Program-made: the position numbers and the translations under genes
Part shown: piece after piece, positions 1 to 64,000 of the stretch
How positions within the stretch are numbered: position 1 is the first letter of the stretch
Layout of the letters: each line of letters begins with the position of its first letter
Assembly (NCBI GenBank): GCA_009746045.1
Contig: RPFO01001749.1
Coordinates: 1-64,000 of the forward strand
From: Mesostigma viride
Lineage: Eukaryota > Streptophyta > Mesostigmatophyceae > Mesostigmatales > Mesostigmataceae
Length of the DNA: 64,000 nucleotides
Direction: 5' to 3'
The notes under the pieces: generated by a model
What the model was told of the DNA's origin: nothing
The model's input: the letters and a program-made list of their open reading frames with translations, nothing else
Database searches by the model: none

Positions 1-315
1 GTGAGGTACTGAGAGGGCAAACAAGGTGCGTAGCTTCGCCTTTTAAACAATTCCAGGCTCAGCTACTGGGTAGCAGTTATGATCTACCTACAACGTGGCC
101 ACACCAAACCGGTTCTTTTCTGACTGTGTGGCAGTTACAATCATAACGTGATCTCAAGCCAACCATTCACAACCAAAGTTCAAGGTCAGTCACAGAATGA
201 CTGGGTCACTTATGGAACAGAACTTAAACATGCGGCACATGCCCGTTCATGTAGTCCAGAGCTAGCACTAAACTATAAGTACTAGTTTCAGGCAGGTGTG
301 TCGATACTTCTGACA
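1..315 (-). repeat. copia-A 3' LTR, partial
   Basis: Matches 5938-6252 almost base for base. Its inner end at 315 reads TTCTGACA on the plus strand, so on the element's own strand the LTR begins TGTCAG. The outer end is cut by the window start. Confidence 0.95.
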
Positions 316-325
316 CCCCCCTTAC
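316..325 (-). other. copia-A polypurine tract
   Basis: On the minus strand the bases next to the 3' LTR read GTAAGGGGGG and abut TGTCAG directly. This is the expected position and composition of the plus-strand DNA primer. Confidence 0.8.
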
Positions 326-456
326 TCGGCACACAGGCCGGAAAACAAACTCAAGCAAGCCAGAACAAATGTTCACTAAAAGAACTGTAGTATGGGACCA
401 GTGTCACAGGCTAGCAAGTGTGTCCTTATGTTGTCTCATCACTAATTGCCAGTAAC

Positions 457-3400
457 TCAAATACCCAACAACTTGTGTCTGAGCTCCACAAAACGTGGCT
501 CAGGTAGTGCCTTGGTGAGCATGTCGGCGATCATCGCTGCCCCAGGAAGGTGAGACACCTGAACGGTGCCATCCGCGACCTTCGCGCGAATGTAGTGGTA
601 CTTGACGTCGATGTGCTTGGTACGCCGAGGGTGAACAGGGTCTCGTGACAGAGCCACAGCACCAGTGTTGTCGCAAAACACCTGAATTGGCCCTGAGGCC
701 GGGTCACCCAACTCCTTGGTGATGGTGAGAAGGGGGACCACCTGCTGCGTGACACCGCACAGGGCCATGTACTCGGCCTCACAGGTGGACAGGGCTGGAG
801 TGGGCTGCTTGCGACTGGTCCACTCCACCGCAGCACCGCGGTACATGACCACGTTGCCAGTGATTGACTTGCGGTCCACAGGATCGTTTGCCCAGTCGGC
901 ATCCGAGTAGGCCACCAGCCCCCCCTGCCCCGAGTAGGACAGACCCAGGTCCTTGGTGTGTACCGCGTACTGAAGCACCCGGCGTGCCAGCCCAAGGTCG
1001 CTTACAGTAGGGTTTTTCATATTCTGAGTCAGCAGGTTGACTGCGAATGCCAGGTCAGGCCGAGTGCATCCCATCGCATACAGGAGTGCCCCGGTGATCG
1101 CTTGGTAGACGCGAGTGTCGTCCGCGTTGAGAAGCCCCCCCTCACCACGGGGGGTGTTGGGGACGACGGGCGTCTTCACCGCCCGTGGGGAGACCCCAAA
1201 GCGCTCAGCGAGGGCCTCCAGATACGGGCCTTGGTGCAGAAAAACTGTGCGCGCCGGCGGGTCGAGGACCAGGGAGACCCCCAGAAAGAGGGAGGGGGCA
1301 TCCGTCTCGGTGATCTGGAAGCGCTGGGACACCCGTTGGGTCCACTGCGATAGCCACTCCGCCGAGGAGTGGGAGACCAGGAGATCGTCGACATGGACGA
1401 AGGCAAAACCACCAACATACAGGAACAGACACGTGTCCGTGGTGCTCTGGACAGCGCCAGTCTCATGGATGAGGTAGTCCCGGAGCGTGTGGTGCCAGTT
1501 CCGGGGCGCCTGTTTGAGCCCATAGAGGCTCCGCCGGAGGCGCCAGAGGTACGTTTGGCCAGTGGGGTCGCGCTCCTCAAAGCCCTTGGGGGGAAGGACA
1601 TACACGTCCTCCTCCAACTCAGCATAGAGGAACGCGGTGCGGACATCCAGCTGCCGGATGGGGTGGCCAGCAGTGCCAGCACGAGCCAAGCCCAGGCGCA
1701 CGGTGGCAGCACGGACGGTGGGAGCAAAAGTCTCACCGAAATCAATGCCCTCGCGCTGTGCAAACCCCTTGCACACAAACCGGGCCTTGCACCGCCCATC
1801 AGCTTTCTGGGCGAAGACCCACTTGGTGGGTAGGAGCTTGGCACCGCGCGGAAGATCACGCATATGCAGAAGCTCGTAAACCTGGTGCTCCTGGAGGCTG
1901 GCCAGCTCACTCTCCATGGCCGTGCGCCATTCCGGCAAGGCAAGGGCGGCAGCGGGAGAGGAGGGCACGGACGCAGGCTGGCTATGAAAAGCAGCAGCGA
2001 AGCACAGGTCAGCGACAAGTGAGTGATGCGCGTGGATCCGTGCAGCCTTGGTGACAGGTTGATCCGGCCAGGAAGAAAGTGCGTCATCCAATACATCATC
2101 GCCCCCGAAACCAGGGGGAGCGGGGGTGTTACTGCCATGAGAAAGGTCGCCACACAAGGCAGCACCACGGGAACCCCACACGGGGAGGAGACCTGCAGAG
2201 GCACCAGGGGACGCCGGAGGAGAATAGCCGGTGCTGTCAGCCGTGCTCTCCAGGTCAACCGAGGTACTCAAATGCGGCGGAGGCATCCCCGCCCCGGCGT
2301 GTTCATATGACGCCGCAGAACGCGAGTGGCCAGAGGCCTGTCCGCGCAACAGAGGGGCATGCTGTCGAGCATCTGACACGGTGAGGTAAGATGTCGGCGC
2401 CGAGGCAGGAGCCGGAGCCGTCGGAGCATGGCCGTTCCGCACAAGTGCCTGGATGGCCGCAGCGGCGGCCGGGGGGAGAACGAAACGCTCAGGAGTCCCC
2501 CCGATGCTGACATAGCTGTCCTCACGGCCTGCGGGCAAGGCAGTGGAGGGCGTTGCCGGCCCCCCAGAGTCCTCGGCAGAGGCAGAGGGTAACTGCAAAG
2601 GGGCAGGAGTCAGCATGTCGGCGGGAAAGAGGTCGGCCTCCGCAAAGGGGGCCGCCGGGAGCCACTGCGCAGCCTGCGGGGCCCGGTTGCGCCACGTCTC
2701 GTCGAACTGCACGTGCTTGCGCTCGATGACACGCCCGCCGCCCGTCGCCTTGTCGGGCACCCATACGAGGTAGGCCGGGGAGTCAAGCTTGTATCCCACG
2801 AAGAGGCCATCCTCAGCGCGAGAATCAAACTTCTCACGGGCTGCCCCCTCAACCAAGACGTGGGAGGGGCAGCCAAACACACGCATGCCGGATAAATCCG
2901 CAGGGCGCCCATACATGAGGAAGTAGGGCGTTGCGTGCTCCGGGTTGCTGCGGCAGGGCAGCCTGTTGATGATGTAGATGGCGCATGCAAAGGCTAGAGC
3001 CCAGAACTCCTTGCCGAGGCCAGCATGCGCCAGCATGCTCCTGGTCATGCTAACTGCGACGCCCCAGAATCGCTCCGCCACGCCGTTCTGCTCCGGCGTA
3101 TAGGGGGACGAGAACTCTTGCCGCACGCCATACTCGGCGCAGACGGCGCGCCAGTCCTGGCCAGTGAAAACCGCGTCTTGGTCGGAGCGAAGCTCCACAG
3201 GCGCCGTGGCCGCGGACGCCCGGAACGGCTTGATCTCCGTGGCCAGGAAGTGACGCAGGCTCCCAACGGCAGCGTCCTTCGTCTTCAAGAAGTAAACCCA
3301 GTGAAAACGAGTGGCTTCATCCGTGATGCCCAGGACATACCGCCAGTCCCCCAACACGGCAGGGGTCCGCATGGGACCTAGCAGGTCGCAGTGCAGGCGA

Positions 3401-4488
3401 TGGCGAGGGGTCGCGCAGCGTGGCGTCGTGCTGGGGGGAAAGCTGCTCCGCCGCAAGTGTCCGGCAGGGCAGGAAGGACACGTGGGAGCCTTGGGACCGT
3501 GGGTCACCATGTTTGAGGCGGGGTCGGCGGCTAGCCGAGCAATACGATCCGCGCCAGCGTGTCCGATTTGCCACTGCATCAGGTCCACGGGGGCGGCTGA
3601 TGTGGCGAGGGCATGGGGCGCCACCCCGCGGAGCAAGTAAATGCCGTCACACTCCACGAGGGGGAACGTGCGGGTCCCCAAAGTGAGGCGCAGGTGCTTA
3701 AAGTCCACATCATGGCCGGCTTTAAAGAGCTGGCTCACCGAGAGTAGGCGGGCCTGAAGGCCTGGGACATACAAAGCTGGGCCGAGGTGCACGTCCGGGG
3801 TGCCGAGCCGGAGAAGCAGAGGGCCCCTGCCGCCCGCATGCAGATTGCCGCCCGAGCCGGTGATGCGCAGCCGGAAGGCGGGATCAAATCCATCGCCAAA
3901 GTCCGCCCGGTGAGGCGTCATGTGGTACGTGGCACCCGTGTCAACCACCCACTCCGGGGCACACCTAGCCGAGGCCGTTGCGGCCGTGTGAAGCACAGAA
4001 GGAGCGGTGGTTGAGGAACCAGCCGTCGAGTCCGAGGAGGTGCTGGGGCGGGGTGCCGAGAGACGACTGCCCGAGCGGGACGGGGAAGGCGCAAGGCCGT
4101 GCACTGGACGAAGCGAGGCCTGCCCGTGAGGCTGCACACCGTCGCGCAGGGAAGCACCTAAAGGGTTGGCGCGCAGGGAAGCACACAAAGGGCCTCGACC
4201 CACGTGGAACGCGTACGTCGTCTCCAAGGGAGGCAGGCCTGCGTCGGTGTGATGGGCGTGCCCGGCGCCGTCACCGCGGAGGTGAGCAGGGCGCTGGGCG
4301 GGATGGGCAGTCCAGCAGGTGGCGGCGTCATGTCCAGGCTTGGCGCAGACGGAGCAGGGCGGCCCGCGACCACGCCCGACCCCTGCGCCACCACCGCGAC
4401 CACCACCGCGCCCGCCGCGCCCCCCGCTGCTGCCGCCATGGCCGTGGCCGTTGCCGTGGCCATTGCCGTGGGCGCGGCCGTTGCCATG

Positions 4489-4530
<42 letters not shown>

Positions 4531-4547
4531 TCCGTTGCCGGTGCCGT

Positions 4548-4578
<31 letters not shown>

Positions 4579-5274
4579 TCCGTTGCTGCTGCCGTTGCCG
4601 TTGCCGCGGGCACCGCCATGCCGTGGGCCACGCCCCCGGCCAGGGGTATGGTATGCGTGGTTGGAGGCAGAGCCAGAATCTGCAGGGGACGGGAGGCCAC
4701 CCGTCAGCAGATCTTCAACTTCCATCAGGCGCTGCCGCAGGACCGGAACAGTCTCGACCTCGTCAAGACGGAGGGAGATTAGCGCGGGCCTGTACTCGGC
4801 GCGCAGACCGCTGAGGACGCTGGCAATGAAGGCAGCGACTGGGAACGTAATGCCTGCAGCCTGTAGCTTGGCGTACAGCAGTTCCGAGCGGTTCACATAC
4901 GGCTCCACAGTCTCGCGAGCAGTTTGACGAAGTTGGGCCATTTGTTTCCACAAGTCCAGACGCATGGACTTGGTGAGCTTGCCATGCTCATAGACCTGGA
5001 TGAGCTTGGTGATGGCCAGACTGCCCAGGCGACGATCCAGGGGGAGCGTCTGCATCAAGGCACGCGCAGGCCCATCGACGACGGCCAACAAGGCAACGTA
5101 AAGGAGCCGATCCAGTTGCACGTTCTGGACAACACCTGCCAGCACTCCAAGGAGGCCAGCATAAAGGGAAACAAGGCCCAAGAAATGGTCCTTAAAAGGG
5201 ATCCACAGCGTCCAATCTGAGCCGGTAAAAACCTTGACCCCACGAACATCCTTCAAAAGCTCCTTGCAAGCCAC
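457..5274 (-). CDS. copia-A Gag-Pol polyprotein
   Basis: One 1,605-residue reading frame encodes the structural and enzymatic parts of a Ty1/copia element. Residues 1-200 are the Gag core. Residues ~225-300 are Asn/Gly-, His/Gly- and Arg/Gly-rich. A CCHC knuckle (CSVCAKPGHDAATC) lies near 308. Retropepsin starts near 443 with the DTGA catalytic loop. The GAG-pre-integrase zinc region (His...CPSC) follows at ~565-610. The integrase core has D near 628 (HCDLL), D near 696 (RSDQD) and E near 731 (EQNGVAERF). The RT contains RQLDVRTAFLY and VHVDDLL (near 1295, with His where Tyr is usual). RNase H has DADWAND near 1458 and ends with the copia-typical DMLTKALP. It stops at TGA. The first listed codon is an internal GTG, and the true Gag start probably lies upstream at 5573 behind two frameshifts. 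Pol looks intact but Gag expression is doubtful. Confidence 0.93.
4438..4617 (-). repeat. Hexanucleotide CCGTTG-type repeat coding Asn-Gly runs in copia-A Gag
   Basis: The plus strand repeats CCGTTG with scattered CCATGG, GTGGCC and TTGCTG variants. On the coding strand this gives AAC-GGC, so alternating Asn and Gly with some Ser, Thr, His and Ala. The repeat sits just before the RGG-rich stretch and the CCHC knuckle of Gag. Its length is a multiple of three, so the frame is kept. Confidence 0.85.
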
Positions 5275-5375
5275 AAAGGAGGCTCGGGCGGGGCCCCCCC
5301 CGCCGTACCGCGGCTCAAACCACCACCGTCAACCGCCGATTCTCACCATCGGGAGCACCGAGGGCGGCGTCCTCG

Positions 5376-5573
5376 TCACCACCGGCGGGGCAAAGCCAGG
5401 GCAGCCAGCCCAGCTGCTGCGTCAAAAAATACTTCGCCTGGGAGACCCGAATCGGTAAGAGTTACGGATGATGCAGTCAAAGCGGCCAGACCGGCAGCGT
5501 CATCGGCATCAAAATCGTTACTGCCAGCAGCGCGACCCGCGGAAGCGACCTGGCTGCGAGTGCCGGAAGCCAT
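5376..5573 (-). pseudogene. copia-A Gag N-terminal fragment, frame-shifted from the main ORF
   Basis: An ATG at 5573 opens a frame starting MASGTRSQVASAG that stops with TGA at 5376. It is out of frame with the Gag-Pol ORF. Reading on, a second frame (PAGGDEDAALGAPDGENRR) looks like its continuation to about 5310. The long ORF's own frame is open back to about 5330, where it also meets a TGA. The simplest reading is one Gag N-terminus broken by two single-base indels, near 5395 and near 5300 (the latter beside a run of eight Gs on the coding strand). Assembly errors in homopolymers are an alternative. Confidence 0.6.
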
Positions 5574-5802
5574 TCCAGCAAAAAAACAGCAAAAAACTCC
5601 GAAAAAAAAGGTAACGTTGGCCAATAGATTCCGGCCAGGAATCGAACCAAGCACCTTTCGTATCACGCGCCAGACGGGAATCAAACCTCCGCCTACGCTG
5701 TCGTCATGCAAATCTCGCCGAAATACACAAATCTAAAGTCAACCGCGAGCAGAGCCTCGGGAAACGACTTTTACCAGCGGTAAGCAGGTCGAAAGGCGTG
5801 CG

Positions 5803-5820
5803 AACCGCACTCCGATGCCA
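5803..5820 (-). other. copia-A primer binding site
   Basis: On the minus strand the bases directly after the 5' LTR read TGGCATCGGAGTGCGGTT. They start with TGG, the complement of tRNA CCA. The first 11 bases differ in two positions from the TGGTATCAGAG site that many plant copia elements use for initiator tRNA-Met. The exact tRNA cannot be named without the host tRNA set. Confidence 0.7.
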
Positions 5821-6252
5821 TGTTAGGAGTGAGAAAACAATGTTTGCCACAAAGTTTTACTTTATTTCACTCAGATAAAAATAAGTCTCAGTCGGCAGCT
5901 GGCCGGCTGCTAGTTCCACCACAGGAGTGTGTGAGGTGTGAGGTACTGAGAGGGCAAACAAGGTGCGTAGCTTCGCCTTTTAAACAATTCCAGGCTCAGC
6001 TACTGGGTAGCAGTTATGATCTACCTACAACGTGGCCACACCAAACCGGTTCTTTTCTGACTGTGTGGCAGTTACAATCATAACGTGATCTCAAGCCAAC
6101 CATTCACAACCAAAGTTCAAGGTCAGTCACAGAATGACTGGGTCACTTATGGAACAGAACTTAAACATGCGGCACATGCCCGTTCATGTAGTCCAGAGCT
6201 AGCACTAAACTATAAGTACTAGTTTCAGGCAGGTGTGTCGATACTTCTGACA
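5821..6252 (-). repeat. copia-A 5' LTR, complete (432 bp)
   Basis: Starts TGTTAGGAG and ends CTTCTGACA on the plus strand, with the canonical TGT...ACA inverted tips. It contains the promoter and R region of the element by analogy with the family; no clear TATA box was located by eye. It abuts the primer binding site on its left and CATAC on its right. Confidence 0.93.
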
Positions 6253-7988
6253 CATACAATGTTAATAATTATTCTGGCGCTGTCACAAGGTCCGGCCGGC
6301 GACTTGCGCCGGAAATGCGCGGACTACACAAATTAATTCGGCACACGGCCACGTCCAGGCTGTTTGGGATCATAAAAAGACTTTCCTCACGTGACTTAGT
6401 GTTTTCCTGTTGACATCATGCCCATTTAATATTAATGCTGCTGTTACCCTGCTCATGACCATGCCCTGAATTCCATTCTTTGGTGACTTAGTGTTTTCTT
6501 GTTTAGGGGCTGGCATGCATGCGTTGGTTGACATGCCATGGATGAAAAACGCCAAGAAGAGTATAAGGCCCCGCTGCCACCAAAAAGCACCCGCTGGTTG
6601 ATCAACCAAGGGGATAGCCTGCACAGTGAGACACAAACACAGCAGACCCAGCAAAGCAAAATTCAGGTTGTAAGCGAGTGGAGATTACTTTTGACATGCT
6701 TGATGAAGAAATATATAACACACCTTCTATTGTCAACATATAATAAACAACATATATCTATTGTCAACATATAATAAACAAATAGTTGATTGATCACCTT
6801 ATACACCACGTAAACATGCTAGCAGACGCGCTCTTCAGTCCAGTGAAAATCCACGTGCGAAGCAAGTCAGCAGTTACGCAGAAAGCACCATGAATGTAAA
6901 TGACGCCCCAAACCCGTGACAGCAAGCATCCAGAGGGGCTTTCCAAGCCCAGCATATTCCAGAAAAAAGCATCACAGATCCTTGGGCAACGGACGTTCAC
7001 ACAGGACATTCGAAGGACCATGAAGATGGCGTCCTGCACGGCTAATAAAACGCAACGCTACGCTATGTCTGCGACTAGATGGATTCGGCGAAATGGAAAG
7101 AACGCAACCATGAAAATGCATCAGAAAGAGAGCAGGTAGTACCCCGGTAGGTAGTACGCCTCACCATCGGCATCGCCAGTTACGTCCCGTGGCAAAAAAT
7201 CCAGCGTTCTTTCCAATATGATGACACCAGAAACTCGTCGGCCCCACGCCTTCCACGAACAGCAAACTGATTTTACTAGGCACCCAGTACGTAAAGCAAT
7301 TAAGCATGATACTACAATACCTAAATCTACAACGACATTCCATTTCCAGGTCGCCATAGCGACGCGGACCTCTCCCACGCAGGTATCACTCCGTTGACGC
7401 ACCTCCAGCTCAGAAAATTTCGTACTTGCTCTTCAAACATAAAATTTTGACGTATAAAACCATGGCTGCGCATTCCCCATCCCAATTTTCTAGCGTACGT
7501 TTCCTGCCATCGCCAGCCAGCAAATTGCTCGCGGAGCACGTCACTTTGTTTTTTTCGTCCGGCGGCGTGGCCTGCGGCTGCGTCGTTTCGGTGGTGTTAT
7601 GTATCGATTTCGGGTCGTTTCCGTTGGATTTGTGACCGTTGGGGCCGAAGGCCGTTTGTTTTCCGTAGTTTGCTTGTTTTGGATTGGTTGTTTATGTGTA
7701 GTATTTTGTAGTATTCTGGACGGACGACCCGAGCCGCTAACTTAGCGGGTTTATCGCGGCCGTTGGATCCATCATCGTACGCTCCAGATTGTCGGCGGCT
7801 AACGTTTTAACTTTTTTCATTTTGCCTTCGTATATCGATGTGCACATGTCAGTTGGCTAAGCTTAGCCGCCTAGCGGCTAAGCTTAGGTAAGGTTTACGA
7901 AAATTTTCAAACTTTTCATTAAAATTATATTAAAATATTTAAGCGCGACGCACAGCGTCTCCACAGACATTTTTCTACCTACAAAAGT
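6253..7988. repeat. Tandem non-coding unit U, copy 1
   Basis: Begins CATACAATGTTAAT directly after the copia-A LTR. The same start recurs at 7989, and the body recurs at 9327-10748. The pair differ by many small indels of 2-8 bp, often short direct duplications (GTTG, GGCC, CCCA, CTGA). Short ORFs on both strands (for example minus 7327-7539) are conserved only as far as the DNA is and resemble no known protein. The tail 7841-7988 is absent from copy 2 and contains a strong inverted repeat (CTTAGCCG...CGGCTAAG at ~7864-7884). No gene is seen here. Confidence 0.8.
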
Positions 7989-8136
7989 CATACAATGTTA
8001 ATCATGATTCTGGCGCTGTCACAAGGTCCGGCCGGCGACTTGCGCCGGAAATGCGCGGACTACACAAAGTAATTTGGCACACGGCCACGTCCAGGCTGTT
8101 TCCTCACGTGACTTAGTGTTTTCCTGTTGACATCAT

Positions 8137-9323
8137 CAAAGAGACAACCAGCGCAGGCCAGAAATCGGGAGAATCCGGACCATGGTAGCTCGAGCCTGCC
8201 GTTATCTTTTCCGCGTTTTCGAGTCGTTCAGGATGATGAAGATGAATGGTGATGGAAATGTGTATCCTTGTGCATTGAAATTATGGCTGGCTTACGTGTG
8301 GAGCGACTAGATGACCTAGACGGTGGGGCCGGAAACAGCATGCTTGATCAGGGCGTGTGTTTCTAGCCTAACTGGCCGGGAGTGTCTAGTGGTGAGCACC
8401 ATTGCTGCGATCGCTCTCCCACCATTTACGAGGAAATACCCGCAAATGGAAAACCACTGAAAAGGTCTAGCTAGTCAGTCATCACGTTAGCCATGCCATG
8501 ATTCCAAACGTCCAAGAACTGCACACGGTGCAAAGGCAAAAAGCCGGAGGACAGCACTTTCAAATGTGCGGCGGGAACCAAAAGCCCGCGGATGCCAGAA
8601 AACATCGTGTTGCGGCAGCGACGCGACGATGTGGACAACGAATCCAGTGCCAAGCTCGGAACGGCCGCAAAGGAGATCTGGCATCACAGGGTTCAGATGT
8701 GCGGAGATACTATGCGATCCAGCCGGTCCACGACCTGTTTGTAGAGCTTGTGCCAAGGGGCAGCACCGAACAGATGTGGGTGACGTTGCAAAAAACATCG
8801 GACTTGACGGAGCATAATGGCTCGGTCATAGTCTTTGACCAATAAACGCTGCAAGAGTTCAACAAGAGTCGTGATGAAATCAACACGATAAGAACAAAGA
8901 CGGGAAAAACGATGTAACTGAGAAAGAACAACACCATATTTTGCTGTGTGGGAAAGGAGACTGTGAATATCGGGGTAACGAATAAAAGGAATTTGCTGGT
9001 ATTTAGGATCCTTGCGCTTATCATAGATAGCCGTACGCCAGCCCTTCTTGTTATGGGTAATGTTAAGATCGAGGTAATTGCAATGAGTATCCTCCGACGT
9101 GAGCTTTAATGTGAGGGACGCTTGCGGGTAGATGCCAGGCAGACCAGCGGTGATATACAAATGGGTTGCGAAATCAGGGTTGTCGAAAGCGATGACATCA
9201 TCAATGTATCGACATGTATGGATAAAACGCCTGATGAGAACATCATCGTTTGAGGCAATGAGATTCTCCATGAATGCAAGCTCATAAGTGTATAGATAGA
9301 GGTTTGCAATCATAGACAGAGGT
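8137..9323 (-). mobile_element. 5'-truncated non-LTR or Penelope-like retroelement insertion
   Basis: A 1,187-bp block interrupts unit U between two CAT trinucleotides (8134-8136 and 9324-9326), while unit U copy 1 shows the empty site. The block carries the C-terminal part of a reverse transcriptase on the minus strand, truncated at the right border. It then has a ~550 bp tail to the left border. Truncation at the 5' end with an intact 3' end is what target-primed reverse transcription leaves. There is no poly-A tail and no long target duplication. Confidence 0.65.
8693..9313 (-). pseudogene. Reverse transcriptase C-terminal fragment (YIDD type)
   Basis: 206 residues that start inside the RT domain, since the element border at 9323 removes the upstream part. 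Near residues 35-40 is CRYIDDVIAF, the catalytic motif C with two Asp. It is followed by a LDLNI segment near residue 80, then IRYPDIHSLLSHTAKYG and QLHRFSRLCS. These thumb-region phrases recall Penelope-like and related non-LTR reverse transcriptases rather than copia or gypsy. It ends at a natural TGA. No endonuclease domain follows. As a 5'-truncated copy it cannot be functional. The class assignment is tentative; that it is an RT is fairly secure. Confidence 0.7.
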
Positions 9324-10748
9324 CATGCCCATTTAATATTAATGCTGCTGTTACCCTGCTCATGACCATGCCCTGAATTCCATTCTTTGGTTTAGTGTTT
9401 TCTTGTTTAGGGGCTGGCATGCATGCGTTGCCGTTGACATGCCATGGATGAAAAACGCCGGCCAAGAAGAGTATATGGCCCCGCTGCCACCAAAAAGCAC
9501 CTGGTTGATCAACCAAGGGGATAGCCTGCACAGTGAGACACAAACACAGCAGACCCAGCAAAGCAAAATTCAGGTTGTAAGCGAGTGGAGATTACTTTTG
9601 ACATGCTTGATGAAGAAATATATAACACACCTTCTATTGTCACACCTGCTATAAACAAATAGTTGATTGATCACCTTATACACCACGTAAACATGCTAGC
9701 AGACGCGCTCTTCAGTCCAGTGAAAATCCACGTGCGAAGCCAGTCAGCTTACGCAGAAAGCACCATGAATGTAAATGACGCCCCAAACCCGTGACCAGGC
9801 AAGCATCCACAGGGGCTTTCCAAGCCCAGTATATTCCAGAAAAAAGCATCACAGATCCTTGGGCAACCGAACGGACGTTAACGGACATTCGAAGGACCAT
9901 GAAGATGGCGTCCTGCACGGCTAAGAAAATAAAACGCAACGCTACGCTATGTCTTTGCTGCGACTAGGTGGATTCGGTGAAAAGGAAAGAACGCAACCAT
10001 GAAAATGCATCAGAAAGAGAGCAGGTAGTACCCCGGTAGGTAGTACGCCTCACCATCGGCATCGCCAGTTACGTCCCGTGGCAAAAAATCCAGCGTTCTT
10101 TCCAATATGATGACACCAGAAACTCGTCGGCCCCACCCCACGCCTTCCACGAACAGCAAACTGATTTTACTAGGCACCCAGTACGTAAAGCAATTAAGCA
10201 TGATACTATACCTAAATTCCTATAATAGAATACCTAAATCTACAACGACATTCCATTTCCCTGAGGTCGCCATAGCGACGCGGACCTCTCCCACGCAGGT
10301 ATCACTCCGTTGACGCACCTCCAGCTCAGAAAATTTTGTACTTGCTCTTCAAACATAAAATTTTGACGTATAAAACCATGGCTGCGCATTCCCCATCCCA
10401 ATTTTCTAGCGTACGTTTCCTGCCATCGCCAGCCAGCAAATTGCTCGCGGAGCACGTCACTTTGTTTTTCGTCCGGCGGCGTGGCCTGCGGCCGGCTGCG
10501 TCGTTTCGGTGGTCTTATCGATTTCGGGTCGTTTCCGTTGGATTTGTGACCGTTGGGGCCGAAGGCCGTTTGTTTTCCGTAGTTTGCTTGTTTTGTATTG
10601 GTTGTTTGGTGATTTAGTATTTGTACGGACGACCCGAGCCGCTAACTTAGCGGGTTTATCGCGTCCGTTGGATCCATCATCGGACGCTCCAGATTGTCGG
10701 CGGCTAACGTTTTAACTTTTTTCATTTTGCCTTCGTATATTCGTATAT

Positions 10749-11772
10749 AGATGTCACGGACGGAAACTATCAAGACTCACTATCTTAGTTAGTGCCTCAC
10801 TTTTCTGTTTTCTGGCACACGACGGGCCGACTATCGATATTCGCCGCGCCACGTCCCCTGTTGAGCTTTGCTCGGATTGTTGAGCCTTCGCTGAGCTTTG
10901 CTCGGATATGTTTGGTGACATGTTACCTATCTTTCGTGACATTTGCCCGAGTGTGGTACCTACCCCTACTCGAGAGTTGCGTTTTGTTTTGTTTTTTTCC
11001 AAGAAGATATCTATGACAAGACGTGGATCATGTCAAGGGCTCCGCCCCTACAAAAAAAAGAGGGATTTTTACATTTCTGTCAAGTTAGTGCCCGGAAATT
11101 ACAGATATTTTTCCATATTTACAGAACGGTGTTTTATATTACTGACAGATCCGTACGTAAGCTCTGGCATAAGCCTTACCTGAGTCGTCTTGCCGCAGTG
11201 GATCTAGCCTGGAAGTTAGTAAACAAGCCATGGCTACGTAAGCACACTAACGAACTTACGGGGACTCCATGACTCATGCGTACGTGCGGCGCTCACATGC
11301 ATGGGCACCAGTTTACCTACTTTGCATTTGGGGGATGATGTCTTGAAAAACTTAGTTGCAAAAAAAGGCAATGGCAGACGGGATTGAGAAGCCCTTTGTA
11401 ATGTCGGGTCATGTACTCATGATTCATGATTTGGGACTGATGCGCTGAGGCGATAAATTACGATAAAGCAATTGATTGACAATGCAGATCAATGCTCATG
11501 GGCCAGGCTTTCGATGAAGTGCGCGTCTTGCAAGCTTCGTCACCTTTGAATATTTGTGGCCGGGCAGCCGCCTATGAACATTGCATGCTCTGTTATCGTT
11601 GTTCCGTTGGTGTAAATGGGTAAGTGGCTGAACGCCGCAATCGAAGATAGCCGATGGGCAATGCCTAGTGAATTAGTCAGGTTGTTTCAACGAGATTTCG
11701 GCGTGACAGCGTGTTATATTGCTGTTACAAGGATCTGCTTCCTGGTGGCGTTAACATGTGAGTTTTCGGAGA
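10749..11772. other. Gene-free stretch before the minisatellite
   Basis: AT-rich to mixed sequence with only short spurious frames. 11045-11170 matches 14904-15005 in inverted orientation and is reported separately. The rest shows nothing I can identify. Confidence 0.6.
11045..11170 (+). repeat. Diverged inverted-repeat arm, left
   Basis: Contains GCCCGGAAATTACAGATA and ends ACAGATCCGTACGTAAGC. The reverse complement of 14904-15005 has the same series of phrases (GGGATTTTT, GCCCGGAAAGTACAGATA, ATTTACAG, ACAGATCCGTACGTAAGC) at roughly 70-75% identity by eye. The arms are 3.7 kb apart and could be transposon termini or two copies of one small repeat. Confidence 0.55.
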
Positions 11773-12794
11773 GTGTGTGCATGTGTGTGCATGTGTGTGC
11801 ATGTGTGTGCATGTGTGCGCATGTGTGCGCATGTGTGCGCATGTGTGCGCATGTGTGCGCATGTGTGTGCATGTGTGTGCATGTGTGTGCATGTGTGTGC
11901 ATGTGTGTGCATGTGTGTGCATGTGTGTGCATGTGTGTGCATGTGTGTGCATGTGTGTGCATGTGTGTGCATGCTGTGCCTCGTGTGTGTGCGTGTGTGT
12001 GCGTGTGTGTGCATGTGTGTGCATGTGTGTGCATGTGTGTGCATGTGTGTGCATGTGTGTGCATGTGTGTGCATGTGTGTGCATGTGTGTGCATGTGTGT
12101 GCATGTGTGTGCATGTGTGCGCGTGTGTGTGCATGCTGTGCCTCGTGTGTGTGCATGTGTGTGCATGTGTGTGCATGTGTGTGCATGTGTGTGCATGTGT
12201 GTGCATGTGTGTGCGTGTGTGTGCATGTGTGTGCATGTGTGCGCATGTGTGTGCATGTGTGTGCATGTGTGTGCATGTGTGTGCATGTGTGTGCATGTGT
12301 GTGCATGTGTGTGCATGTGTGTGCATGTGTGTGCATGTGTGTGCATGTGTGTGCATGTGTGTGCATGTGTGTGCATGTGTGTGCATGTGTGTGCATGTGT
12401 GTGCATGTGTGTGCATGTGTGTGCATGTGTGTGCATGTGTGTGCATGTGTGTGCATGTGTGTGCATGTGTGTGCATGTGTGTGCATGTGTGTGCATGTGT
12501 GTGCATGTGTGTGCATGTGTGTGCATGTGTGTGCATGTGTGTGCATGTGTGTGCACGTGTGTGCATGTGTGTGCATGTGTGTGCATGTGTGTGCATGTGT
12601 GTGCATGTGTGTGCATGTGTGTGCATGTGTGTGCATGTGTGTGCATGTGTGTGCATGTGTGTGCATGTGTGCGCGTGTGTGTGCTTGTGTGTGTGTGCGT
12701 GCATGTGTGTGCGTGTGTGTGCTTGTGTGTGCTTGTGTGTGCATGCAGTGTGTGCGTGTGTGTGCGTGCATGTGTGTGTGCCGGTGTGTGCATG
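11773..12794. repeat. 10-bp GT-rich minisatellite, array 1
   Basis: About 100 copies of GTGTGTGCAT with occasional GC for AT changes. Two interruptions (CTGTGCCTCG) lie near 11971 and 12135, 164 bp apart, which points to a higher-order duplication. Every base alternates purine and pyrimidine. Because the unit is 10 bp and lacks stops in most frames, it creates long false reading frames (Cys/Val/His/Met repeats) on both strands. These are not genes. Confidence 0.97.
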
Positions 12795-13052
12795 TGACAG
12801 TGGCATGTGTGGCCTTGTGGCTTTCATGCATCTCACCTTTGTTCTAAGCATGTCAAGCAGTCCTGCCATGATTGCCATACGTTAGAGAGGTGTTCCCCCT
12901 CAGGTTGGATGGCAAACTTGGAGTTGACATCCTTGTTGTGTCTTACTCTTTCATGCAATGCAGCAGTTCCAGTTCCTGCCTCCACACTCCTGCGTTTGGG
13001 AGTCATTGTCAAGTGGGAAATACAGAGACTTGTGACCACACGGTATAAGTCG
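12466..13052. repeat. 587-bp tandem duplication, copy 1
   Basis: The non-repetitive part GTGACAGTGG...GGTATAAGTCG (12794-13052) recurs 587 bp downstream with no difference seen. The duplicated unit includes part of the GT minisatellite, so its left edge is only approximate. Confidence 0.85.
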
Positions 13053-13639
13053 TGCATGTGCATGTGTGTGCATGTGTGTGCATGTGTGTGCATGTGTGTG
13101 CATGTGTGTGCATGTGTGTGCATGTGTGTGCATGTGTGTGCATGTGTGTGCATGTGTGTGCATGTGTGTGCATGTGTGTGCATGTGTGTGCATGTGTGTG
13201 CATGTGTGTGCATGTGTGTGCATGTGTGTGCATGTGTGTGCATGTGTGTGCATGTGTGCGCGTGTGTGTGCTTGTGTGTGTGTGCGTGCATGTGTGTGCG
13301 TGTGTGTGCTTGTGTGTGCTTGTGTGTGCATGCAGTGTGTGCGTGTGTGTGCGTGCATGTGTGTGTGCCGGTGTGTGCATGTGACAGTGGCATGTGTGGC
13401 CTTGTGGCTTTCATGCATCTCACCTTTGTTCTAAGCATGTCAAGCAGTCCTGCCATGATTGCCATACGTTAGAGAGGTGTTCCCCCTCAGGTTGGATGGC
13501 AAACTTGGAGTTGACATCCTTGTTGTGTCTTACTCTTTCATGCAATGCAGCAGTTCCAGTTCCTGCCTCCACACTCCTGCGTTTGGGAGTCATTGTCAAG
13601 TGGGAAATACAGAGACTTGTGACCACACGGTATAAGTCG
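13053..13639. repeat. 587-bp tandem duplication, copy 2, with minisatellite array 2
   Basis: 13053-13380 is a second GTGTGTGCAT array of ~33 units including the same irregular end as array 1. 13381-13639 is the second copy of the unique segment. Confidence 0.85.
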
Positions 13640-13672
13640 TTCTTGTTTGAGCATTGGCATGCACACGCCACA

Positions 13673-14189
13673 CCCAGTTCAGGCCGGGCCCACTTCAAAT
13701 GTTCCGCCGTCCAAGCCAAGTGTGTGACACTTTTTCGCTATTTTCGCAAAAAAAAATTAAAATTTCGCACGAGTTCGCGTGATTTTCGCGTGATTTTCGC
13801 AAAATTTTCACACATTTTCGCACGATTTCGCACGACTGATTTCGCACAATTTTGCATAATTTCGCACGATTTCGCATGGATTTCAACCAAGGGTCGTTTT
13901 GGGGAGTGACGTTTGACAAAATTTCGCATGAATTCACACACGTTGTGCACATCAAAATTTTTTACCGTAGACATTTTTCACATGAAATTTCGCACGATTT
14001 CAGCAAATTTCGCACAAATTCGCACGATTTCAGCAAATTTCACACGATTTCAGCAAATTTCGCACAATTTCGCACGATTTCGCACGACGGATCACTCTGC
14101 AGAGTGACGATCGTCGAAAAAGTCAAAAAAACGACAAAAAGTGTCACACTTTTCGGAACATTTGAAGTGGGCCCGGCCTTCAGGACTGG
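13673..14189. mobile_element. Fold-back/MITE-like element with ~65-75 bp inverted termini
   Basis: The left arm (13673-13738) and the reverse complement of the right arm (14115-14189) share CCAGT..AGGCCGGGCCC, then a perfect 21-bp match starting GGGCCCACTTCAAATG, then GTGTGACACTTTTT. One arm carries an ~11-bp indel. The interior (13739-14090) is a degenerate array built on TTTCGCACGATTT. A palindrome (TCACTCTGCAGAGTGA) lies at about 14092-14107. No transposase is encoded. No clear target duplication is seen. Confidence 0.7.
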
Positions 14190-14224
14190 AACAACATGCC
14201 GTACGCGGGGCTGGGACAATGACG

Positions 14225-14450
14225 GGCATGTGGCATGTGGCATGTGGCATGTGGCATGTGGCATGTGGCATGTGGCATGTGGCATGTGGCATGTGGCATG
14301 TGGCATGTGGCATGTGGCATGTGGCATGTGGCATGTGGCATGTGGCATGTGGCATGTGGCATGTGGCATGTGGCATGTGGCATGTGGCATGTGGCATGTG
14401 GCATGTGGCATGTGGCATATGTGGCATATGTGGCATATGTGGCATGTGCC
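14225..14450. repeat. 7-bp minisatellite (ATGTGGC)n
   Basis: About 27 exact copies of ATGTGGC followed by three 9-bp variants (ATATGTGGC). It directly follows the fold-back element. The heptamer is open in most frames and gives false Cys/His/Met-rich frames on both strands. Confidence 0.97.
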
Positions 14451-15165
14451 ACGTATACATAGGCATGATAGGTAAGCGAACCACTTGATTGATAGATAAG
14501 CAAACCGCTTGATTGACTGAACCCGCCAATGACATATACAAGATGCCCAGGTGTACTTCAGTGCATCCAAACAAATATGTCACACCAATGATAATGAGCT
14601 TTAATAAAGCATGCACAGCTTTGCTTAAACTATGTAAATACACCATCACTTTTAGGAAGAAAGAGCAGACTACTCATGCAAGAAACTATTATGAGCTCAT
14701 ATGCTCGATAAATACAAGACAATTCATCGACAATCAATAGAGATTTCGGTGAACACATTTAGAGATACAAACGGGTACTCCCACACACAACCCATGGACA
14801 CTACCCATGGCACATATAGGCATATAAACGGATAAACCTCATGTGTCCAAACGTGCAGCACATAGCGCTTGGCGTGTTACATCGTCACGAGCTTAGTTTG
14901 CAGGGCTTACGTACGGATCTGTAATAAAATCACCTACTGTAAATACGGAAAACTATCTGTACTTTCCGGGCCCTAACTTCATAGGAACTGCAAAAATCCC
15001 CCCAAAACAATTAATGTTTTTAGTGCAAAACTGTCATCTACTCCTACCTAATTAATTCTGTACTGGCTAGCCTATCAATTCTACCCCTTTATCTAAATTC
15101 TCGGTAGTGCATGGCGTAGGCTATATCTAAGCCGCCCGCTGTTAATTAATTAATTAATTAATAGA
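14451..15165. other. AT-rich gene-free stretch
   Basis: No coding signal. 14904-15005 is the right arm of the diverged inverted repeat. AATTCTACCCCTTTATCTAAATTCT and GGCGTAGGCT (15070-15125) recur near 15700-15740. A (TTAA)n tract at 15142-15162 abuts the spacer repeat. Confidence 0.65.
14904..15005 (-). repeat. Diverged inverted-repeat arm, right
   Basis: Reverse complement partner of 11045-11170. It begins GCTTACGTACGGATCTGT on the plus strand. Confidence 0.55.
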
Positions 15166-15608
15166 CACGTGACTGCGTCACGTGAGCATAAGTCCTCAGT
15201 GGGAGGGGAACATGGGATGGAATGGATGGTATAAGCTATCTAGGTCCTAGTTACAGTGGTGTGGGCACCGCGGCCCGAATCGCTATGAATGCCATACGCG
15301 GTCACACGCGGAGCCCCCACAGACTTGGGGGTGGTCTCCTTCATCACTACTTGTCATCTATCCTTGCGCACCATCTGCCTCCATATTACAGACAAACCAC
15401 CAGGAGGCTGCCCGGGGGTGAGCCCGTCACGTCTAGTGTAGCACATGTCCATGCCGAGTCTATCACGAAAAGTCCACGGGTGGCGGCCCTGCCGCGCGCG
15501 GCCGGGGGCACGCCAGGTGAGGACATATCGCCCAGGCTGGGCGGGCTTGGTGCCAGCTAGTCTATCTGATGTATCTACCTGATCTGTGCGGGCCAGGTGC
15601 CCGGCTAG
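15163..15608. repeat. Spacer repeat S, copy 1
   Basis: Begins AGACACGTGACTGCGTCACG, containing an inverted repeat with two CACGTG motifs (15166-15184). It is homologous to 37177-37627 and 61861-62312. A frame of ~110 residues (15222-15560) is kept in copy 3 but frame-shifted in copy 2, so it is probably not a gene. This copy is preceded by (TTAA)n rather than (TTCA)n. It continues past CCAGGTG into sequence that the other two copies lack, because there a P LTR follows. Confidence 0.8.
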
Positions 15609-15771
15609 GCCCACCAGGCGCCTGTGCCTAATAATGTGCCGCTGTTATATGTCCGCTGTAATAATGTGTCCGCTGTTAAATGTAAGACAGTGATCACGAC
15701 TAAATTCTACCCTTATCTAAATTCTGTACTGGCGTAGGCTTAATCTCTAATCATGCCCGGAAATTTATCTA
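15609..15771. other. Short gene-free link
   Basis: Holds three diverged repeats of GTCCGCTGTTA-like sequence and the AATTCTACCC...GGCGTAGGCT segment also seen at 15070-15125. Nothing else is recognised. Confidence 0.5.
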
Positions 15772-15981
15772 CATTCATTCATTCATTCATTCATTCATTC
15801 ATTCATTCATTCATTCATTCATTCATTCATTCATTCATTCATTCATTCATTCATTCATTCATTCATTCATTCATTCATTCATTCATTCATTCATTCATTC
15901 ATTCATTCATTCATTCATTCATTCATTCATTCATTCATTCATTCATTCATTCATTCATTCATTCATTCATTCATTCATTCA
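15772..15981. repeat. (ATTC)n microsatellite, array 1
   Basis: About 52 uninterrupted copies of ATTC. It ends where the R repeat begins. Confidence 0.98.
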
Positions 15982-16088
15982 TGTCACGTCCGTGATCATT
16001 TACGTCCGTGCACTCAAGAAGTTACGCGATTGCCGTAATCGGAATCGTTACGTCCGACGTTTGGTTGGTTCCGATTCAGTATAGGCCG

Positions 16089-16096
16089 CAGGCTTT
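16089..16096. repeat. 8-bp target duplication, left (CAGGCTTT)
   Basis: CAGGCTTT occurs here and at 16880-16887 around the inserted element. The empty site at about 18363-18374 has it once (CCGCAGGCTTTGTTCC). Confidence 0.92.
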
Positions 16097-16175
16097 CACA
16101 GGTCGGACAAATATAAATGATATTTGGCCGTATTTGCGCATTTGATTTATAAATGTTGCATATTTAGTCCACTAA

Positions 16176-16350
16176 ATGTATCCAACGGCGAAAAAGTTTT
16201 CACCAAAATATTTAGATGTATCCAACGGCGAAAAAGTTTTCACCAAAATATTTAGATGTATCCAACGACGAAAAAGTTTTCACCAAAATATTTAGATGTA
16301 TCCAACGACGAAAAAGTTTTCACCAAAACATTTAGATGTATCCAACGGCG
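16176..16350. repeat. 40-bp tandem repeat, block 1
   Basis: About 4.4 copies of a unit starting ATGTATCCAACGGCGAAAAA and ending CAAAATATTTAG. Copies differ at a G/A site (ACGGCG or ACGACG). Confidence 0.95.
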
Positions 16351-16606
16351 AAACCGGCTTTGAATATTTAAATGAATCTAAATGAATATTTAAATACTCG
16401 TGCCGCCAGGGCCTTTAACTTTAACATCTGAAGTTTCAGTTTCAGTCTGAACTGGCCGCGTCTGCGTCCTGCCTCGCGCGCCATTAGGAAACTGAGCGGG
16501 AAATGCATGTGCCTTAAACTTAAACTTCACAGGTCGGACAAATATAAATGATATTTGGCCGTATTTGCGCATTTGATTTATAAATGTTGCATATTTAGTC
16601 CACTAA

Positions 16607-16825
16607 ATGTATCCAACGGCGAAAAAGTTTTCACCAAAATATTTAGATGTATCCAACGGCGAAAAAGTTTTCACCAAAATATTTAGATGTATCCAACGAC
16701 GAAAAAGTTTTCACCAAAATATTTAGATGTATCCAACGGCGAAAAAGTTTTCACCAAAATATTTAGATGTATCCAACGGCGAAAAAGTTTTCACCAAAAC
16801 ATCTAAATTCATCCAACGGCGACCG
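16607..16825. repeat. 40-bp tandem repeat, block 2
   Basis: About 5.5 copies of the same unit as block 1. The last copy is degenerate (ATCTAAATTCATCCAACGGCG). Confidence 0.95.
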
Positions 16826-16879
16826 GTAAGCAGCCAAAAGTATTTGAATCATATTTTATTTATATTTGTCCGACCTGTG

Positions 16880-16887
16880 CAGGCTTT
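16880..16887. repeat. 8-bp target duplication, right (CAGGCTTT)
   Basis: Partner of 16089-16096. Confidence 0.92.
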
Positions 16888-17030
16888 GTTCCTTGGGCCG
16901 GTGTGGAGCGCCGCGCCGGAAAGGCCTGAATTTCTAGAGTGACAGTCTTAGGTGACCTGACTTAGGTTCGGGCGCAAGACTTTGGGGCGCAAAGCCTTGG
17001 TGGCTTGCGCAATATTCCGGTGCGTGACAT

Positions 17031-17366
17031 TTGGCAGTTACGAATCTTTTGTATTGTCCAGACGGAATGATGTTCAGTCCATCGGACAAAGCTAGATACG
17101 CAGATCGTAGTGTGCGGTGTGCTGGCTCGCACGTGGCTGTCGAACAGACTTGCTCTGCATTTTGCTGGCAGTCTAACTGCACGTCAGGCGGCTTGCTGGC
17201 AAATGCGACAGCGCATGGATGCCGGGATTTTTGGAGGTATTTAGGAGCACAGCAGCGGCCATGGTGGTCGTTGTTCGCTCGTTACTCTCCCTCACAACTT
17301 GGTGTTGTCGTCAAGGGGTTTAATAGTGGAACAATCCGGAGCAGCCCCCGAGAGTGGTTGCAATGA
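17031..17366 (+). CDS. Hypothetical 111-residue ORF in R copy 1
   Basis: I do not recognise this frame. It starts MAVTNLLYCPDGMMF, has seven Cys and ends SSPREWLQ. It is identical at DNA level to the frame at 18515-18850, so conservation cannot be used as evidence of coding. It has no evident signal peptide or domain and may be chance. Confidence 0.2.
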   Translation: MAVTNLLYCPDGMMFSPSDKARYADRSVRCAGSHVAVEQTCSAFCWQSNCTSGGLLANATAHGCRDFWRYLGAQQRPWWSLFARYSPSQLGVVVKGFNSGTIRSSPREWLQ

Positions 17367-17802
17367 GTAATTGTCATGAGATTGGTTGACGGAAGTGATA
17401 ACTGTTTGGTTTCGTCAAGATGATGTGTGTATTGTGGGCGAGACTCGGGAAGGAACCCGGTCGTCGTTGGCCAGTGAGCCATAGCTGGGGTAAGCGGGAT
17501 AGGTAGACAGGATAGGGGGCGCTAAAGGACACTGCCAGCCGTAAGCCAAGCGGAGCAGTGTGGCGTCACCCGAGGCCTGCTAGGTTATCAAGAACCGCTT
17601 AGCCTTATTTGGACAGTGACGCACAAGTACGACATTATACGACTAGACAACACTTGTATTCTTGTCGATGTCTTTTGAAATTAAATGTGAATGGTTTGGT
17701 TGCTTTCCAAATATATAAAGCATCATGGTTTTATTCTACACCTGGCTGGCTACGGAATTGCCTGTCATGAGGTCGGCGGCCAAGTATGTCCGTGACCTGC
17801 AT

Positions 17803-18256
17803 CACACTGGATTTTAACGAGCGAACAACCCATGATGGGTTCAGTCCGGCCAGCCTGGGGTTCCTCCTGCTTCACCCAGGGAAGCACAAGGAAGAGGTTA
17901 TTGCTTAGCCTTCAAAAGCATCTGAAGAGGTTAGGCTTTTCCCTGTAAAAAGCCATTGAAGGGGTTATTGCTAAGCCTTTAAAAGCATGCATGTTAAGGT
18001 TGTTGCTGATCCTGGAAAAGCATCTTTGAGCAGCTGGATTTTTTTTTCCTTTTTGCTGCTGCATGGAATGACGCCCTCTTTGGGCTTCCTTCGATTGTGT
18101 GAGATGCCTTTCTTTCACTTTTTGCTCTCAAGTTGTTGTGAGCTAAAGAGTGGGGGGGGAGGTGGCATATCACACACATGATTACTGCTGATAGTGGATG
18201 CATTCAAGTAGCGGTAATGACCAGTCCAGGATATAATGGCACGCAAACGCGACAGC
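17803..18256. other. Link between the two R copies
   Basis: Starts TCACACTGGATTTT and ends with ATGATTACTGCTGATAGTGG...CGCGACAGC. The outer parts recur at 36578-36686 and 61247-61356, where the middle ~350 bp are missing. The middle holds two diverged copies of a TTATTGCTTAGCCTTCAAAAG-like segment (from 17900 and 17963). No gene is seen. Confidence 0.6.
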
Positions 18257-19286
18257 TGTCACGTCCGTGATCATTTACGTCCGTGCACTCAAGAAGTTAC
18301 GCGATTGCCGTAATCGGAATCGTTACGTCCGACGTTTGGTTGGTTCCGATTCAGTATAGGCCGCAGGCTTTGTTCCTTGGGCCGGTGTGGAGCGCCGCGC
18401 CGGAAAGGCCTGAATTTCTAGAGTGACAGTCTTAGGTGACCTGACTTAGGTTCGGGCGCAAGACTTTGGGGCGCAAAGCCTTGGTGGCTTGCGCAATATT
18501 CCGGTGCGTGACATTTGGCAGTTACGAATCTTTTGTATTGTCCAGACGGAATGATGTTCAGTCCATCGGACAAAGCTAGATACGCAGATCGTAGTGTGCG
18601 GTGTGCTGGCTCGCACGTGGCTGTCGAACAGACTTGCTCTGCATTTTGCTGGCAGTCTAACTGCACGTCAGGCGGCTTGCTGGCAAATGCGACAGCGCAT
18701 GGATGCCGGGATTTTTGGAGGTATTTAGGAGCACAGCAGCGGCCATGGTGGTCGTTGTTCGCTCGTTACTCTCCCTCACAACTTGGTGTTGTCGTCAAGG
18801 GGTTTAATAGTGGAACAATCCGGAGCAGCCCCCGAGAGTGGTTGCAATGAGTAATTGTCATGAGATTGGTTGACGGAAGTGATAACTGTTTGGTTTCGTC
18901 AAGATGATGTGTGTATTGTGGGCGAGACTCGGGAAGGAACCCGGTCGTCGTTGGCCAGTGAGCCATAGCTGGGGTAAGCGGGATAGGTAGACAGGATAGG
19001 GGGCGCTAAAGGACACTGCCAGCCGTAAGCCAAGCGGAGCAGTGTGGCGTCACCCGAGGCCTGCTAGGTTATCAAGAACCGCTTAGCCTTATTTGGACAG
19101 TGACGCACAAGTACGACATTATACGACTAGACAACACTTGTATTCTTGTCGATGTCTTTTGAAATTAAATGTGAATGGTTTGGTTGCTTTCCAAATATAT
19201 AAAGCATCATGGTTTTATTCTACACCTGGCTGGCTACGGAATTGCCTGTCATGAGGTCGGCGGCCAAGTATGTCCGTGACCTGCAT
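18257..19286. repeat. R repeat, copy 2 (empty site for the hAT-like element)
   Basis: A 1,030-bp copy with no inserted element. Its last bases TGCAT are the left target duplication of the P1 element that begins at 19287. Confidence 0.9.
18515..18850 (+). CDS. Hypothetical 111-residue ORF in R copy 2
   Basis: Same unrecognised frame as 17031-17366, identical in sequence. Coding status is unproven. Confidence 0.2.
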   Translation: MAVTNLLYCPDGMMFSPSDKARYADRSVRCAGSHVAVEQTCSAFCWQSNCTSGGLLANATAHGCRDFWRYLGAQQRPWWSLFARYSPSQLGVVVKGFNSGTIRSSPREWLQ

Positions 19287-19981
19287 AGTTAACGCCAAGC
19301 GCATTGGCGTGATCCTGATTCGGCATATCTCTGCGATTCCAGCGGCACCGGAACGAGTTCATTCCGACGAGTATCAAGAAAGTTATGGCGTTCCGACTTC
19401 CCGGTCGCGCGCGAGCGCGAGCCGGCTGTTCTTCTAAGTCGGACGTGAATATTTGCCGACGACATATGGGGTCGACAGTAATTCCTGGGCTGACAGGAAT
19501 TAGGTGCTGTACCTACGACGGTATTGGATTAATACGTCGTACGCAGGAAATAGGAACCTTAACCTGTGGTCTGTTGGTACCGCAGGCTTAGTCCTGGACT
19601 TCTAGGTGCAGATGCAATAGTCACTGTGGACTGTGCTCTGTGGTCACTGTGCCTGTATGGCAGACCTACTGTATAGGAGCTGGGCGCTGTACAGGTAGTG
19701 AATACTGTACCGGGGTGTTATTACTGAGCAGGCCTCCTAGGCTGCTCAGGACTAGCAAGCACAGTGCACAAGTATATAAACAATAGGCCAGTGCCAAATG
19801 GGCATCTCTTGCGAGCCCGCCTCACGTGTTGTGCCTTGACTTGGCAAGCTCGTGTACAAGCCTCAAGTGTTGAGCGCTGTAAACATTATCCGATTTAACA
19901 AAGCTCCGTTTCCAACCATATTCACACATTGCTGCATTGCAACCATATCCTTCACATTGCGTGTGCGAAGAAAGCTTAACT
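19287..19981 (+). repeat. P1 5' LTR, copy I (695 bp)
   Basis: Begins AGTTAACGCC and ends AAGCTTAACT. The tips are inverted (AGTTAA...TTAACT), not TG...CA. It carries the LTR type with CAATAGTCACTGTGGACTGT, which is shared with the 3' LTR at 60544-61241 but not with the other 5' LTRs. It contains a TATA-like box at 19773-19780 and several hairpins. Confidence 0.93.
19773..19780 (+). promoter_or_regulatory. TATA-like box in the P LTR
   Basis: TATATAAA in the context AAGTATATAAACAATAGG, about 200 bp before the LTR end. It is present in every P LTR in the window. It is the likely core promoter for the element RNA; this is inferred from position and sequence. Confidence 0.55.
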
Positions 19982-20075
19982 CAAATTACAACCAGTCTCA
20001 GCGGAACGGCCAGGAGGGTCGTTGCCGGTTGCGGTGTGCAGCGTTTGACGACGAGAGGAGCTCGTCTGGTGGTGA

Positions 20076-20915
20076 ATGGTGCAGGAGGAACAACGGCAGC
20101 AGGATTTCCGGTTTCGGCAGTCTGCTGGGGGTTCGATTTCTCCTGAATTACGCCGTGTCGTTCGGGATCTATCTTTGTTGCTTGCAGATCGTCCGCCTGT
20201 AAATCGCAGCTTCGTGCAATTCGTCGACGACCAGGTCGAAGATTGGGAGCGAATTCTGCGACACGTACAAACCATCGTCATTCCGGAGCACCGGAGCATC
20301 GACGACCTTGAGCAGGAGCTTCACGGGTTGGTCGGCATCCAGACGGTGATTACTGCAGTAGCAGAGCGAGTGCGGACGGAGTTGGCAGCAAGGCGAGGCG
20401 AGGTTGCGGAGGCAGCTGGCGCAGGGCGACACGAGTTTGTGCCGACAGTAGCGGGCGCGGGAGTACCACGTGCTTTCGCAGGCGGCATCGGCGACGAGGG
20501 TGTTGCAGCGGGTCCAGTTAGGCGTGAACGACGCGGAGCGGAGCATCACAGGCGGCTTGCAGAGGTCGGGGCGACAGCGGAAGCCATCGCCGGAGGACCG
20601 CGCGCAACAAGAGTCGGCAGGTTTCCAGAGCGAGTAAGAGTTCCTTTTCAGGAACTGCCCCCGCCCCTTCGCGTTCGTGTGACGCGTTGGGAGGAGTTTG
20701 CACCTCTTAGGTACGAGAGTGACCTTGAGGTAGGAGCAGGGGGTGTCGCTGGGCTAGGCGACGAGACACTTGGCGACCACGAGGTGCCAACGTACAATCC
20801 GCGAGGGCCAACGACGGGTTGTCACCTGTCTACTTTACCAACGGTGACGATTCAGTCATCGCGGGCCGACAGCGGGTCGACGACGGCGCAGCAGGTAGCA
20901 GGGTACCAGAGCTGA
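20076..20915 (+). pseudogene. P1 ORF A, copy I (frame-shifted C-terminus)
   Basis: A protein-like frame upstream of gag, starting MVQEEQRQQDFRFRQSAGG. It keeps the P ORF A frame up to TYNPRG (~20806). There one base is missing relative to the copies at 57377-58297 and 63103, so the normal acidic end (VSDSDDDSDKENQ) is lost and the frame runs to a TAG-type stop at 20915. I know no family for it. The intact version is described at 57377-58297. Confidence 0.6.
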
Positions 20916-21097
20916 TTGTGGTGAGCGACAGCGACGACGACAGCGACAAGGAGAACCAGGACGCGCCTGGGGCCAGCCGTGGTGGTCTTGCCTGAGTGGT
21001 AACACTTGGCACTTTCCTTTCTTGTTCAGTAGCTTATATTGCTTTAATTGCTGCTTGGCCACTTGGCTGGCTGTAGCAGATCTGAACAGAGGCCATC

Positions 21098-22284
21098 ATG
21101 GAGGATGGAGCTATCAACCAACAAGCGGGCTTTATGGGCTTCGGGCGGCGCGGCGCTGGGCTGGATGGACGAGATGGACGCGATGGACGCGGTGGACGCG
21201 ATGGACGCGGGGACGGCCAGGCGCTGGGAGACCAGGCTGAGGTGCCAGATAATCAGAGCCAAGGATCGCAGGGCGGGCAGCACGCGCCAGCCGCAGATCA
21301 AGCGGCGCCTAAGCGACCAACTGTTGCTGAGGGGTACGCGGTGCTAGGCCAGTTTCAGTCCATCAAGGACAATTGGCAGCCCCGGGATGCTGAGAGGATG
21401 TTAGAGGACATGAACTTGTACACGGAGATATACAACGGTGACAAGCTTCGCATCCTGGCGTCTAGTGCCTACATACGGCAGTCGGCGAGGCGGCTGTTCA
21501 AGTTTGTTCGGGAGCGACACGCGGCGGGGGACACCTGGGCGGCGTTTATGACGCGACTCAGGGTGTTCCTGAGTGACAAGAGGACCATAGATGGGTCCCA
21601 CCTGAAGCAAGAATACCTGGACTACAAGCCCATCAAGGGGCAACTAGTGGTCCACGCCTTTGAAGACTTCGTCAAGCTGAGGGAGGACGCCATGGCCAAG
21701 GGCTTCTTCGTCGCAGATCGGATGGCCATGGGCGACTTTCTCAAGTCGCTGCAACTGGATCCGGTCACCATGGATAATGTGACCATCCACATGCGACAGG
21801 TCCATGGCTGGGCAGCCATGACGGATCAGTTGTATGAGTGTTTCAGCGGCAAGTACGTGGGGGTAAGCGCCCTCGTCAGAATGATGAGGAGGCCACTGAA
21901 CCCACGGTTAAGTCCATGAGGGGATCGGGCCACGGGGGCCCAGCGTCCTCGAGAGGGCCTGAGACCTCTTCAAGGGGTCGAGGAAGGTCCAGGAGGGGGC
22001 GTGACAGAAGGGCTGGACGGGGGACCCCGCCGAAGTCGGGACATCCACAGTCCCAGTTTGACTTCAAGAGGGTGGGTGGTCCTCCCAAGGCTGGGCCCAG
22101 CAGTGGGACCTCACGGGACATCAGTCAGGTGGAATGTTATTTCTGCCAGGGGAAGGGTCACTTCAGGAATGAGTGTCCCTCGTACCTGAGGCAGGAAGGT
22201 CAGAGCAAGCCAGCTCAGGGTGGCAGCAAGGACAAGGCTGGTCCATCCCAGGACAAGGGCAAGGGCAAGGCTGCTGATCATTGA
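21098..22284 (+). pseudogene. P1 Gag, copy I (one frameshift)
   Basis: Starts MEDGAINQQAG, with a Gly/Arg/Asp hexamer-repeat stretch near residues 25-45 and a helical Gag core. It shifts frame at a G run near 21857 (five Gs here, six in the other copies). The C-terminal part, with the CCHC knuckle (CYFCQGKGHFRNEC) and a Lys/Gly-rich tail, continues in the other frame to the TGA at 22282-22284. The intact version is at 56087-57274. Confidence 0.8.
22282..22284 (+). other. In-frame TGA between P gag and pol, copy I
   Basis: CAT-TGA-TAT. Gag and pol are in the same frame and no other stop separates them. See the findings for the possible recoding. Confidence 0.75.
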
Positions 22285-25172
22285 TATGAGCCTGCACACA
22301 TCCCTGAACCCTGGAGGGTGCCCCCAGGGGTGTGTAATGAAGCTGCTAGTGACAGCAGTGAGGGGCAGCCCCATGCTCTAGTGAAAGAGCCTATTGGACA
22401 CGATGGGGCAAGCTTGGTTACCACAGAGAGTATGCCAGCTGTAGCTGCAGTGGTTACTCGCCAACGTGCCCGCCATGGCGGTGCTGAGCCTGAGGTAGGA
22501 CCTGGTGATGTGGACCCAGGTGGATCTCAGAAGCATTCTGACCGTGCAGGACTGGCACAGGATGGTCAGGATGAGGATAGGGCTGGAGACAGTCTGACAG
22601 GCACGACCCTGGTGCCTCCTGTACATAAGGGATCTGTACATACCTTGAGTGCTAATAATGACAATAAAAGATTTTCTCTCTTGTATGACATTGCCTCAAG
22701 GTTGCATACCATGTTTGGCCATGCAGCTCAGTCTTTGCAAGTTGCTAGACGGCTGGGAGGAAGTGAGTTGTACTCCATCTGCCAACAGGTTGCTCAAGCT
22801 TGCAAGTGCAGGCTAGTTGCTAGAAAGCCCAAGCAGTCTCATGCCAGGACTCCTATTTTGCAGCCAGGCCATGTGCAGGTAGATATTCAGAGAATCAGGG
22901 GTTTGAAGCTGCTGGTGGCAGTGGACAGATATACCAAGTACAAGACCCTAGAGATCCTGCCTGACATGGAGAAGCCTACATTGATTGCTGCTCTGAAGTT
23001 GACAAGGAGCAGGTACCCTGGGTTGGAGTTGTTGCAGTGTGACATTCAGTTTGAGTGCTGTGAGAACCTGCCAGAGTTTCCAGAGTTGCTGATTACACCC
23101 AGGGAGAGCCACGGCCAGCAAGGGGTGGTGGAGAGAGCCATCCAAGAGATAAAGACTGTGCTGCTGGTGGAGAGGATTCCAAGGACGTCATCTGCCATTG
23201 TGACATCTGCATGGCTACGTTCTGTGGAGGACAGGCTGAACCTGAGGACTCCCATGTTCTTTGGTGACATTGCCATCAATCCTCTTATGCTGCATACCAG
23301 GATGCTGCCAGCTGATGCTGAGCAGGCATGGAAGGAGAAGCTAGAGGCCAAGTTCCTCAAGCTGAGGCAGAAAGACAAGGGCTGGAGTGTCCTAGAACCT
23401 AACGTTGGACAACAGGTTGTTGTGTGGAAGGAACCAAGCTTTCCAGGGAAACGTGGCAGCTGGCATGATGGGGTGGTGACCCGAGTAGAAGCCGCTGGCC
23501 ATAAGTGCTGGGTGGCCATTGATGGCTCCCAAGCAGTGCACCGTCTGTCCTGGTCAAAGATCCGTCCCCGGGGAGGTAATCAAGGAGACCTCTTCCAGGT
23601 GCCCGCTGGTGTACAAGGCGGGGGTGACGTGGAGCTTCCTGATCAGGGTGCTACAGCTGTATCGAGCCCTCAGGGTGACCCTGGCCCGGCCCCTGGGGTA
23701 CCTTCACATACGGTGGTTGGGCAAGCAGGCGGACAGGCTGCACCTCCGGAACGGCCCGACACCAGGCCTAGGGGTGTGCGTCTATCAGATATTGTACAGG
23801 CTTTGCAAAGAGCCAAGAAGGAGCCTAAGGTGTCCAAGCTTGTCCAGTTGGATGAACCTGAGGTAGCTGCCATGGAGATAGATACCAATGCGCAGGTTTC
23901 TGTCATGGGACCTCAGCATACAGGAGAACTGCTGGTCGGAGAACCAAGTTGCCCCTGGGTGTCTGATTTCAGTGGTAGGACGCATCTAAGGGTGTTGGGA
24001 GAGGTTACTGCCCCTGTCATGGGTGTGGATGTGACCTTCCTTGTCCTAGAGGACTATGATGGCCCTGTGATTTTGGGTCAGAATTTTCTGGGCAATCCTG
24101 GAATTTCTATCAGAGCTACAGCTCTGAGAAGAGATGGCTGGGGGATGATTCCCCTAGAAAATTTCAGGACAACATTTCCAGTCAGGTGCAGGGCCAAGCC
24201 GGTCAAGGGTGTAAAATGGGATGAAGGGGAGGTGCCCCCAGCGGCCAGTTTGGTTATTCCAGCTGTGTTGCACCCCAGCAGTATTGGCATAACTCACAGG
24301 AGCCTTGCTGCACACTCTCCTTTGACATATGACCAGCTGGTCCAAGAGATGAGCTCGCCTACTTTGTTTGAGGCTTGGAAGCTCGCCTTCTCCAAGGCAT
24401 TGGAGGAGTGGCTGCAGTTTGAGTGTGCTGCACCAACAGACAGACGTCCCCCAGCATCAAGGAAGCTTGCTTTGAGATTTGTGCTGAAGAGGAAGGTTGT
24501 GGATGAGGTATCAGTGCCCCATGTCAGGCCTGTCCTGAATGAGTATCACGGCACGGGGAGTCTGCCAGGAGAGGAGCTATACACGCCAGGGATGCTACAC
24601 GACACATGGAGAATTTTGCTATGTCTCTACGTGGGGTTGCTGAACAGGGGAGCAGCTATGTCATCAGTGCTGCTGGACTTCAAGAGGGCATTTTTAAAAT
24701 CTGATCCAGAAGTGGCCAGGAGGGTGTGGAAGCAGGATGAGCCTTACTGTGTTGAGGTGCCTGCCATCTGGAAGCTGGAGCTGCATCAACAATTCCTGGT
24801 TATTCTGAAGGGCCTGGAAGGACTCAGGTCGAGCCCAATCATCTGGAGGCTCACGCTGCAGGAAGCTCTGATCAGTGAGTGTGGCTTGAGAGTGTCTTCA
24901 GTTGATCCCTGTTTGCTGCTGGCCCAATGGGAGGGTCTGCCAGTGTATGCTAGTTTGCATGGAGATGATCTGCATTTGCTAGCCCCCACGACCTGGCTGA
25001 AGAAGTATATTCCTGTCATCAGTGGCAAGTTTTCACTGGGCAAGGAGCTGTGGCAGGAGCCCAACAAGCCTGTAGTGTTCTGTGGAATGCAGGCTACCCT
25101 GTTCAGGAGGGACGGGGAGTGGAGTATCAGGCTTCAGGCTGGAGGAGATTATAAACAGACCATTGTGAAGGC
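22285..25172 (+). pseudogene. P1 Pol, copy I, 5' part (interrupted by P2)
   Basis: Open from the TGA onward. Numbering from the GTG at 22318, a zinc-type HHCC region of integrase starts near residue 122 (LHTMFGH...CKC). The integrase core residues are D188 (VDIQR), D242 (CDIQF) and E272 (GVVERA). A basic SH3-like C-terminal region with HRLSWSKIRPR is near 405. A retropepsin-like domain lies at ~515-595 (EIDTNAQVSV, then ILGQNFL). RT motif A is LLDFKRAF (D787) and motif C is HGDD (883-884). At residue ~952 the frame runs into the inverted P2 LTR and ends 118 bp later, so the end of RT and the RNase H are lacking here. The remainder exists only in copy II at 59088-59795. Confidence 0.88.
25168..25172. 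repeat. Target duplication of P2, left (AAGGC), copy I
   Basis: AAGGC precedes the inverted P2 LTR. The right-hand partner survives only in copy II (59088-59092). Confidence 0.85.
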
Positions 25173-25869
25173 AGTTAAGCTTCTTCGCACACGCAATGTG
25201 AAGGATATGGTTGCAATGCAGCAATGTGTGAATATGGTTGGAAACGGAGCTTTGTTAAATCGGATAATGTTTACAGCGCTCAACACTTGAGGCTTGCACA
25301 CGAGCTTGCCAAGTCAAGGCACAACACGTGAGGCGGGCTCGCAAGAGATGCCCATTTGGCACTGGCCTATTGTTTATATACTTGTGCACTGTGCTTGCTA
25401 GTCCTGAGCAGCCTAGGAGGCCTGCTCAGTAATAACACTCCCGGTACAGTATTCACTACCTGTACAGCGCCCAGCTCCTATACAGTAGGTCTGCCATACA
25501 GGCACAGTGACCACAGAGTACAGTCACCACAGTGATTATTGCATCTGCACCTAGAAGTCCAGGACTAAGCCTGCGGTACCAACAGACCACAGGTTAAGGT
25601 TCCTATTTCCTGCGTACGACGTATTAATCCAATACCGTCGTAGGTACAGCACCTAATTCCTGTCAGCCCAGGAATTACTGTCGACCCCATATGTCGTCGG
25701 CAAATATTCACGTCCGACTTAGAAGAACAGCCGGCTCGCGCTCGCGCGCGACCGGGAAGTCGGAACGCCATAACTTTCTTGATACTCGTCGGAATGAACT
25801 CGTTCCGGTGCCGCTGGAATCGCAGAGATATGCCGAATCAGGATCACGCCAATGCGCTTGGCGTTAACT
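25173..25869 (-). repeat. P2 3' LTR, copy I (697 bp)
   Basis: On the plus strand it reads AGTTAAGCTTC...GGCGTTAACT, the reverse of a P LTR. The adjoining CCAATCCTTTCTTTTCTTG is the complement of the polypurine tract AAGAAAAGAAAGGATTGG. Confidence 0.93.
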
Positions 25870-26326
25870 CCAATCCTTTCTTTTCTTGAGCTGTAGCAGC
25901 TCACACAAGTCTACATACAAACACACACAATGGGTACTGGATATCCTCCCCAGACTACAAGTCACAACCCGCTGGGCATGACAGTCAGCTTGGATTCCTT
26001 ATTATATGTACATAGCACCCATACTGGCTCAGGAGCACAAACAAATTACAATGAGTCCCTATCCCTTCACGGGAGGCTCGTTGTGTTACCCATGTACAAG
26101 AGGTTGGCCAACTGTGGCAGCCCATAGGCGTTCAGCTAAGAACTTGAGAAGTATGTACAACCTTCAGGACCTTAGGCGAAACCCCAGATAGACATCTCTC
26201 CATCAGAGACAATGTCAGACATTCCCACACCAGAGACATGTCTCACCCCTCAAGGTGTGCTCAGGATTATGTACAATCAAGCTCCCAGCCTGATATCCAG
26301 AGTCTTAAGCACCCAGCTCTCAGCTT
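25870..26326 (-). other. P2 3' UTR, copy I
   Basis: 457 bp between the pol stop and the 3' LTR, ending in the polypurine tract. Relative to P1 (59796-60543) it lacks ~290 bp between TCTGGGG and TCTGTGGGG, the part that holds the tRNA T-arm-like motif. No ORF. Confidence 0.75.
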
Positions 26327-29300
26327 TTAGACAGATAGACCGACTTGACAGTCAGCATTCATGAGCTTCCTCAGTACATTGTACTGGGCTGGGGCCTTGT
26401 GTGGCAGCTTTGTCAATGCATCAGCAGGGTTCTCCTCGCCAGGGATATGCTTCAAGTCAACCAAACTGGCCAACTCCTTCAGCAACAAATAATCCAGGTC
26501 CCGGCTCCTGGCCAGCTGCTTGTGAACAAACTGGACCATACCCATGCTGTCTGTTAGCAACAACGTCTCCATCTGCAAGGTCCAAGGGGTAACTGAAGCC
26601 AGCTCCAGCATTAACTCCTTTATGTACAGGCTGGACTGGATCCCCTCACATATGGCCCTGCATTCTGCCACATCTGAACTGATACAGACCCTCTTCTGCA
26701 GTCTGCTGTACCAGCTGAACAAACTTGCCCTGCTCTGATAAAAAGCAAACAGAGCAGCAGATCTCCCCCTGACCTTGGTAACCTGGCGAGCATCCATGGA
26801 ACTGTCAACAAAGATCTCCAAGGTGATAGGCTGGGCAAAGTCAATCCCAGACAAGATCAGATCAGGGGTACTCTCCACCAACCGGGCTATGACTCGAGGC
26901 TTCTCATCCTCAAGCACCTCATCAGGCATTCTGCTATGGACCATCAAAGACGGACCACAGATGCTGGCAAACCAGGCCCACATGCCTCTCAACTCAGGTC
27001 CTGCAGCCTGGGTGATCTTCTCTGGCAAGGCCTTCACAATGGTCTGTTTATAATCTCCTCCAGCCTGAAGCCTGATACTCCACTCCCCGTCCCTCCTGAA
27101 CAGGGTAGCCTGCATTCCACAGAACACTACAGGCTTGTTGGGCTCCTGCCACAGCTCCTTGCCCAGTGAAAACTTGCCACTGATGACAGGAATATACTTC
27201 TTCAGCCAGGTCGTGGGGGCTAGCAAATGCAGATCATCTCCATGCAAACTAGCATACACTGGCAGACCCTCCCATTGGGCCAGCAGCAAACAGGGATCAA
27301 CTGAAGACACTCTCAAGCCACACTCACTGATCAGAGCTTCCTGCAGCGTGAGCCTCCAGATGATTGGGCTCGACCTGAGTCCTTCCAGGCCCTTCAGAAT
27401 AACCAGGAATTGTTGATGCAGCTCCAGCTTCCAGATGGCAGGCACCTCAACACAGTAAGGCTCATCCTGCTTCCACACCCTCCTGGCCACTTCTGGATCA
27501 GATTTTAAAAATGCCCTCTTGAAGTCCAGCAGCACTGATGACATAGCTGCTCCCCTGTTCAGCAACCCCACGTAGAGACATAGCAAAATTCTCCATGTGT
27601 CGTGTAGCATCCCTGGCGTGTATAGCTCCTCTCCTGGCAGACTCCCCGTGCCGTGATACTCATTCAGGACAGGCCTGACATGGGGCACTGATACCTCATC
27701 CACAACCTTCCTCTTCAGCACAAATCTCAAAGCAAGCTTCCTTGATGCTGGGGGACGTCTGTCTGTTGGTGCAGCACACTCAAACTGCAGCCACTCCTCC
27801 AATGCCTTGGAGAAGGCGAGCTTCCAAGCCTCAAACAAAGTAGGCGAGCTCATCTCTTGGACCAGCTGGTCATATGTCAAAGGAGAGTGTGCAGCAAGGC
27901 TCCTGTGAGTTATGCCAATACTGCTGGGGTGCAACACAGCTGGAATAACCAAACTGGCCGCTGGGGGCACCTCCCCTTCATCCCATTTTACACCCTTGAC
28001 CGGCTTGGCCCTGCACCTGACTGGAAATGTTGTCCTGAAATTTTCTAGGGGAATCATCCCCCAGCCATCTCTTCTCAGAGCTGTAGCTCTGATAGAAATT
28101 CCAGGATTGCCCAGAAAATTCTGACCCAAAATCACAGGGCCATCATAGTCCTCTAGGACAAGGAAGGTCACATCCACACCCATGACAGGGGCATTAACCT
28201 CTCCCAACACCCTTAGATGCGTCCTACCACTGAAATCAGACACCCAGGGGCAACTTGGTTCTCCGACCAGCAGTTCTCCTGTATGCTGAGGTCCCATGAC
28301 AGAAACCTGCGCATTGGTATCTATCTCCATGGCAGCTACCTCAGGTTCATCCAACTGGACAAGCTTGGACACCTTAGGCTCCTTCTTGGCTCTTTGCAAA
28401 GCCTGTACAATATCTGATAGACGCACACCCCTAGGCCTGGTGTCGGGCCGTTCCGGAGGTGCAGCCTGTCCGCCTGCTTGCCCAATCACCGTATGTGAAG
28501 GTACCCCAGGGGCCGGGCCAGGGTCACCCTGAGGGCTCGATACAGCTGTAGCACCCTGATCAGGAAGCTCCACGTCACCCCCGCCTTGTACACCAGCGGG
28601 CACCTGGAAGAGGTCTCCTTGATTACCTCCCCGGGGACGGATCTTTGACCAGGACAGACGGTGCACTGCTTGGGAGCCATCAATGGCCACCCAGCACTTA
28701 TGGCCAGCGGCTTCTACTCGGGTCACCACCCCATCATGCCAGCTGCCACGTTTCCCTGGAAAGCTTGGTTCCTTCCACACAACAACCTGTTGTCCAACGT
28801 TAGGTTCTAGGACACTCCAGCCCTTGTCTTTCTGCCTCAGCTTGAGGAACTTGGCCTCTAGCTTCTCCTTCCATGCCTGCTCAGCATCAGCTGGCAGCAT
28901 CCTGGTATGCAGCATAAGAGGATTGATGGCAATGTCACCAAAGAACATGGGAGTCCTCAGGTTCAGCCTGTCCTCCACAGAACGTAGCCATGCAGATGTC
29001 ACAATGGCAGATGACGTCCTTGGAATCCTCTCCACCAGCAGCACAGTCTTTATCTCTTGGATGGCTCTCTCCACCACCCCTTGCTGGCCGTGGCTCTCCC
29101 TGGGTGTAATCAGCAACTCTGGAAACTCTGGTAGGTTCTCACAGCACTCAAACTGAATGTCACACTGCAACAACTCCAACCCAGGGTACCTGCTCCTTGT
29201 CAACTTCAGAGCAGCAATCAATGTAGGCTTCTCCATGTCAGGCAGGATCTCTAGGGTCTTGTACTTGGTATATCTGTCCACTGCCACCAGCAGCTTCAAA

Positions 29301-29550
29301 CCCCTGATTCTCTGAATATCTACCTGCACATGGCCTGGCTGCAAAATAGGAGTCCTGGCATGAGACTGCTTGGGCTTTCTAGCAACTAGCCTGCACTTGC
29401 AAGCTTGAGCAACCTGTTGGCAGATGGAGTACAACTCACTTCCTCCCAGCCGTCTAGCAACTTGCAAAGACTGAGCTGCATGGCCAAACATGGTATGCAA
29501 CCTTGAGGCAATGTCATACAAGAGAGAAAATCTTTTATTGTCATTATTAG
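26327..29550 (-). pseudogene. P2 Pol, copy I, from integrase to RNase H
   Basis: An unbroken 1,064-residue frame from MYDIASRLHTMFGH to the TAA, plus the few codons up to the Q insertion at 29551. It has integrase, the SH3-like tail, the retropepsin-like DTN domain, RT with HGDD, and the complete RNase H. RNase H carries IFVDSSMD near 905, AECRAICEG near 951 and LTDSMG near 993, and the C-terminus is ADALTKLP, as in copia elements. It equals the copy II frame 44666-47860. It lacks its N-terminal ~120 residues and Gag because Q separates them. Confidence 0.88.
29546..29550. repeat. Target duplication of Q, left (ATTAG), copy I
   Basis: ATTAG precedes the Q LTR. The right-hand partner is lost here but present in copy II (55715-55719). 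Confidence 0.85.
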
Positions 29551-30167
29551 AGTTAACGTAAAGGATTTACGTTAGATGGATAGAGATTGTTACGCTCTTT
29601 CCAACGGCACCTTGAACGCCTCATTTGGTTAAGGAACGTAAAAGTTATGACGTTTCCTAGGCTGTGCCGACAGTACCCGGCGCGCCACTGTGGGCGCGTA
29701 CGGACACAGGATGTACAAGTGTCACTTTGATAGTCCGCAGGACGTTGACAGGACTTGTACAGGACTTGATGGTCAATTGATAGGTAGGCGCACTGTAGCG
29801 CGCCAGGACCTATGAGACAATTGATGCTGACTAGTGTACGGATAGGTCCACAGGACTAGCCGTATGGACAATTGATAGATCTGCGCGCCAAAGGCGTGCC
29901 AGAGTCTGTGTAATCAATTGATTGACAGTTCAGCTGTGACAGTGCAGCTGAATACTTGGACGCGTCCCTAGTAAGCTATATGAGTGACTTGGTCACACCG
30001 GGACGCTAGTTCTTGCGTGCACGTTCTCTTGGCACTGCGACCCTGTCGTCTGTGCTGCGTGCAGTCTTGGAAGTGACGTGACTTACGTCTGTGTTTCCTG
30101 ATTGTTAATAAAGGCAACTTCCTGCAAGAACCATGGCGGAATTCGTGGCATTCTTACCCTCACAACT
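29551..30167 (+). repeat. Q 5' LTR, copy I (617 bp)
   Basis: Begins AGTTAACGTAAAGG and ends CCCTCACAACT. The AGTT...AACT tips match the P family although the bodies do not. The first 25 bp form a hairpin (AACGTAAA...TTTACGTT). There is an AATAAA at 30107-30112 and a weak CTATATGA box at ~29975. Confidence 0.92.
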
Positions 30168-30191
30168 CGTATTACACGCTCTGTCAAAAAG

Positions 30192-30902
30192 ATGCCAAAT
30201 TCGGAAGAATTTCGGATTCCGGACGATGAGGAAATAGCCGCTCCGCCGGCTGGTTCTTCGTCAAGACCAACTGTGCCGTCGTGGCAACAATTGCTCGACG
30301 AAGTTACAGTTTCGCTCGACGAGCTTCATCGTCAGCAGCGTGCAGCTCACGCATTGCTCGGGGATAACCCCGAGGACCCCGATTTGCCAGCACTGGTGCC
30401 GGCAATCCGCAACCTGTTGGACCAAATCCGCAACATTTTATCGACATTTACGGTCCAGGTGCGGGGAGGTTTGCGGTCGGTGACCGAAGTCACGACTGCC
30501 ATTGAGGAGTTGGACAACGTCCTCTCTTCACTCACCGGTTACCAGAGAAACCTGCAAAACTGGGCATCGCTTCGCACGGGGGGCGCGCCGGCGGTGTCAA
30601 CAAATTTGTTTCAGGATCTCGCGCTGTTATCGCTGCTCACTCGCGGCGTACGCAGTCGCGAGCGCCAGGTTTTAATTAACCTGGTGGCATTTCTCGCCTC
30701 TGTGCGAGAGTGGATTCCCGCGGGGTGGGAATTATTGACGATCTTTACACATCCTCTGCGCCTCGTCGCGCGTCGGCGCGTCGCAACTTACGCGGCGGGG
30801 AGCACGCCGGTTTTAATTCATACCGGTGCAGGTCCGGAGCTGGATATGGAGGATCCTGAGTTCGTATACACGTACTGCGACTTCAGGGGCCTTGACTACT
30901 AG
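30192..30902 (+). CDS. Q ORF A, unknown protein upstream of gag, copy I (intact)
   Basis: About 236 residues from the ATG at 30192 (MPNSEEFRIPDDEEI) to TAG. The frame is also open upstream into the LTR, but this is the first ATG in it. I do not recognise a family. It is acidic at the start. A long predicted-helical part (residues ~30-120) is rich in Leu, Gln and Asn, with LLDEVTVSLDELHRQQRAAH, so a coiled coil is likely. The end is EDPEFVYTYCDFRGLDY. It sits where family P has its own ORF A. Retained in two diverged families, it is probably a real element protein such as a Gag-like accessory, but that is inference. The copy at 48531 is broken. Confidence 0.6.
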   Translation: MPNSEEFRIPDDEEIAAPPAGSSSRPTVPSWQQLLDEVTVSLDELHRQQRAAHALLGDNPEDPDLPALVPAIRNLLDQIRNILSTFTVQVRGGLRSVTEVTTAIEELDNVLSSLTGYQRNLQNWASLRTGGAPAVSTNLFQDLALLSLLTRGVRSRERQVLINLVAFLASVREWIPAGWELLTIFTHPLRLVARRRVATYAAGSTPVLIHTGAGPELDMEDPEFVYTYCDFRGLDY

Positions 30903-31070
30903 TCGGCCTAATTTTCTTCTGCAGTACTCGTCGACATTTTTTGTCGAATTTTCAGCGGCATTTCGCGGGGCGGCAGCGACACCGGCGCAGGCGGCAGTGG
31001 CGACACAAAAATTTTGTACATATTTTCTGCTGCTTCGTTAAGGTGTTCTTTGAATAGCTGGTAGTGCAGG

Positions 31071-32186
31071 ATGGCTGAGGGACGCCGTAGCAAGGGTCCA
31101 GCCAGTGGGAATAATAATGGGGGTGCTGGTAGTGGAACCGCTCACGTAGATGACGTGGGGCTTACCGGAGAGATTACCAACCTTCCTCACAATAATAATA
31201 ATGCACAAGCTATTCATGGCTTTGATCTTACCACACAGGGTCTTTTAATTGTCAATCAGTTGCAGCCTGTAACCTCAGACTCCAAGCCTAAGCAGGCTGA
31301 AGAGTTTGTGGAGGGATTGGAAGGGTTCCCTAGCTTGTACGGTGGTACAAATTACTATCAAATCTGGATAGGCAGTAGCACTTTTGGCAAGTGTACTGAC
31401 CAGATTAAGGACCTAACCAGGGAGTGCAAAAAGGCCAATAAGGCCTGGGCACTGTACGTGGCTGAGCTGAAGGAGCTGCTGGAGGATCAGAGGAAGAAAG
31501 TGGGGATCCATTGGCAGGACAAGTACCAAGGGTGGGAGGTCAAGGGGGACCTGATCCAGAACTTTCTCAACTATTGTAAGATGGTTGAGGAGGGCAGGGC
31601 TCACGGCTTTAATGTCGCTGATAACATAGCCCTAACCAACTGGCTCAAGGTTTCTGGGCTGGACAAGGCTACACGTGGCTCTTTAAAGGTCATGTGTGCC
31701 CCACACTCAACCCTCAAGGCCTACAAGGTCATAATCAAACAAGCACTCGAGGCAGAGGAGCTGTTTGAGGGTGGAGTGCCAGCAGTGAAGGCTACCCAGG
31801 CAGGCGGGCGTACCCAGGGTGGCTCCAAGACGTCTGAGGCTGACCGAAGCCAAGGAGGGCGTAGGGGCAACCATCACAAGCGCAAGGGAGATCATTCACC
31901 TGATTCTGACAGGAGGTCACACTCCAAGTCGGTGTTCAGGCGGGTGGGTGGTCAGCCCAAGCAGGGCAACGCGTCTGACAATGGGGGCAGTGGCCAGGGC
32001 AAGTCCAAGATACAATGCTACCTGTGCAAGGGGTGGGGGCACATCAAGAAGGAGTGTCCCAGCTTCAAGAAGTCCCAGGGCCAGGGCAGCAACAAGAATA
32101 ACAACAACAACAAGAAGAACAACAACAAGTCCCAGGCAGGCCAGCCTTCAAAGGGCAGTCAGCAAGAAGACAACAAGGAGCAGTGA
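31071..32186 (+). CDS. Q Gag, copy I (intact)
   Basis: 371 residues from MAEGRRSKGPASGN to TGA. Residues 1-45 are polar and Asn/Gly-rich. Residues ~60-230 are a helical Gag core; NVADNIALTNWLKVSGLD aligns with FVADRMAMGDFLKSLQLD of the P Gag. Basic Ser/Arg-rich sequence follows. A CCHC knuckle (CYLCKGWGHIKKEC) lies near 318-331, and the tail is Asn/Lys/Gln-rich. By family analogy it forms the virus-like particle and binds the element RNA. The frame continues past the TGA directly into pol. Confidence 0.88.
   Translation: MAEGRRSKGPASGNNNGGAGSGTAHVDDVGLTGEITNLPHNNNNAQAIHGFDLTTQGLLIVNQLQPVTSDSKPKQAEEFVEGLEGFPSLYGGTNYYQIWIGSSTFGKCTDQIKDLTRECKKANKAWALYVAELKELLEDQRKKVGIHWQDKYQGWEVKGDLIQNFLNYCKMVEEGRAHGFNVADNIALTNWLKVSGLDKATRGSLKVMCAPHSTLKAYKVIIKQALEAEELFEGGVPAVKATQAGGRTQGGSKTSEADRSQGGRRGNHHKRKGDHSPDSDRRSHSKSVFRRVGGQPKQGNASDNGGSGQGKSKIQCYLCKGWGHIKKECPSFKKSQGQGSNKNNNNNKKNNNKSQAGQPSKGSQQEDNKEQ
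32184..32186 (+). other. In-frame TGA between Q gag and pol, copy I
   Basis: CAG-TGA-CTG. Gag and pol share one frame, with no other stop between them. TGA followed by C is a leaky context in several known readthrough signals. Confidence 0.75.
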
Positions 32187-35100
32187 CTGTCTGAGGCAAC
32201 CCCTACACACCTTAATTCACCCAAGGGGGAGGCCAGGTGCTCCAATGCAGATTTTATATCTGGGCAACAAGAGGGTGATCTCCAGGTTCAGTGTGGCCCC
32301 AGGTCACCTGGAGAGGTACAGGTTCCTATGAAGACGTCCTTGACAGCTGATGCAGCTGTAAGTATGTCTGACCCTATGCATCCTCGTGCTGGGCACGAGG
32401 GTGGACCTCTCATTTTGAGAGAAACCAATGTACAACCACAGAGGGGTGTGAAGGCCTCTGGTGGTATGCATGTGGTCCCTGCTGGCGGTCCAGGTGTTGG
32501 GCATGAGCAGGGTGACTCAGGCTCTGAGTCAGAACAGGATGGAAGTCAGCATGGTGATGCTGGACAACCTGACAGCACAGTCCTGACTGTGCCAGGGACT
32601 GCTTCCTCTGTGTACCAGGAGTTGGGTGCCCGAATCCACAACATGTTTGGGCATGCCACTTCTCTGTCAAACAACTTTGCCTTCCGTATGGGCAGGGCAC
32701 CCCTTCTTAAGGCGTGTCAGCAAGCTGCCTCACGGTGTAAGTGCCAGTTGTCCTCCAACAAGCCCAGGAAATCACATGCCAAAGCTCTACCTCAGAGCAT
32801 TGGTGATCTGCAGTGTGATATCCAACACATCAGGGGCATGCAACTGTTGGTGTGCGTGGACAGGTACACGAAATACAAGGTGCTGGAGCATTTACCTTCT
32901 ATGAAGAACAGGTACTTGCTGGCTGCCCTGCAGAATGTAAGAGCCAAGTTTCCTACCACAAGGATCCAGGTGGACATGCAGTTTCAGCATCTCAAGGGTG
33001 ATCCTACCCTTCCTGAGTTGCTGGTTACACCTAGGGAGGCTCATGGGCAGCAGGGTGCTATCGAGAGGGCAATCCAGGAGGTCAAGAAATTGATCATCTC
33101 TGAAGACTGGGTACCCTTGTCTGCACCTGCACTTGTCAGGAGTGCATGGCTGAGGAACGTGGAGCAGCAGCTGAACAGCAGGGTTAACTTCTACTATGAT
33201 GGAGTTGCTGTCAGCCCAATGGGTCTATATCATGGCCTGTGCCCACCACATGTGCTGGAGGGCTGGAAACATGCTGCACATGTCACCTTTGCCAAGCTGA
33301 GGGAGAAGGACCGGGGTTGGAAGATGCTGGAGCCACAAGTGGGTCAGAAGGTCCTAGCTTGGAAGGAACCTAGCCTTTATGGCAAACGTGGTAGCTGGAG
33401 TCCTGGGGTGGTTACCCAGGTTGATGAAGCTAGCCACGCATGCTTGGTCAGCATGGAGGACGAACCAAAGCATGTACACCGGCTGAGTTGGTCATATGTC
33501 AAGCCTAACCTGATGAATGAGGGCAGTCAGGCACAAGGCTCACAGGATCTGCAGGATTTTCAGGTCCCAGGTGACATCACTGACGCAACGACCACATCTG
33601 TTGCAGGGGAATCTGTCAGCCCTGGCCAGGTTGCAGAGGTACTTGTTGAACAGGCTGCAAGGTCAACAGCTGGGGAGTCAACTGTCAAGCCCAAGGCACT
33701 AACCAAGCCCAGGGGGACAAGTTTGGCTGGATTGATTGGGGCTCTACAAAGGGCCAAGAAGCAGCCCAAGGTAGCCAAGCTCAGGTGGCATGGCAATCTG
33801 GGGCTGGACACTGCCTTAGAGGTAGACACTAATTCTCAGGTCTCCATTATTGGGACCAGGGCTGCAGCAGGGTACAGCATGTCTGAACCCAGCTATCAGT
33901 TTGTGTCTGACTTCAGTGGCGGGGTACACGTGAAGGTACTGGGTGAGGTATTCATTCCTATCCTTGGACAGGACACTGCTTTTTGTGTCTTGGAGGGCTA
34001 TCAAGGACCTGCTCTTCTGGGGCAGAATTTCCTATGCCAGGATGGGGTAGTGATCACGTCCTCTCTCCTGACTAAGGAAGGGGCTGGTCAGGTCCCACTG
34101 ATTAATTTCAGGACCACTCACCTATCACGTGCAGTAACCAGGACGGTTAAGCGTGTGCAAGTGTGCCAGGGGCAGGAGCCCTTGGTTGATGACCTCATAC
34201 TGCCAGCTGCTAGTCATCCAAGCAGTTTGGGCATTGGTCCTCACTCACTTGCTGGACACAGCCCTATCAACTACCAAGGCCTGGTGAAGCTCATGTCCTC
34301 TCCCATTATGTGTCCCCAGGTCACACTGGGTCTCATTAAATCTGGGGAGGACTGGATCTCCAAGAAATGCGTGGAACCTGTCAATGACCTGCCTCCTGCA
34401 CGACGTCTACTCAAGCTCAAGTTTGTCATCAAGATGAAGGAGGTGGACGGGGTCAAGGTACCACATGTCAGGCCAGTGCTGAATGAGTTCAAGGGTACTG
34501 GTGAGTGCACTGCTGAGGAGTTGTATACCCCTGGCATGCTGCATGATACTTGGAGGCTGCTGCTGTGTGTCTTTCTAGGCCTTCTCAACAAGGGCTTGGA
34601 CTATGGCTCAGTGGTGATAGACTTCAAGAGGGCATTTCTGGAGGGTGATGCAGATGTGGCACAGGAAAAGTGGGAGGGCAAGACGCCTTTCTATGTTAGG
34701 GTGCCTGCTGTATGGAAAAGGGACATCCACACGGAGTTCCTTAAAATCCTCAAGGGCCTGGAGGGCCTGAGGTCAAGTCCAATAATCTGGAGGGAGACTC
34801 TCAACCGTTTCCTGAAGGAGCATTGCAACTTGAAGGTCTCTCCTGTAGACCCCTGTCTGTTTCTGGGGCAATGGGAAGGCCTGCCAGTGTATGCTTCGCT
34901 GCACGGGGATGACCTACATCTGATAGCTCCCACGTCGTGGCTTAAGGAGCTGATCTCCATCATTAAGTCCAAGTTTCCTCTGGGTAGGGAGCAATGGCAG
35001 GTGGAGAATGAGCCTCTGCTGTTTGTGGGCATGGAGGCCACACTGGTGAAGAAGGGAGGGGAGTGGCGTATGCTGCTGGTGGGGGGCAATGACTATCAAG

Positions 35101-35813
35101 AGACCCTCATTAGCAAGCTTCCTCCAACCATCACACAGGCACTGTGTCCCATGGTGAGGGGCATGGTTGCTTGGGTGGCAGGCATTTCCAGGCCAGACCT
35201 TATGGTCATAGCCAGGTTGCCTGATGACATGCTGGTGGAGCTAGGGTCTGCCAAGGTGGCTGATCAGGTCAGGGCTTCATCTGGCATTCTGTTGTCTGCA
35301 GTGGATTTATCACAACCCATTTGCATGGAGCTGTATGTGGATAGCTCAATGGACAGCAGGCAGGTCTCCAAGGTCAGGGGCAGGGCTGCAGGGCTCTTTG
35401 TGCTCAGACAGGAAGGCCTGGGGAGTTTGGTGAGCTGGTTTAGTCGCCTGCACAAACGGGTGGCTGTCAGCAGTGATGTGGCAGAATGCAGGGCTATTTG
35501 TGAAGGCATTCACACAAGCCTTTATCTGAAGGAGTTGCTTCATCAGATGACTTCTAACACTCCTTGGCCACTTCAGGTTACCACTCTTCTAAAAACAGAC
35601 TCCATGGGGATGGTGCAGTTTGTGCACAGGCAGATGGCCAGAAGTAGGGACTTGGATTATCTCCTTCTTAAGGAGTTGTCCTCCTTGGCCAATATTGAGC
35701 ATATCCCTGGGGTTGACAATCCTGCTGATGCTTTGACCAAGCTAGTGCAGAAGGCAGCAGTGCAATACAAGGTTCTTCAGTCTCTGATGGACCCATCTCA
35801 GCAAGCTGTCTAA
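32187..35813 (+). CDS. Q Pol, copy I (intact: integrase, protease-like, RT, RNase H)
   Basis: Open from the TGA. The first ATG is at 32328 (MKTSLTADAAVSMSD), giving 1,161 residues. Numbered from that ATG: the integrase zinc region is near 100 (ARIHNMFGH...CKCQ). The core has D164 (QCDIQ), D216 (VDMQF) and E246 (GAIERA), with 29 residues between the last two. A SH3-like tail with HRLSWSYVKP follows near 385. The retropepsin-like domain has DTNSQVSI near 500 and LLGQNFL near 563. RT motif A is VIDFKRAF (D765) and motif C is HGDD (~861). RNase H has YVDSSMD near 1005, then AECRAICEG, KTDSMG and DALTKL. It ends in TAA. No protease motif lies before the integrase. This is the most complete copy of the family in the window. 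Confidence 0.9.
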   Translation: MSEATPTHLNSPKGEARCSNADFISGQQEGDLQVQCGPRSPGEVQVPMKTSLTADAAVSMSDPMHPRAGHEGGPLILRETNVQPQRGVKASGGMHVVPAGGPGVGHEQGDSGSESEQDGSQHGDAGQPDSTVLTVPGTASSVYQELGARIHNMFGHATSLSNNFAFRMGRAPLLKACQQAASRCKCQLSSNKPRKSHAKALPQSIGDLQCDIQHIRGMQLLVCVDRYTKYKVLEHLPSMKNRYLLAALQNVRAKFPTTRIQVDMQFQHLKGDPTLPELLVTPREAHGQQGAIERAIQEVKKLIISEDWVPLSAPALVRSAWLRNVEQQLNSRVNFYYDGVAVSPMGLYHGLCPPHVLEGWKHAAHVTFAKLREKDRGWKMLEPQVGQKVLAWKEPSLYGKRGSWSPGVVTQVDEASHACLVSMEDEPKHVHRLSWSYVKPNLMNEGSQAQGSQDLQDFQVPGDITDATTTSVAGESVSPGQVAEVLVEQAARSTAGESTVKPKALTKPRGTSLAGLIGALQRAKKQPKVAKLRWHGNLGLDTALEVDTNSQVSIIGTRAAAGYSMSEPSYQFVSDFSGGVHVKVLGEVFIPILGQDTAFCVLEGYQGPALLGQNFLCQDGVVITSSLLTKEGAGQVPLINFRTTHLSRAVTRTVKRVQVCQGQEPLVDDLILPAASHPSSLGIGPHSLAGHSPINYQGLVKLMSSPIMCPQVTLGLIKSGEDWISKKCVEPVNDLPPARRLLKLKFVIKMKEVDGVKVPHVRPVLNEFKGTGECTAEELYTPGMLHDTWRLLLCVFLGLLNKGLDYGSVVIDFKRAFLEGDADVAQEKWEGKTPFYVRVPAVWKRDIHTEFLKILKGLEGLRSSPIIWRETLNRFLKEHCNLKVSPVDPCLFLGQWEGLPVYASLHGDDLHLIAPTSWLKELISIIKSKFPLGREQWQVENEPLLFVGMEATLVKKGGEWRMLLVGGNDYQETLISKLPPTITQALCPMVRGMVAWVAGISRPDLMVIARLPDDMLVELGSAKVADQVRASSGILLSAVDLSQPICMELYVDSSMDSRQVSKVRGRAAGLFVLRQEGLGSLVSWFSRLHKRVAVSSDVAECRAICEGIHTSLYLKELLHQMTSNTPWPLQVTTLLKTDSMGMVQFVHRQMARSRDLDYLLLKELSSLANIEHIPGVDNPADALTKLVQKAAVQYKVLQSLMDPSQQAV

Positions 35814-36411
35814 GCTGGTGCATGGTTATAGGGCATTGGAGAGCAGATTGTGTGGTAGTGTCAGCATTGTGACTGGCATAATACCTGTATTTTAGTCTGT
35901 ACTAAGGCTCATGGACCATGGTACACTCACTCTGATTTTAATCAGGATACAGCCAGGTTTTGGCTGGGGTTCATGCTGTTGACTACACAAGGTTGACAGG
36001 TCCATTACAGACCATGTATTCTATTTTAAAAGAAATGTATATTTGTACATACTTCTCACAATGGTCTGGGACCTTTATTCTGGGGTTTATAGGGCGGGGT
36101 TCGATTCCCTGGTATTATGTTTCTACAAGCTGGCCTGTTCAGGTGTTTGCCTGTTCAGACTTCCTAGTTCCCCAGGGCAGGATTTAATTGTTGCCTATGT
36201 GTTTCATTTTGTCATTTGTTTGCTGTGGCAGTTTACCATCTGGCAAGTAGACGGGCGCCGTAAGACGGGCGCCAATAGACCCCTGTTGAGAGAATGAGCA
36301 GGCAAACTATTGTAATGCGCCTTACTTTGTCAAGCACAATTGTCATGGATTTATTGTACTATATTGAATATGTACTGGGTTTTATGGGATTAGTATCTGG
36401 GATAATGTAAC
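35814..36411 (+). other. Q 3' UTR, copy I
   Basis: No ORF. It contains GCGGGGTTCGATTCCCTGG (~36093-36112), a tRNA T-arm-like motif also found in the P1 3' UTR. A short direct repeat (GACGGGCGCC twice) lies at ~36250-36272. It also has TTGTACATACTTCTCA, shared with the P 3' UTR. It is cut at the deletion junction. Confidence 0.75.
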
Positions 36412-36572
36412 GCCCGCGTGTTGTGCCTTGACTTGGCAAGCTCGTGTGCAAGCCTCAAGTGTTGAGCGCTGTAAACATTATCCGATTTAACAAAGCTCCG
36501 TTTCCAACATATTCACACATTGCTGCATTGCAACCATATCCTTCACATTGCGTGTGCGAAGAAAGCTTAACT
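36412..36572 (+). repeat. P1 3' LTR remnant, copy I (161 bp)
   Basis: Starts GCCCGCGTGTTGTGCC and ends AAGCTTAACT, followed by TGCAT. The CGCGTGTTG variant matches the complete P1 3' LTR of copy II (60544-61241) rather than the 5' LTRs. Confidence 0.9.
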
Positions 36573-36684
36573 TGCATCACACTGGATTTTTAGGTGGCAT
36601 ATCACACACATGATTACTGCTGATAGTGGATGCATTCAAGTAGCGGTAATGACCAGTCCAGGATATAATGGCACGCAAACGCGA
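36573..36684. other. Flank of P1: target duplication plus R-unit downstream segment
   Basis: TGCATCACACTGGATTTTTAGGTGGC...CGCGACA. It is homologous to 17798-18253 with the middle ~350 bp missing, and to 61242-61354. Confidence 0.8.
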
Positions 36685-37176
36685 CATTCATTCATTCATT
36701 CATTCATTCATTCATTCATTCATTCATTCATTCATTCATTCATTCATTCATTCATTCATTCATTCATTCATTTCATTCATTCATTCATTCATTCATTCAT
36801 TCATTCATTCATTCATTCATTCATTCATTCATTCATTCATTCATTCATTCATTCATTCATTCATTCATTCATTCATTCATTCATTCATTCATTCATTCAT
36901 TCATTCATTCATTCATTCATTCATTCATTCATTCATTCATTCATTCATTCATTCATTTCAATTCATTCATTCATTCATTCATTCATTCATTCATTCATTC
37001 ATTCACTTTCATTCATTCATTCATTCATTCATTCATTCATTCATTCATTCATTCATTCATTCATTCATTCATTCATTCATTCATTCATTCATTCATTCAT
37101 TCATTCATTCATTCATTCATTCATTCATTCATTCATTCATTCATTCATTCATTCATTCATTCATTCATTCATTCAT
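36685..37176. repeat. (ATTC)n microsatellite, array 2, interrupted
   Basis: About 120 units with three breaks (an extra T near 36772, CATTTCAATTC near 36957, CACTTTC near 37006). The frames coding IHSF repeats are artefacts. Confidence 0.98.
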
Positions 37177-37627
37177 AGACACGTGACTGCGTCACGTGAG
37201 CATAAGTCCTCAGTGGGAGGGGAACATGGGATGGAATGGATGGTGTAAGCTATCTAGTAGGTCCTACTGGTTACAAGGGTTACAAGGGTGTGGGCACCGC
37301 GGCCCGAACCGCTATGAACGCCATACGCGGTCACACGCGGAGCCCCCACAGACTTGGGGGTGGTCTCCTTCATCACTACTTGCCATCTATCCTTGCGTAC
37401 CATCTGCCTCCATATTACAGACAAACCCGGAGGCTGCCTGGTGGGTGTGAGCCCGTCACGTCTAGTGTAGCACATGTCCATGCCGAGTCTATCACGAAAA
37501 GTCCACGGTGGCGGCCCTGCCGCACGCGGCCTGGGGCACGCCAGGAGAGGACATATCGCCCAGGCTGGGCGGGCTTGGTGCCAGCTAGTCTATCTGATGT
37601 GTCTACCTGATCTGTGCGGGCCAGGTG
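37177..37627. repeat. Spacer repeat S, copy 2
   Basis: AGACACGTGACTGCG... to GGGCCAGGTG, then the P LTR of nest copy II. It differs from copy 3 by a missing G (CCACGGTGG for CCACGGGTGG), which breaks the ~117-residue frame. Confidence 0.85.
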
Positions 37628-38325
37628 AGTTAACGCCAAGCGCATTGGCGTGATCCTGATTCGGCATATCTCTGCGATTCCAGCGGCACCGGAACGAGTT
37701 CATTCCGACGAGTATCAAGAAAGTTATGGCGTTCCGACTTCCCGGTCGCGCGCGAGCGCGAGCCGGCTGTTCTTCTAAGTCGGACGTGAATATTTGCCGA
37801 CGACATATGGGGTCGACAGTAATTCCTGGGCTGACAGGAATTAGGTGCTGTACCTACGACGGTATTGGATTAATACGTCGTACGCAGGAAATAGGAACCT
37901 TAACCTGTGGTCTGTTGGTACCGCAGGCTTAGTCCTGGACTTCTAGGTGCAGATGCAATAATCACTGTGGTGACTGTACTCTGTGGTCACTGTGCCTGTA
38001 TGGCAGACCTACTGTATAGGAGCTGGGCGCTGTACAGGTAGTGAATACTGTACCGGGGGTGTTATTACTGAGCAGGCCTCCTAGGCTGCTCAGGACTAGC
38101 AAGCACAGTGCACAAGTATATAAACAATAGGCCAGTGCCAAATGGGCATCTCTTGCGAGCCCGCCTCACGTGTTGTGCCTTGACTTGGCAAGCGCGTGTA
38201 CAAGCCTCAAGTGTGTGAGCGCTGTAACATTATCCGATTTTAACAAAGCTCCGTTTCCAACCATATCACACATTGCTGCATTGCAACCATATCCTTCACA
38301 TTGCGTGTGATAAGAAAGCTTAACT
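37628..38325 (+). repeat. P1 5' LTR, copy II (698 bp)
   Basis: AGTTAACGCC...AAGCTTAACT. It carries CAATAATCACTGTGGTGACTG and GTGTGATAAGAAAGC. The second variant is shared only with the copy III LTR, and the first also with the P2 LTRs. Confidence 0.93.
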
Positions 38326-38418
38326 CAAATTACAACCAGTCTCAGCGGAACGGCCAGGAGGGTCGTTGCCGGTTGCGGTGTGCAGCGTTTACGACGAGAG
38401 GAGCTCGTCTGGTGGTGA

Positions 38419-39336
38419 ATGGTGCAGGAGGAACAGCGGCAGCAGGATTTCCGGTTTCGGCAGTCTGCTGGGGGTTCGATTTCTCCTGAATTACGCCGTG
38501 TCGTTCGGGATCTATCTTTGTTGCTTGCAGATCGTCCGCCTGTAAATCGCAGCTTCGTGCAATTCGTCGACGACCAGGTCGAAGATTGGGAGCGAATTCT
38601 GCGACACGTACAAACCATCGTCATTCCGGAGCACCGGAGCATCGACGACCTTGAGCAGGAGCTTCACGGGTTGGTCGGCATCCAGACGGTGATTACTGCA
38701 GTAGCAGAGCGAGTGCGGACGGAGTTGGCAGCAAGGCGAGGCGAGGTTGCGGAGGCAGCTGGCGCAGGGCGACACGAGTTTGTGCCGACAGTAGCGGGCG
38801 CGGGAGTACCACGTGCTTTCGCAGGCGGCATCGGCGACGAGGGTGTTGCAGCGGGTCCAGTTAGGCGTGAACGACGCGGAGCGGAGCATCACAGGCGGCT
38901 TGCAGAGGTCGGGGCGACAGCGGAAGCCATCGCCGGAGGACACGCGCGACAAGAGTCGGCAGGTTTCCAGAGCGAGTAAGAGTTCCTTTTCAGGAGCTGC
39001 CCCGCCCCTTCGCGTTCGTGTGACGCGTTGGGAGGAGTTTGCACCTCTTGGGTACGATAGTGACCTTGAGGTAGGAGCAGGGGGTGTCGCTGGCTAGGCG
39101 ACGAGACACTTGGCGACCACGAGGTGCCAACGTACAATCCGCGAGGGACCAACGACGGGTTGTCACCTGTCTACTTTACCAACGGTGACGATTCAGTCAT
39201 CGCGGGCCGACAGCGGGTCGACGACGGCGCAGCAGGTAGCAGGGTACCAGAGCTGATTGTGGTGAGCGACAGCGACGACGACAGCGACAAGGAGAACCAG
39301 GACGCGCCTGGGGCCAGCCGTGGTGGTCTTGCCTGA
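38419..39336 (+). pseudogene. P1 ORF A, copy II (frame-shifted)
   Basis: Starts MVQEEQRQQDFRFRQ and stays in frame for ~175 residues. A one-base deletion near 38940 (GGACACGCG for GGACAACGCG) ends it at 38979. A further one-base loss lies near 39093 (CTGGCTAGG for CTGGGCTAGG). The acidic C-terminus (VSDSDDDSDKENQDAPG) is readable in another frame to 39336. Confidence 0.6.
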
Positions 39337-39438
39337 GTGGTAACACTTGGCACTTTCTTTTCTTGTTCAGTAGCTTATATTGCTTTAATTGCTGCTTAGC
39401 CACTTGGCTGGCTGTAGCAGATCTGAACAGAGGCCATC

Positions 39439-40623
39439 ATGGAGGATGGAGCTATCAACCAACCAGCGGGCTTTATGGACTTCGGGCGGCGCGGCGCTGG
39501 GCTGGATGGACGAGATGGACGCGATGGACGCGGTGGACGCGATGGACGCGGGGCGGCCAGGCGCTGGGAGACCAGGCTGAGGTGCCAGATAATCAGAGCC
39601 AAGGATCGCAGGGCGGGCAGCACGCGCCAGCCGCAGATCAAGCGGCGCCCAAGCGACCAACTGTTGCTGAGGGGTACGCGGTGCTAGGCCAGTTTCAGTC
39701 CATCAAGGACAATTGGCAGCCCCGGGATGCTGAGAGGATGTTAGAGGACATGAACTTGTACACTGAGATATACAACGGTGACAAGCTTCGCATCCTGGCG
39801 TCTAGTGCCTACATACGGCAGTCGGCGAGGCGGCTGTTCAAGTTTGTTCGGGAGCGACACGCGGCGGGGGACACCTGGGCGGCGTTTATGACGCGACTCA
39901 GGGTGTTCCTGAGTGACAAGAGGACCATAGATGGGTCCCACCTGAAGCAAGAATACCTGGACTACAAGCCCATCAAGGGAACTAGTGGTCCACGCCTTTG
40001 AAGACTTCGTCAAGCTGAGGGAGGACGCCATGGCCAAGGGCTTCTTCGTCGCAGATCGGATGGCCATGGGCGACTTTCTCAAGTCGCTGCAACTGGATCC
40101 GGTCACCATGGATAATGTGACCATCCACATGCGACAGGTCCATGGCTGGGCAGCCATGACGGATCAGTTGTATGAGTGTTTCAGCGGCAAGTACGTGGGG
40201 GGTAAGCGCCCTCGTCAGAATGATGAGGAGGCCACTGAACCCACGGTTAAGTCCATGAGGGGATCGGGCCACGGGGGCCCAGCGTCCTCGAGAGGGCCTG
40301 AGACCTCTTCAAGGGGTCGAGGAAGGTCCAGGAGGGGGCGTGACAGAAGGGCTGGACGGGGGACCCCGCCGAAGTCGGGACATCCACAGTCCCAGTTTGA
40401 CTTCAAGAGGGTGGGTGGTCCTCCCAAGGCTGGGCCCAGCAGTGGGACCTCACGGGACATCAGTCAGGTGGAATGTTATTTCTGCCAGGGGAAGGGTCAC
40501 TTCAGGAATGAGTGTCCCTCGTACCTGAGGCAGGAAGGTCAGAGCAAGCCAGCTCAGGGTGGCAGCAAGGACAAGGCTGGTCCATCCCAGGACAAGGGCA
40601 AGGGCAAGGCTGCTGATCATTGA
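39439..40623 (+). pseudogene. P1 Gag, copy II (two frameshifts)
   Basis: Starts MEDGAINQPAGFMDFG. One base is lost near 39550 (CGCGGGGCGG against CGCGGGGGCGG) and two near 39979 (CAAGGGAACTAG against CAAGGGGCAACTAG). After these it runs open with the CCHC knuckle to the TGA at 40621-40623. Confidence 0.8.
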
Positions 40624-43511
40624 TATGAGCCTGCACACATCCCTGAACCCTGGAGGGTGCCCCCAGGGGTGTGTAATGAAGCTGCTAGTGACAGCAGTGA
40701 GGGGCAGCCCCATGCTCTAGTGAAAGAGCCTATTGGACACGATGGGGCAAGCTTGGTTACCACAGAGAGTATGCCAGCTGTAGCTGCAGTGGTTACTCGC
40801 CAACGTGCCCGCCATGGCGGTGCTGAGCCTGAGGTAGGACCTGGTGATGTGGACCCAGGTGGATCTCAGAAGCATTCTGACCGTGCAGGACTGGCACAGG
40901 ATGGTCAGGATGAGGATAGGGCTGGAGACAGTCTGACAGGCACGACCCTGGTGCCTCCTGTACATAAGGGATCTGTACATACCTTGAGTGCTAATAATGA
41001 CAATAAAAGATTTTCTCTCTTGTATGACATTGCCTCAAGGTTGCATACCATGTTTGGCCATGCAGCTCAGTCTTTGCAAGTTGCTAGACGGCTGGGAGGA
41101 AGTGAGTTGTACTCCATCTGCCAACAGGTTGCTCAAGCTTGCAAGTGCAGGCTAGTTGCTAGAAAGCCCAAGCAGTCTCATGCCAGGACTCCTATTTTGC
41201 AGCCAGGCCATGTGCAGGTAGATATTCAGAGAATCAGGGGTTTGAAGCTGCTGGTGGCAGTGGACAGATATACCAAGTACAAGACCCTAGAGATCCTGCC
41301 TGACATGGAGAAGCCTACATTGATTGCTGCTCTGAAGTTGACAAGGAGCAGGTACCCTGGGTTGGAGTTGTTGCAGTGTGACATTCAGTTTGAGTGCTGT
41401 GAGAACCTACCAGAGTTTCCAGAGTTGCTGATTACACCCAGGGAGAGCCACGGCCAGCAAGGGGTGGTGGAGAGAGCCATCCAAGAGATAAAGACTGTGC
41501 TGCTGGTGGAGAGGATTCCAAGGACGTCATCTGCCATTGTGACATCTGCATGGCTACGTTCTGTGGAGGACAGGCTGAACCTGAGGACTCCCATGTTCTT
41601 TGGTGACATTGCCATCAATCCTCTTATGCTGCATACCAGGATGCTGCCAGCTGATGCTGAGCAGGCATGGAAGGAGAAGCTAGAGGCCAAGTTCCTCAAG
41701 CTGAGGCAGAAAGACAAGGGCTGGAGTGTCCTAGAACCTAACGTTGGACAACAGGTTGTTGTGTGGAAGGAACCAAGCTTTCCAGGGAAACGTGGCAGCT
41801 GGCATGATGGGGTGGTGACCCGAGTAGAAGCCGCTGGCCATAAGTGCTGGGTGGCCATTGATGGCTCCCAAGCAGTGCACCGTCTGTCCTGGTCAAAGAT
41901 CCGTCCCCGGGGAGGTAATCAAGGAGACCTCTTCCAGGTGCCCGCTGGTGTACAAGGCGGGGGTGACGTGGAGCTTCCTGATCAGGGTGCTACAGCTGTA
42001 TCGAGCCCTCAGGGTGACCCTGGCCCGGCCCCTGGGGTACCTTCACATACGGTGGTTGGGCAAGCAGGCGGACAGGCTGCACCTCCGGAACGGCCCGACA
42101 CCAGGCCTAGGGGTGTGCGTCTATCAGATATTGTACAGGCTTTGCAAAGAGCCAAGAAGGAGCCTAAGGTGTCCAAGCTTGTCCAGTTGGATGAACCTGA
42201 GGTAGCTGCCATGGAGATAGATACCAATGCGCAGGTTTCTGTCATGGGACCTCAGCATACAGGAGAACTGCTGGTCGGAGAACCAAGTTGCCCCTGGGTG
42301 TCTGATTTCAGTGGTAGGACGCATCTAAGGGTGTTGGGAGAGGTTACTGCCCCTGTCATGGGTGTGGATGTGACCTTCCTTGTCCTAGAGGACTATGATG
42401 GCCCTGTGATTTTGGGTCAGAATTTTCTGGGCAATCCTGGAATTTCTATCAGAGCTACAGCTCTGAGAAGAGATGGCTGGGGGATGATTCCCCTAGAAAA
42501 TTTCAGGACAACATTTCCAGTCAGGTGCAGGGCCAAGCCGGTCAAGGGTGTAAAATGGGATGAAGGGGAGGTGCCCCCAGCGGCCAGTTTGGTTATTCCA
42601 GCTGTGTTGCACCCCAGCAGTATTGGCATAACTCACAGGAGCCTTGCTGCACACTCTCCTTTGACATATGACCAGCTGGTCCAAGAGATGAGCTCGCCTA
42701 CTTTGTTTGAGGCTTGGAAGCTCGCCTTCTCCAAGGCATTGGAGGAGTGGCTGCAGTTTGAGTGTGCTGCACCAACAGACAGACGTCCCCCAGCATCAAG
42801 GAAGCTTGCTTTGAGATTTGTGCTGAAGAGGAAGGTTGTGGATGAGGTATCAGTGCCCCATGTCAGGCCTGTCCTGAATGAGTATCACGGCACGGGGAGT
42901 CTGCCAGGAGAGGAGCTATACACGCCAGGGATGCTACACGACACATGGAGAATTTTGCTATGTCTCTACGTGGGGTTGCTGAACAGGGGAGCAGCTATGT
43001 CATCAGTGCTGCTGGACTTCAAGAGGGCATTTTTAAAATCTGATCCAGAAGTGGCCAGGAGGGTGTGGAAGCAGGATGAGCCTTACTGTGTTGAGGTGCC
43101 TGCCATCTGGAAGCTGGAGCTGCATCAACAATTCCTGGTTATTCTGAAGGGCCTGGAAGGACTCAGGTCGAGCCCAATCATCTGGAGGCTCACGCTGCAG
43201 GAAGCTCTGATCAGTGAGTGTGGCTTGAGAGTGTCTTCAGTTGATCCCTGTTTGCTGCTGGCCCAATGGGAGGGTCTGCCAGTGTATGCTAGTTTGCATG
43301 GAGATGATCTGCATTTGCTAGCCCCCACGACCTGGCTGAAGAAGTATATTCCTGTCATCAGTGGCAAGTTTTCACTGGGCAAGGAGCTGTGGCAGGAGCC
43401 CAACAAGCCTGTAGTGTTCTGTGGAATGCAGGCTACCCTGTTCAGGAGGGACGGGGAGTGGAGTATCAGGCTTCAGGCTGGAGGAGATTATAAACAGACC
43501 ATTGTGAAGGC
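40624..43511 (+). pseudogene. P1 Pol, copy II, 5' part (interrupted by P2)
   Basis: Same content as 22285-25172: integrase, SH3-like tail, retropepsin-like domain and RT through HGDD. It is open from the TGA and breaks where the inverted P2 LTR starts at 43512. Differences from copy I are very few (for example CCTACC for CCTGCC at ~41408). The rest of this gene is at 59088-59795. Confidence 0.88.
43507..43511. repeat. Target duplication of P2, left (AAGGC), copy II
   Basis: Partner of 59088-59092. The pair brackets P2 exactly. Confidence 0.92.
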
Positions 43512-44208
43512 AGTTAAGCTTCTTCGCACACGCAATGTGAAGGATATGGTTGCAATGCAGCAATGTGTGAATATGGTTGGAAACGGAGCTTTGTTAAATC
43601 GGATAATGTTTACAGCGCTCAACACTTGAGGCTTGCACACGAGCTTGCCAAGTCAAGGCACAACACGTGAGGCGGGCTCGCAAGAGATGCCCATTTGGCA
43701 CTGGCCTATTGTTTATATACTTGTGCACTGTGCTTGCTAGTCCTGAGCAGCCTAGGAGGCCTGCTCAGTAATAACACTCCCGGTACAGTATTCACTACCT
43801 GTACAGCGCCCAGCTCCTATACAGTAGGTCTGCCATACAGGCACAGTGACCACAGAGTACAGTCACCACAGTGATTATTGCATCTGCACCTAGAAGTCCA
43901 GGACTAAGCCTGCGGTACCAACAGACCACAGGTTAAGGTTCCTATTTCCTGCGTACGACGTATTAATCCAATACCGTCGTAGGTACAGCACCTAATTCCT
44001 GTCAGCCCAGGAATTACTGTCGACCCCATATGTCGTCGGCAAATATTCACGTCCGACTTAGAAGAACAGCCGGCTCGCGCTCGCGCGCGACCGGGAAGTC
44101 GGAACGCCATAACTTTCTTGATACTCGTCGGAATGAACTCGTTCCGGTGCCGCTGGAATCGCAGAGATATGCCGAATCAGGATCACGCCAATGCGCTTGG
44201 CGTTAACT
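43512..44208 (-). repeat. P2 3' LTR, copy II
   Basis: 697 bp, reversed P LTR. It appears identical to 58391-59087 and 25173-25869. Confidence 0.93.
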
Positions 44209-44665
44209 CCAATCCTTTCTTTTCTTGAGCTGTAGCAGCTCACACAAGTCTACATACAAACACACACAATGGGTACTGGATATCCTCCCCAGACTACAAG
44301 TCACAACCCGCTGGGCATGACAGTCAGCTTGGATTCCTTATTATATGTACATAGCACCCATACTGGCTCAGGAGCACAAACAAATTACAATGAGTCCCTA
44401 TCCCTTCACGGGAGGCTCGTTGTGTTACCCATGTACAAGAGGTTGGCCAACTGTGGCAGCCCATAGGCGTTCAGCTAAGAACTTGAGAAGTATGTACAAC
44501 CTTCAGGACCTTAGGCGAAACCCCAGATAGACATCTCTCCATCAGAGACAATGTCAGACATTCCCACACCAGAGACATGTCTCACCCCTCAAGGTGTGCT
44601 CAGGATTATGTACAATCAAGCTCCCAGCCTGATATCCAGAGTCTTAAGCACCCAGCTCTCAGCTT
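44209..44665 (-). other. P2 3' UTR, copy II
   Basis: Same as 25870-26326, with the polypurine tract complement next to the LTR and no T-arm-like motif. Confidence 0.75.
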
Positions 44666-47600
44666 TTAGACAGATAGACCGACTTGACAGTCAGCATTCA
44701 TGAGCTTCCTCAGTACATTGTACTGGGCTGGGGCCTTGTGTGGCAGCTTTGTCAATGCATCAGCAGGGTTCTCCTCGCCAGGGATATGCTTCAAGTCAAC
44801 CAAACTGGCCAACTCCTTCAGCAACAAATAATCCAGGTCCCGGCTCCTGGCCAGCTGCTTGTGAACAAACTGGACCATACCCATGCTGTCTGTTAGCAAC
44901 AACGTCTCCATCTGCAAGGTCCAAGGGGTAACTGAAGCCAGCTCCAGCATTAACTCCTTTATGTACAGGCTGGACTGGATCCCCTCACATATGGCCCTGC
45001 ATTCTGCCACATCTGAACTGATACAGACCCTCTTCTGCAGTCTGCTGTACCAGCTGAACAAACTTGCCCTGCTCTGATAAAAAGCAAACAGAGCAGCAGA
45101 TCTCCCCCTGACCTTGGTAACCTGGCGAGCATCCATGGAACTGTCAACAAAGATCTCCAAGGTGATAGGCTGGGCAAAGTCAATCCCAGACAAGATCAGA
45201 TCAGGGGTACTCTCCACCAACCGGGCTATGACTCGAGGCTTCTCATCCTCAAGCACCTCATCAGGCATTCTGCTATGGACCATCAAAGACGGACCACAGA
45301 TGCTGGCAAACCAGGCCCACATGCCTCTCAACTCAGGTCCTGCAGCCTGGGTGATCTTCTCTGGCAAGGCCTTCACAATGGTCTGTTTATAATCTCCTCC
45401 AGCCTGAAGCCTGATACTCCACTCCCCGTCCCTCCTGAACAGGGTAGCCTGCATTCCACAGAACACTACAGGCTTGTTGGGCTCCTGCCACAGCTCCTTG
45501 CCCAGTGAAAACTTGCCACTGATGACAGGAATATACTTCTTCAGCCAGGTCGTGGGGGCTAGCAAATGCAGATCATCTCCATGCAAACTAGCATACACTG
45601 GCAGACCCTCCCATTGGGCCAGCAGCAAACAGGGATCAACTGAAGACACTCTCAAGCCACACTCACTGATCAGAGCTTCCTGCAGCGTGAGCCTCCAGAT
45701 GATTGGGCTCGACCTGAGTCCTTCCAGGCCCTTCAGAATAACCAGGAATTGTTGATGCAGCTCCAGCTTCCAGATGGCAGGCACCTCAACACAGTAAGGC
45801 TCATCCTGCTTCCACACCCTCCTGGCCACTTCTGGATCAGATTTTAAAAATGCCCTCTTGAAGTCCAGCAGCACTGATGACATAGCTGCTCCCCTGTTCA
45901 GCAACCCCACGTAGAGACATAGCAAAATTCTCCATGTGTCGTGTAGCATCCCTGGCGTGTATAGCTCCTCTCCTGGCAGACTCCCCGTGCCGTGATACTC
46001 ATTCAGGACAGGCCTGACATGGGGCACTGATACCTCATCCACAACCTTCCTCTTCAGCACAAATCTCAAAGCAAGCTTCCTTGATGCTGGGGGACGTCTG
46101 TCTGTTGGTGCAGCACACTCAAACTGCAGCCACTCCTCCAATGCCTTGGAGAAGGCGAGCTTCCAAGCCTCAAACAAAGTAGGCGAGCTCATCTCTTGGA
46201 CCAGCTGGTCATATGTCAAAGGAGAGTGTGCAGCAAGGCTCCTGTGAGTTATGCCAATACTGCTGGGGTGCAACACAGCTGGAATAACCAAACTGGCCGC
46301 TGGGGGCACCTCCCCTTCATCCCATTTTACACCCTTGACCGGCTTGGCCCTGCACCTGACTGGAAATGTTGTCCTGAAATTTTCTAGGGGAATCATCCCC
46401 CAGCCATCTCTTCTCAGAGCTGTAGCTCTGATAGAAATTCCAGGATTGCCCAGAAAATTCTGACCCAAAATCACAGGGCCATCATAGTCCTCTAGGACAA
46501 GGAAGGTCACATCCACACCCATGACAGGGGCATTAACCTCTCCCAACACCCTTAGATGCGTCCTACCACTGAAATCAGACACCCAGGGGCAACTTGGTTC
46601 TCCGACCAGCAGTTCTCCTGTATGCTGAGGTCCCATGACAGAAACCTGCGCATTGGTATCTATCTCCATGGCAGCTACCTCAGGTTCATCCAACTGGACA
46701 AGCTTGGACACCTTAGGCTCCTTCTTGGCTCTTTGCAAAGCCTGTACAATATCTGATAGACGCACACCCCTAGGCCTGGTGTCGGGCCGTTCCGGAGGTG
46801 CAGCCTGTCCGCCTGCTTGCCCAATCACCGTATGTGAAGGTACCCCAGGGGCCGGGCCAGGGTCACCCTGAGGGCTCGATACAGCTGTAGCACCCTGATC
46901 AGGAAGCTCCACGTCACCCCCGCCTTGTACACCAGCGGGCACCTGGAAGAGGTCTCCTTGATTACCTCCCCGGGGACGGATCTTTGACCAGGACAGACGG
47001 TGCACTGCTTGGGAGCCATCAATGGCCACCCAGCACTTATGGCCAGCGGCTTCTACTCGGGTCACCACCCCATCATGCCAGCTGCCACGTTTCCCTGGAA
47101 AGCTTGGTTCCTTCCACACAACAACCTGTTGTCCAACGTTAGGTTCTAGGACACTCCAGCCCTTGTCTTTCTGCCTCAGCTTGAGGAACTTGGCCTCTAG
47201 CTTCTCCTTCCATGCCTGCTCAGCATCAGCTGGCAGCATCCTGGTATGCAGCATAAGAGGATTGATGGCAATGTCACCAAAGAACATGGGAGTCCTCAGG
47301 TTCAGCCTGTCCTCCACAGAACGTAGCCATGCAGATGTCACAATGGCAGATGACGTCCTTGGAATCCTCTCCACCAGCAGCACAGTCTTTATCTCTTGGA
47401 TGGCTCTCTCCACCACCCCTTGCTGGCCGTGGCTCTCCCTGGGTGTAATCAGCAACTCTGGAAACTCTGGTAGGTTCTCACAGCACTCAAACTGAATGTC
47501 ACACTGCAACAACTCCAACCCAGGGTACCTGCTCCTTGTCAACTTCAGAGCAGCAATCAATGTAGGCTTCTCCATGTCAGGCAGGATCTCTAGGGTCTTG

Positions 47601-47889
47601 TACTTGGTATATCTGTCCACTGCCACCAGCAGCTTCAAACCCCTGATTCTCTGAATATCTACCTGCACATGGCCTGGCTGCAAAATAGGAGTCCTGGCAT
47701 GAGACTGCTTGGGCTTTCTAGCAACTAGCCTGCACTTGCAAGCTTGAGCAACCTGTTGGCAGATGGAGTACAACTCACTTCCTCCCAGCCGTCTAGCAAC
47801 TTGCAAAGACTGAGCTGCATGGCCAAACATGGTATGCAACCTTGAGGCAATGTCATACAAGAGAGAAAATCTTTTATTGTCATTATTAG
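44666..47889 (-). pseudogene. P2 Pol, copy II, integrase to RNase H
   Basis: Unbroken 1,064-residue frame ending at TAA, the same as in copy I (26327-29550). Its N-terminal ~120 residues continue beyond the Q insertion at 55720-56086. Joined across Q the gene would be intact, so the only visible lesion is the Q insertion. Confidence 0.88.
47885..47889. repeat. Target duplication of Q, left (ATTAG), copy II
   Basis: Partner of 55715-55719. Confidence 0.92.
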
Positions 47890-48506
47890 AGTTAACGTAA
47901 AGGATTTACGTTAGATGGATAGAGATTGTTACGCTCTTTCCAACGGCACCTTGAACGCCTCATTTGGTTAAGGAACGTAAAAGTTATGACGTTTCCTAGG
48001 CTGTGCCGACAGTACCCGGCGCGCCACTGTGGGCGCGTACGGACACAGGATGTACAAGTGTCACTTTGATAGTCCGCAGGACGTTGACAGGACTTGTACA
48101 GGACTTGATGGTCAATTGATAGGTAGGCGCACTGTAGCGCGCCAGGACCTATGAGACAATTGATGCTGACTAGTGTACGGATAGGTCCACAGGACTAGCC
48201 GTATGGACAATTGATAGATCTGCGCGCCAAAGGCGTGCCAGAGTCTGTGTAATCAATTGATTGACAGTTCAGCTGTGACAGTGCAGCTGAATACTTGGAC
48301 GCGTCCCTAGTAAGCTATATGAGTGACTTGGTCACACCGGGACGCTAGTTCTTGCGTGCACGTTCTCTTGGCACTGCGACCCTGTCGTCTGTGCTGCGTG
48401 CAGTCTTGGAAGTGACGTGACTTACGTCTGTGTTTCCTGATTGTTAATAAAGGCAACTTCCTGCAAGAACCATGGCGGAATTCGTGGCATTCTTACCCTC
48501 ACAACT
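47890..48506 (+). repeat. Q 5' LTR, copy II (617 bp)
   Basis: Appears identical to 29551-30167 and to the 3' LTR at 55098-55714. Confidence 0.93.
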
Positions 48507-48530
48507 CGTATTACACGCTCTGTCAAAAAG

Positions 48531-49239
48531 ATGCCAAATTCGGAAGAATTTCGGATTCCGGACGATGAGGAAATAGCCGCTCCGCCGGCTGGTTCTTCGT
48601 CAAGACCACTGTGCCGTCGTGGCAACAATTGCTCGACGAAGTTACAGTTTCGCTCGACGAGCTTCATCGTCAGCAGCGTGCAGCTCACGCATTGCTCGGG
48701 GATAACCCCGAGGACCCCGATTTGCCAGCACTGGTGCCGGCAATCCGCAACCTGTTGGACCAGATCGAAACATTTTATCGACATTTACGGTCCAGGTGCG
48801 GGGAGGTTTGCGGTCGGTGACCGAAGTCACGACTGCCATTGAGGAGTTGGACAACGTCCTCTCTTCACTCACCGGTTACCAGAGAAACCTGCAAAACTGG
48901 GCATCGCTTCGCACGGGGGGCGCGCCGGCGGTGTCAACAAATTTGTTTCAGGATCTCGCGCTGTTATCGCTGCTCACTCGCGGCGTACGCAGTCGCGAGC
49001 GCCAGGTTTTAATTAACCTGGTGGCATTTCTCGCCTCTGTGCGAGAGTGGATTCCCGCGGGGTGGGAATTATTGACGATCTTTACACATCCTCTGCGCCT
49101 CGTCGCGCGTCGGCGCGTCGCAACTTACGCGGCGGGGAGCACGCCGGTTTTAATTCATACCGGTGCAGGTCCGGAGCTGGATATGGAGGATCGTGAGTTC
49201 GTATACACGTACTGCGACTTCAGGGGCCTTGACTACTAG
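48531..49239 (+). pseudogene. Q ORF A, copy II (frame-shifted)
   Basis: Starts MPNSEEFRIPDDEE. A base is missing at ~48606 (AGACCACTG for AGACCAACTG), and a second change cluster lies at ~48761 (CCAGATCGAAAC for CCAAATCCGCAAC). The frame after 48796 is again that of the intact ORF A, ending in TAG. One missense change (EDREF for EDPEF) lies near the end. Confidence 0.65.
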
Positions 49240-49408
49240 TCGGCCTAATTTTCTTCTGCAGTACTCGTCGACATTTTTTTGTCGAATTTTCAGCGGCAAT
49301 TCGCGGGGCGGCAGCGACACCGGCGCAGGCGGCAGTGGCGACACAAAAATTTTGTACATATTTTCTGCTGCTTCGTTAAGGTGTTCTTTGAATAGCTGGT
49401 AGTGCAGG

Positions 49409-50522
49409 ATGGCTGAGGGACGCCGTAGCAAGGGTCCAGCCAGTGGGAATAATAATGGGGGTGCTGGTAGTGGAACCGCTCACGTAGATGACGTGGGGCT
49501 TACCGGAGAGATTACCAACCTTCCTCACAATAATAATAATGCACAAGCTATTCATGGCTTTGATCTTACCACACAGGGTCTTTTAATTGTCAATCAGTTG
49601 CAGCCTGTAACCTCAGACTCCAAGCCTAAGCAGGCTGAAGAGTTTGTGGAGGGATTGGAAGGGTTCCCTAGCTTGTACGGTGGTACAAATTACTATCAAA
49701 TCTGGATAGGCAGTAGCACTTTTGGCAAGTGTACTGACCAGATTAAGGACCTAACCAGGGAGTGCAAAAAGGCCAATAAGGCCTGGGCACTGTACGTGGC
49801 TGAGCTGAAGGAGCTGCTGGAGGATCAGAGGAAGAAAGTGGGGATCCATTGGCAGGACAAGTACCAAGGGTGGGAGGTCAAGGGGGACCTGATCCAGAAC
49901 TTTCTCAACTATTGTAAGATGGTTGAGGAGGGCAGGGCTCACGGCTTTAATGTCGCTGATAACATAGCCCTAACCAACTGGCTCAAGGTTTCTGGGCTGG
50001 ATAAGGCGACACGTGGCTCCTTAAAGTCATGTGTGCCCCACACTCACCCTGAAGGCCTACAAGGTCATAATCAAACAAGCACTCGAGGCAGAGGAGCTGT
50101 TTGAGGGTGGAGTGCCAGCAGTGAAGGCTACCCAGGCAGGCGGGCGTACCCAGGGTGGCTCCAAGACGTCTGAGGCTGACCGAAGCCAAGGAGGGCGTAG
50201 GGGCAACCATCACAAGCGCAAGGGAGATCATTCACCTGATTCTGACAGGAGGTCACACTCCAAGTCGGTGTTCAGGCGGGTGGGTGGTCAGCCCAAGCAG
50301 GGCAACGCGTCTGACAATGGGGGCAGTGGCCAGGGCAAGTCCAAGATACAATGCTACCTGTGCAAGGGGTGGGGGCACATCAAGAAGGAGTGTCCCAGCT
50401 TCAAGAAGTCCCAGGGCCAGGGCAGCAACAAGAATAACAACAACAACAAGAAGAACAACAACAAGTCCCAGGCAGGCCAGCCTTCAAAGGGCAGTCAGCA
50501 AGAAGACAACAAGGAGCAGTGA
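49409..50522 (+). pseudogene. Q Gag, copy II (frame-shifted)
   Basis: In frame for ~208 residues. Two single-base deletions near 50026 and 50046 (AAAGTCATG for AAAGGTCATG; CTCACCCTGAAG for CTCAACCCTCAAG) then shift it. The CCHC part is intact in the new frame to the TGA at 50520-50522. Confidence 0.8.
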
Positions 50523-53500
50523 CTGTCTGAGGCAACCCCTACACACCTTAATTCACCCAAGGGGGAGGCCAGGTGCTCCAATGCAGATTTTATATCTGGG
50601 CAACAAGAGGGTGATCTCCAGGTTCAGTGTGGCCCCAGGTCACCTGGAGAGGTACAGGTTCCTATGAAGACGTCCTTGACAGCTGATGCAGCTGTAAGTA
50701 TGTCTGACCCTATGCATCCTCGTGCTGGGCACGAGGGTGGACCTCTCATTTTGAGAGAAACCAATGTACAACCACAGAGGGGTGTGAAGGCCTCTGGTGG
50801 TATGCATGTGGTCCCTGCTGGCGGTCCAGGTGTTGGGCATGAGCAGGGTGACTCAGGCTCTGAGTCAGAACAGGATGGAAGTCAGCATGGTGATGCTGGA
50901 CAACCTGACAGCACAGTCCTGACTGTGCCAGGGACTGCTTCCTCTGTGTACCAGGAGTTGGGTGCCCGAATCCACAACATGTTTGGGCATGCCACTTCTC
51001 TGTCAAACAACTTTGCCTTCCGTATGGGCAGGGCACCCCTTCTTAAGGCGTGTCAGCAAGCTGCCTCACGGTGTAAGTGCCAGTTGTCCTCCAACAAGCC
51101 CAGGAAATCACATGCCAAAGCTCTACCTCAGAGCATTGGTGATCTGCAGTGTGATATCCAACACATCAGGGGCATGCAACTGTTGGTGTGCGTGGACAGG
51201 TACACGAAATACAAGGTGCTGGAGCATTTACCTTCTATGAAGAACAGGTACTTGCTGGCTGCCCTGCAGAATGTAAGAGCCAAGTTTCCTACCACAAGGA
51301 TCCAGGTGGACATGCAGTTTCAGCATCTCAAGGGTGATCCTACCCTTCCTGAGTTGCTGGTTACACCTAGGGAGGCTCATGGGCAGCAGGGTGCTATCGA
51401 GAGGGCAATCCAGGAGGTCAAGAAATTGATCATCTCTGAAGACTGGGTACCCTTGTCTGCACCTGCACTTGTCAGGAGTGCATGGCTGAGGAACGTGGAG
51501 CAGCAGCTGAACAGCAGGGTTAACTTCTACTATGATGGAGTTGCTGTCAGCCCAATGGGTCTATATCATGGCCTGTGCCCACCACATGTGCTGGAGGGCT
51601 GGAAACATGCTGCACATGTCACCTTTGCCAAGCTGAGGGAGAAGGACCGGGGTTGGAAGATGCTGGAGCCACAAGTGGGTCAGAAGGTCCTAGCTTGGAA
51701 GGAACCTAGCCTTTATGGCAAACGTGGTAGCTGGAGTCCTGGGGTGGTTACCCAGGTTGATGAAGCTAGCCACGCATGCTTGGTCAGCATGGAGGACGAA
51801 CCAAAGCATGTACACCGGCTGAGTTGGTCATATGTCAAGCCTAACCTGATGAATGAGGGCAGTCAGGCACAAGGCTCACAGGATCTGCAGGATTTTCAGG
51901 TCCCAGGTGACATCACTGACGCAACGACCACATCTGTTGCAGGGGAATCTGTCAGCCCTGGCCAGGTTGCAGAGGTACTTGTTGAACAGGCTGCAAGGTC
52001 AACAGCTGGGGAGTCAACTGTCAAGCCCAAGGCACTAACCAAGCCCAGGGGGACAAGTTTGGCTGGATTGATTGGGGCTCTACAAAGGGCCAAGAAGCAG
52101 CCCAAGGTAGCCAAGCTCAGGTGGCATGGCAATCTGGGGCTGGACACTGCCTTAGAGGTAGACACTAATTCTCAGGTCTCCATTATTGGGACCAGGGCTG
52201 CAGCAGGGTACAGCATGTCTGAACCCAGCTATCAGTTTGTGTCTGACTTCAGTGGCGGGGTACACGTGAAGGTACTGGGTGAGGTATTCATTCCTATCCT
52301 TGGACAGGACACTGCTTTTTGTGTCTTGGAGGGCTATCAAGGACCTGCTCTTCTGGGGCAGAATTTCCTATGCCAGGATGGGGTAGTGATCACGTCCTCT
52401 CTCCTGACTAAGGAAGGGGCTGGTCAGGTCCCACTGATTAATTTCAGGACCACTCACCTATCACGTGCAGTAACCAGGACGGTTAAGCGTGTGCAAGTGT
52501 GCCAGGGGCAGGAGCCCTTGGTTGATGACCTCATACTGCCAGCTGCTAGTCATCCAAGCAGTTTGGGCATTGGTCCTCACTCACTTGCTGGACACAGCCC
52601 TATCAACTACCAAGGCCTGGTGAAGCTCATGTCCTCTCCCATTATGTGTCCCCAGGTCACACTGGGTCTCATTAAATCTGGGGAGGATGGATCTCCAAGA
52701 AATGCGTGGAACCTGTCAATGACCTGCCTCCTGCACGACGTCTACTCAAGCTCAAGTTTGTCATCAAGATGAAGGAGGTGGACGGGGTCAAGGTACCACA
52801 TGTCAGGCCAGTGCTGAATGAGTTCAAGGGTACTGGTGAGTGCACTGCTGAGGAGTTGTATACCCCTGGCATGCTGCATGATACTTGGAGGCTGCTGCTG
52901 TGTGTCTTTCTAGGCCTTCTCAACAAGGGCTTGGACTATGGCTCAGTGGTGATAGACTTCAAGAGGGCATTTCTGGAGGGTGATGCAGATGTGGCACAGG
53001 AAAAGTGGGAGGGCAAGACGCCTTTCTATGTTAGGGTGCCTGCTGTATGGAAAAGGGACATCCACACGGAGTTCCTTAAAATCCTCAAGGGCCTGGAGGG
53101 CCTGAGGTCAAGTCCAATAATCTGGAGGGAGACTCTCAACCGTTTCCTGAAGGAGCATTGCAACTTGAAGGTCTCTCCTGTAGACCCCTGTCTGTTTCTG
53201 GGGCAATGGGAAGGCCTGCCAGTGTATGCTTCGCTGCACGGGGATGACCTACATCTGATAGCTCCCACGTCGTGGCTTAAGGAGCTGATCTCCATCATTA
53301 AGTCCAAGTTTCCTCTGGGTAGGGAGCAATGGCAGGTGGAGAATGAGCCTCTGCTGTTTGTGGGCATGGAGGCCACACTGGTGAAGAAGGGAGGGGAGTG
53401 GCGTATGCTGCTGGTGGGGGGCAATGACTATCAAGAGACCCTCATTAGCAAGCTTCCTCCAACCATCACACAGGCACTGTGTCCCATGGTGAGGGGCATG

Positions 53501-54148
53501 GTTGCTTGGGTGGCAGGCATTTCCAGGCCAGACCTTATGGTCATAGCCAGGTTGCCTGATGACATGCTGGTGGAGCTAGGGTCTGCCAAGGTGGCTGATC
53601 AGGTCAGGGCTTCATCTGGCATTCTGTTGTCTGCAGTGGATTTATCACAACCCATTTGCATGGAGCTGTATGTGGATAGCTCAATGGACAGCAGGCAGGT
53701 CTCCAAGGTCAGGGGCAGGGCTGCAGGGCTCTTTGTGCTCAGACAGGAAGGCCTGGGGAGTTTGGTGAGCTGGTTTAGTCGCCTGCACAAACGGGTGGCT
53801 GTCAGCAGTGATGTGGCAGAATGCAGGGCTATTTGTGAAGGCATTCACACAAGCCTTTATCTGAAGGAGTTGCTTCATCAGATGACTTCTAACACTCCTT
53901 GGCCACTTCAGGTTACCACTCTTCTAAAAACAGACTCCATGGGGATGGTGCAGTTTGTGCACAGGCAGATGGCCAGAAGTAGGGACTTGGATTATCTCCT
54001 TCTTAAGGAGTTGTCCTCCTTGGCCAATATTGAGCATATCCCTGGGGTTGACAATCCTGCTGATGCTTTGACCAAGCTAGTGCAGAAGGCAGCAGTGCAA
54101 TACAAGGTTCTTCAGTCTCTGATGGACCCATCTCAGCAAGCTGTCTAA
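50523..54148 (+). pseudogene. Q Pol, copy II (one frameshift before RT)
   Basis: Integrase and the retropepsin-like domain are in frame from the TGA to ~52687. There GAGGATGGATC replaces GAGGACTGGATC and shifts the frame. RT (HGDD) and RNase H are open from ~52706 to TAA at 54148. Otherwise it is nearly identical to 32187-35813. Confidence 0.88.
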
Positions 54149-55097
54149 GCTGGTGCATGGTTATAGGGCATTGGAGAGCAGATTGTGTGGTAGTGTCAGC
54201 ATTGTGACTGGCATAATACCTGTATTTTAGTCTGTACTAAGGCTCATGGACCATGGTACACTCACTCTGATTTTAATCAGGATACAGCCAGGTTTTGGCT
54301 GGGGTTCATGCTGTTGACTACACAAGGTTGACAGGTCCATTACAGACCATGTATTCTATTTTAAAAGAAATGTATATTTGTACATACTTCTCACAATGGT
54401 CTGGGAACCTTTATTCTGGGGTTTATAGGGCGGGGTTCGATTCCCTGGTATTATGTTTCTACAAGCTGGCCTGTTCAGGTGTTTGCCTGTTCAGACTTCC
54501 CTAGTTCCCCAGGGCAGGATTTAATTGTTGCCTATGTGTTTCATTTTGTCATTTGTTTGCTGTGGCAGTTTACCATCTGGCAAGTAGACGGGCGCCGTAA
54601 GACGGGCGCCAATAGACCCCTGTTGAGAGAATGACAGGCAAACTATTGTAATACGCCTTACTTTGTCAAGTGGTATTTTAATTGTCATGGATTTATTGTA
54701 CTTATATTGAATATGTACTGGGTTTTATGGGATTAGTATCTGGGATTAATGTAACTCACCGCCAGAAGGTCATTGTACTGGAGGCTCTACCGAGGTGATG
54801 GGATTAATTCCTGGAGAAGACCTCATAGAATTAACCTGTATGTATTTAATTTTGTGTGCTTCTAATATCTGGTGGTACTCTGTAATGCCACTTCCATAGG
54901 TTTTTATCCATTTCTCATGAATGGTTTTCCCTGTGGCAGATCTGTTTCTTTTCCAGTTCCTTAAAAGAAAGGGCTGGGGGAATGGCAATGGCCATTAAAG
55001 ACATCTGTTCAAGCTTCAAGCTGGAGTGAAGGACATTTCAAGCTACTTCAAGGGTCCCTGGCAGGGGATGTGATCCCTAAAGAAAAGAAGGGATTGG
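54149..55097 (+). other. Q 3' UTR, copy II (full length)
   Basis: 949 bp without an ORF. It contains the tRNA T-arm-like motif (~54428-54448), TTGTACATACTTCTCA (~54377-54392), the doubled GACGGGCGCC, and a purine-rich end (AAAGAAAAGAAGGGATTGG) abutting the 3' LTR as polypurine tract. Confidence 0.8.
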
Positions 55098-55714
55098 AGT
55101 TAACGTAAAGGATTTACGTTAGATGGATAGAGATTGTTACGCTCTTTCCAACGGCACCTTGAACGCCTCATTTGGTTAAGGAACGTAAAAGTTATGACGT
55201 TTCCTAGGCTGTGCCGACAGTACCCGGCGCGCCACTGTGGGCGCGTACGGACACAGGATGTACAAGTGTCACTTTGATAGTCCGCAGGACGTTGACAGGA
55301 CTTGTACAGGACTTGATGGTCAATTGATAGGTAGGCGCACTGTAGCGCGCCAGGACCTATGAGACAATTGATGCTGACTAGTGTACGGATAGGTCCACAG
55401 GACTAGCCGTATGGACAATTGATAGATCTGCGCGCCAAAGGCGTGCCAGAGTCTGTGTAATCAATTGATTGACAGTTCAGCTGTGACAGTGCAGCTGAAT
55501 ACTTGGACGCGTCCCTAGTAAGCTATATGAGTGACTTGGTCACACCGGGACGCTAGTTCTTGCGTGCACGTTCTCTTGGCACTGCGACCCTGTCGTCTGT
55601 GCTGCGTGCAGTCTTGGAAGTGACGTGACTTACGTCTGTGTTTCCTGATTGTTAATAAAGGCAACTTCCTGCAAGAACCATGGCGGAATTCGTGGCATTC
55701 TTACCCTCACAACT
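55098..55714 (+). repeat. Q 3' LTR, copy II (617 bp)
   Basis: AGTTAACGTAAAGG...CTCACAACT, followed by ATTAG (55715-55719), which then continues into P2 pol. Confidence 0.93.
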
Positions 55715-55719
55715 ATTAG

Positions 55720-56086
55720 CACTCAAGGTATGTACAGATCCCTTATGTACAGGAGGCACCAGGGTCGTGCCTGTCAGACTGTCTCCAGCCCTATCCTCAT
55801 CCTGACCATCCTGTGCCAGTCCTGCACGGTCAGAATGCTTCTGAGATCCACCTGGGTCCACATCACCAGGTCCTACCTCAGGCTCAGCACCGCCATGGCG
55901 GGCACGTTGGCGAGTAACCACTGCAGCTACAGCTGGCATACTCTCTGTGGTAACCAAGCTTGCCCCATCGTGTCCAATAGGCTCTTTCACTAGAGCATGG
56001 GGCTGCCCCTCACTGCTGTCACTAGCAGCTTCATTACACACCCCTGGGGGCACCCTCCAGGGTTCAGGGATGTGTGCAGGCTCATA
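55720..56086 (-). pseudogene. P2 Pol N-terminus, copy II
   Basis: The N-terminal ~120 residues of P2 Pol, from the position after the gag TGA (56087-56089) to the Q insertion. Low-complexity acidic and polar sequence with no protease motif. It joins to 47889 across Q. Confidence 0.85.
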
Positions 56087-56089
56087 TCA
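56087..56089 (-). other. In-frame TGA between P2 gag and pol
   Basis: CAT-TGA-TAT, the same as in both P1 copies, here after an intact Gag. Confidence 0.78.
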
Positions 56090-57274
56090 ATGATCAGCAG
56101 CCTTGCCCTTGCCCTTGTCCTGGGATGGACCAGCCTTGTCCTTGCTGCCACCCTGAGCTGGCTTGCTCTGACCTTCCTGCCTCAGGTACGAGGGACACTC
56201 ATTCCTGAAGTGACCCTTCCCCTGGCAGAAATAACATTCCACCTGACTGATGTCCCGTGAGGTCCCACTGCTGGGCCCAGCCTTGGGAGGACCACCCACC
56301 CTCTTGAAGTCAAACTGGGACTGTGGATGTCCCGACTTCGGCGGGGTCCCCCGTCCAGCCCTTCTGTCACGCCCCCTCCTGGACCTTCCTCGACCCCTTG
56401 AAGAGGTCTCAGGCCCTCTCGAGGACGCTGGGCCCCCGTGGCCCGATCCCCTCATGGACTTAACCGTGGGTTCAGTGGCCTCCTCATCATTCTGACGAGG
56501 GCGCTTACCCCCCACGTACTTGCCGCTGAAACACTCATACAACTGATCCGTCATGGCTGCCCAGCCATGGACCTGTCGCATGTGGATGGTCACATTATCC
56601 ATGGTGACCGGATCCAGTTGCAGCGACTTGAGAAAGTCGCCCATGGCCATCCGATCTGCGACGAAGAAGCCCTTGGCCATGGCGTCCTCCCTCAGCTTGA
56701 CGAAGTCTTCAAAGGCGTGGACCACTAGCTGCCCCTTGATGGGCTTGTAGTCCAGGTATTCTTGCTTCAGGTGGGACCCATCTATGGTCCTCTTGTCACT
56801 CAGGAACGACCTGAGTCGCGTCATAAACGCCGTCCAGGTGTCCCCCGCCGCATGTCGCTCCCGAACAAACTTGAACAGCCGCCTCGCCGACTGCCGTATG
56901 TAGGCACTAGACGCCAGGATGCGAAGCTTGTCACCGTTGTATATCTCAGTGTACAAGTTCATGTCCTCTAACATCCTCTCAGCATCCCGGGGCTGCCAAT
57001 TGTCCTTGATGGACTGAAACTGGCCTAGCACCGCGTACCCCTCAGCAACAGTTGGTCGCTTGGGCGCCGCTTGATCTGCGGCTGGCGCGTGCTGCCCGCC
57101 CTGCGATCCTTGGCTCTGATTATCTGGCACCTCAGCCTGGTCTCCCAGCGCCTGGCCGCCCCCGCGTCCATCGCGTCCACCGCGTCCATCGCGTCCATCT
57201 CGTCCATCCAGCCCAGCGCCGCGCCGCCCGAAGTCCATAAAGCCCGCTGGTTGGTTGATAGCTCCATCCTCCAT
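56087..57274 (-). CDS. P2 Gag (intact reference copy)
   Basis: 395 residues from MEDGAINQPAGFMDFG to TGA at 56089-56087. Residues ~25-45 are GRDGRDGRGG-type repeats coded by a GATGGACGCG-like DNA repeat. Residues ~75-250 are a helical Gag core (NWQPRDAERMLEDMNLYTEI, then FVADRMAMGDFLKSLQLD). Residues ~260-330 are Arg/Gly/Ser-rich. The CCHC knuckle (CYFCQGKGHFRNEC) is near 350-363, and the tail is Lys/Gly/Gln-rich. It probably forms the particle shell and packages RNA, as family analogy suggests. It is the only unbroken P Gag in the window. Confidence 0.88.
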   Translation of the reverse strand: MEDGAINQPAGFMDFGRRGAGLDGRDGRDGRGGRDGRGGGQALGDQAEVPDNQSQGSQGGQHAPAADQAAPKRPTVAEGYAVLGQFQSIKDNWQPRDAERMLEDMNLYTEIYNGDKLRILASSAYIRQSARRLFKFVRERHAAGDTWTAFMTRLRSFLSDKRTIDGSHLKQEYLDYKPIKGQLVVHAFEDFVKLREDAMAKGFFVADRMAMGDFLKSLQLDPVTMDNVTIHMRQVHGWAAMTDQLYECFSGKYVGGKRPRQNDEEATEPTVKSMRGSGHGGPASSRGPETSSRGRGRSRRGRDRRAGRGTPPKSGHPQSQFDFKRVGGPPKAGPSSGTSRDISQVECYFCQGKGHFRNECPSYLRQEGQSKPAQGGSKDKAGPSQDKGKGKAADH

Positions 57275-57376
57275 GATGGCCTCTGTTCAGATCTGCTACA
57301 GCCAGCCAAGTGGCTAAGCAGCAATTAAAGCAATATAAGCTACTGAACAAGAAAAGAAAGTGCCAAGTGTTACCAC

Positions 57377-58297
57377 TCAGGCAAGACCACCACGGCTGGC
57401 CCCAGGCGCGTCCTGGTTCTCCTTGTCGCTGTCGTCGTCGCTGTCGCTCACCACAATCAGCTCTGGTACCCTGCTACCTGCTGCGCCGTCGTCGACCCGC
57501 TGTCGGCCCGCTATGACTGAATCGTCACCGTTGGTAAAGTAGACAGGTGACAACCCGTCGTTGGCACCTCGCGGATTGTACGTTGGCACCTCGTGGTCGC
57601 CGAGTGCCTCGTCGCCTAGCCCAGCGACACCCCCTGCTCCTACCTCAAGGTCACTCTCGTACCTAAGAGGTGCAAACTCCTCCCAACGCGTCACACGAAC
57701 GCGAAGGGGCGGGGGCAGCTCCTGAAAAGGAACTCTTACTCGCTCTGGAAACCTGCCGACTCTTGTCGCGCGTTGTCCTCCGGCGATGGCTTCCGCTGTC
57801 GCCCCGACCTCTGCAAGCCGCCTGTGATGCTCCGCTCCGCGTCGTTCACGCCTAACTGGACCCGCTGCAACACCCTCGCCGCCGATGCCGCCTGCGAAAG
57901 CACGTGGTACTCCCGCGCCCGCTACTGTCGGCACAAACTCGTGTCGCCCTGCGCCAGCTGCCTCCGCAACCTCGCCTCGCCTTGCTGCCAACTCCGTCCG
58001 CACTCGCTCTGCTACTGCAGTAATCACCGTCTGGATGCCGACCAACCCGTGAAGCTCCTGCTCAAGGTCGTCGATGCTCCGGTGCTCCGGAATGACGATG
58101 GTTTGTACGTGTCGCAGAATTCGCTCCCAATCTTCGACCTGGTCGTCGACGAATTGCACGAAGCTGCGATTTACAGGCGGACGATCTGCAAGCAACAAAG
58201 ATAGATCCCGAACGACACGGCGTAATTCAGGAGAAATCGAACCCCCAGCAGACTGCCGAAACCGGAAATCCTGCTGCCGCTGTTCCTCCTGCACCAT
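57377..58297 (-). CDS. P ORF A, unknown protein upstream of gag (intact reference copy)
   Basis: 306 residues from MVQEEQRQQDFRFRQSAGG to TGA, ending ~100 bp before the gag ATG. I do not recognise a family. Residues ~25-110 are predicted helical (LRRVVRDLSLLLADRP; QTVITAVAERVRTELAARRG) and may form a coiled coil. The middle is Ala/Gly/Arg-rich. The C-terminus has an acidic patch (VPELIVVSDSDDDSDKENQD). ORF A and gag are in the same frame but several stops separate them. Family Q has an ORF at the same place with no clear sequence match. A structural or RNA-binding accessory protein is one possibility; the function is unknown. Confidence 0.6.
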   Translation of the reverse strand: MVQEEQRQQDFRFRQSAGGSISPELRRVVRDLSLLLADRPPVNRSFVQFVDDQVEDWERILRHVQTIVIPEHRSIDDLEQELHGLVGIQTVITAVAERVRTELAARRGEVAEAAGAGRHEFVPTVAGAGVPRAFAGGIGGEGVAAGPVRRERRGAEHHRRLAEVGATAEAIAGGQRATRVGRFPERVRVPFQELPPPLRVRVTRWEEFAPLRYESDLEVGAGGVAGLGDEALGDHEVPTYNPRGANDGLSPVYFTNGDDSVIAGRQRVDDGAAGSRVPELIVVSDSDDDSDKENQDAPGASRGGLA

Positions 58298-58390
58298 TCA
58301 CCACCAGACGAGCTCCTCTCGTCGCAAACGCTGCACACCGCAACCGGCAACGACCCTCCTGGCCGTTCCGCTGAGACTGGTTGTAATTTG

Positions 58391-59087
58391 AGTTAAGCTT
58401 CTTCGCACACGCAATGTGAAGGATATGGTTGCAATGCAGCAATGTGTGAATATGGTTGGAAACGGAGCTTTGTTAAATCGGATAATGTTTACAGCGCTCA
58501 ACACTTGAGGCTTGCACACGAGCTTGCCAAGTCAAGGCACAACACGTGAGGCGGGCTCGCAAGAGATGCCCATTTGGCACTGGCCTATTGTTTATATACT
58601 TGTGCACTGTGCTTGCTAGTCCTGAGCAGCCTAGGAGGCCTGCTCAGTAATAACACTCCCGGTACAGTATTCACTACCTGTACAGCGCCCAGCTCCTATA
58701 CAGTAGGTCTGCCATACAGGCACAGTGACCACAGAGTACAGTCACCACAGTGATTATTGCATCTGCACCTAGAAGTCCAGGACTAAGCCTGCGGTACCAA
58801 CAGACCACAGGTTAAGGTTCCTATTTCCTGCGTACGACGTATTAATCCAATACCGTCGTAGGTACAGCACCTAATTCCTGTCAGCCCAGGAATTACTGTC
58901 GACCCCATATGTCGTCGGCAAATATTCACGTCCGACTTAGAAGAACAGCCGGCTCGCGCTCGCGCGCGACCGGGAAGTCGGAACGCCATAACTTTCTTGA
59001 TACTCGTCGGAATGAACTCGTTCCGGTGCCGCTGGAATCGCAGAGATATGCCGAATCAGGATCACGCCAATGCGCTTGGCGTTAACT
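58391..59087 (-). repeat. P2 5' LTR, copy II (697 bp)
   Basis: Reversed P LTR. Its inner edge is followed on the minus strand by CAAATTACAACCAGTC, which does not begin with TGG, so no standard primer binding site is present. Confidence 0.93.
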
Positions 59088-59795
59088 AAGGCCTTGCCAG
59101 AGAAGATCACCCAGGCTGCAGGACCTGAGTTGAGAGGCATGTGGGCCTGGTTTGCCAGCATCTGTGGTCCGTCTTTGATGGTCCATAGCAGAATGCCTGA
59201 TGAGGTGCTTGAGGATGAGAAGCCTCGAGTCATAGCCCGGTTGGTGGAGAGTACCCCTGATCTGATTTTGTCTGGGATTGACTTTACCCAGCCTATCACC
59301 TTGGAGATCTTTGTTGACAGTTCCATGGATGCTCGCCAGGTTACCAAGGTCAGGGGGAGATCTGCTGCTCTGTTTGCTTTTTATCAGAGCAGGGCAAGTT
59401 TGTTCAGCTGGTACAGCAGACTGCAGAAGAGGGTCTGTATCAGTTCAGATGTGGCAGAATGCAGGGCCATATGCGAGGGGATCCAGTCCAGCCTGTACAT
59501 AAAGGAGTTAATGCTGGAGCTGGCTTCAGTTACCCCTTGGACCTTGCAGATGGAGACGTTGTTGCTAACAGACAGCATGGGTATGGTCCAGTTTGTTCAC
59601 AAGCAGCTGGCCAGGAGCCGGGACCTGGATTATTTGTTGCTGAAGGAGTTGGCCAGTTTGGTTGACTTGAAGCATATCCCTGGCGAGGAGAACCCTGCTG
59701 ATGCATTGACAAAGCTGCCACACAAGGCCCCAGCCCAGTACAATGTACTGAGGAAGCTCATGAATGCTGACTGTCAAGTCGGTCTATCTGTCTAA
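59088..59795 (+). pseudogene. P1 Pol, copy II, 3' part (end of RT and RNase H)
   Basis: Resumes P1 pol after P2: the duplicated AAGGC, then CTTGCCAGAGAAG. Encodes the RT C-terminus and the RNase H with IFVDSSMDAR, AECRAICEG, LTDSMG and DALTKLP, ending in TAA. With 40624-43511 it makes one complete pol. Compared with P2 it has D-F-T-Q for D-F-A-Q before the RNase H. Confidence 0.88.
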
Positions 59796-60543
59796 AAGCT
59801 GAGAGCTGGGTGCTTAAGACTCTGGATATCAGGCTGGGAGCTTGATTGTACATAATCCTGAGCACACCTTGAGGGGTGAGACATGTCTCTGGTGTGGGAA
59901 TGTCTGACATTGTCTCTGATGGAGAGATGTCTATCTGGGGTTTTCATCTCAGTCTGAGGTTTCCCCAGATCTGTGGTTTGTGGGCGGGGTTCGATTCCCT
60001 GGTGCCGTCTTAAGGCGGAGTTTCACGGACTGGCTGACCCATCCACCATGCTGGTGAGGTGGCGACAGGTCCCCTGATTTTCCACGGGTGGAACGAGTAT
60101 GGGAGCTTGTGTTTTGCATGTGCTTCGCGTAGATGTGGTGTCTGGTTCGATAAGGGGCAGCAGACCGGCGCCGACTCCCGTCTGGGGGTCAGCAATGTTT
60201 TCTGATGAGCTGTTGTGGGTGATCTGTGGGGTTTCGCCTAAGGTCCTGAAGGTTGTACATACTTCTCAAGTTCTTAACTGAACACCTATGGGCTGCCACA
60301 GTTGGCCAACCTCTTGTACATGGGTAACACAACGAGCCTCCCGTGAAGGGATAGGGACTCATTGTAATTTGTTTGTGCTCCTGAGCCAGTATGGGTGCTA
60401 TGTACATATAATAAGGAATCCAAGCTGACTGTCATGCCCAGCGGGTTGTGACTTGTAGTCTGGGGAGGATATCCAGTACCCATTGTGTGTGTTTGTATGT
60501 AGACTTGTGTGAGCTGCTACAGCTCAAGAAAAGAAAGGATTGG
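59796..60543 (+). other. P1 3' UTR, copy II
   Basis: 748 bp, no ORF. A ~290-bp part (about 59941-60231) is missing in P2 and contains GGCGGGGTTCGATTCCCTGG, a match to a tRNA T-arm/B box. It ends with CAAGAAAAGAAAGGATTGG, the polypurine tract. Confidence 0.78.
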
Positions 60544-61241
60544 AGTTAACGCCAAGCGCATTGGCGTGATCCTGATTCGGCATATCTCTGCGATTCCAGC
60601 GGCACCGGAACGAGTTCATTCCGACGAGTATCAAGAAAGTTATGGCGTTCCGACTTCCCGGTCGCGCGCGAGCGCGAGCCGGCTGTTCTTCTAAGTCGGA
60701 CGTGAATATTTGCCGACGACATATGGGGTCGACAGTAATTCCTGGGCTGACAGGAATTAGGTGCTGTACCTACGACGGTATTGGATTAATACGTCGTACG
60801 CAGGAAATAGGAACCTTAACCTGTGGTCTGTTGGTACCGCAGGCTTAGTCCTGGGCTTCTAGGTGCAGATGCAATAGTCACTGTGGACTGTGCTCTGTGG
60901 TCACTGTGCCTGTATGGCAGACCTACTGTATAGGAGCTGGGCGCTGTACAGGTAGTGAATACTGTACCGGGGGTGTTATTACTGAGCAGGCCTCCTAGGC
61001 TGCTCAGGACTAGCAAGCACAGTGCACAAGTATATAAACAATAGGCCAGTGCCAAATGGGCATATCTCTTGCTAGCCCGCCTCGCGTGTTGTGCCTTGAC
61101 TTGGCAAGCTCGTGTGCAAGCCTCAAGTGTTGAGCGCTGTAAACATTATCCGATTTAACAAAGCTCCGTTTCCAACCATATTCACACATTGCTGCATTGC
61201 AACCATATCCTTCACATTGCGTGTGCGAAGAAAGCTTAACT
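60544..61241 (+). repeat. P1 3' LTR, copy II (698 bp)
   Basis: Shares the CAATAGTCACTGTGGACTGT type with the copy I 5' LTR at 19287. It is followed by TGCATCACACTGG, the original right flank of P1. Confidence 0.93.
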
Positions 61242-61354
61242 TGCATCACACTGGATTTTTAGGTGGCATATCACACACATGATTACTGCTGATAGTGGAT
61301 GCATTCAAGTAGCGGTAATGACCAGTCCAGGATATAATGGCACGCAAACGCGAC
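61242..61354. other. Flank after nest copy II
   Basis: TGCATCACACTGG...CGCGACA, the same as 36573-36684. Confidence 0.8.
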
Positions 61355-61860
61355 ATTCATTCATTCATTCATTCATTCATTCATTCATTCATTCATTCAT
61401 TCATTCATTCATTCATTCATTCATTCATTCATTCATTCATTCATTCATTCATTCATTCATTCATTCATTCATTCATTCATTCATTCATTCATTCATTCAT
61501 TCATTCATTCATTCATTCATTCATTCATTCATTCATTCATTCATTCATTCATTCATTCATTCATTCATTCATTCATTCATTCATTCATTCATTCATTCAT
61601 TCATTCATTCATTCATTCATTCATTCATTCATTCATTCATTCATTCATTCATTCATTCATTCATTCATTCATTCATTCATTCATTCATTCATTCATTCAT
61701 TCATTCATTCATTCATTCATTCATTCATTCATTCATTCATTCATTCATTCATTCATTCATTCATTCATTCATTCATTCATTCATTCATTCATTCATTCAT
61801 TCATTCATTCATTCATTCATTCATTCATTCATTCATTCATTCATTCATTCATTCATTCAT
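61355..61860. repeat. (ATTC)n microsatellite, array 3, uninterrupted
   Basis: About 126 copies without a single break, in contrast to array 2 at the same position of the previous repeat unit. Confidence 0.98.
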
Positions 61861-62312
61861 AGACACGTGACTGCGTCACGTGAGCATAAGTCCTCAGTGG
61901 GAGGGGAACATGGGATGGAATGGATGGTGTAAGCTATCTAGTAGGTCCTACTGGTTACAAGGGTTACAAGGGTGTGGGCACCGCGGCCCGAACCGCTATG
62001 AACGCCATACGCGGTCACACGCGGAGCCCCCACAGACTTGGGGGTGGTCTCCTTCATCACTACTTGCCATCTATCCTTGCGTACCATCTGCCTCCATATT
62101 ACAGACAAACCCGGAGGCTGCCTGGTGGGTGTGAGCCCGTCACGTCTAGTGTAGCACATGTCCATGCCGAGTCTATCACGAAAAGTCCACGGGTGGCGGC
62201 CCTGCCGCACGCGGCCTGGGGCACGCCAGGAGAGGACATATCGCCCAGGCTGGGCGGGCTTGGTGCCAGCTAGTCTATCTGATGTGTCTACCTGATCTGT
62301 GCGGGCCAGGTG
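61861..62312. repeat. Spacer repeat S, copy 3
   Basis: AGACACGTGACTGCG...GGGCCAGGTG. A ~117-residue frame (61920-62273) is open but unrecognised and probably not coding. Confidence 0.85.
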
Positions 62313-63009
62313 AGTTAACGCCAAGCGCATTGGCGTGATCCTGATTCGGCATATCTCTGCGATTCCAGCGGCACCGGAACGAGTTCATTCCGACGAGTAT
62401 CAAGAAAGTTATGACGTTCCGACTTCCCGGTCGCGCGCGAGCGCGAGCCGGCTGTTCTTCTAAGTCGGACGTGAATATTTGCCGACGACATATGGGGTCG
62501 ACAGTAATTCCTGGGCTGACAGGAATTAGGTGATGTACCTACGACGGTATTGGATTAATACGTCGTACGCAGGAAATAGGAACCTTAACCTGTGGTCTGT
62601 TGGTACCGCAGGCTTAGTCCTGGACTTCTAGGTGCAGATGCAATAATCACTGTGGTGACTGTACTCTGTGGTCACTGTGCCTGTATGGCAGACCTACTGT
62701 ATAGGAACTGGACGCTGTACAGGTAGTGAATACTGTACCGGGGTGTTATTACTGAGCAGGCCTCCTAGGCTGCTCAGGACTAGCAAGCACAGTGCACAAG
62801 TATATAAACAATAGGCCAGTGCCAAATGGGCATCTCTTGCGAGCCCGCCTCACGTGTTGTGCATTGACTTGGCAAGCGCGTGTACAAGCCTCAAGTGTGT
62901 GAGCGCTGTAACATTATCCGATTTTAACAAAGCTCCGTTTCCAACCATATCACACATTGCTGCATTGCAACCATATCCTTCACATTGCGTGTGATAAGAA
63001 AGCTTAACT
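62313..63009 (+). repeat. P1 5' LTR, copy III (697 bp)
   Basis: AGTTAACGCC...AAGCTTAACT, nearly identical to 37628-38325, including GTGTGATAAGAAAGC. It has a few private changes (for example AGGTGATGTACC, GGAACTGGACGC). Confidence 0.92.
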
Positions 63010-63102
63010 CAAATTACAACCAGTCTCAGCGGAACGGCCAGGAGGGTCGTTGCCGGTTGCGGTGTGCAGCGTTTACGACGAGAGGAGCTCGTCTGGTGGT
63101 GA

Positions 63103-64000
63103 ATGGTGCAGGAGGAACAGCGGCAGCAGGATTTCCGGTTTCGGCAGTCTGCTGGGGGTTCGATTTCTCCTGAATTACGCCGTGTCGTTCGGGATCTATC
63201 TTTGTTGCTTGCAGATCGTCCGCCTGTAAATCGCAGCTTCGTGCAATTCGTCGACGACCAGGTCGAAGATTGGGAGCGAATTCTGCGACACGTACAAACC
63301 ATCGTCATTCCGGAGCACCGGAGCATCGACGACCTTGAGCAGGAGCTTCACGGGTTGGTCGGCATCCAGACGGTGATTACTGCAGTAGCAGAGCGAGTGC
63401 GGACGGAGTTGGCAGCAAGGCGAGGCGAGGTTGCGGAGGCAGCTGGCGCAGGGCGACACGAGTTTGTGCCGACAGTAGCGGGCGCGGGAGTACCACGTGC
63501 TTTCGCAGGCGGCATCGGCGACGAGGGTGTTGCAGCGGGACCAGTTAGGCGTGAACGACGCGGAGCGGAGCATCACAGGCGGCTTGCAGAGGTCGGGGCG
63601 ACAGCGGAAGCCATCGCCGGAGGACAACGCGCGACCAGAGTCGGCAGGTTTCCAGAGCGAGTAAGAGTTCCTTTTCAGGAGCTAACCCCGCCCCTTCGCG
63701 TTCGTGTGACGCGTTGGGAGGAGTTTGCACCTCTTGGGTACGATAGTGACCTTGAGGTAGGCGCAGGGGGTGTCGCTGGGCTAGGCGACGAGACACTTGG
63801 CGACCACGAGGTGCCAACGTACAATCCGCGAGGGACCAACGACGGGTTGTCACCTGTCTACTTTACCAACGGTGACGATTCAGTCATAGCGGGCCGACAG
63901 CGGGTCGACGACGGCGCAGCAGGTAGCAGGGTACCAGAGCTGATTGTGGTGAGCGACAGCGACGACGACAGCGACAAGGAGAACCAGGACGCGCCTGGGG
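63103..64000 (+). CDS. P1 ORF A, copy III, open to the window end
   Basis: Starts MVQEEQRQQDFRF like the other copies. At the two places where copy II is broken it keeps the full base number (GGACAACGCG, CTGGGCTAGG). I see no stop before the window ends within the acidic C-terminal patch. The gene may therefore be intact in copy III. It has one visible substitution relative to P2 (ELTPPLRV for ELPPPLRV). The function is unknown. Confidence 0.55.
   Translation, partial: MVQEEQRQQDFRFRQSAGGSISPELRRVVRDLSLLLADRPPVNRSFVQFVDDQVEDWERILRHVQTIVIPEHRSIDDLEQELHGLVGIQTVITAVAERVRTELAARRGEVAEAAGAGRHEFVPTVAGAGVPRAFAGGIGDEGVAAGPVRRERRGAEHHRRLAEVGATAEAIAGGQRATRVGRFPERVRVPFQELTPPLRVRVTRWEEFAPLGYDSDLEVGAGGVAGLGDETLGDHEVPTYNPRGTNDGLSPVYFTNGDDSVIAGRQRVDDGAAGSRVPELIVVSDSDDDSDKENQDAPG

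Follow-up and report, generated by a model that had tools for sequence, protein, structure and literature searches.

The order of domains in Pol is used to separate the superfamilies of LTR elements. In a 64,000-nucleotide stretch of the Mesostigma viride genome (contig RPFO01001749.1, hereafter the window), two related families, Q and P, appear to carry a protease-like segment between integrase and reverse transcriptase (RT). The locus raises the question of whether this order is real, what the segment is, and where it came from.

The Q element begins with a 5′ LTR at 29551-30167 on the plus strand (617 bp, ends AGTT...AACT), identical at 617 of 617 positions to the 3′ LTR at 55098-55714. On the same strand follow ORF1, an open frame upstream of gag (30192-30902) with no credible match in a Pfam search; Gag (31071-32186), with one CCHC knuckle and a terminal TGA after which Pol continues in frame; and Pol (32187-35813), a single open frame of 1208 aa. 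A second Q copy (47890-55714, plus strand), lying in a duplicated unit, retains both LTRs, and its gag and pol are frame-broken. P1 is represented on the plus strand by its left part (19287-25172), comprising the 5′ LTR, ORF1, a frame-broken Gag, and Pol as far as the P2 insertion. P2, on the minus strand, has two copies of Pol from integrase to RNase H (26327-29550 and 44666-47889), an open CCHC Gag (56087-57286) ending in TGA with Pol in frame after it, and ORF1 (57377-58297). The open frames holding P Pol span 26327-29566 and 44666-47905 (minus) and 22285-25290 and 40624-43629 (plus); on the plus strand, P sequence ends at 25172 and 43511, where the LTR of the inserted P2 starts. The Pol frames of both families were found where the initial annotation had placed them. 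An ordinary Copia element (457-5328, minus strand), with a DTG...LLS protease, then integrase, then RT, served as an internal control.

Both families have the near-identical LTRs and short target-site duplications of LTR retrotransposons, together with a CCHC Gag, integrase, RT, and RNase H. The LTR pairs agree at 697 of 697 positions in P2 and 691 of 698 columns in P1. Q is inserted in P2, and P2 (minus) in P1 (plus), with 5-bp target-site duplications (ATTAG and AAGGC). Aligning the window with itself, we find a tandem duplication of 17.15 kb at 99.6% identity and a spacing of about 18.34 kb. The Q and P copies in the window are therefore not independent of one another, and independent support for the domain order comes from the rest of the genome.

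In Q and P alike, Pol reads in one open frame as integrase, a segment of about 115 residues, Copia-type RT, and RNase H; the segment holds E[V/I]DTN[S/A]QVS and then [I/L]LGQNFL. The two Pols share 51% identity over 1074 columns. In the 440-Mb genome, all 38 scored matches to Q Pol and all 43 to P Pol (two of these being the window's own) were open and 99-100% identical, the Q matches at 100% throughout. At least three further families, R, S, and T, likewise have the DTN domain after the integrase and ahead of RT and RNase H, in one frame in T (T1 and T2) as in P and Q, and in frame-broken copies in R and S. The order is thus real, being present in at least five families with many open, near-identical Pol copies. 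The near-identical open Pols, the LTR pairs, and the 5-bp duplications also point to a recent spread of P and Q. The window does hold nested insertions and a tandem duplication, from which a rearranged or mis-assembled single locus might have been suspected; with the same Pol at dozens of other sites and the order common to five families, that explanation is already refuted and has next to no probability left. The proposal that two diverged families share the order, and that it is no accident of one copy, holds. With whole Pol and RT-RNase H as queries, no relative was found among the viral and genome contigs searched.

The integrase does come first in Pol, as had been proposed. In Q (32607-33506, plus strand), it comprises an HHCC zinc-binding part, a D211-D263-E293 core, and an SH3/Agenet-like C-terminal part. 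Residues H151, H156, C184, C186, D211, D263, and E293 all have aligned counterparts in P and T2; in T1, whose frame begins later, those from C184 onwards do. Pfam rve matched whole Q Pol at E 0.039 and its trimmed part at E 0.0052, both below Pfam's cut-off, and Agenet matched the integrase region in one of two members (E 0.015). The integrase profile gave no match to the window's ordinary Copia element.

The RT (34377-35111, plus strand, with HGDD) and RNase H (35112-35786, with D1052, E1100, and D1138 invariant across six sequences) stand last in Q Pol, also as initially annotated. Pfam RVT_2 matched Q at E 4.2e-6 (27 bits against a cut-off of 31.6), and R (8.6e-5), S (0.0012), T1 (0.045), and T2 (0.06) likewise below the cut-off; the Pfam search gave no RVT_2 match in P, and RVT_1 was not among the matches listed. 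The RT-RNase H profile matched the window's ordinary Copia element by hhalign at E 1.6e-7. By these sequence matches, the RT of the P/Q lineage is of Copia type. Neither of the Ty3/Gypsy features, an RVT_1-type RT and an integrase after RNase H, was found.

Ahead of the integrase, where Ty1/Copia elements carry their protease, we found no protease in Q, P, S, R, or T2, only poorly conserved sequence; within residues 1-140 of Q Pol, 28 of 103 aligned residues are identical to P and 30 of 123 to S. The statement in the initial annotation that no DTG or DSG lies between the CCHC knuckle and the integrase is literally wrong for Q, as a stray DSG occurs at Pol residue 110 in a low-complexity stretch; another occurs in S. 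The Ty1/Copia order of protease, integrase, RT, and RNase H does not apply, since the candidate protease follows the integrase.

The protease-like domain of Q occupies 33762-34106 (plus strand; Pol residues 526-640), as supported by retropepsin profile leads and constraint. It contains DTN, the proposed catalytic motif (33825-33833, residues 547-549), and LLGQNF, the proposed ILG-type second motif (34014-34031, residues 610-615). The P domains lie at 42157-42501 (plus; DTN at residue 533 of P0007), at 23818-24162 (plus; placed from the former copy through the 18339-base spacing), and at 28040-28384 and 46379-46723 (minus; DTN of the latter at 46652-46660). Q and P are identical at 55 of 110 residues of the segment, and in both the second-motif Gly stands 65 residues downstream of the DTN Asp. 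The hydrophobic-hydrophobic-Gly motif of retropepsins is thus present at the right distance as [I/L]LGQNF. Their D-[ST]-G triplet is not: all six sequences have DTN, as do 23 of the 23 readable R, S, and T loci (of 30), and ILGQNF is present in 25 of 25 readable loci (of 30). Across the six sequences, D, T, and N are each encoded by two synonymous codons, Q being the sole source of the changes at D and T. Between R and S, pN/pS was 0.10/0.44 in the protease-like segment, 0.11/0.59 in RT, and 0.25/0.33 in the linker; on these substitution patterns, the segment is under RT-like constraint and the linker is not. The paired motif arose in 1 of 20000 shuffles of Q and 2 of 20000 of P, counts that serve as illustration only, since the motif was devised after the sequence was seen.

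Is the domain a retropepsin? The initial annotation was correct on its place and motifs, and the profile search that it proposed for the integrase-RT region gave retropepsin leads in register, none of them significant (lowest E 0.041 in Pfam and 0.068 in PDB). With the trimmed P/Q profile, 9 of 10 PDB matches were retroviral proteases (best E 0.068), and with a longer P/Q profile 2 of 2 (E 1.5 and 1.6); with a six-family profile, retropepsins (E 1.0 and 1.6) came behind a citrate lyase (E 0.33). Retropepsins therefore led two of three segment searches of PDB, none significantly. Pfam gag-asp_proteas aligned nearly full length, without significance, in two of six families, P (E 0.13, profile positions 14-91 of 92) and R (E 0.041, 11-90 of 92). 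The Asp of both falls on the column taken by the DTG Asp of L051, counting columns by hand and presuming no gap near the profile start. In an hhalign comparison with a profile of four DTG retropepsins from this genome, DTN fell over DTG and ILG over IIG across 75 columns (single-pair P 0.035, probability 1.5%); over all of Q Pol, the best place for this four-retropepsin profile was 539-591 (P 0.091, hhalign probability 0.6%). The A10 HMM, against five retropepsins, beat 999, 997, 958, 953, and 736 of 1000 shuffles, the first two retropepsins being near-identical and the 958 depending on a single aligned residue. Control segments flanking the domain gave no retropepsin match.

Other searches returned less. 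Retropepsins were absent from the 10 PDB matches of whole Q Pol; neither the 214-residue P segment nor that of Q had a Pfam match, shorter Q segments had none, and NCBIfam did not match P or Q. Structure prediction, likewise proposed at the outset, pointed neither to a retropepsin nor to another fold: the AlphaFold models had pLDDT values of 32.5 and 41.3 from two-row alignments and were unusable, and Foldseek found no match below E 0.001 for either. In a second Foldseek list, 17 of 50 rows were retroviral proteases, all at E 2.6 or above and prob 0.05 or below, and we gave it no weight. An in-genome retropepsin HMM run on full Pols did not single out the protease-like segment: decoys equalled or exceeded the real score in 90 of 500 cases for Q, 19 of 500 for R, and 102 of 500 for S, the S match lay outside the segment, and P, T1, and T2 gave no domain.

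These scores leave some room for a domain unrelated to retropepsins, with motifs arising by coincidence within some other beta domain. No match is significant anywhere, and E-values of this size arise by chance, unrelated designed proteins having matched a control segment at E 0.0073. The hhalign probability of 1.5%, the poor models, and a local match of 19-25 residues to DUF6898 in three of six families, with a better score in T1 (E 0.0019), speak the same way. However, two libraries point to retropepsins in register, and the 65-residue spacing from Asp to the ILG Gly is the same in P and Q. Weak scores are moreover to be expected, since a profile of this kind built on the RT, whose identity is beyond doubt, likewise found no RT in PDB. 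We consider an unrelated domain improbable. From its motif architecture, the in-register Pfam and PDB leads, and the constrained D, T, N, and ILG positions, the DTN domain is probably a retropepsin, which is the best available view.

The Asn raises the further prospect of a retropepsin fold without enzyme activity, serving Gag-Pol dimerisation or assembly, with cleavage left to a host protease or needless. We know of no aspartic-protease site with DTN; known retropepsins have DTG or DSG, and the Asn is found in every readable locus. Yet none of the six sequences departs from D and T or has lost the ILG loop, although the codons show synonymous changes, which speaks against a dead site, where such conservation would not be required. 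Asn, moreover, tolerates the backbone angles typical of glycine better than any other residue. The chance of a dead enzyme seems small to us. We think it fairly likely that Pol of the P/Q lineage starts with integrase, continues with an aspartic protease (an ILG-form D-T-N domain of retropepsin type), and closes with RT and RNase H of Copia type.

The second motif also bears on the origin of the domain. It reads ILG or LLG in the P/Q lineage and LLS in the window's ordinary Copia element; nearly all Copia proteases carry LLS, according to a published survey (PMC2774666). The element's own Copia protease could have moved behind the integrase, giving the same layout in a single move and agreeing with the Copia-type RT-RNase H. 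Its ILG form, not LLS, makes capture likelier than such a move, and hhalign found no similarity to the window's Copia protease, though this is a weak test; we regard the move as rather unlikely. Subfamilies T1 and T2 share 92-100% identity outside the protease-like domain and only 57-82% within it, as if the domain had been exchanged between subfamilies like a cassette. The unusual Pol order, with a probable protease between integrase and RT, suggests that the protease can be lost, replaced, and exchanged in these elements. Neither the ILG form nor the exchange between subfamilies had been remarked in the initial annotation. We lean slightly towards a Copia-derived lineage that lost its own protease and carries a foreign, ILG-type D-T-N aspartic protease between integrase and RT as a still exchangeable cassette.

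Gag ends in TGA with Pol in frame after it in all eight Q loci (L001-L008) and in 11 of 11 loci that include the Pol start (16 loci in all). Of the eight Q loci, three have an open run upstream of Pol of 373, 373, and 367 codons, and the others one of 165-239; in all three P loci it is 148 codons. Few of the examined loci have a full-length open Gag, which counts against the explanation favoured for the lineage. We propose that the usual Copia protease ahead of the integrase was lost, and that a retropepsin-type domain of ILG form may have been captured from another element and placed between integrase and RT. Gag would be made by itself, and occasional readthrough of the TGA would give Gag-Pol. 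Two Gag-Pol chains would pair in the particle, their two DTN loops forming one aspartic-protease site, and the putative protease would then cut out Gag, integrase, and RT-RNase H.

With Ty1/Copia the lineage shares an integrase ahead of RT, Copia-type RT and RNase H, a CCHC Gag, and the 5-bp target duplication, which is usual in Copia. It differs in having no protease found before the integrase and a protease-like domain behind it, ILG in place of LLS, DTN in place of DTG, and an RT-RNase H only 24-26% identical to that of the window's Copia element. With clan AA peptidases of the DTG/ILG template (PMC2642776), it shares the Asp-Thr and ILG motifs in the right order and spacing; in contrast, it has Asn at the third catalytic position, and its scores fall below significance.

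The survey distinguishes five states for the place of the integrase, and an order of gag, integrase, protease, RT is not among them (PMC2774666). Among the exceptions described there, REM1 has a truncated integrase in reverse frame, and the Gmr1 clade departs from the domain order of Ty3/Gypsy, its superfamily (PMC2774666). In Gmr1 the integrase is downstream of the protease, whereas in the P/Q lineage it is upstream of the protease-like domain and the RT is of Copia type. The nearest published precedent that we found is petunia vein clearing virus, whose integrase lies upstream of gag (PMC2774666). It shares with P/Q an integrase ahead of the rest of Pol; in P/Q, by contrast, gag comes first and the protease-like domain follows the integrase directly in Pol. 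An integrase ahead of the protease has in this virus one published precedent of a sort. We found no description of the order gag, integrase, protease, RT in the open-licence PMC literature, which is no proof of absence. If the reading is true, a conserved and recently spread lineage would show that particles can mature without a protease leading Pol, and an aspartic protease with DTN in nature would allow a test of whether chemistry itself demands the DTG rule, and to what extent.

Q Pol occupied a single open frame (32187-35813, +). Integrase came first, with its HHCC zinc-binding region, its core (D211, D263, E293) and an end resembling SH3/Agenet domains. After a linker of variable sequence came the protease-like domain (residues 526-640), which we name after its proposed DTN catalytic motif, followed by RT of Copia type, with HGDD, and RNase H. 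Q Gag led into Pol through one TGA in the same frame. P was arranged like Q, with Gag (56087-57286, -), a TGA and then Pol, and the two Pols shared 51% identity (1074 columns). The order integrase, DTN domain, RT and RNase H that the initial annotation had proposed for both families was thus borne out. The integrase triad of Q showed a D-x29-E spacing; the usual spacing, D-x35-E, is longer. Between the 5′ LTR and gag, P and Q carried an extra ORF (30192-30902, +; 57377-58297, -; 20076-20915, +), and the first two of these, which were the ones scanned, had no credible Pfam family match.

P and Q are elements, as opposed to debris. LTR pairs were identical at 617/617 columns in Q, 697/697 in P2 (the - strand P insertion) and 691/698 in P1 (+), and the target-site duplications were ATTAG and AAGGC. 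The LTRs (19287-19981, 29551-30167 and their 3′ partners) started with AGTT and ended with AACT, not TG...CA. ATTGG stood between the purine tract and the 3′ LTR in both families, and TGG was absent directly after the 5′ LTR. P2 was inserted within P1 and Q within P2, and this three-element nest was tandemly duplicated (19287-54762) at a spacing of ~18.34 kb, with 99.6% identity across 17.15 kb. Tandem arrays repeating every 10 bp or 8 bp (11616-14600, 36685-37176, 61354-61860) held long repeat ORFs in several frames.

Being nested and duplicated, the copies in the window are not independent; independent support for the layout comes from genome-wide copies. All 38 scored genome matches of Q Pol were 100% identical over 1208 stop-free residues, and all 43 of P Pol, two being the window's own, were open and 99-100% identical. 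For each Pol these were the best-scored of ~10,000 candidates from a loose first pass, and hence do not inform on decayed copies. Searching the genome with an HGDDLH codon pattern whose wobble positions were chosen to exclude P and Q, we found 697 places versus 3 with the reversed control, and all 30 fetched loci matched P and Q Pol by tblastn. The further families R, S and T were 57-68% identical to P and Q across RT-RNase H; R and S shared 87%, and the T subfamilies T1 and T2 were near-identical. T1 (L049) and T2 (L050), one locus each, carried integrase, DTN, LGQNF and HGDD in a single frame running to the end of RNase H, and S and R, also one locus each, kept this order in frame-broken copies. 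The layout is therefore no chance rearrangement of one copy, as had been argued from P and Q. The integrase C-terminal part (33315-33506 in Q, with counterparts in P and T) resembled Agenet/Tudor domains (Agenet E 0.0089 in T1, 0.01 in T2 and 0.015 in one of P/Q; PHF1 Tudor region in PDB, E 1.3) and is a possible chromatin reader.

Leaving the three middle residues unconstrained, we recovered DTN in 23 of 23 loci with a readable motif context, which was missing in the other 7 of the 30; an ILG-type motif, invariably ILGQNF, occurred in 25/30. The codons varied (D, GAC/GAT; T, ACT/ACC; N, AAT/AAC), Q alone supplying the variant codon for both D and T; the amino acids are conserved, not the DNA. 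Comparing R with S, whose copies are frame-broken elsewhere, gave pN 0.10 and pS 0.44 for the DTN domain, 0.11 and 0.59 for RT, 0.05 and 0.41 for RNase H, and 0.25 and 0.33 for the linker preceding the DTN domain. Q residues 1-140, the possible pre-integrase place of a protease, were poorly conserved (identical to P at 28/103 and to S at 30/123), at a level similar to the linker (14/61); the protease-like segment scored 55/110.

Profile searches of the DTN domain led to retropepsins in PDB and Pfam, and none of these matches, hhalign included, reached significance. The trimmed P/Q profile found retroviral proteases in 9 of 10 PDB matches at E ≤ 10 (best E 0.068), and a longer segment in both of its two (E 1.5 and 1.6). 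Pfam gag-asp_proteas aligned almost full-length in P (E 0.13) and R (E 0.041) with the catalytic end in register. Against DTG retropepsins of the same genome, hhalign aligned DTN with DTG and ILG with IIG (single-pair P 0.035, hhalign probability 1.5%), and it chose the place of the DTN domain within the entire Q Pol (P 0.091, hhalign probability 0.6%). E-values of this size carry little weight alone, because designed TIM barrels turned up at E 0.0073 for a control segment. DUF6898 matched locally on the DTN stretch in 3/6 families, with a better E-value than the retropepsins (0.0019 in T1), and a six-sequence profile placed an unrelated citrate lyase above retropepsins in PDB. The entire Q Pol had no retropepsin match in PDB, a 214-residue segment had no Pfam family match, and with a small retropepsin HMM the domain did not stand out when shuffled Pols served as decoys. 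Low scores are typical of this lineage, since even the undoubted RT profile of the same Pol found no RT in PDB at E 10. Two AlphaFold models (pLDDT 32.5 and 41.3) were too poor to use and spoke neither for nor against the fold. Judging from sequence, the DTN domain likely has a retropepsin fold, and it is probably an active enzyme.

An LTR-element survey lists five integrase arrangements (PMC2774666): integrase may lie after protease, lie after RNase H, be truncated and reversed as in REM1, have been lost, or precede gag as in petunia vein clearing virus. The order gag, integrase, protease, RT matches none of these. No family with protease between integrase and RT was known to the initial annotation, and none is among the states listed there; petunia vein clearing virus is the nearest precedent for an upstream integrase, whereas P and Q have gag first. 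Our full-text literature search, partial in coverage, found no paper on this layout, and relatives of the lineage may already be present, unremarked, in repeat libraries.

According to the same survey, Copia proteases carry LLS with very few exceptions, and ILG is the form in most other proteases of LTR elements (PMC2774666). The window's ordinary Copia element (1-6253; identical 316-bp LTRs; Pol -) had DTG and LLS ahead of integrase, unlike P, Q, R, S and T with ILG or LLG. Such a motif, joined with Copia-type RT and RNase H, suggests that the protease was acquired from another element and placed behind integrase, the old one being lost. In gap-free 60-base windows along the Pol that they share, T1 and T2 were 92-100% identical, and only 57-82% across T2 residues 401-520 (DTN 413, LGQNF 477). 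As this difference was mostly synonymous (pN 0.17, pS 0.57), it seems to reflect a domain-sized exchange of two functional versions, not decay of one, and it gives a second sign, beside ILG, on protease origin. Elsewhere in the assembly (G000 contig C2011), locus L051 gave the genome's best retropepsin-family match (PF13975, E 4.2e-17, 214-residue frame); it is perhaps a single-gene, bacterial-type protease from a companion bacterium.

The TGA junction was present in all 11 loci containing the Pol start (of 16), eight being near-identical Q copies. Gag was open less often than Pol: the open run upstream of Q Pol spanned 367-373 codons at 3/8 loci and 165-239 at 5/8, and that upstream of P Pol 148 codons at 3/3. 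Two of these three P loci (L013 and L016) shared with window P1 (21086-22281) a length difference of one base, at the same place, that broke the Gag frame, so that 3 of 4 compared P copies were affected. These breaks may reflect decayed copies, errors in the assembly or a genuine change of frame. We propose that stopping at the TGA would yield Gag alone, that some ribosomes would pass it to make Gag-Pol, and that two Gag-Pol chains would pair to bring their DTN loops together as a putative active site. Because of its mid-Pol position, the protease would have to work while fused to integrase and RT, or release itself first.
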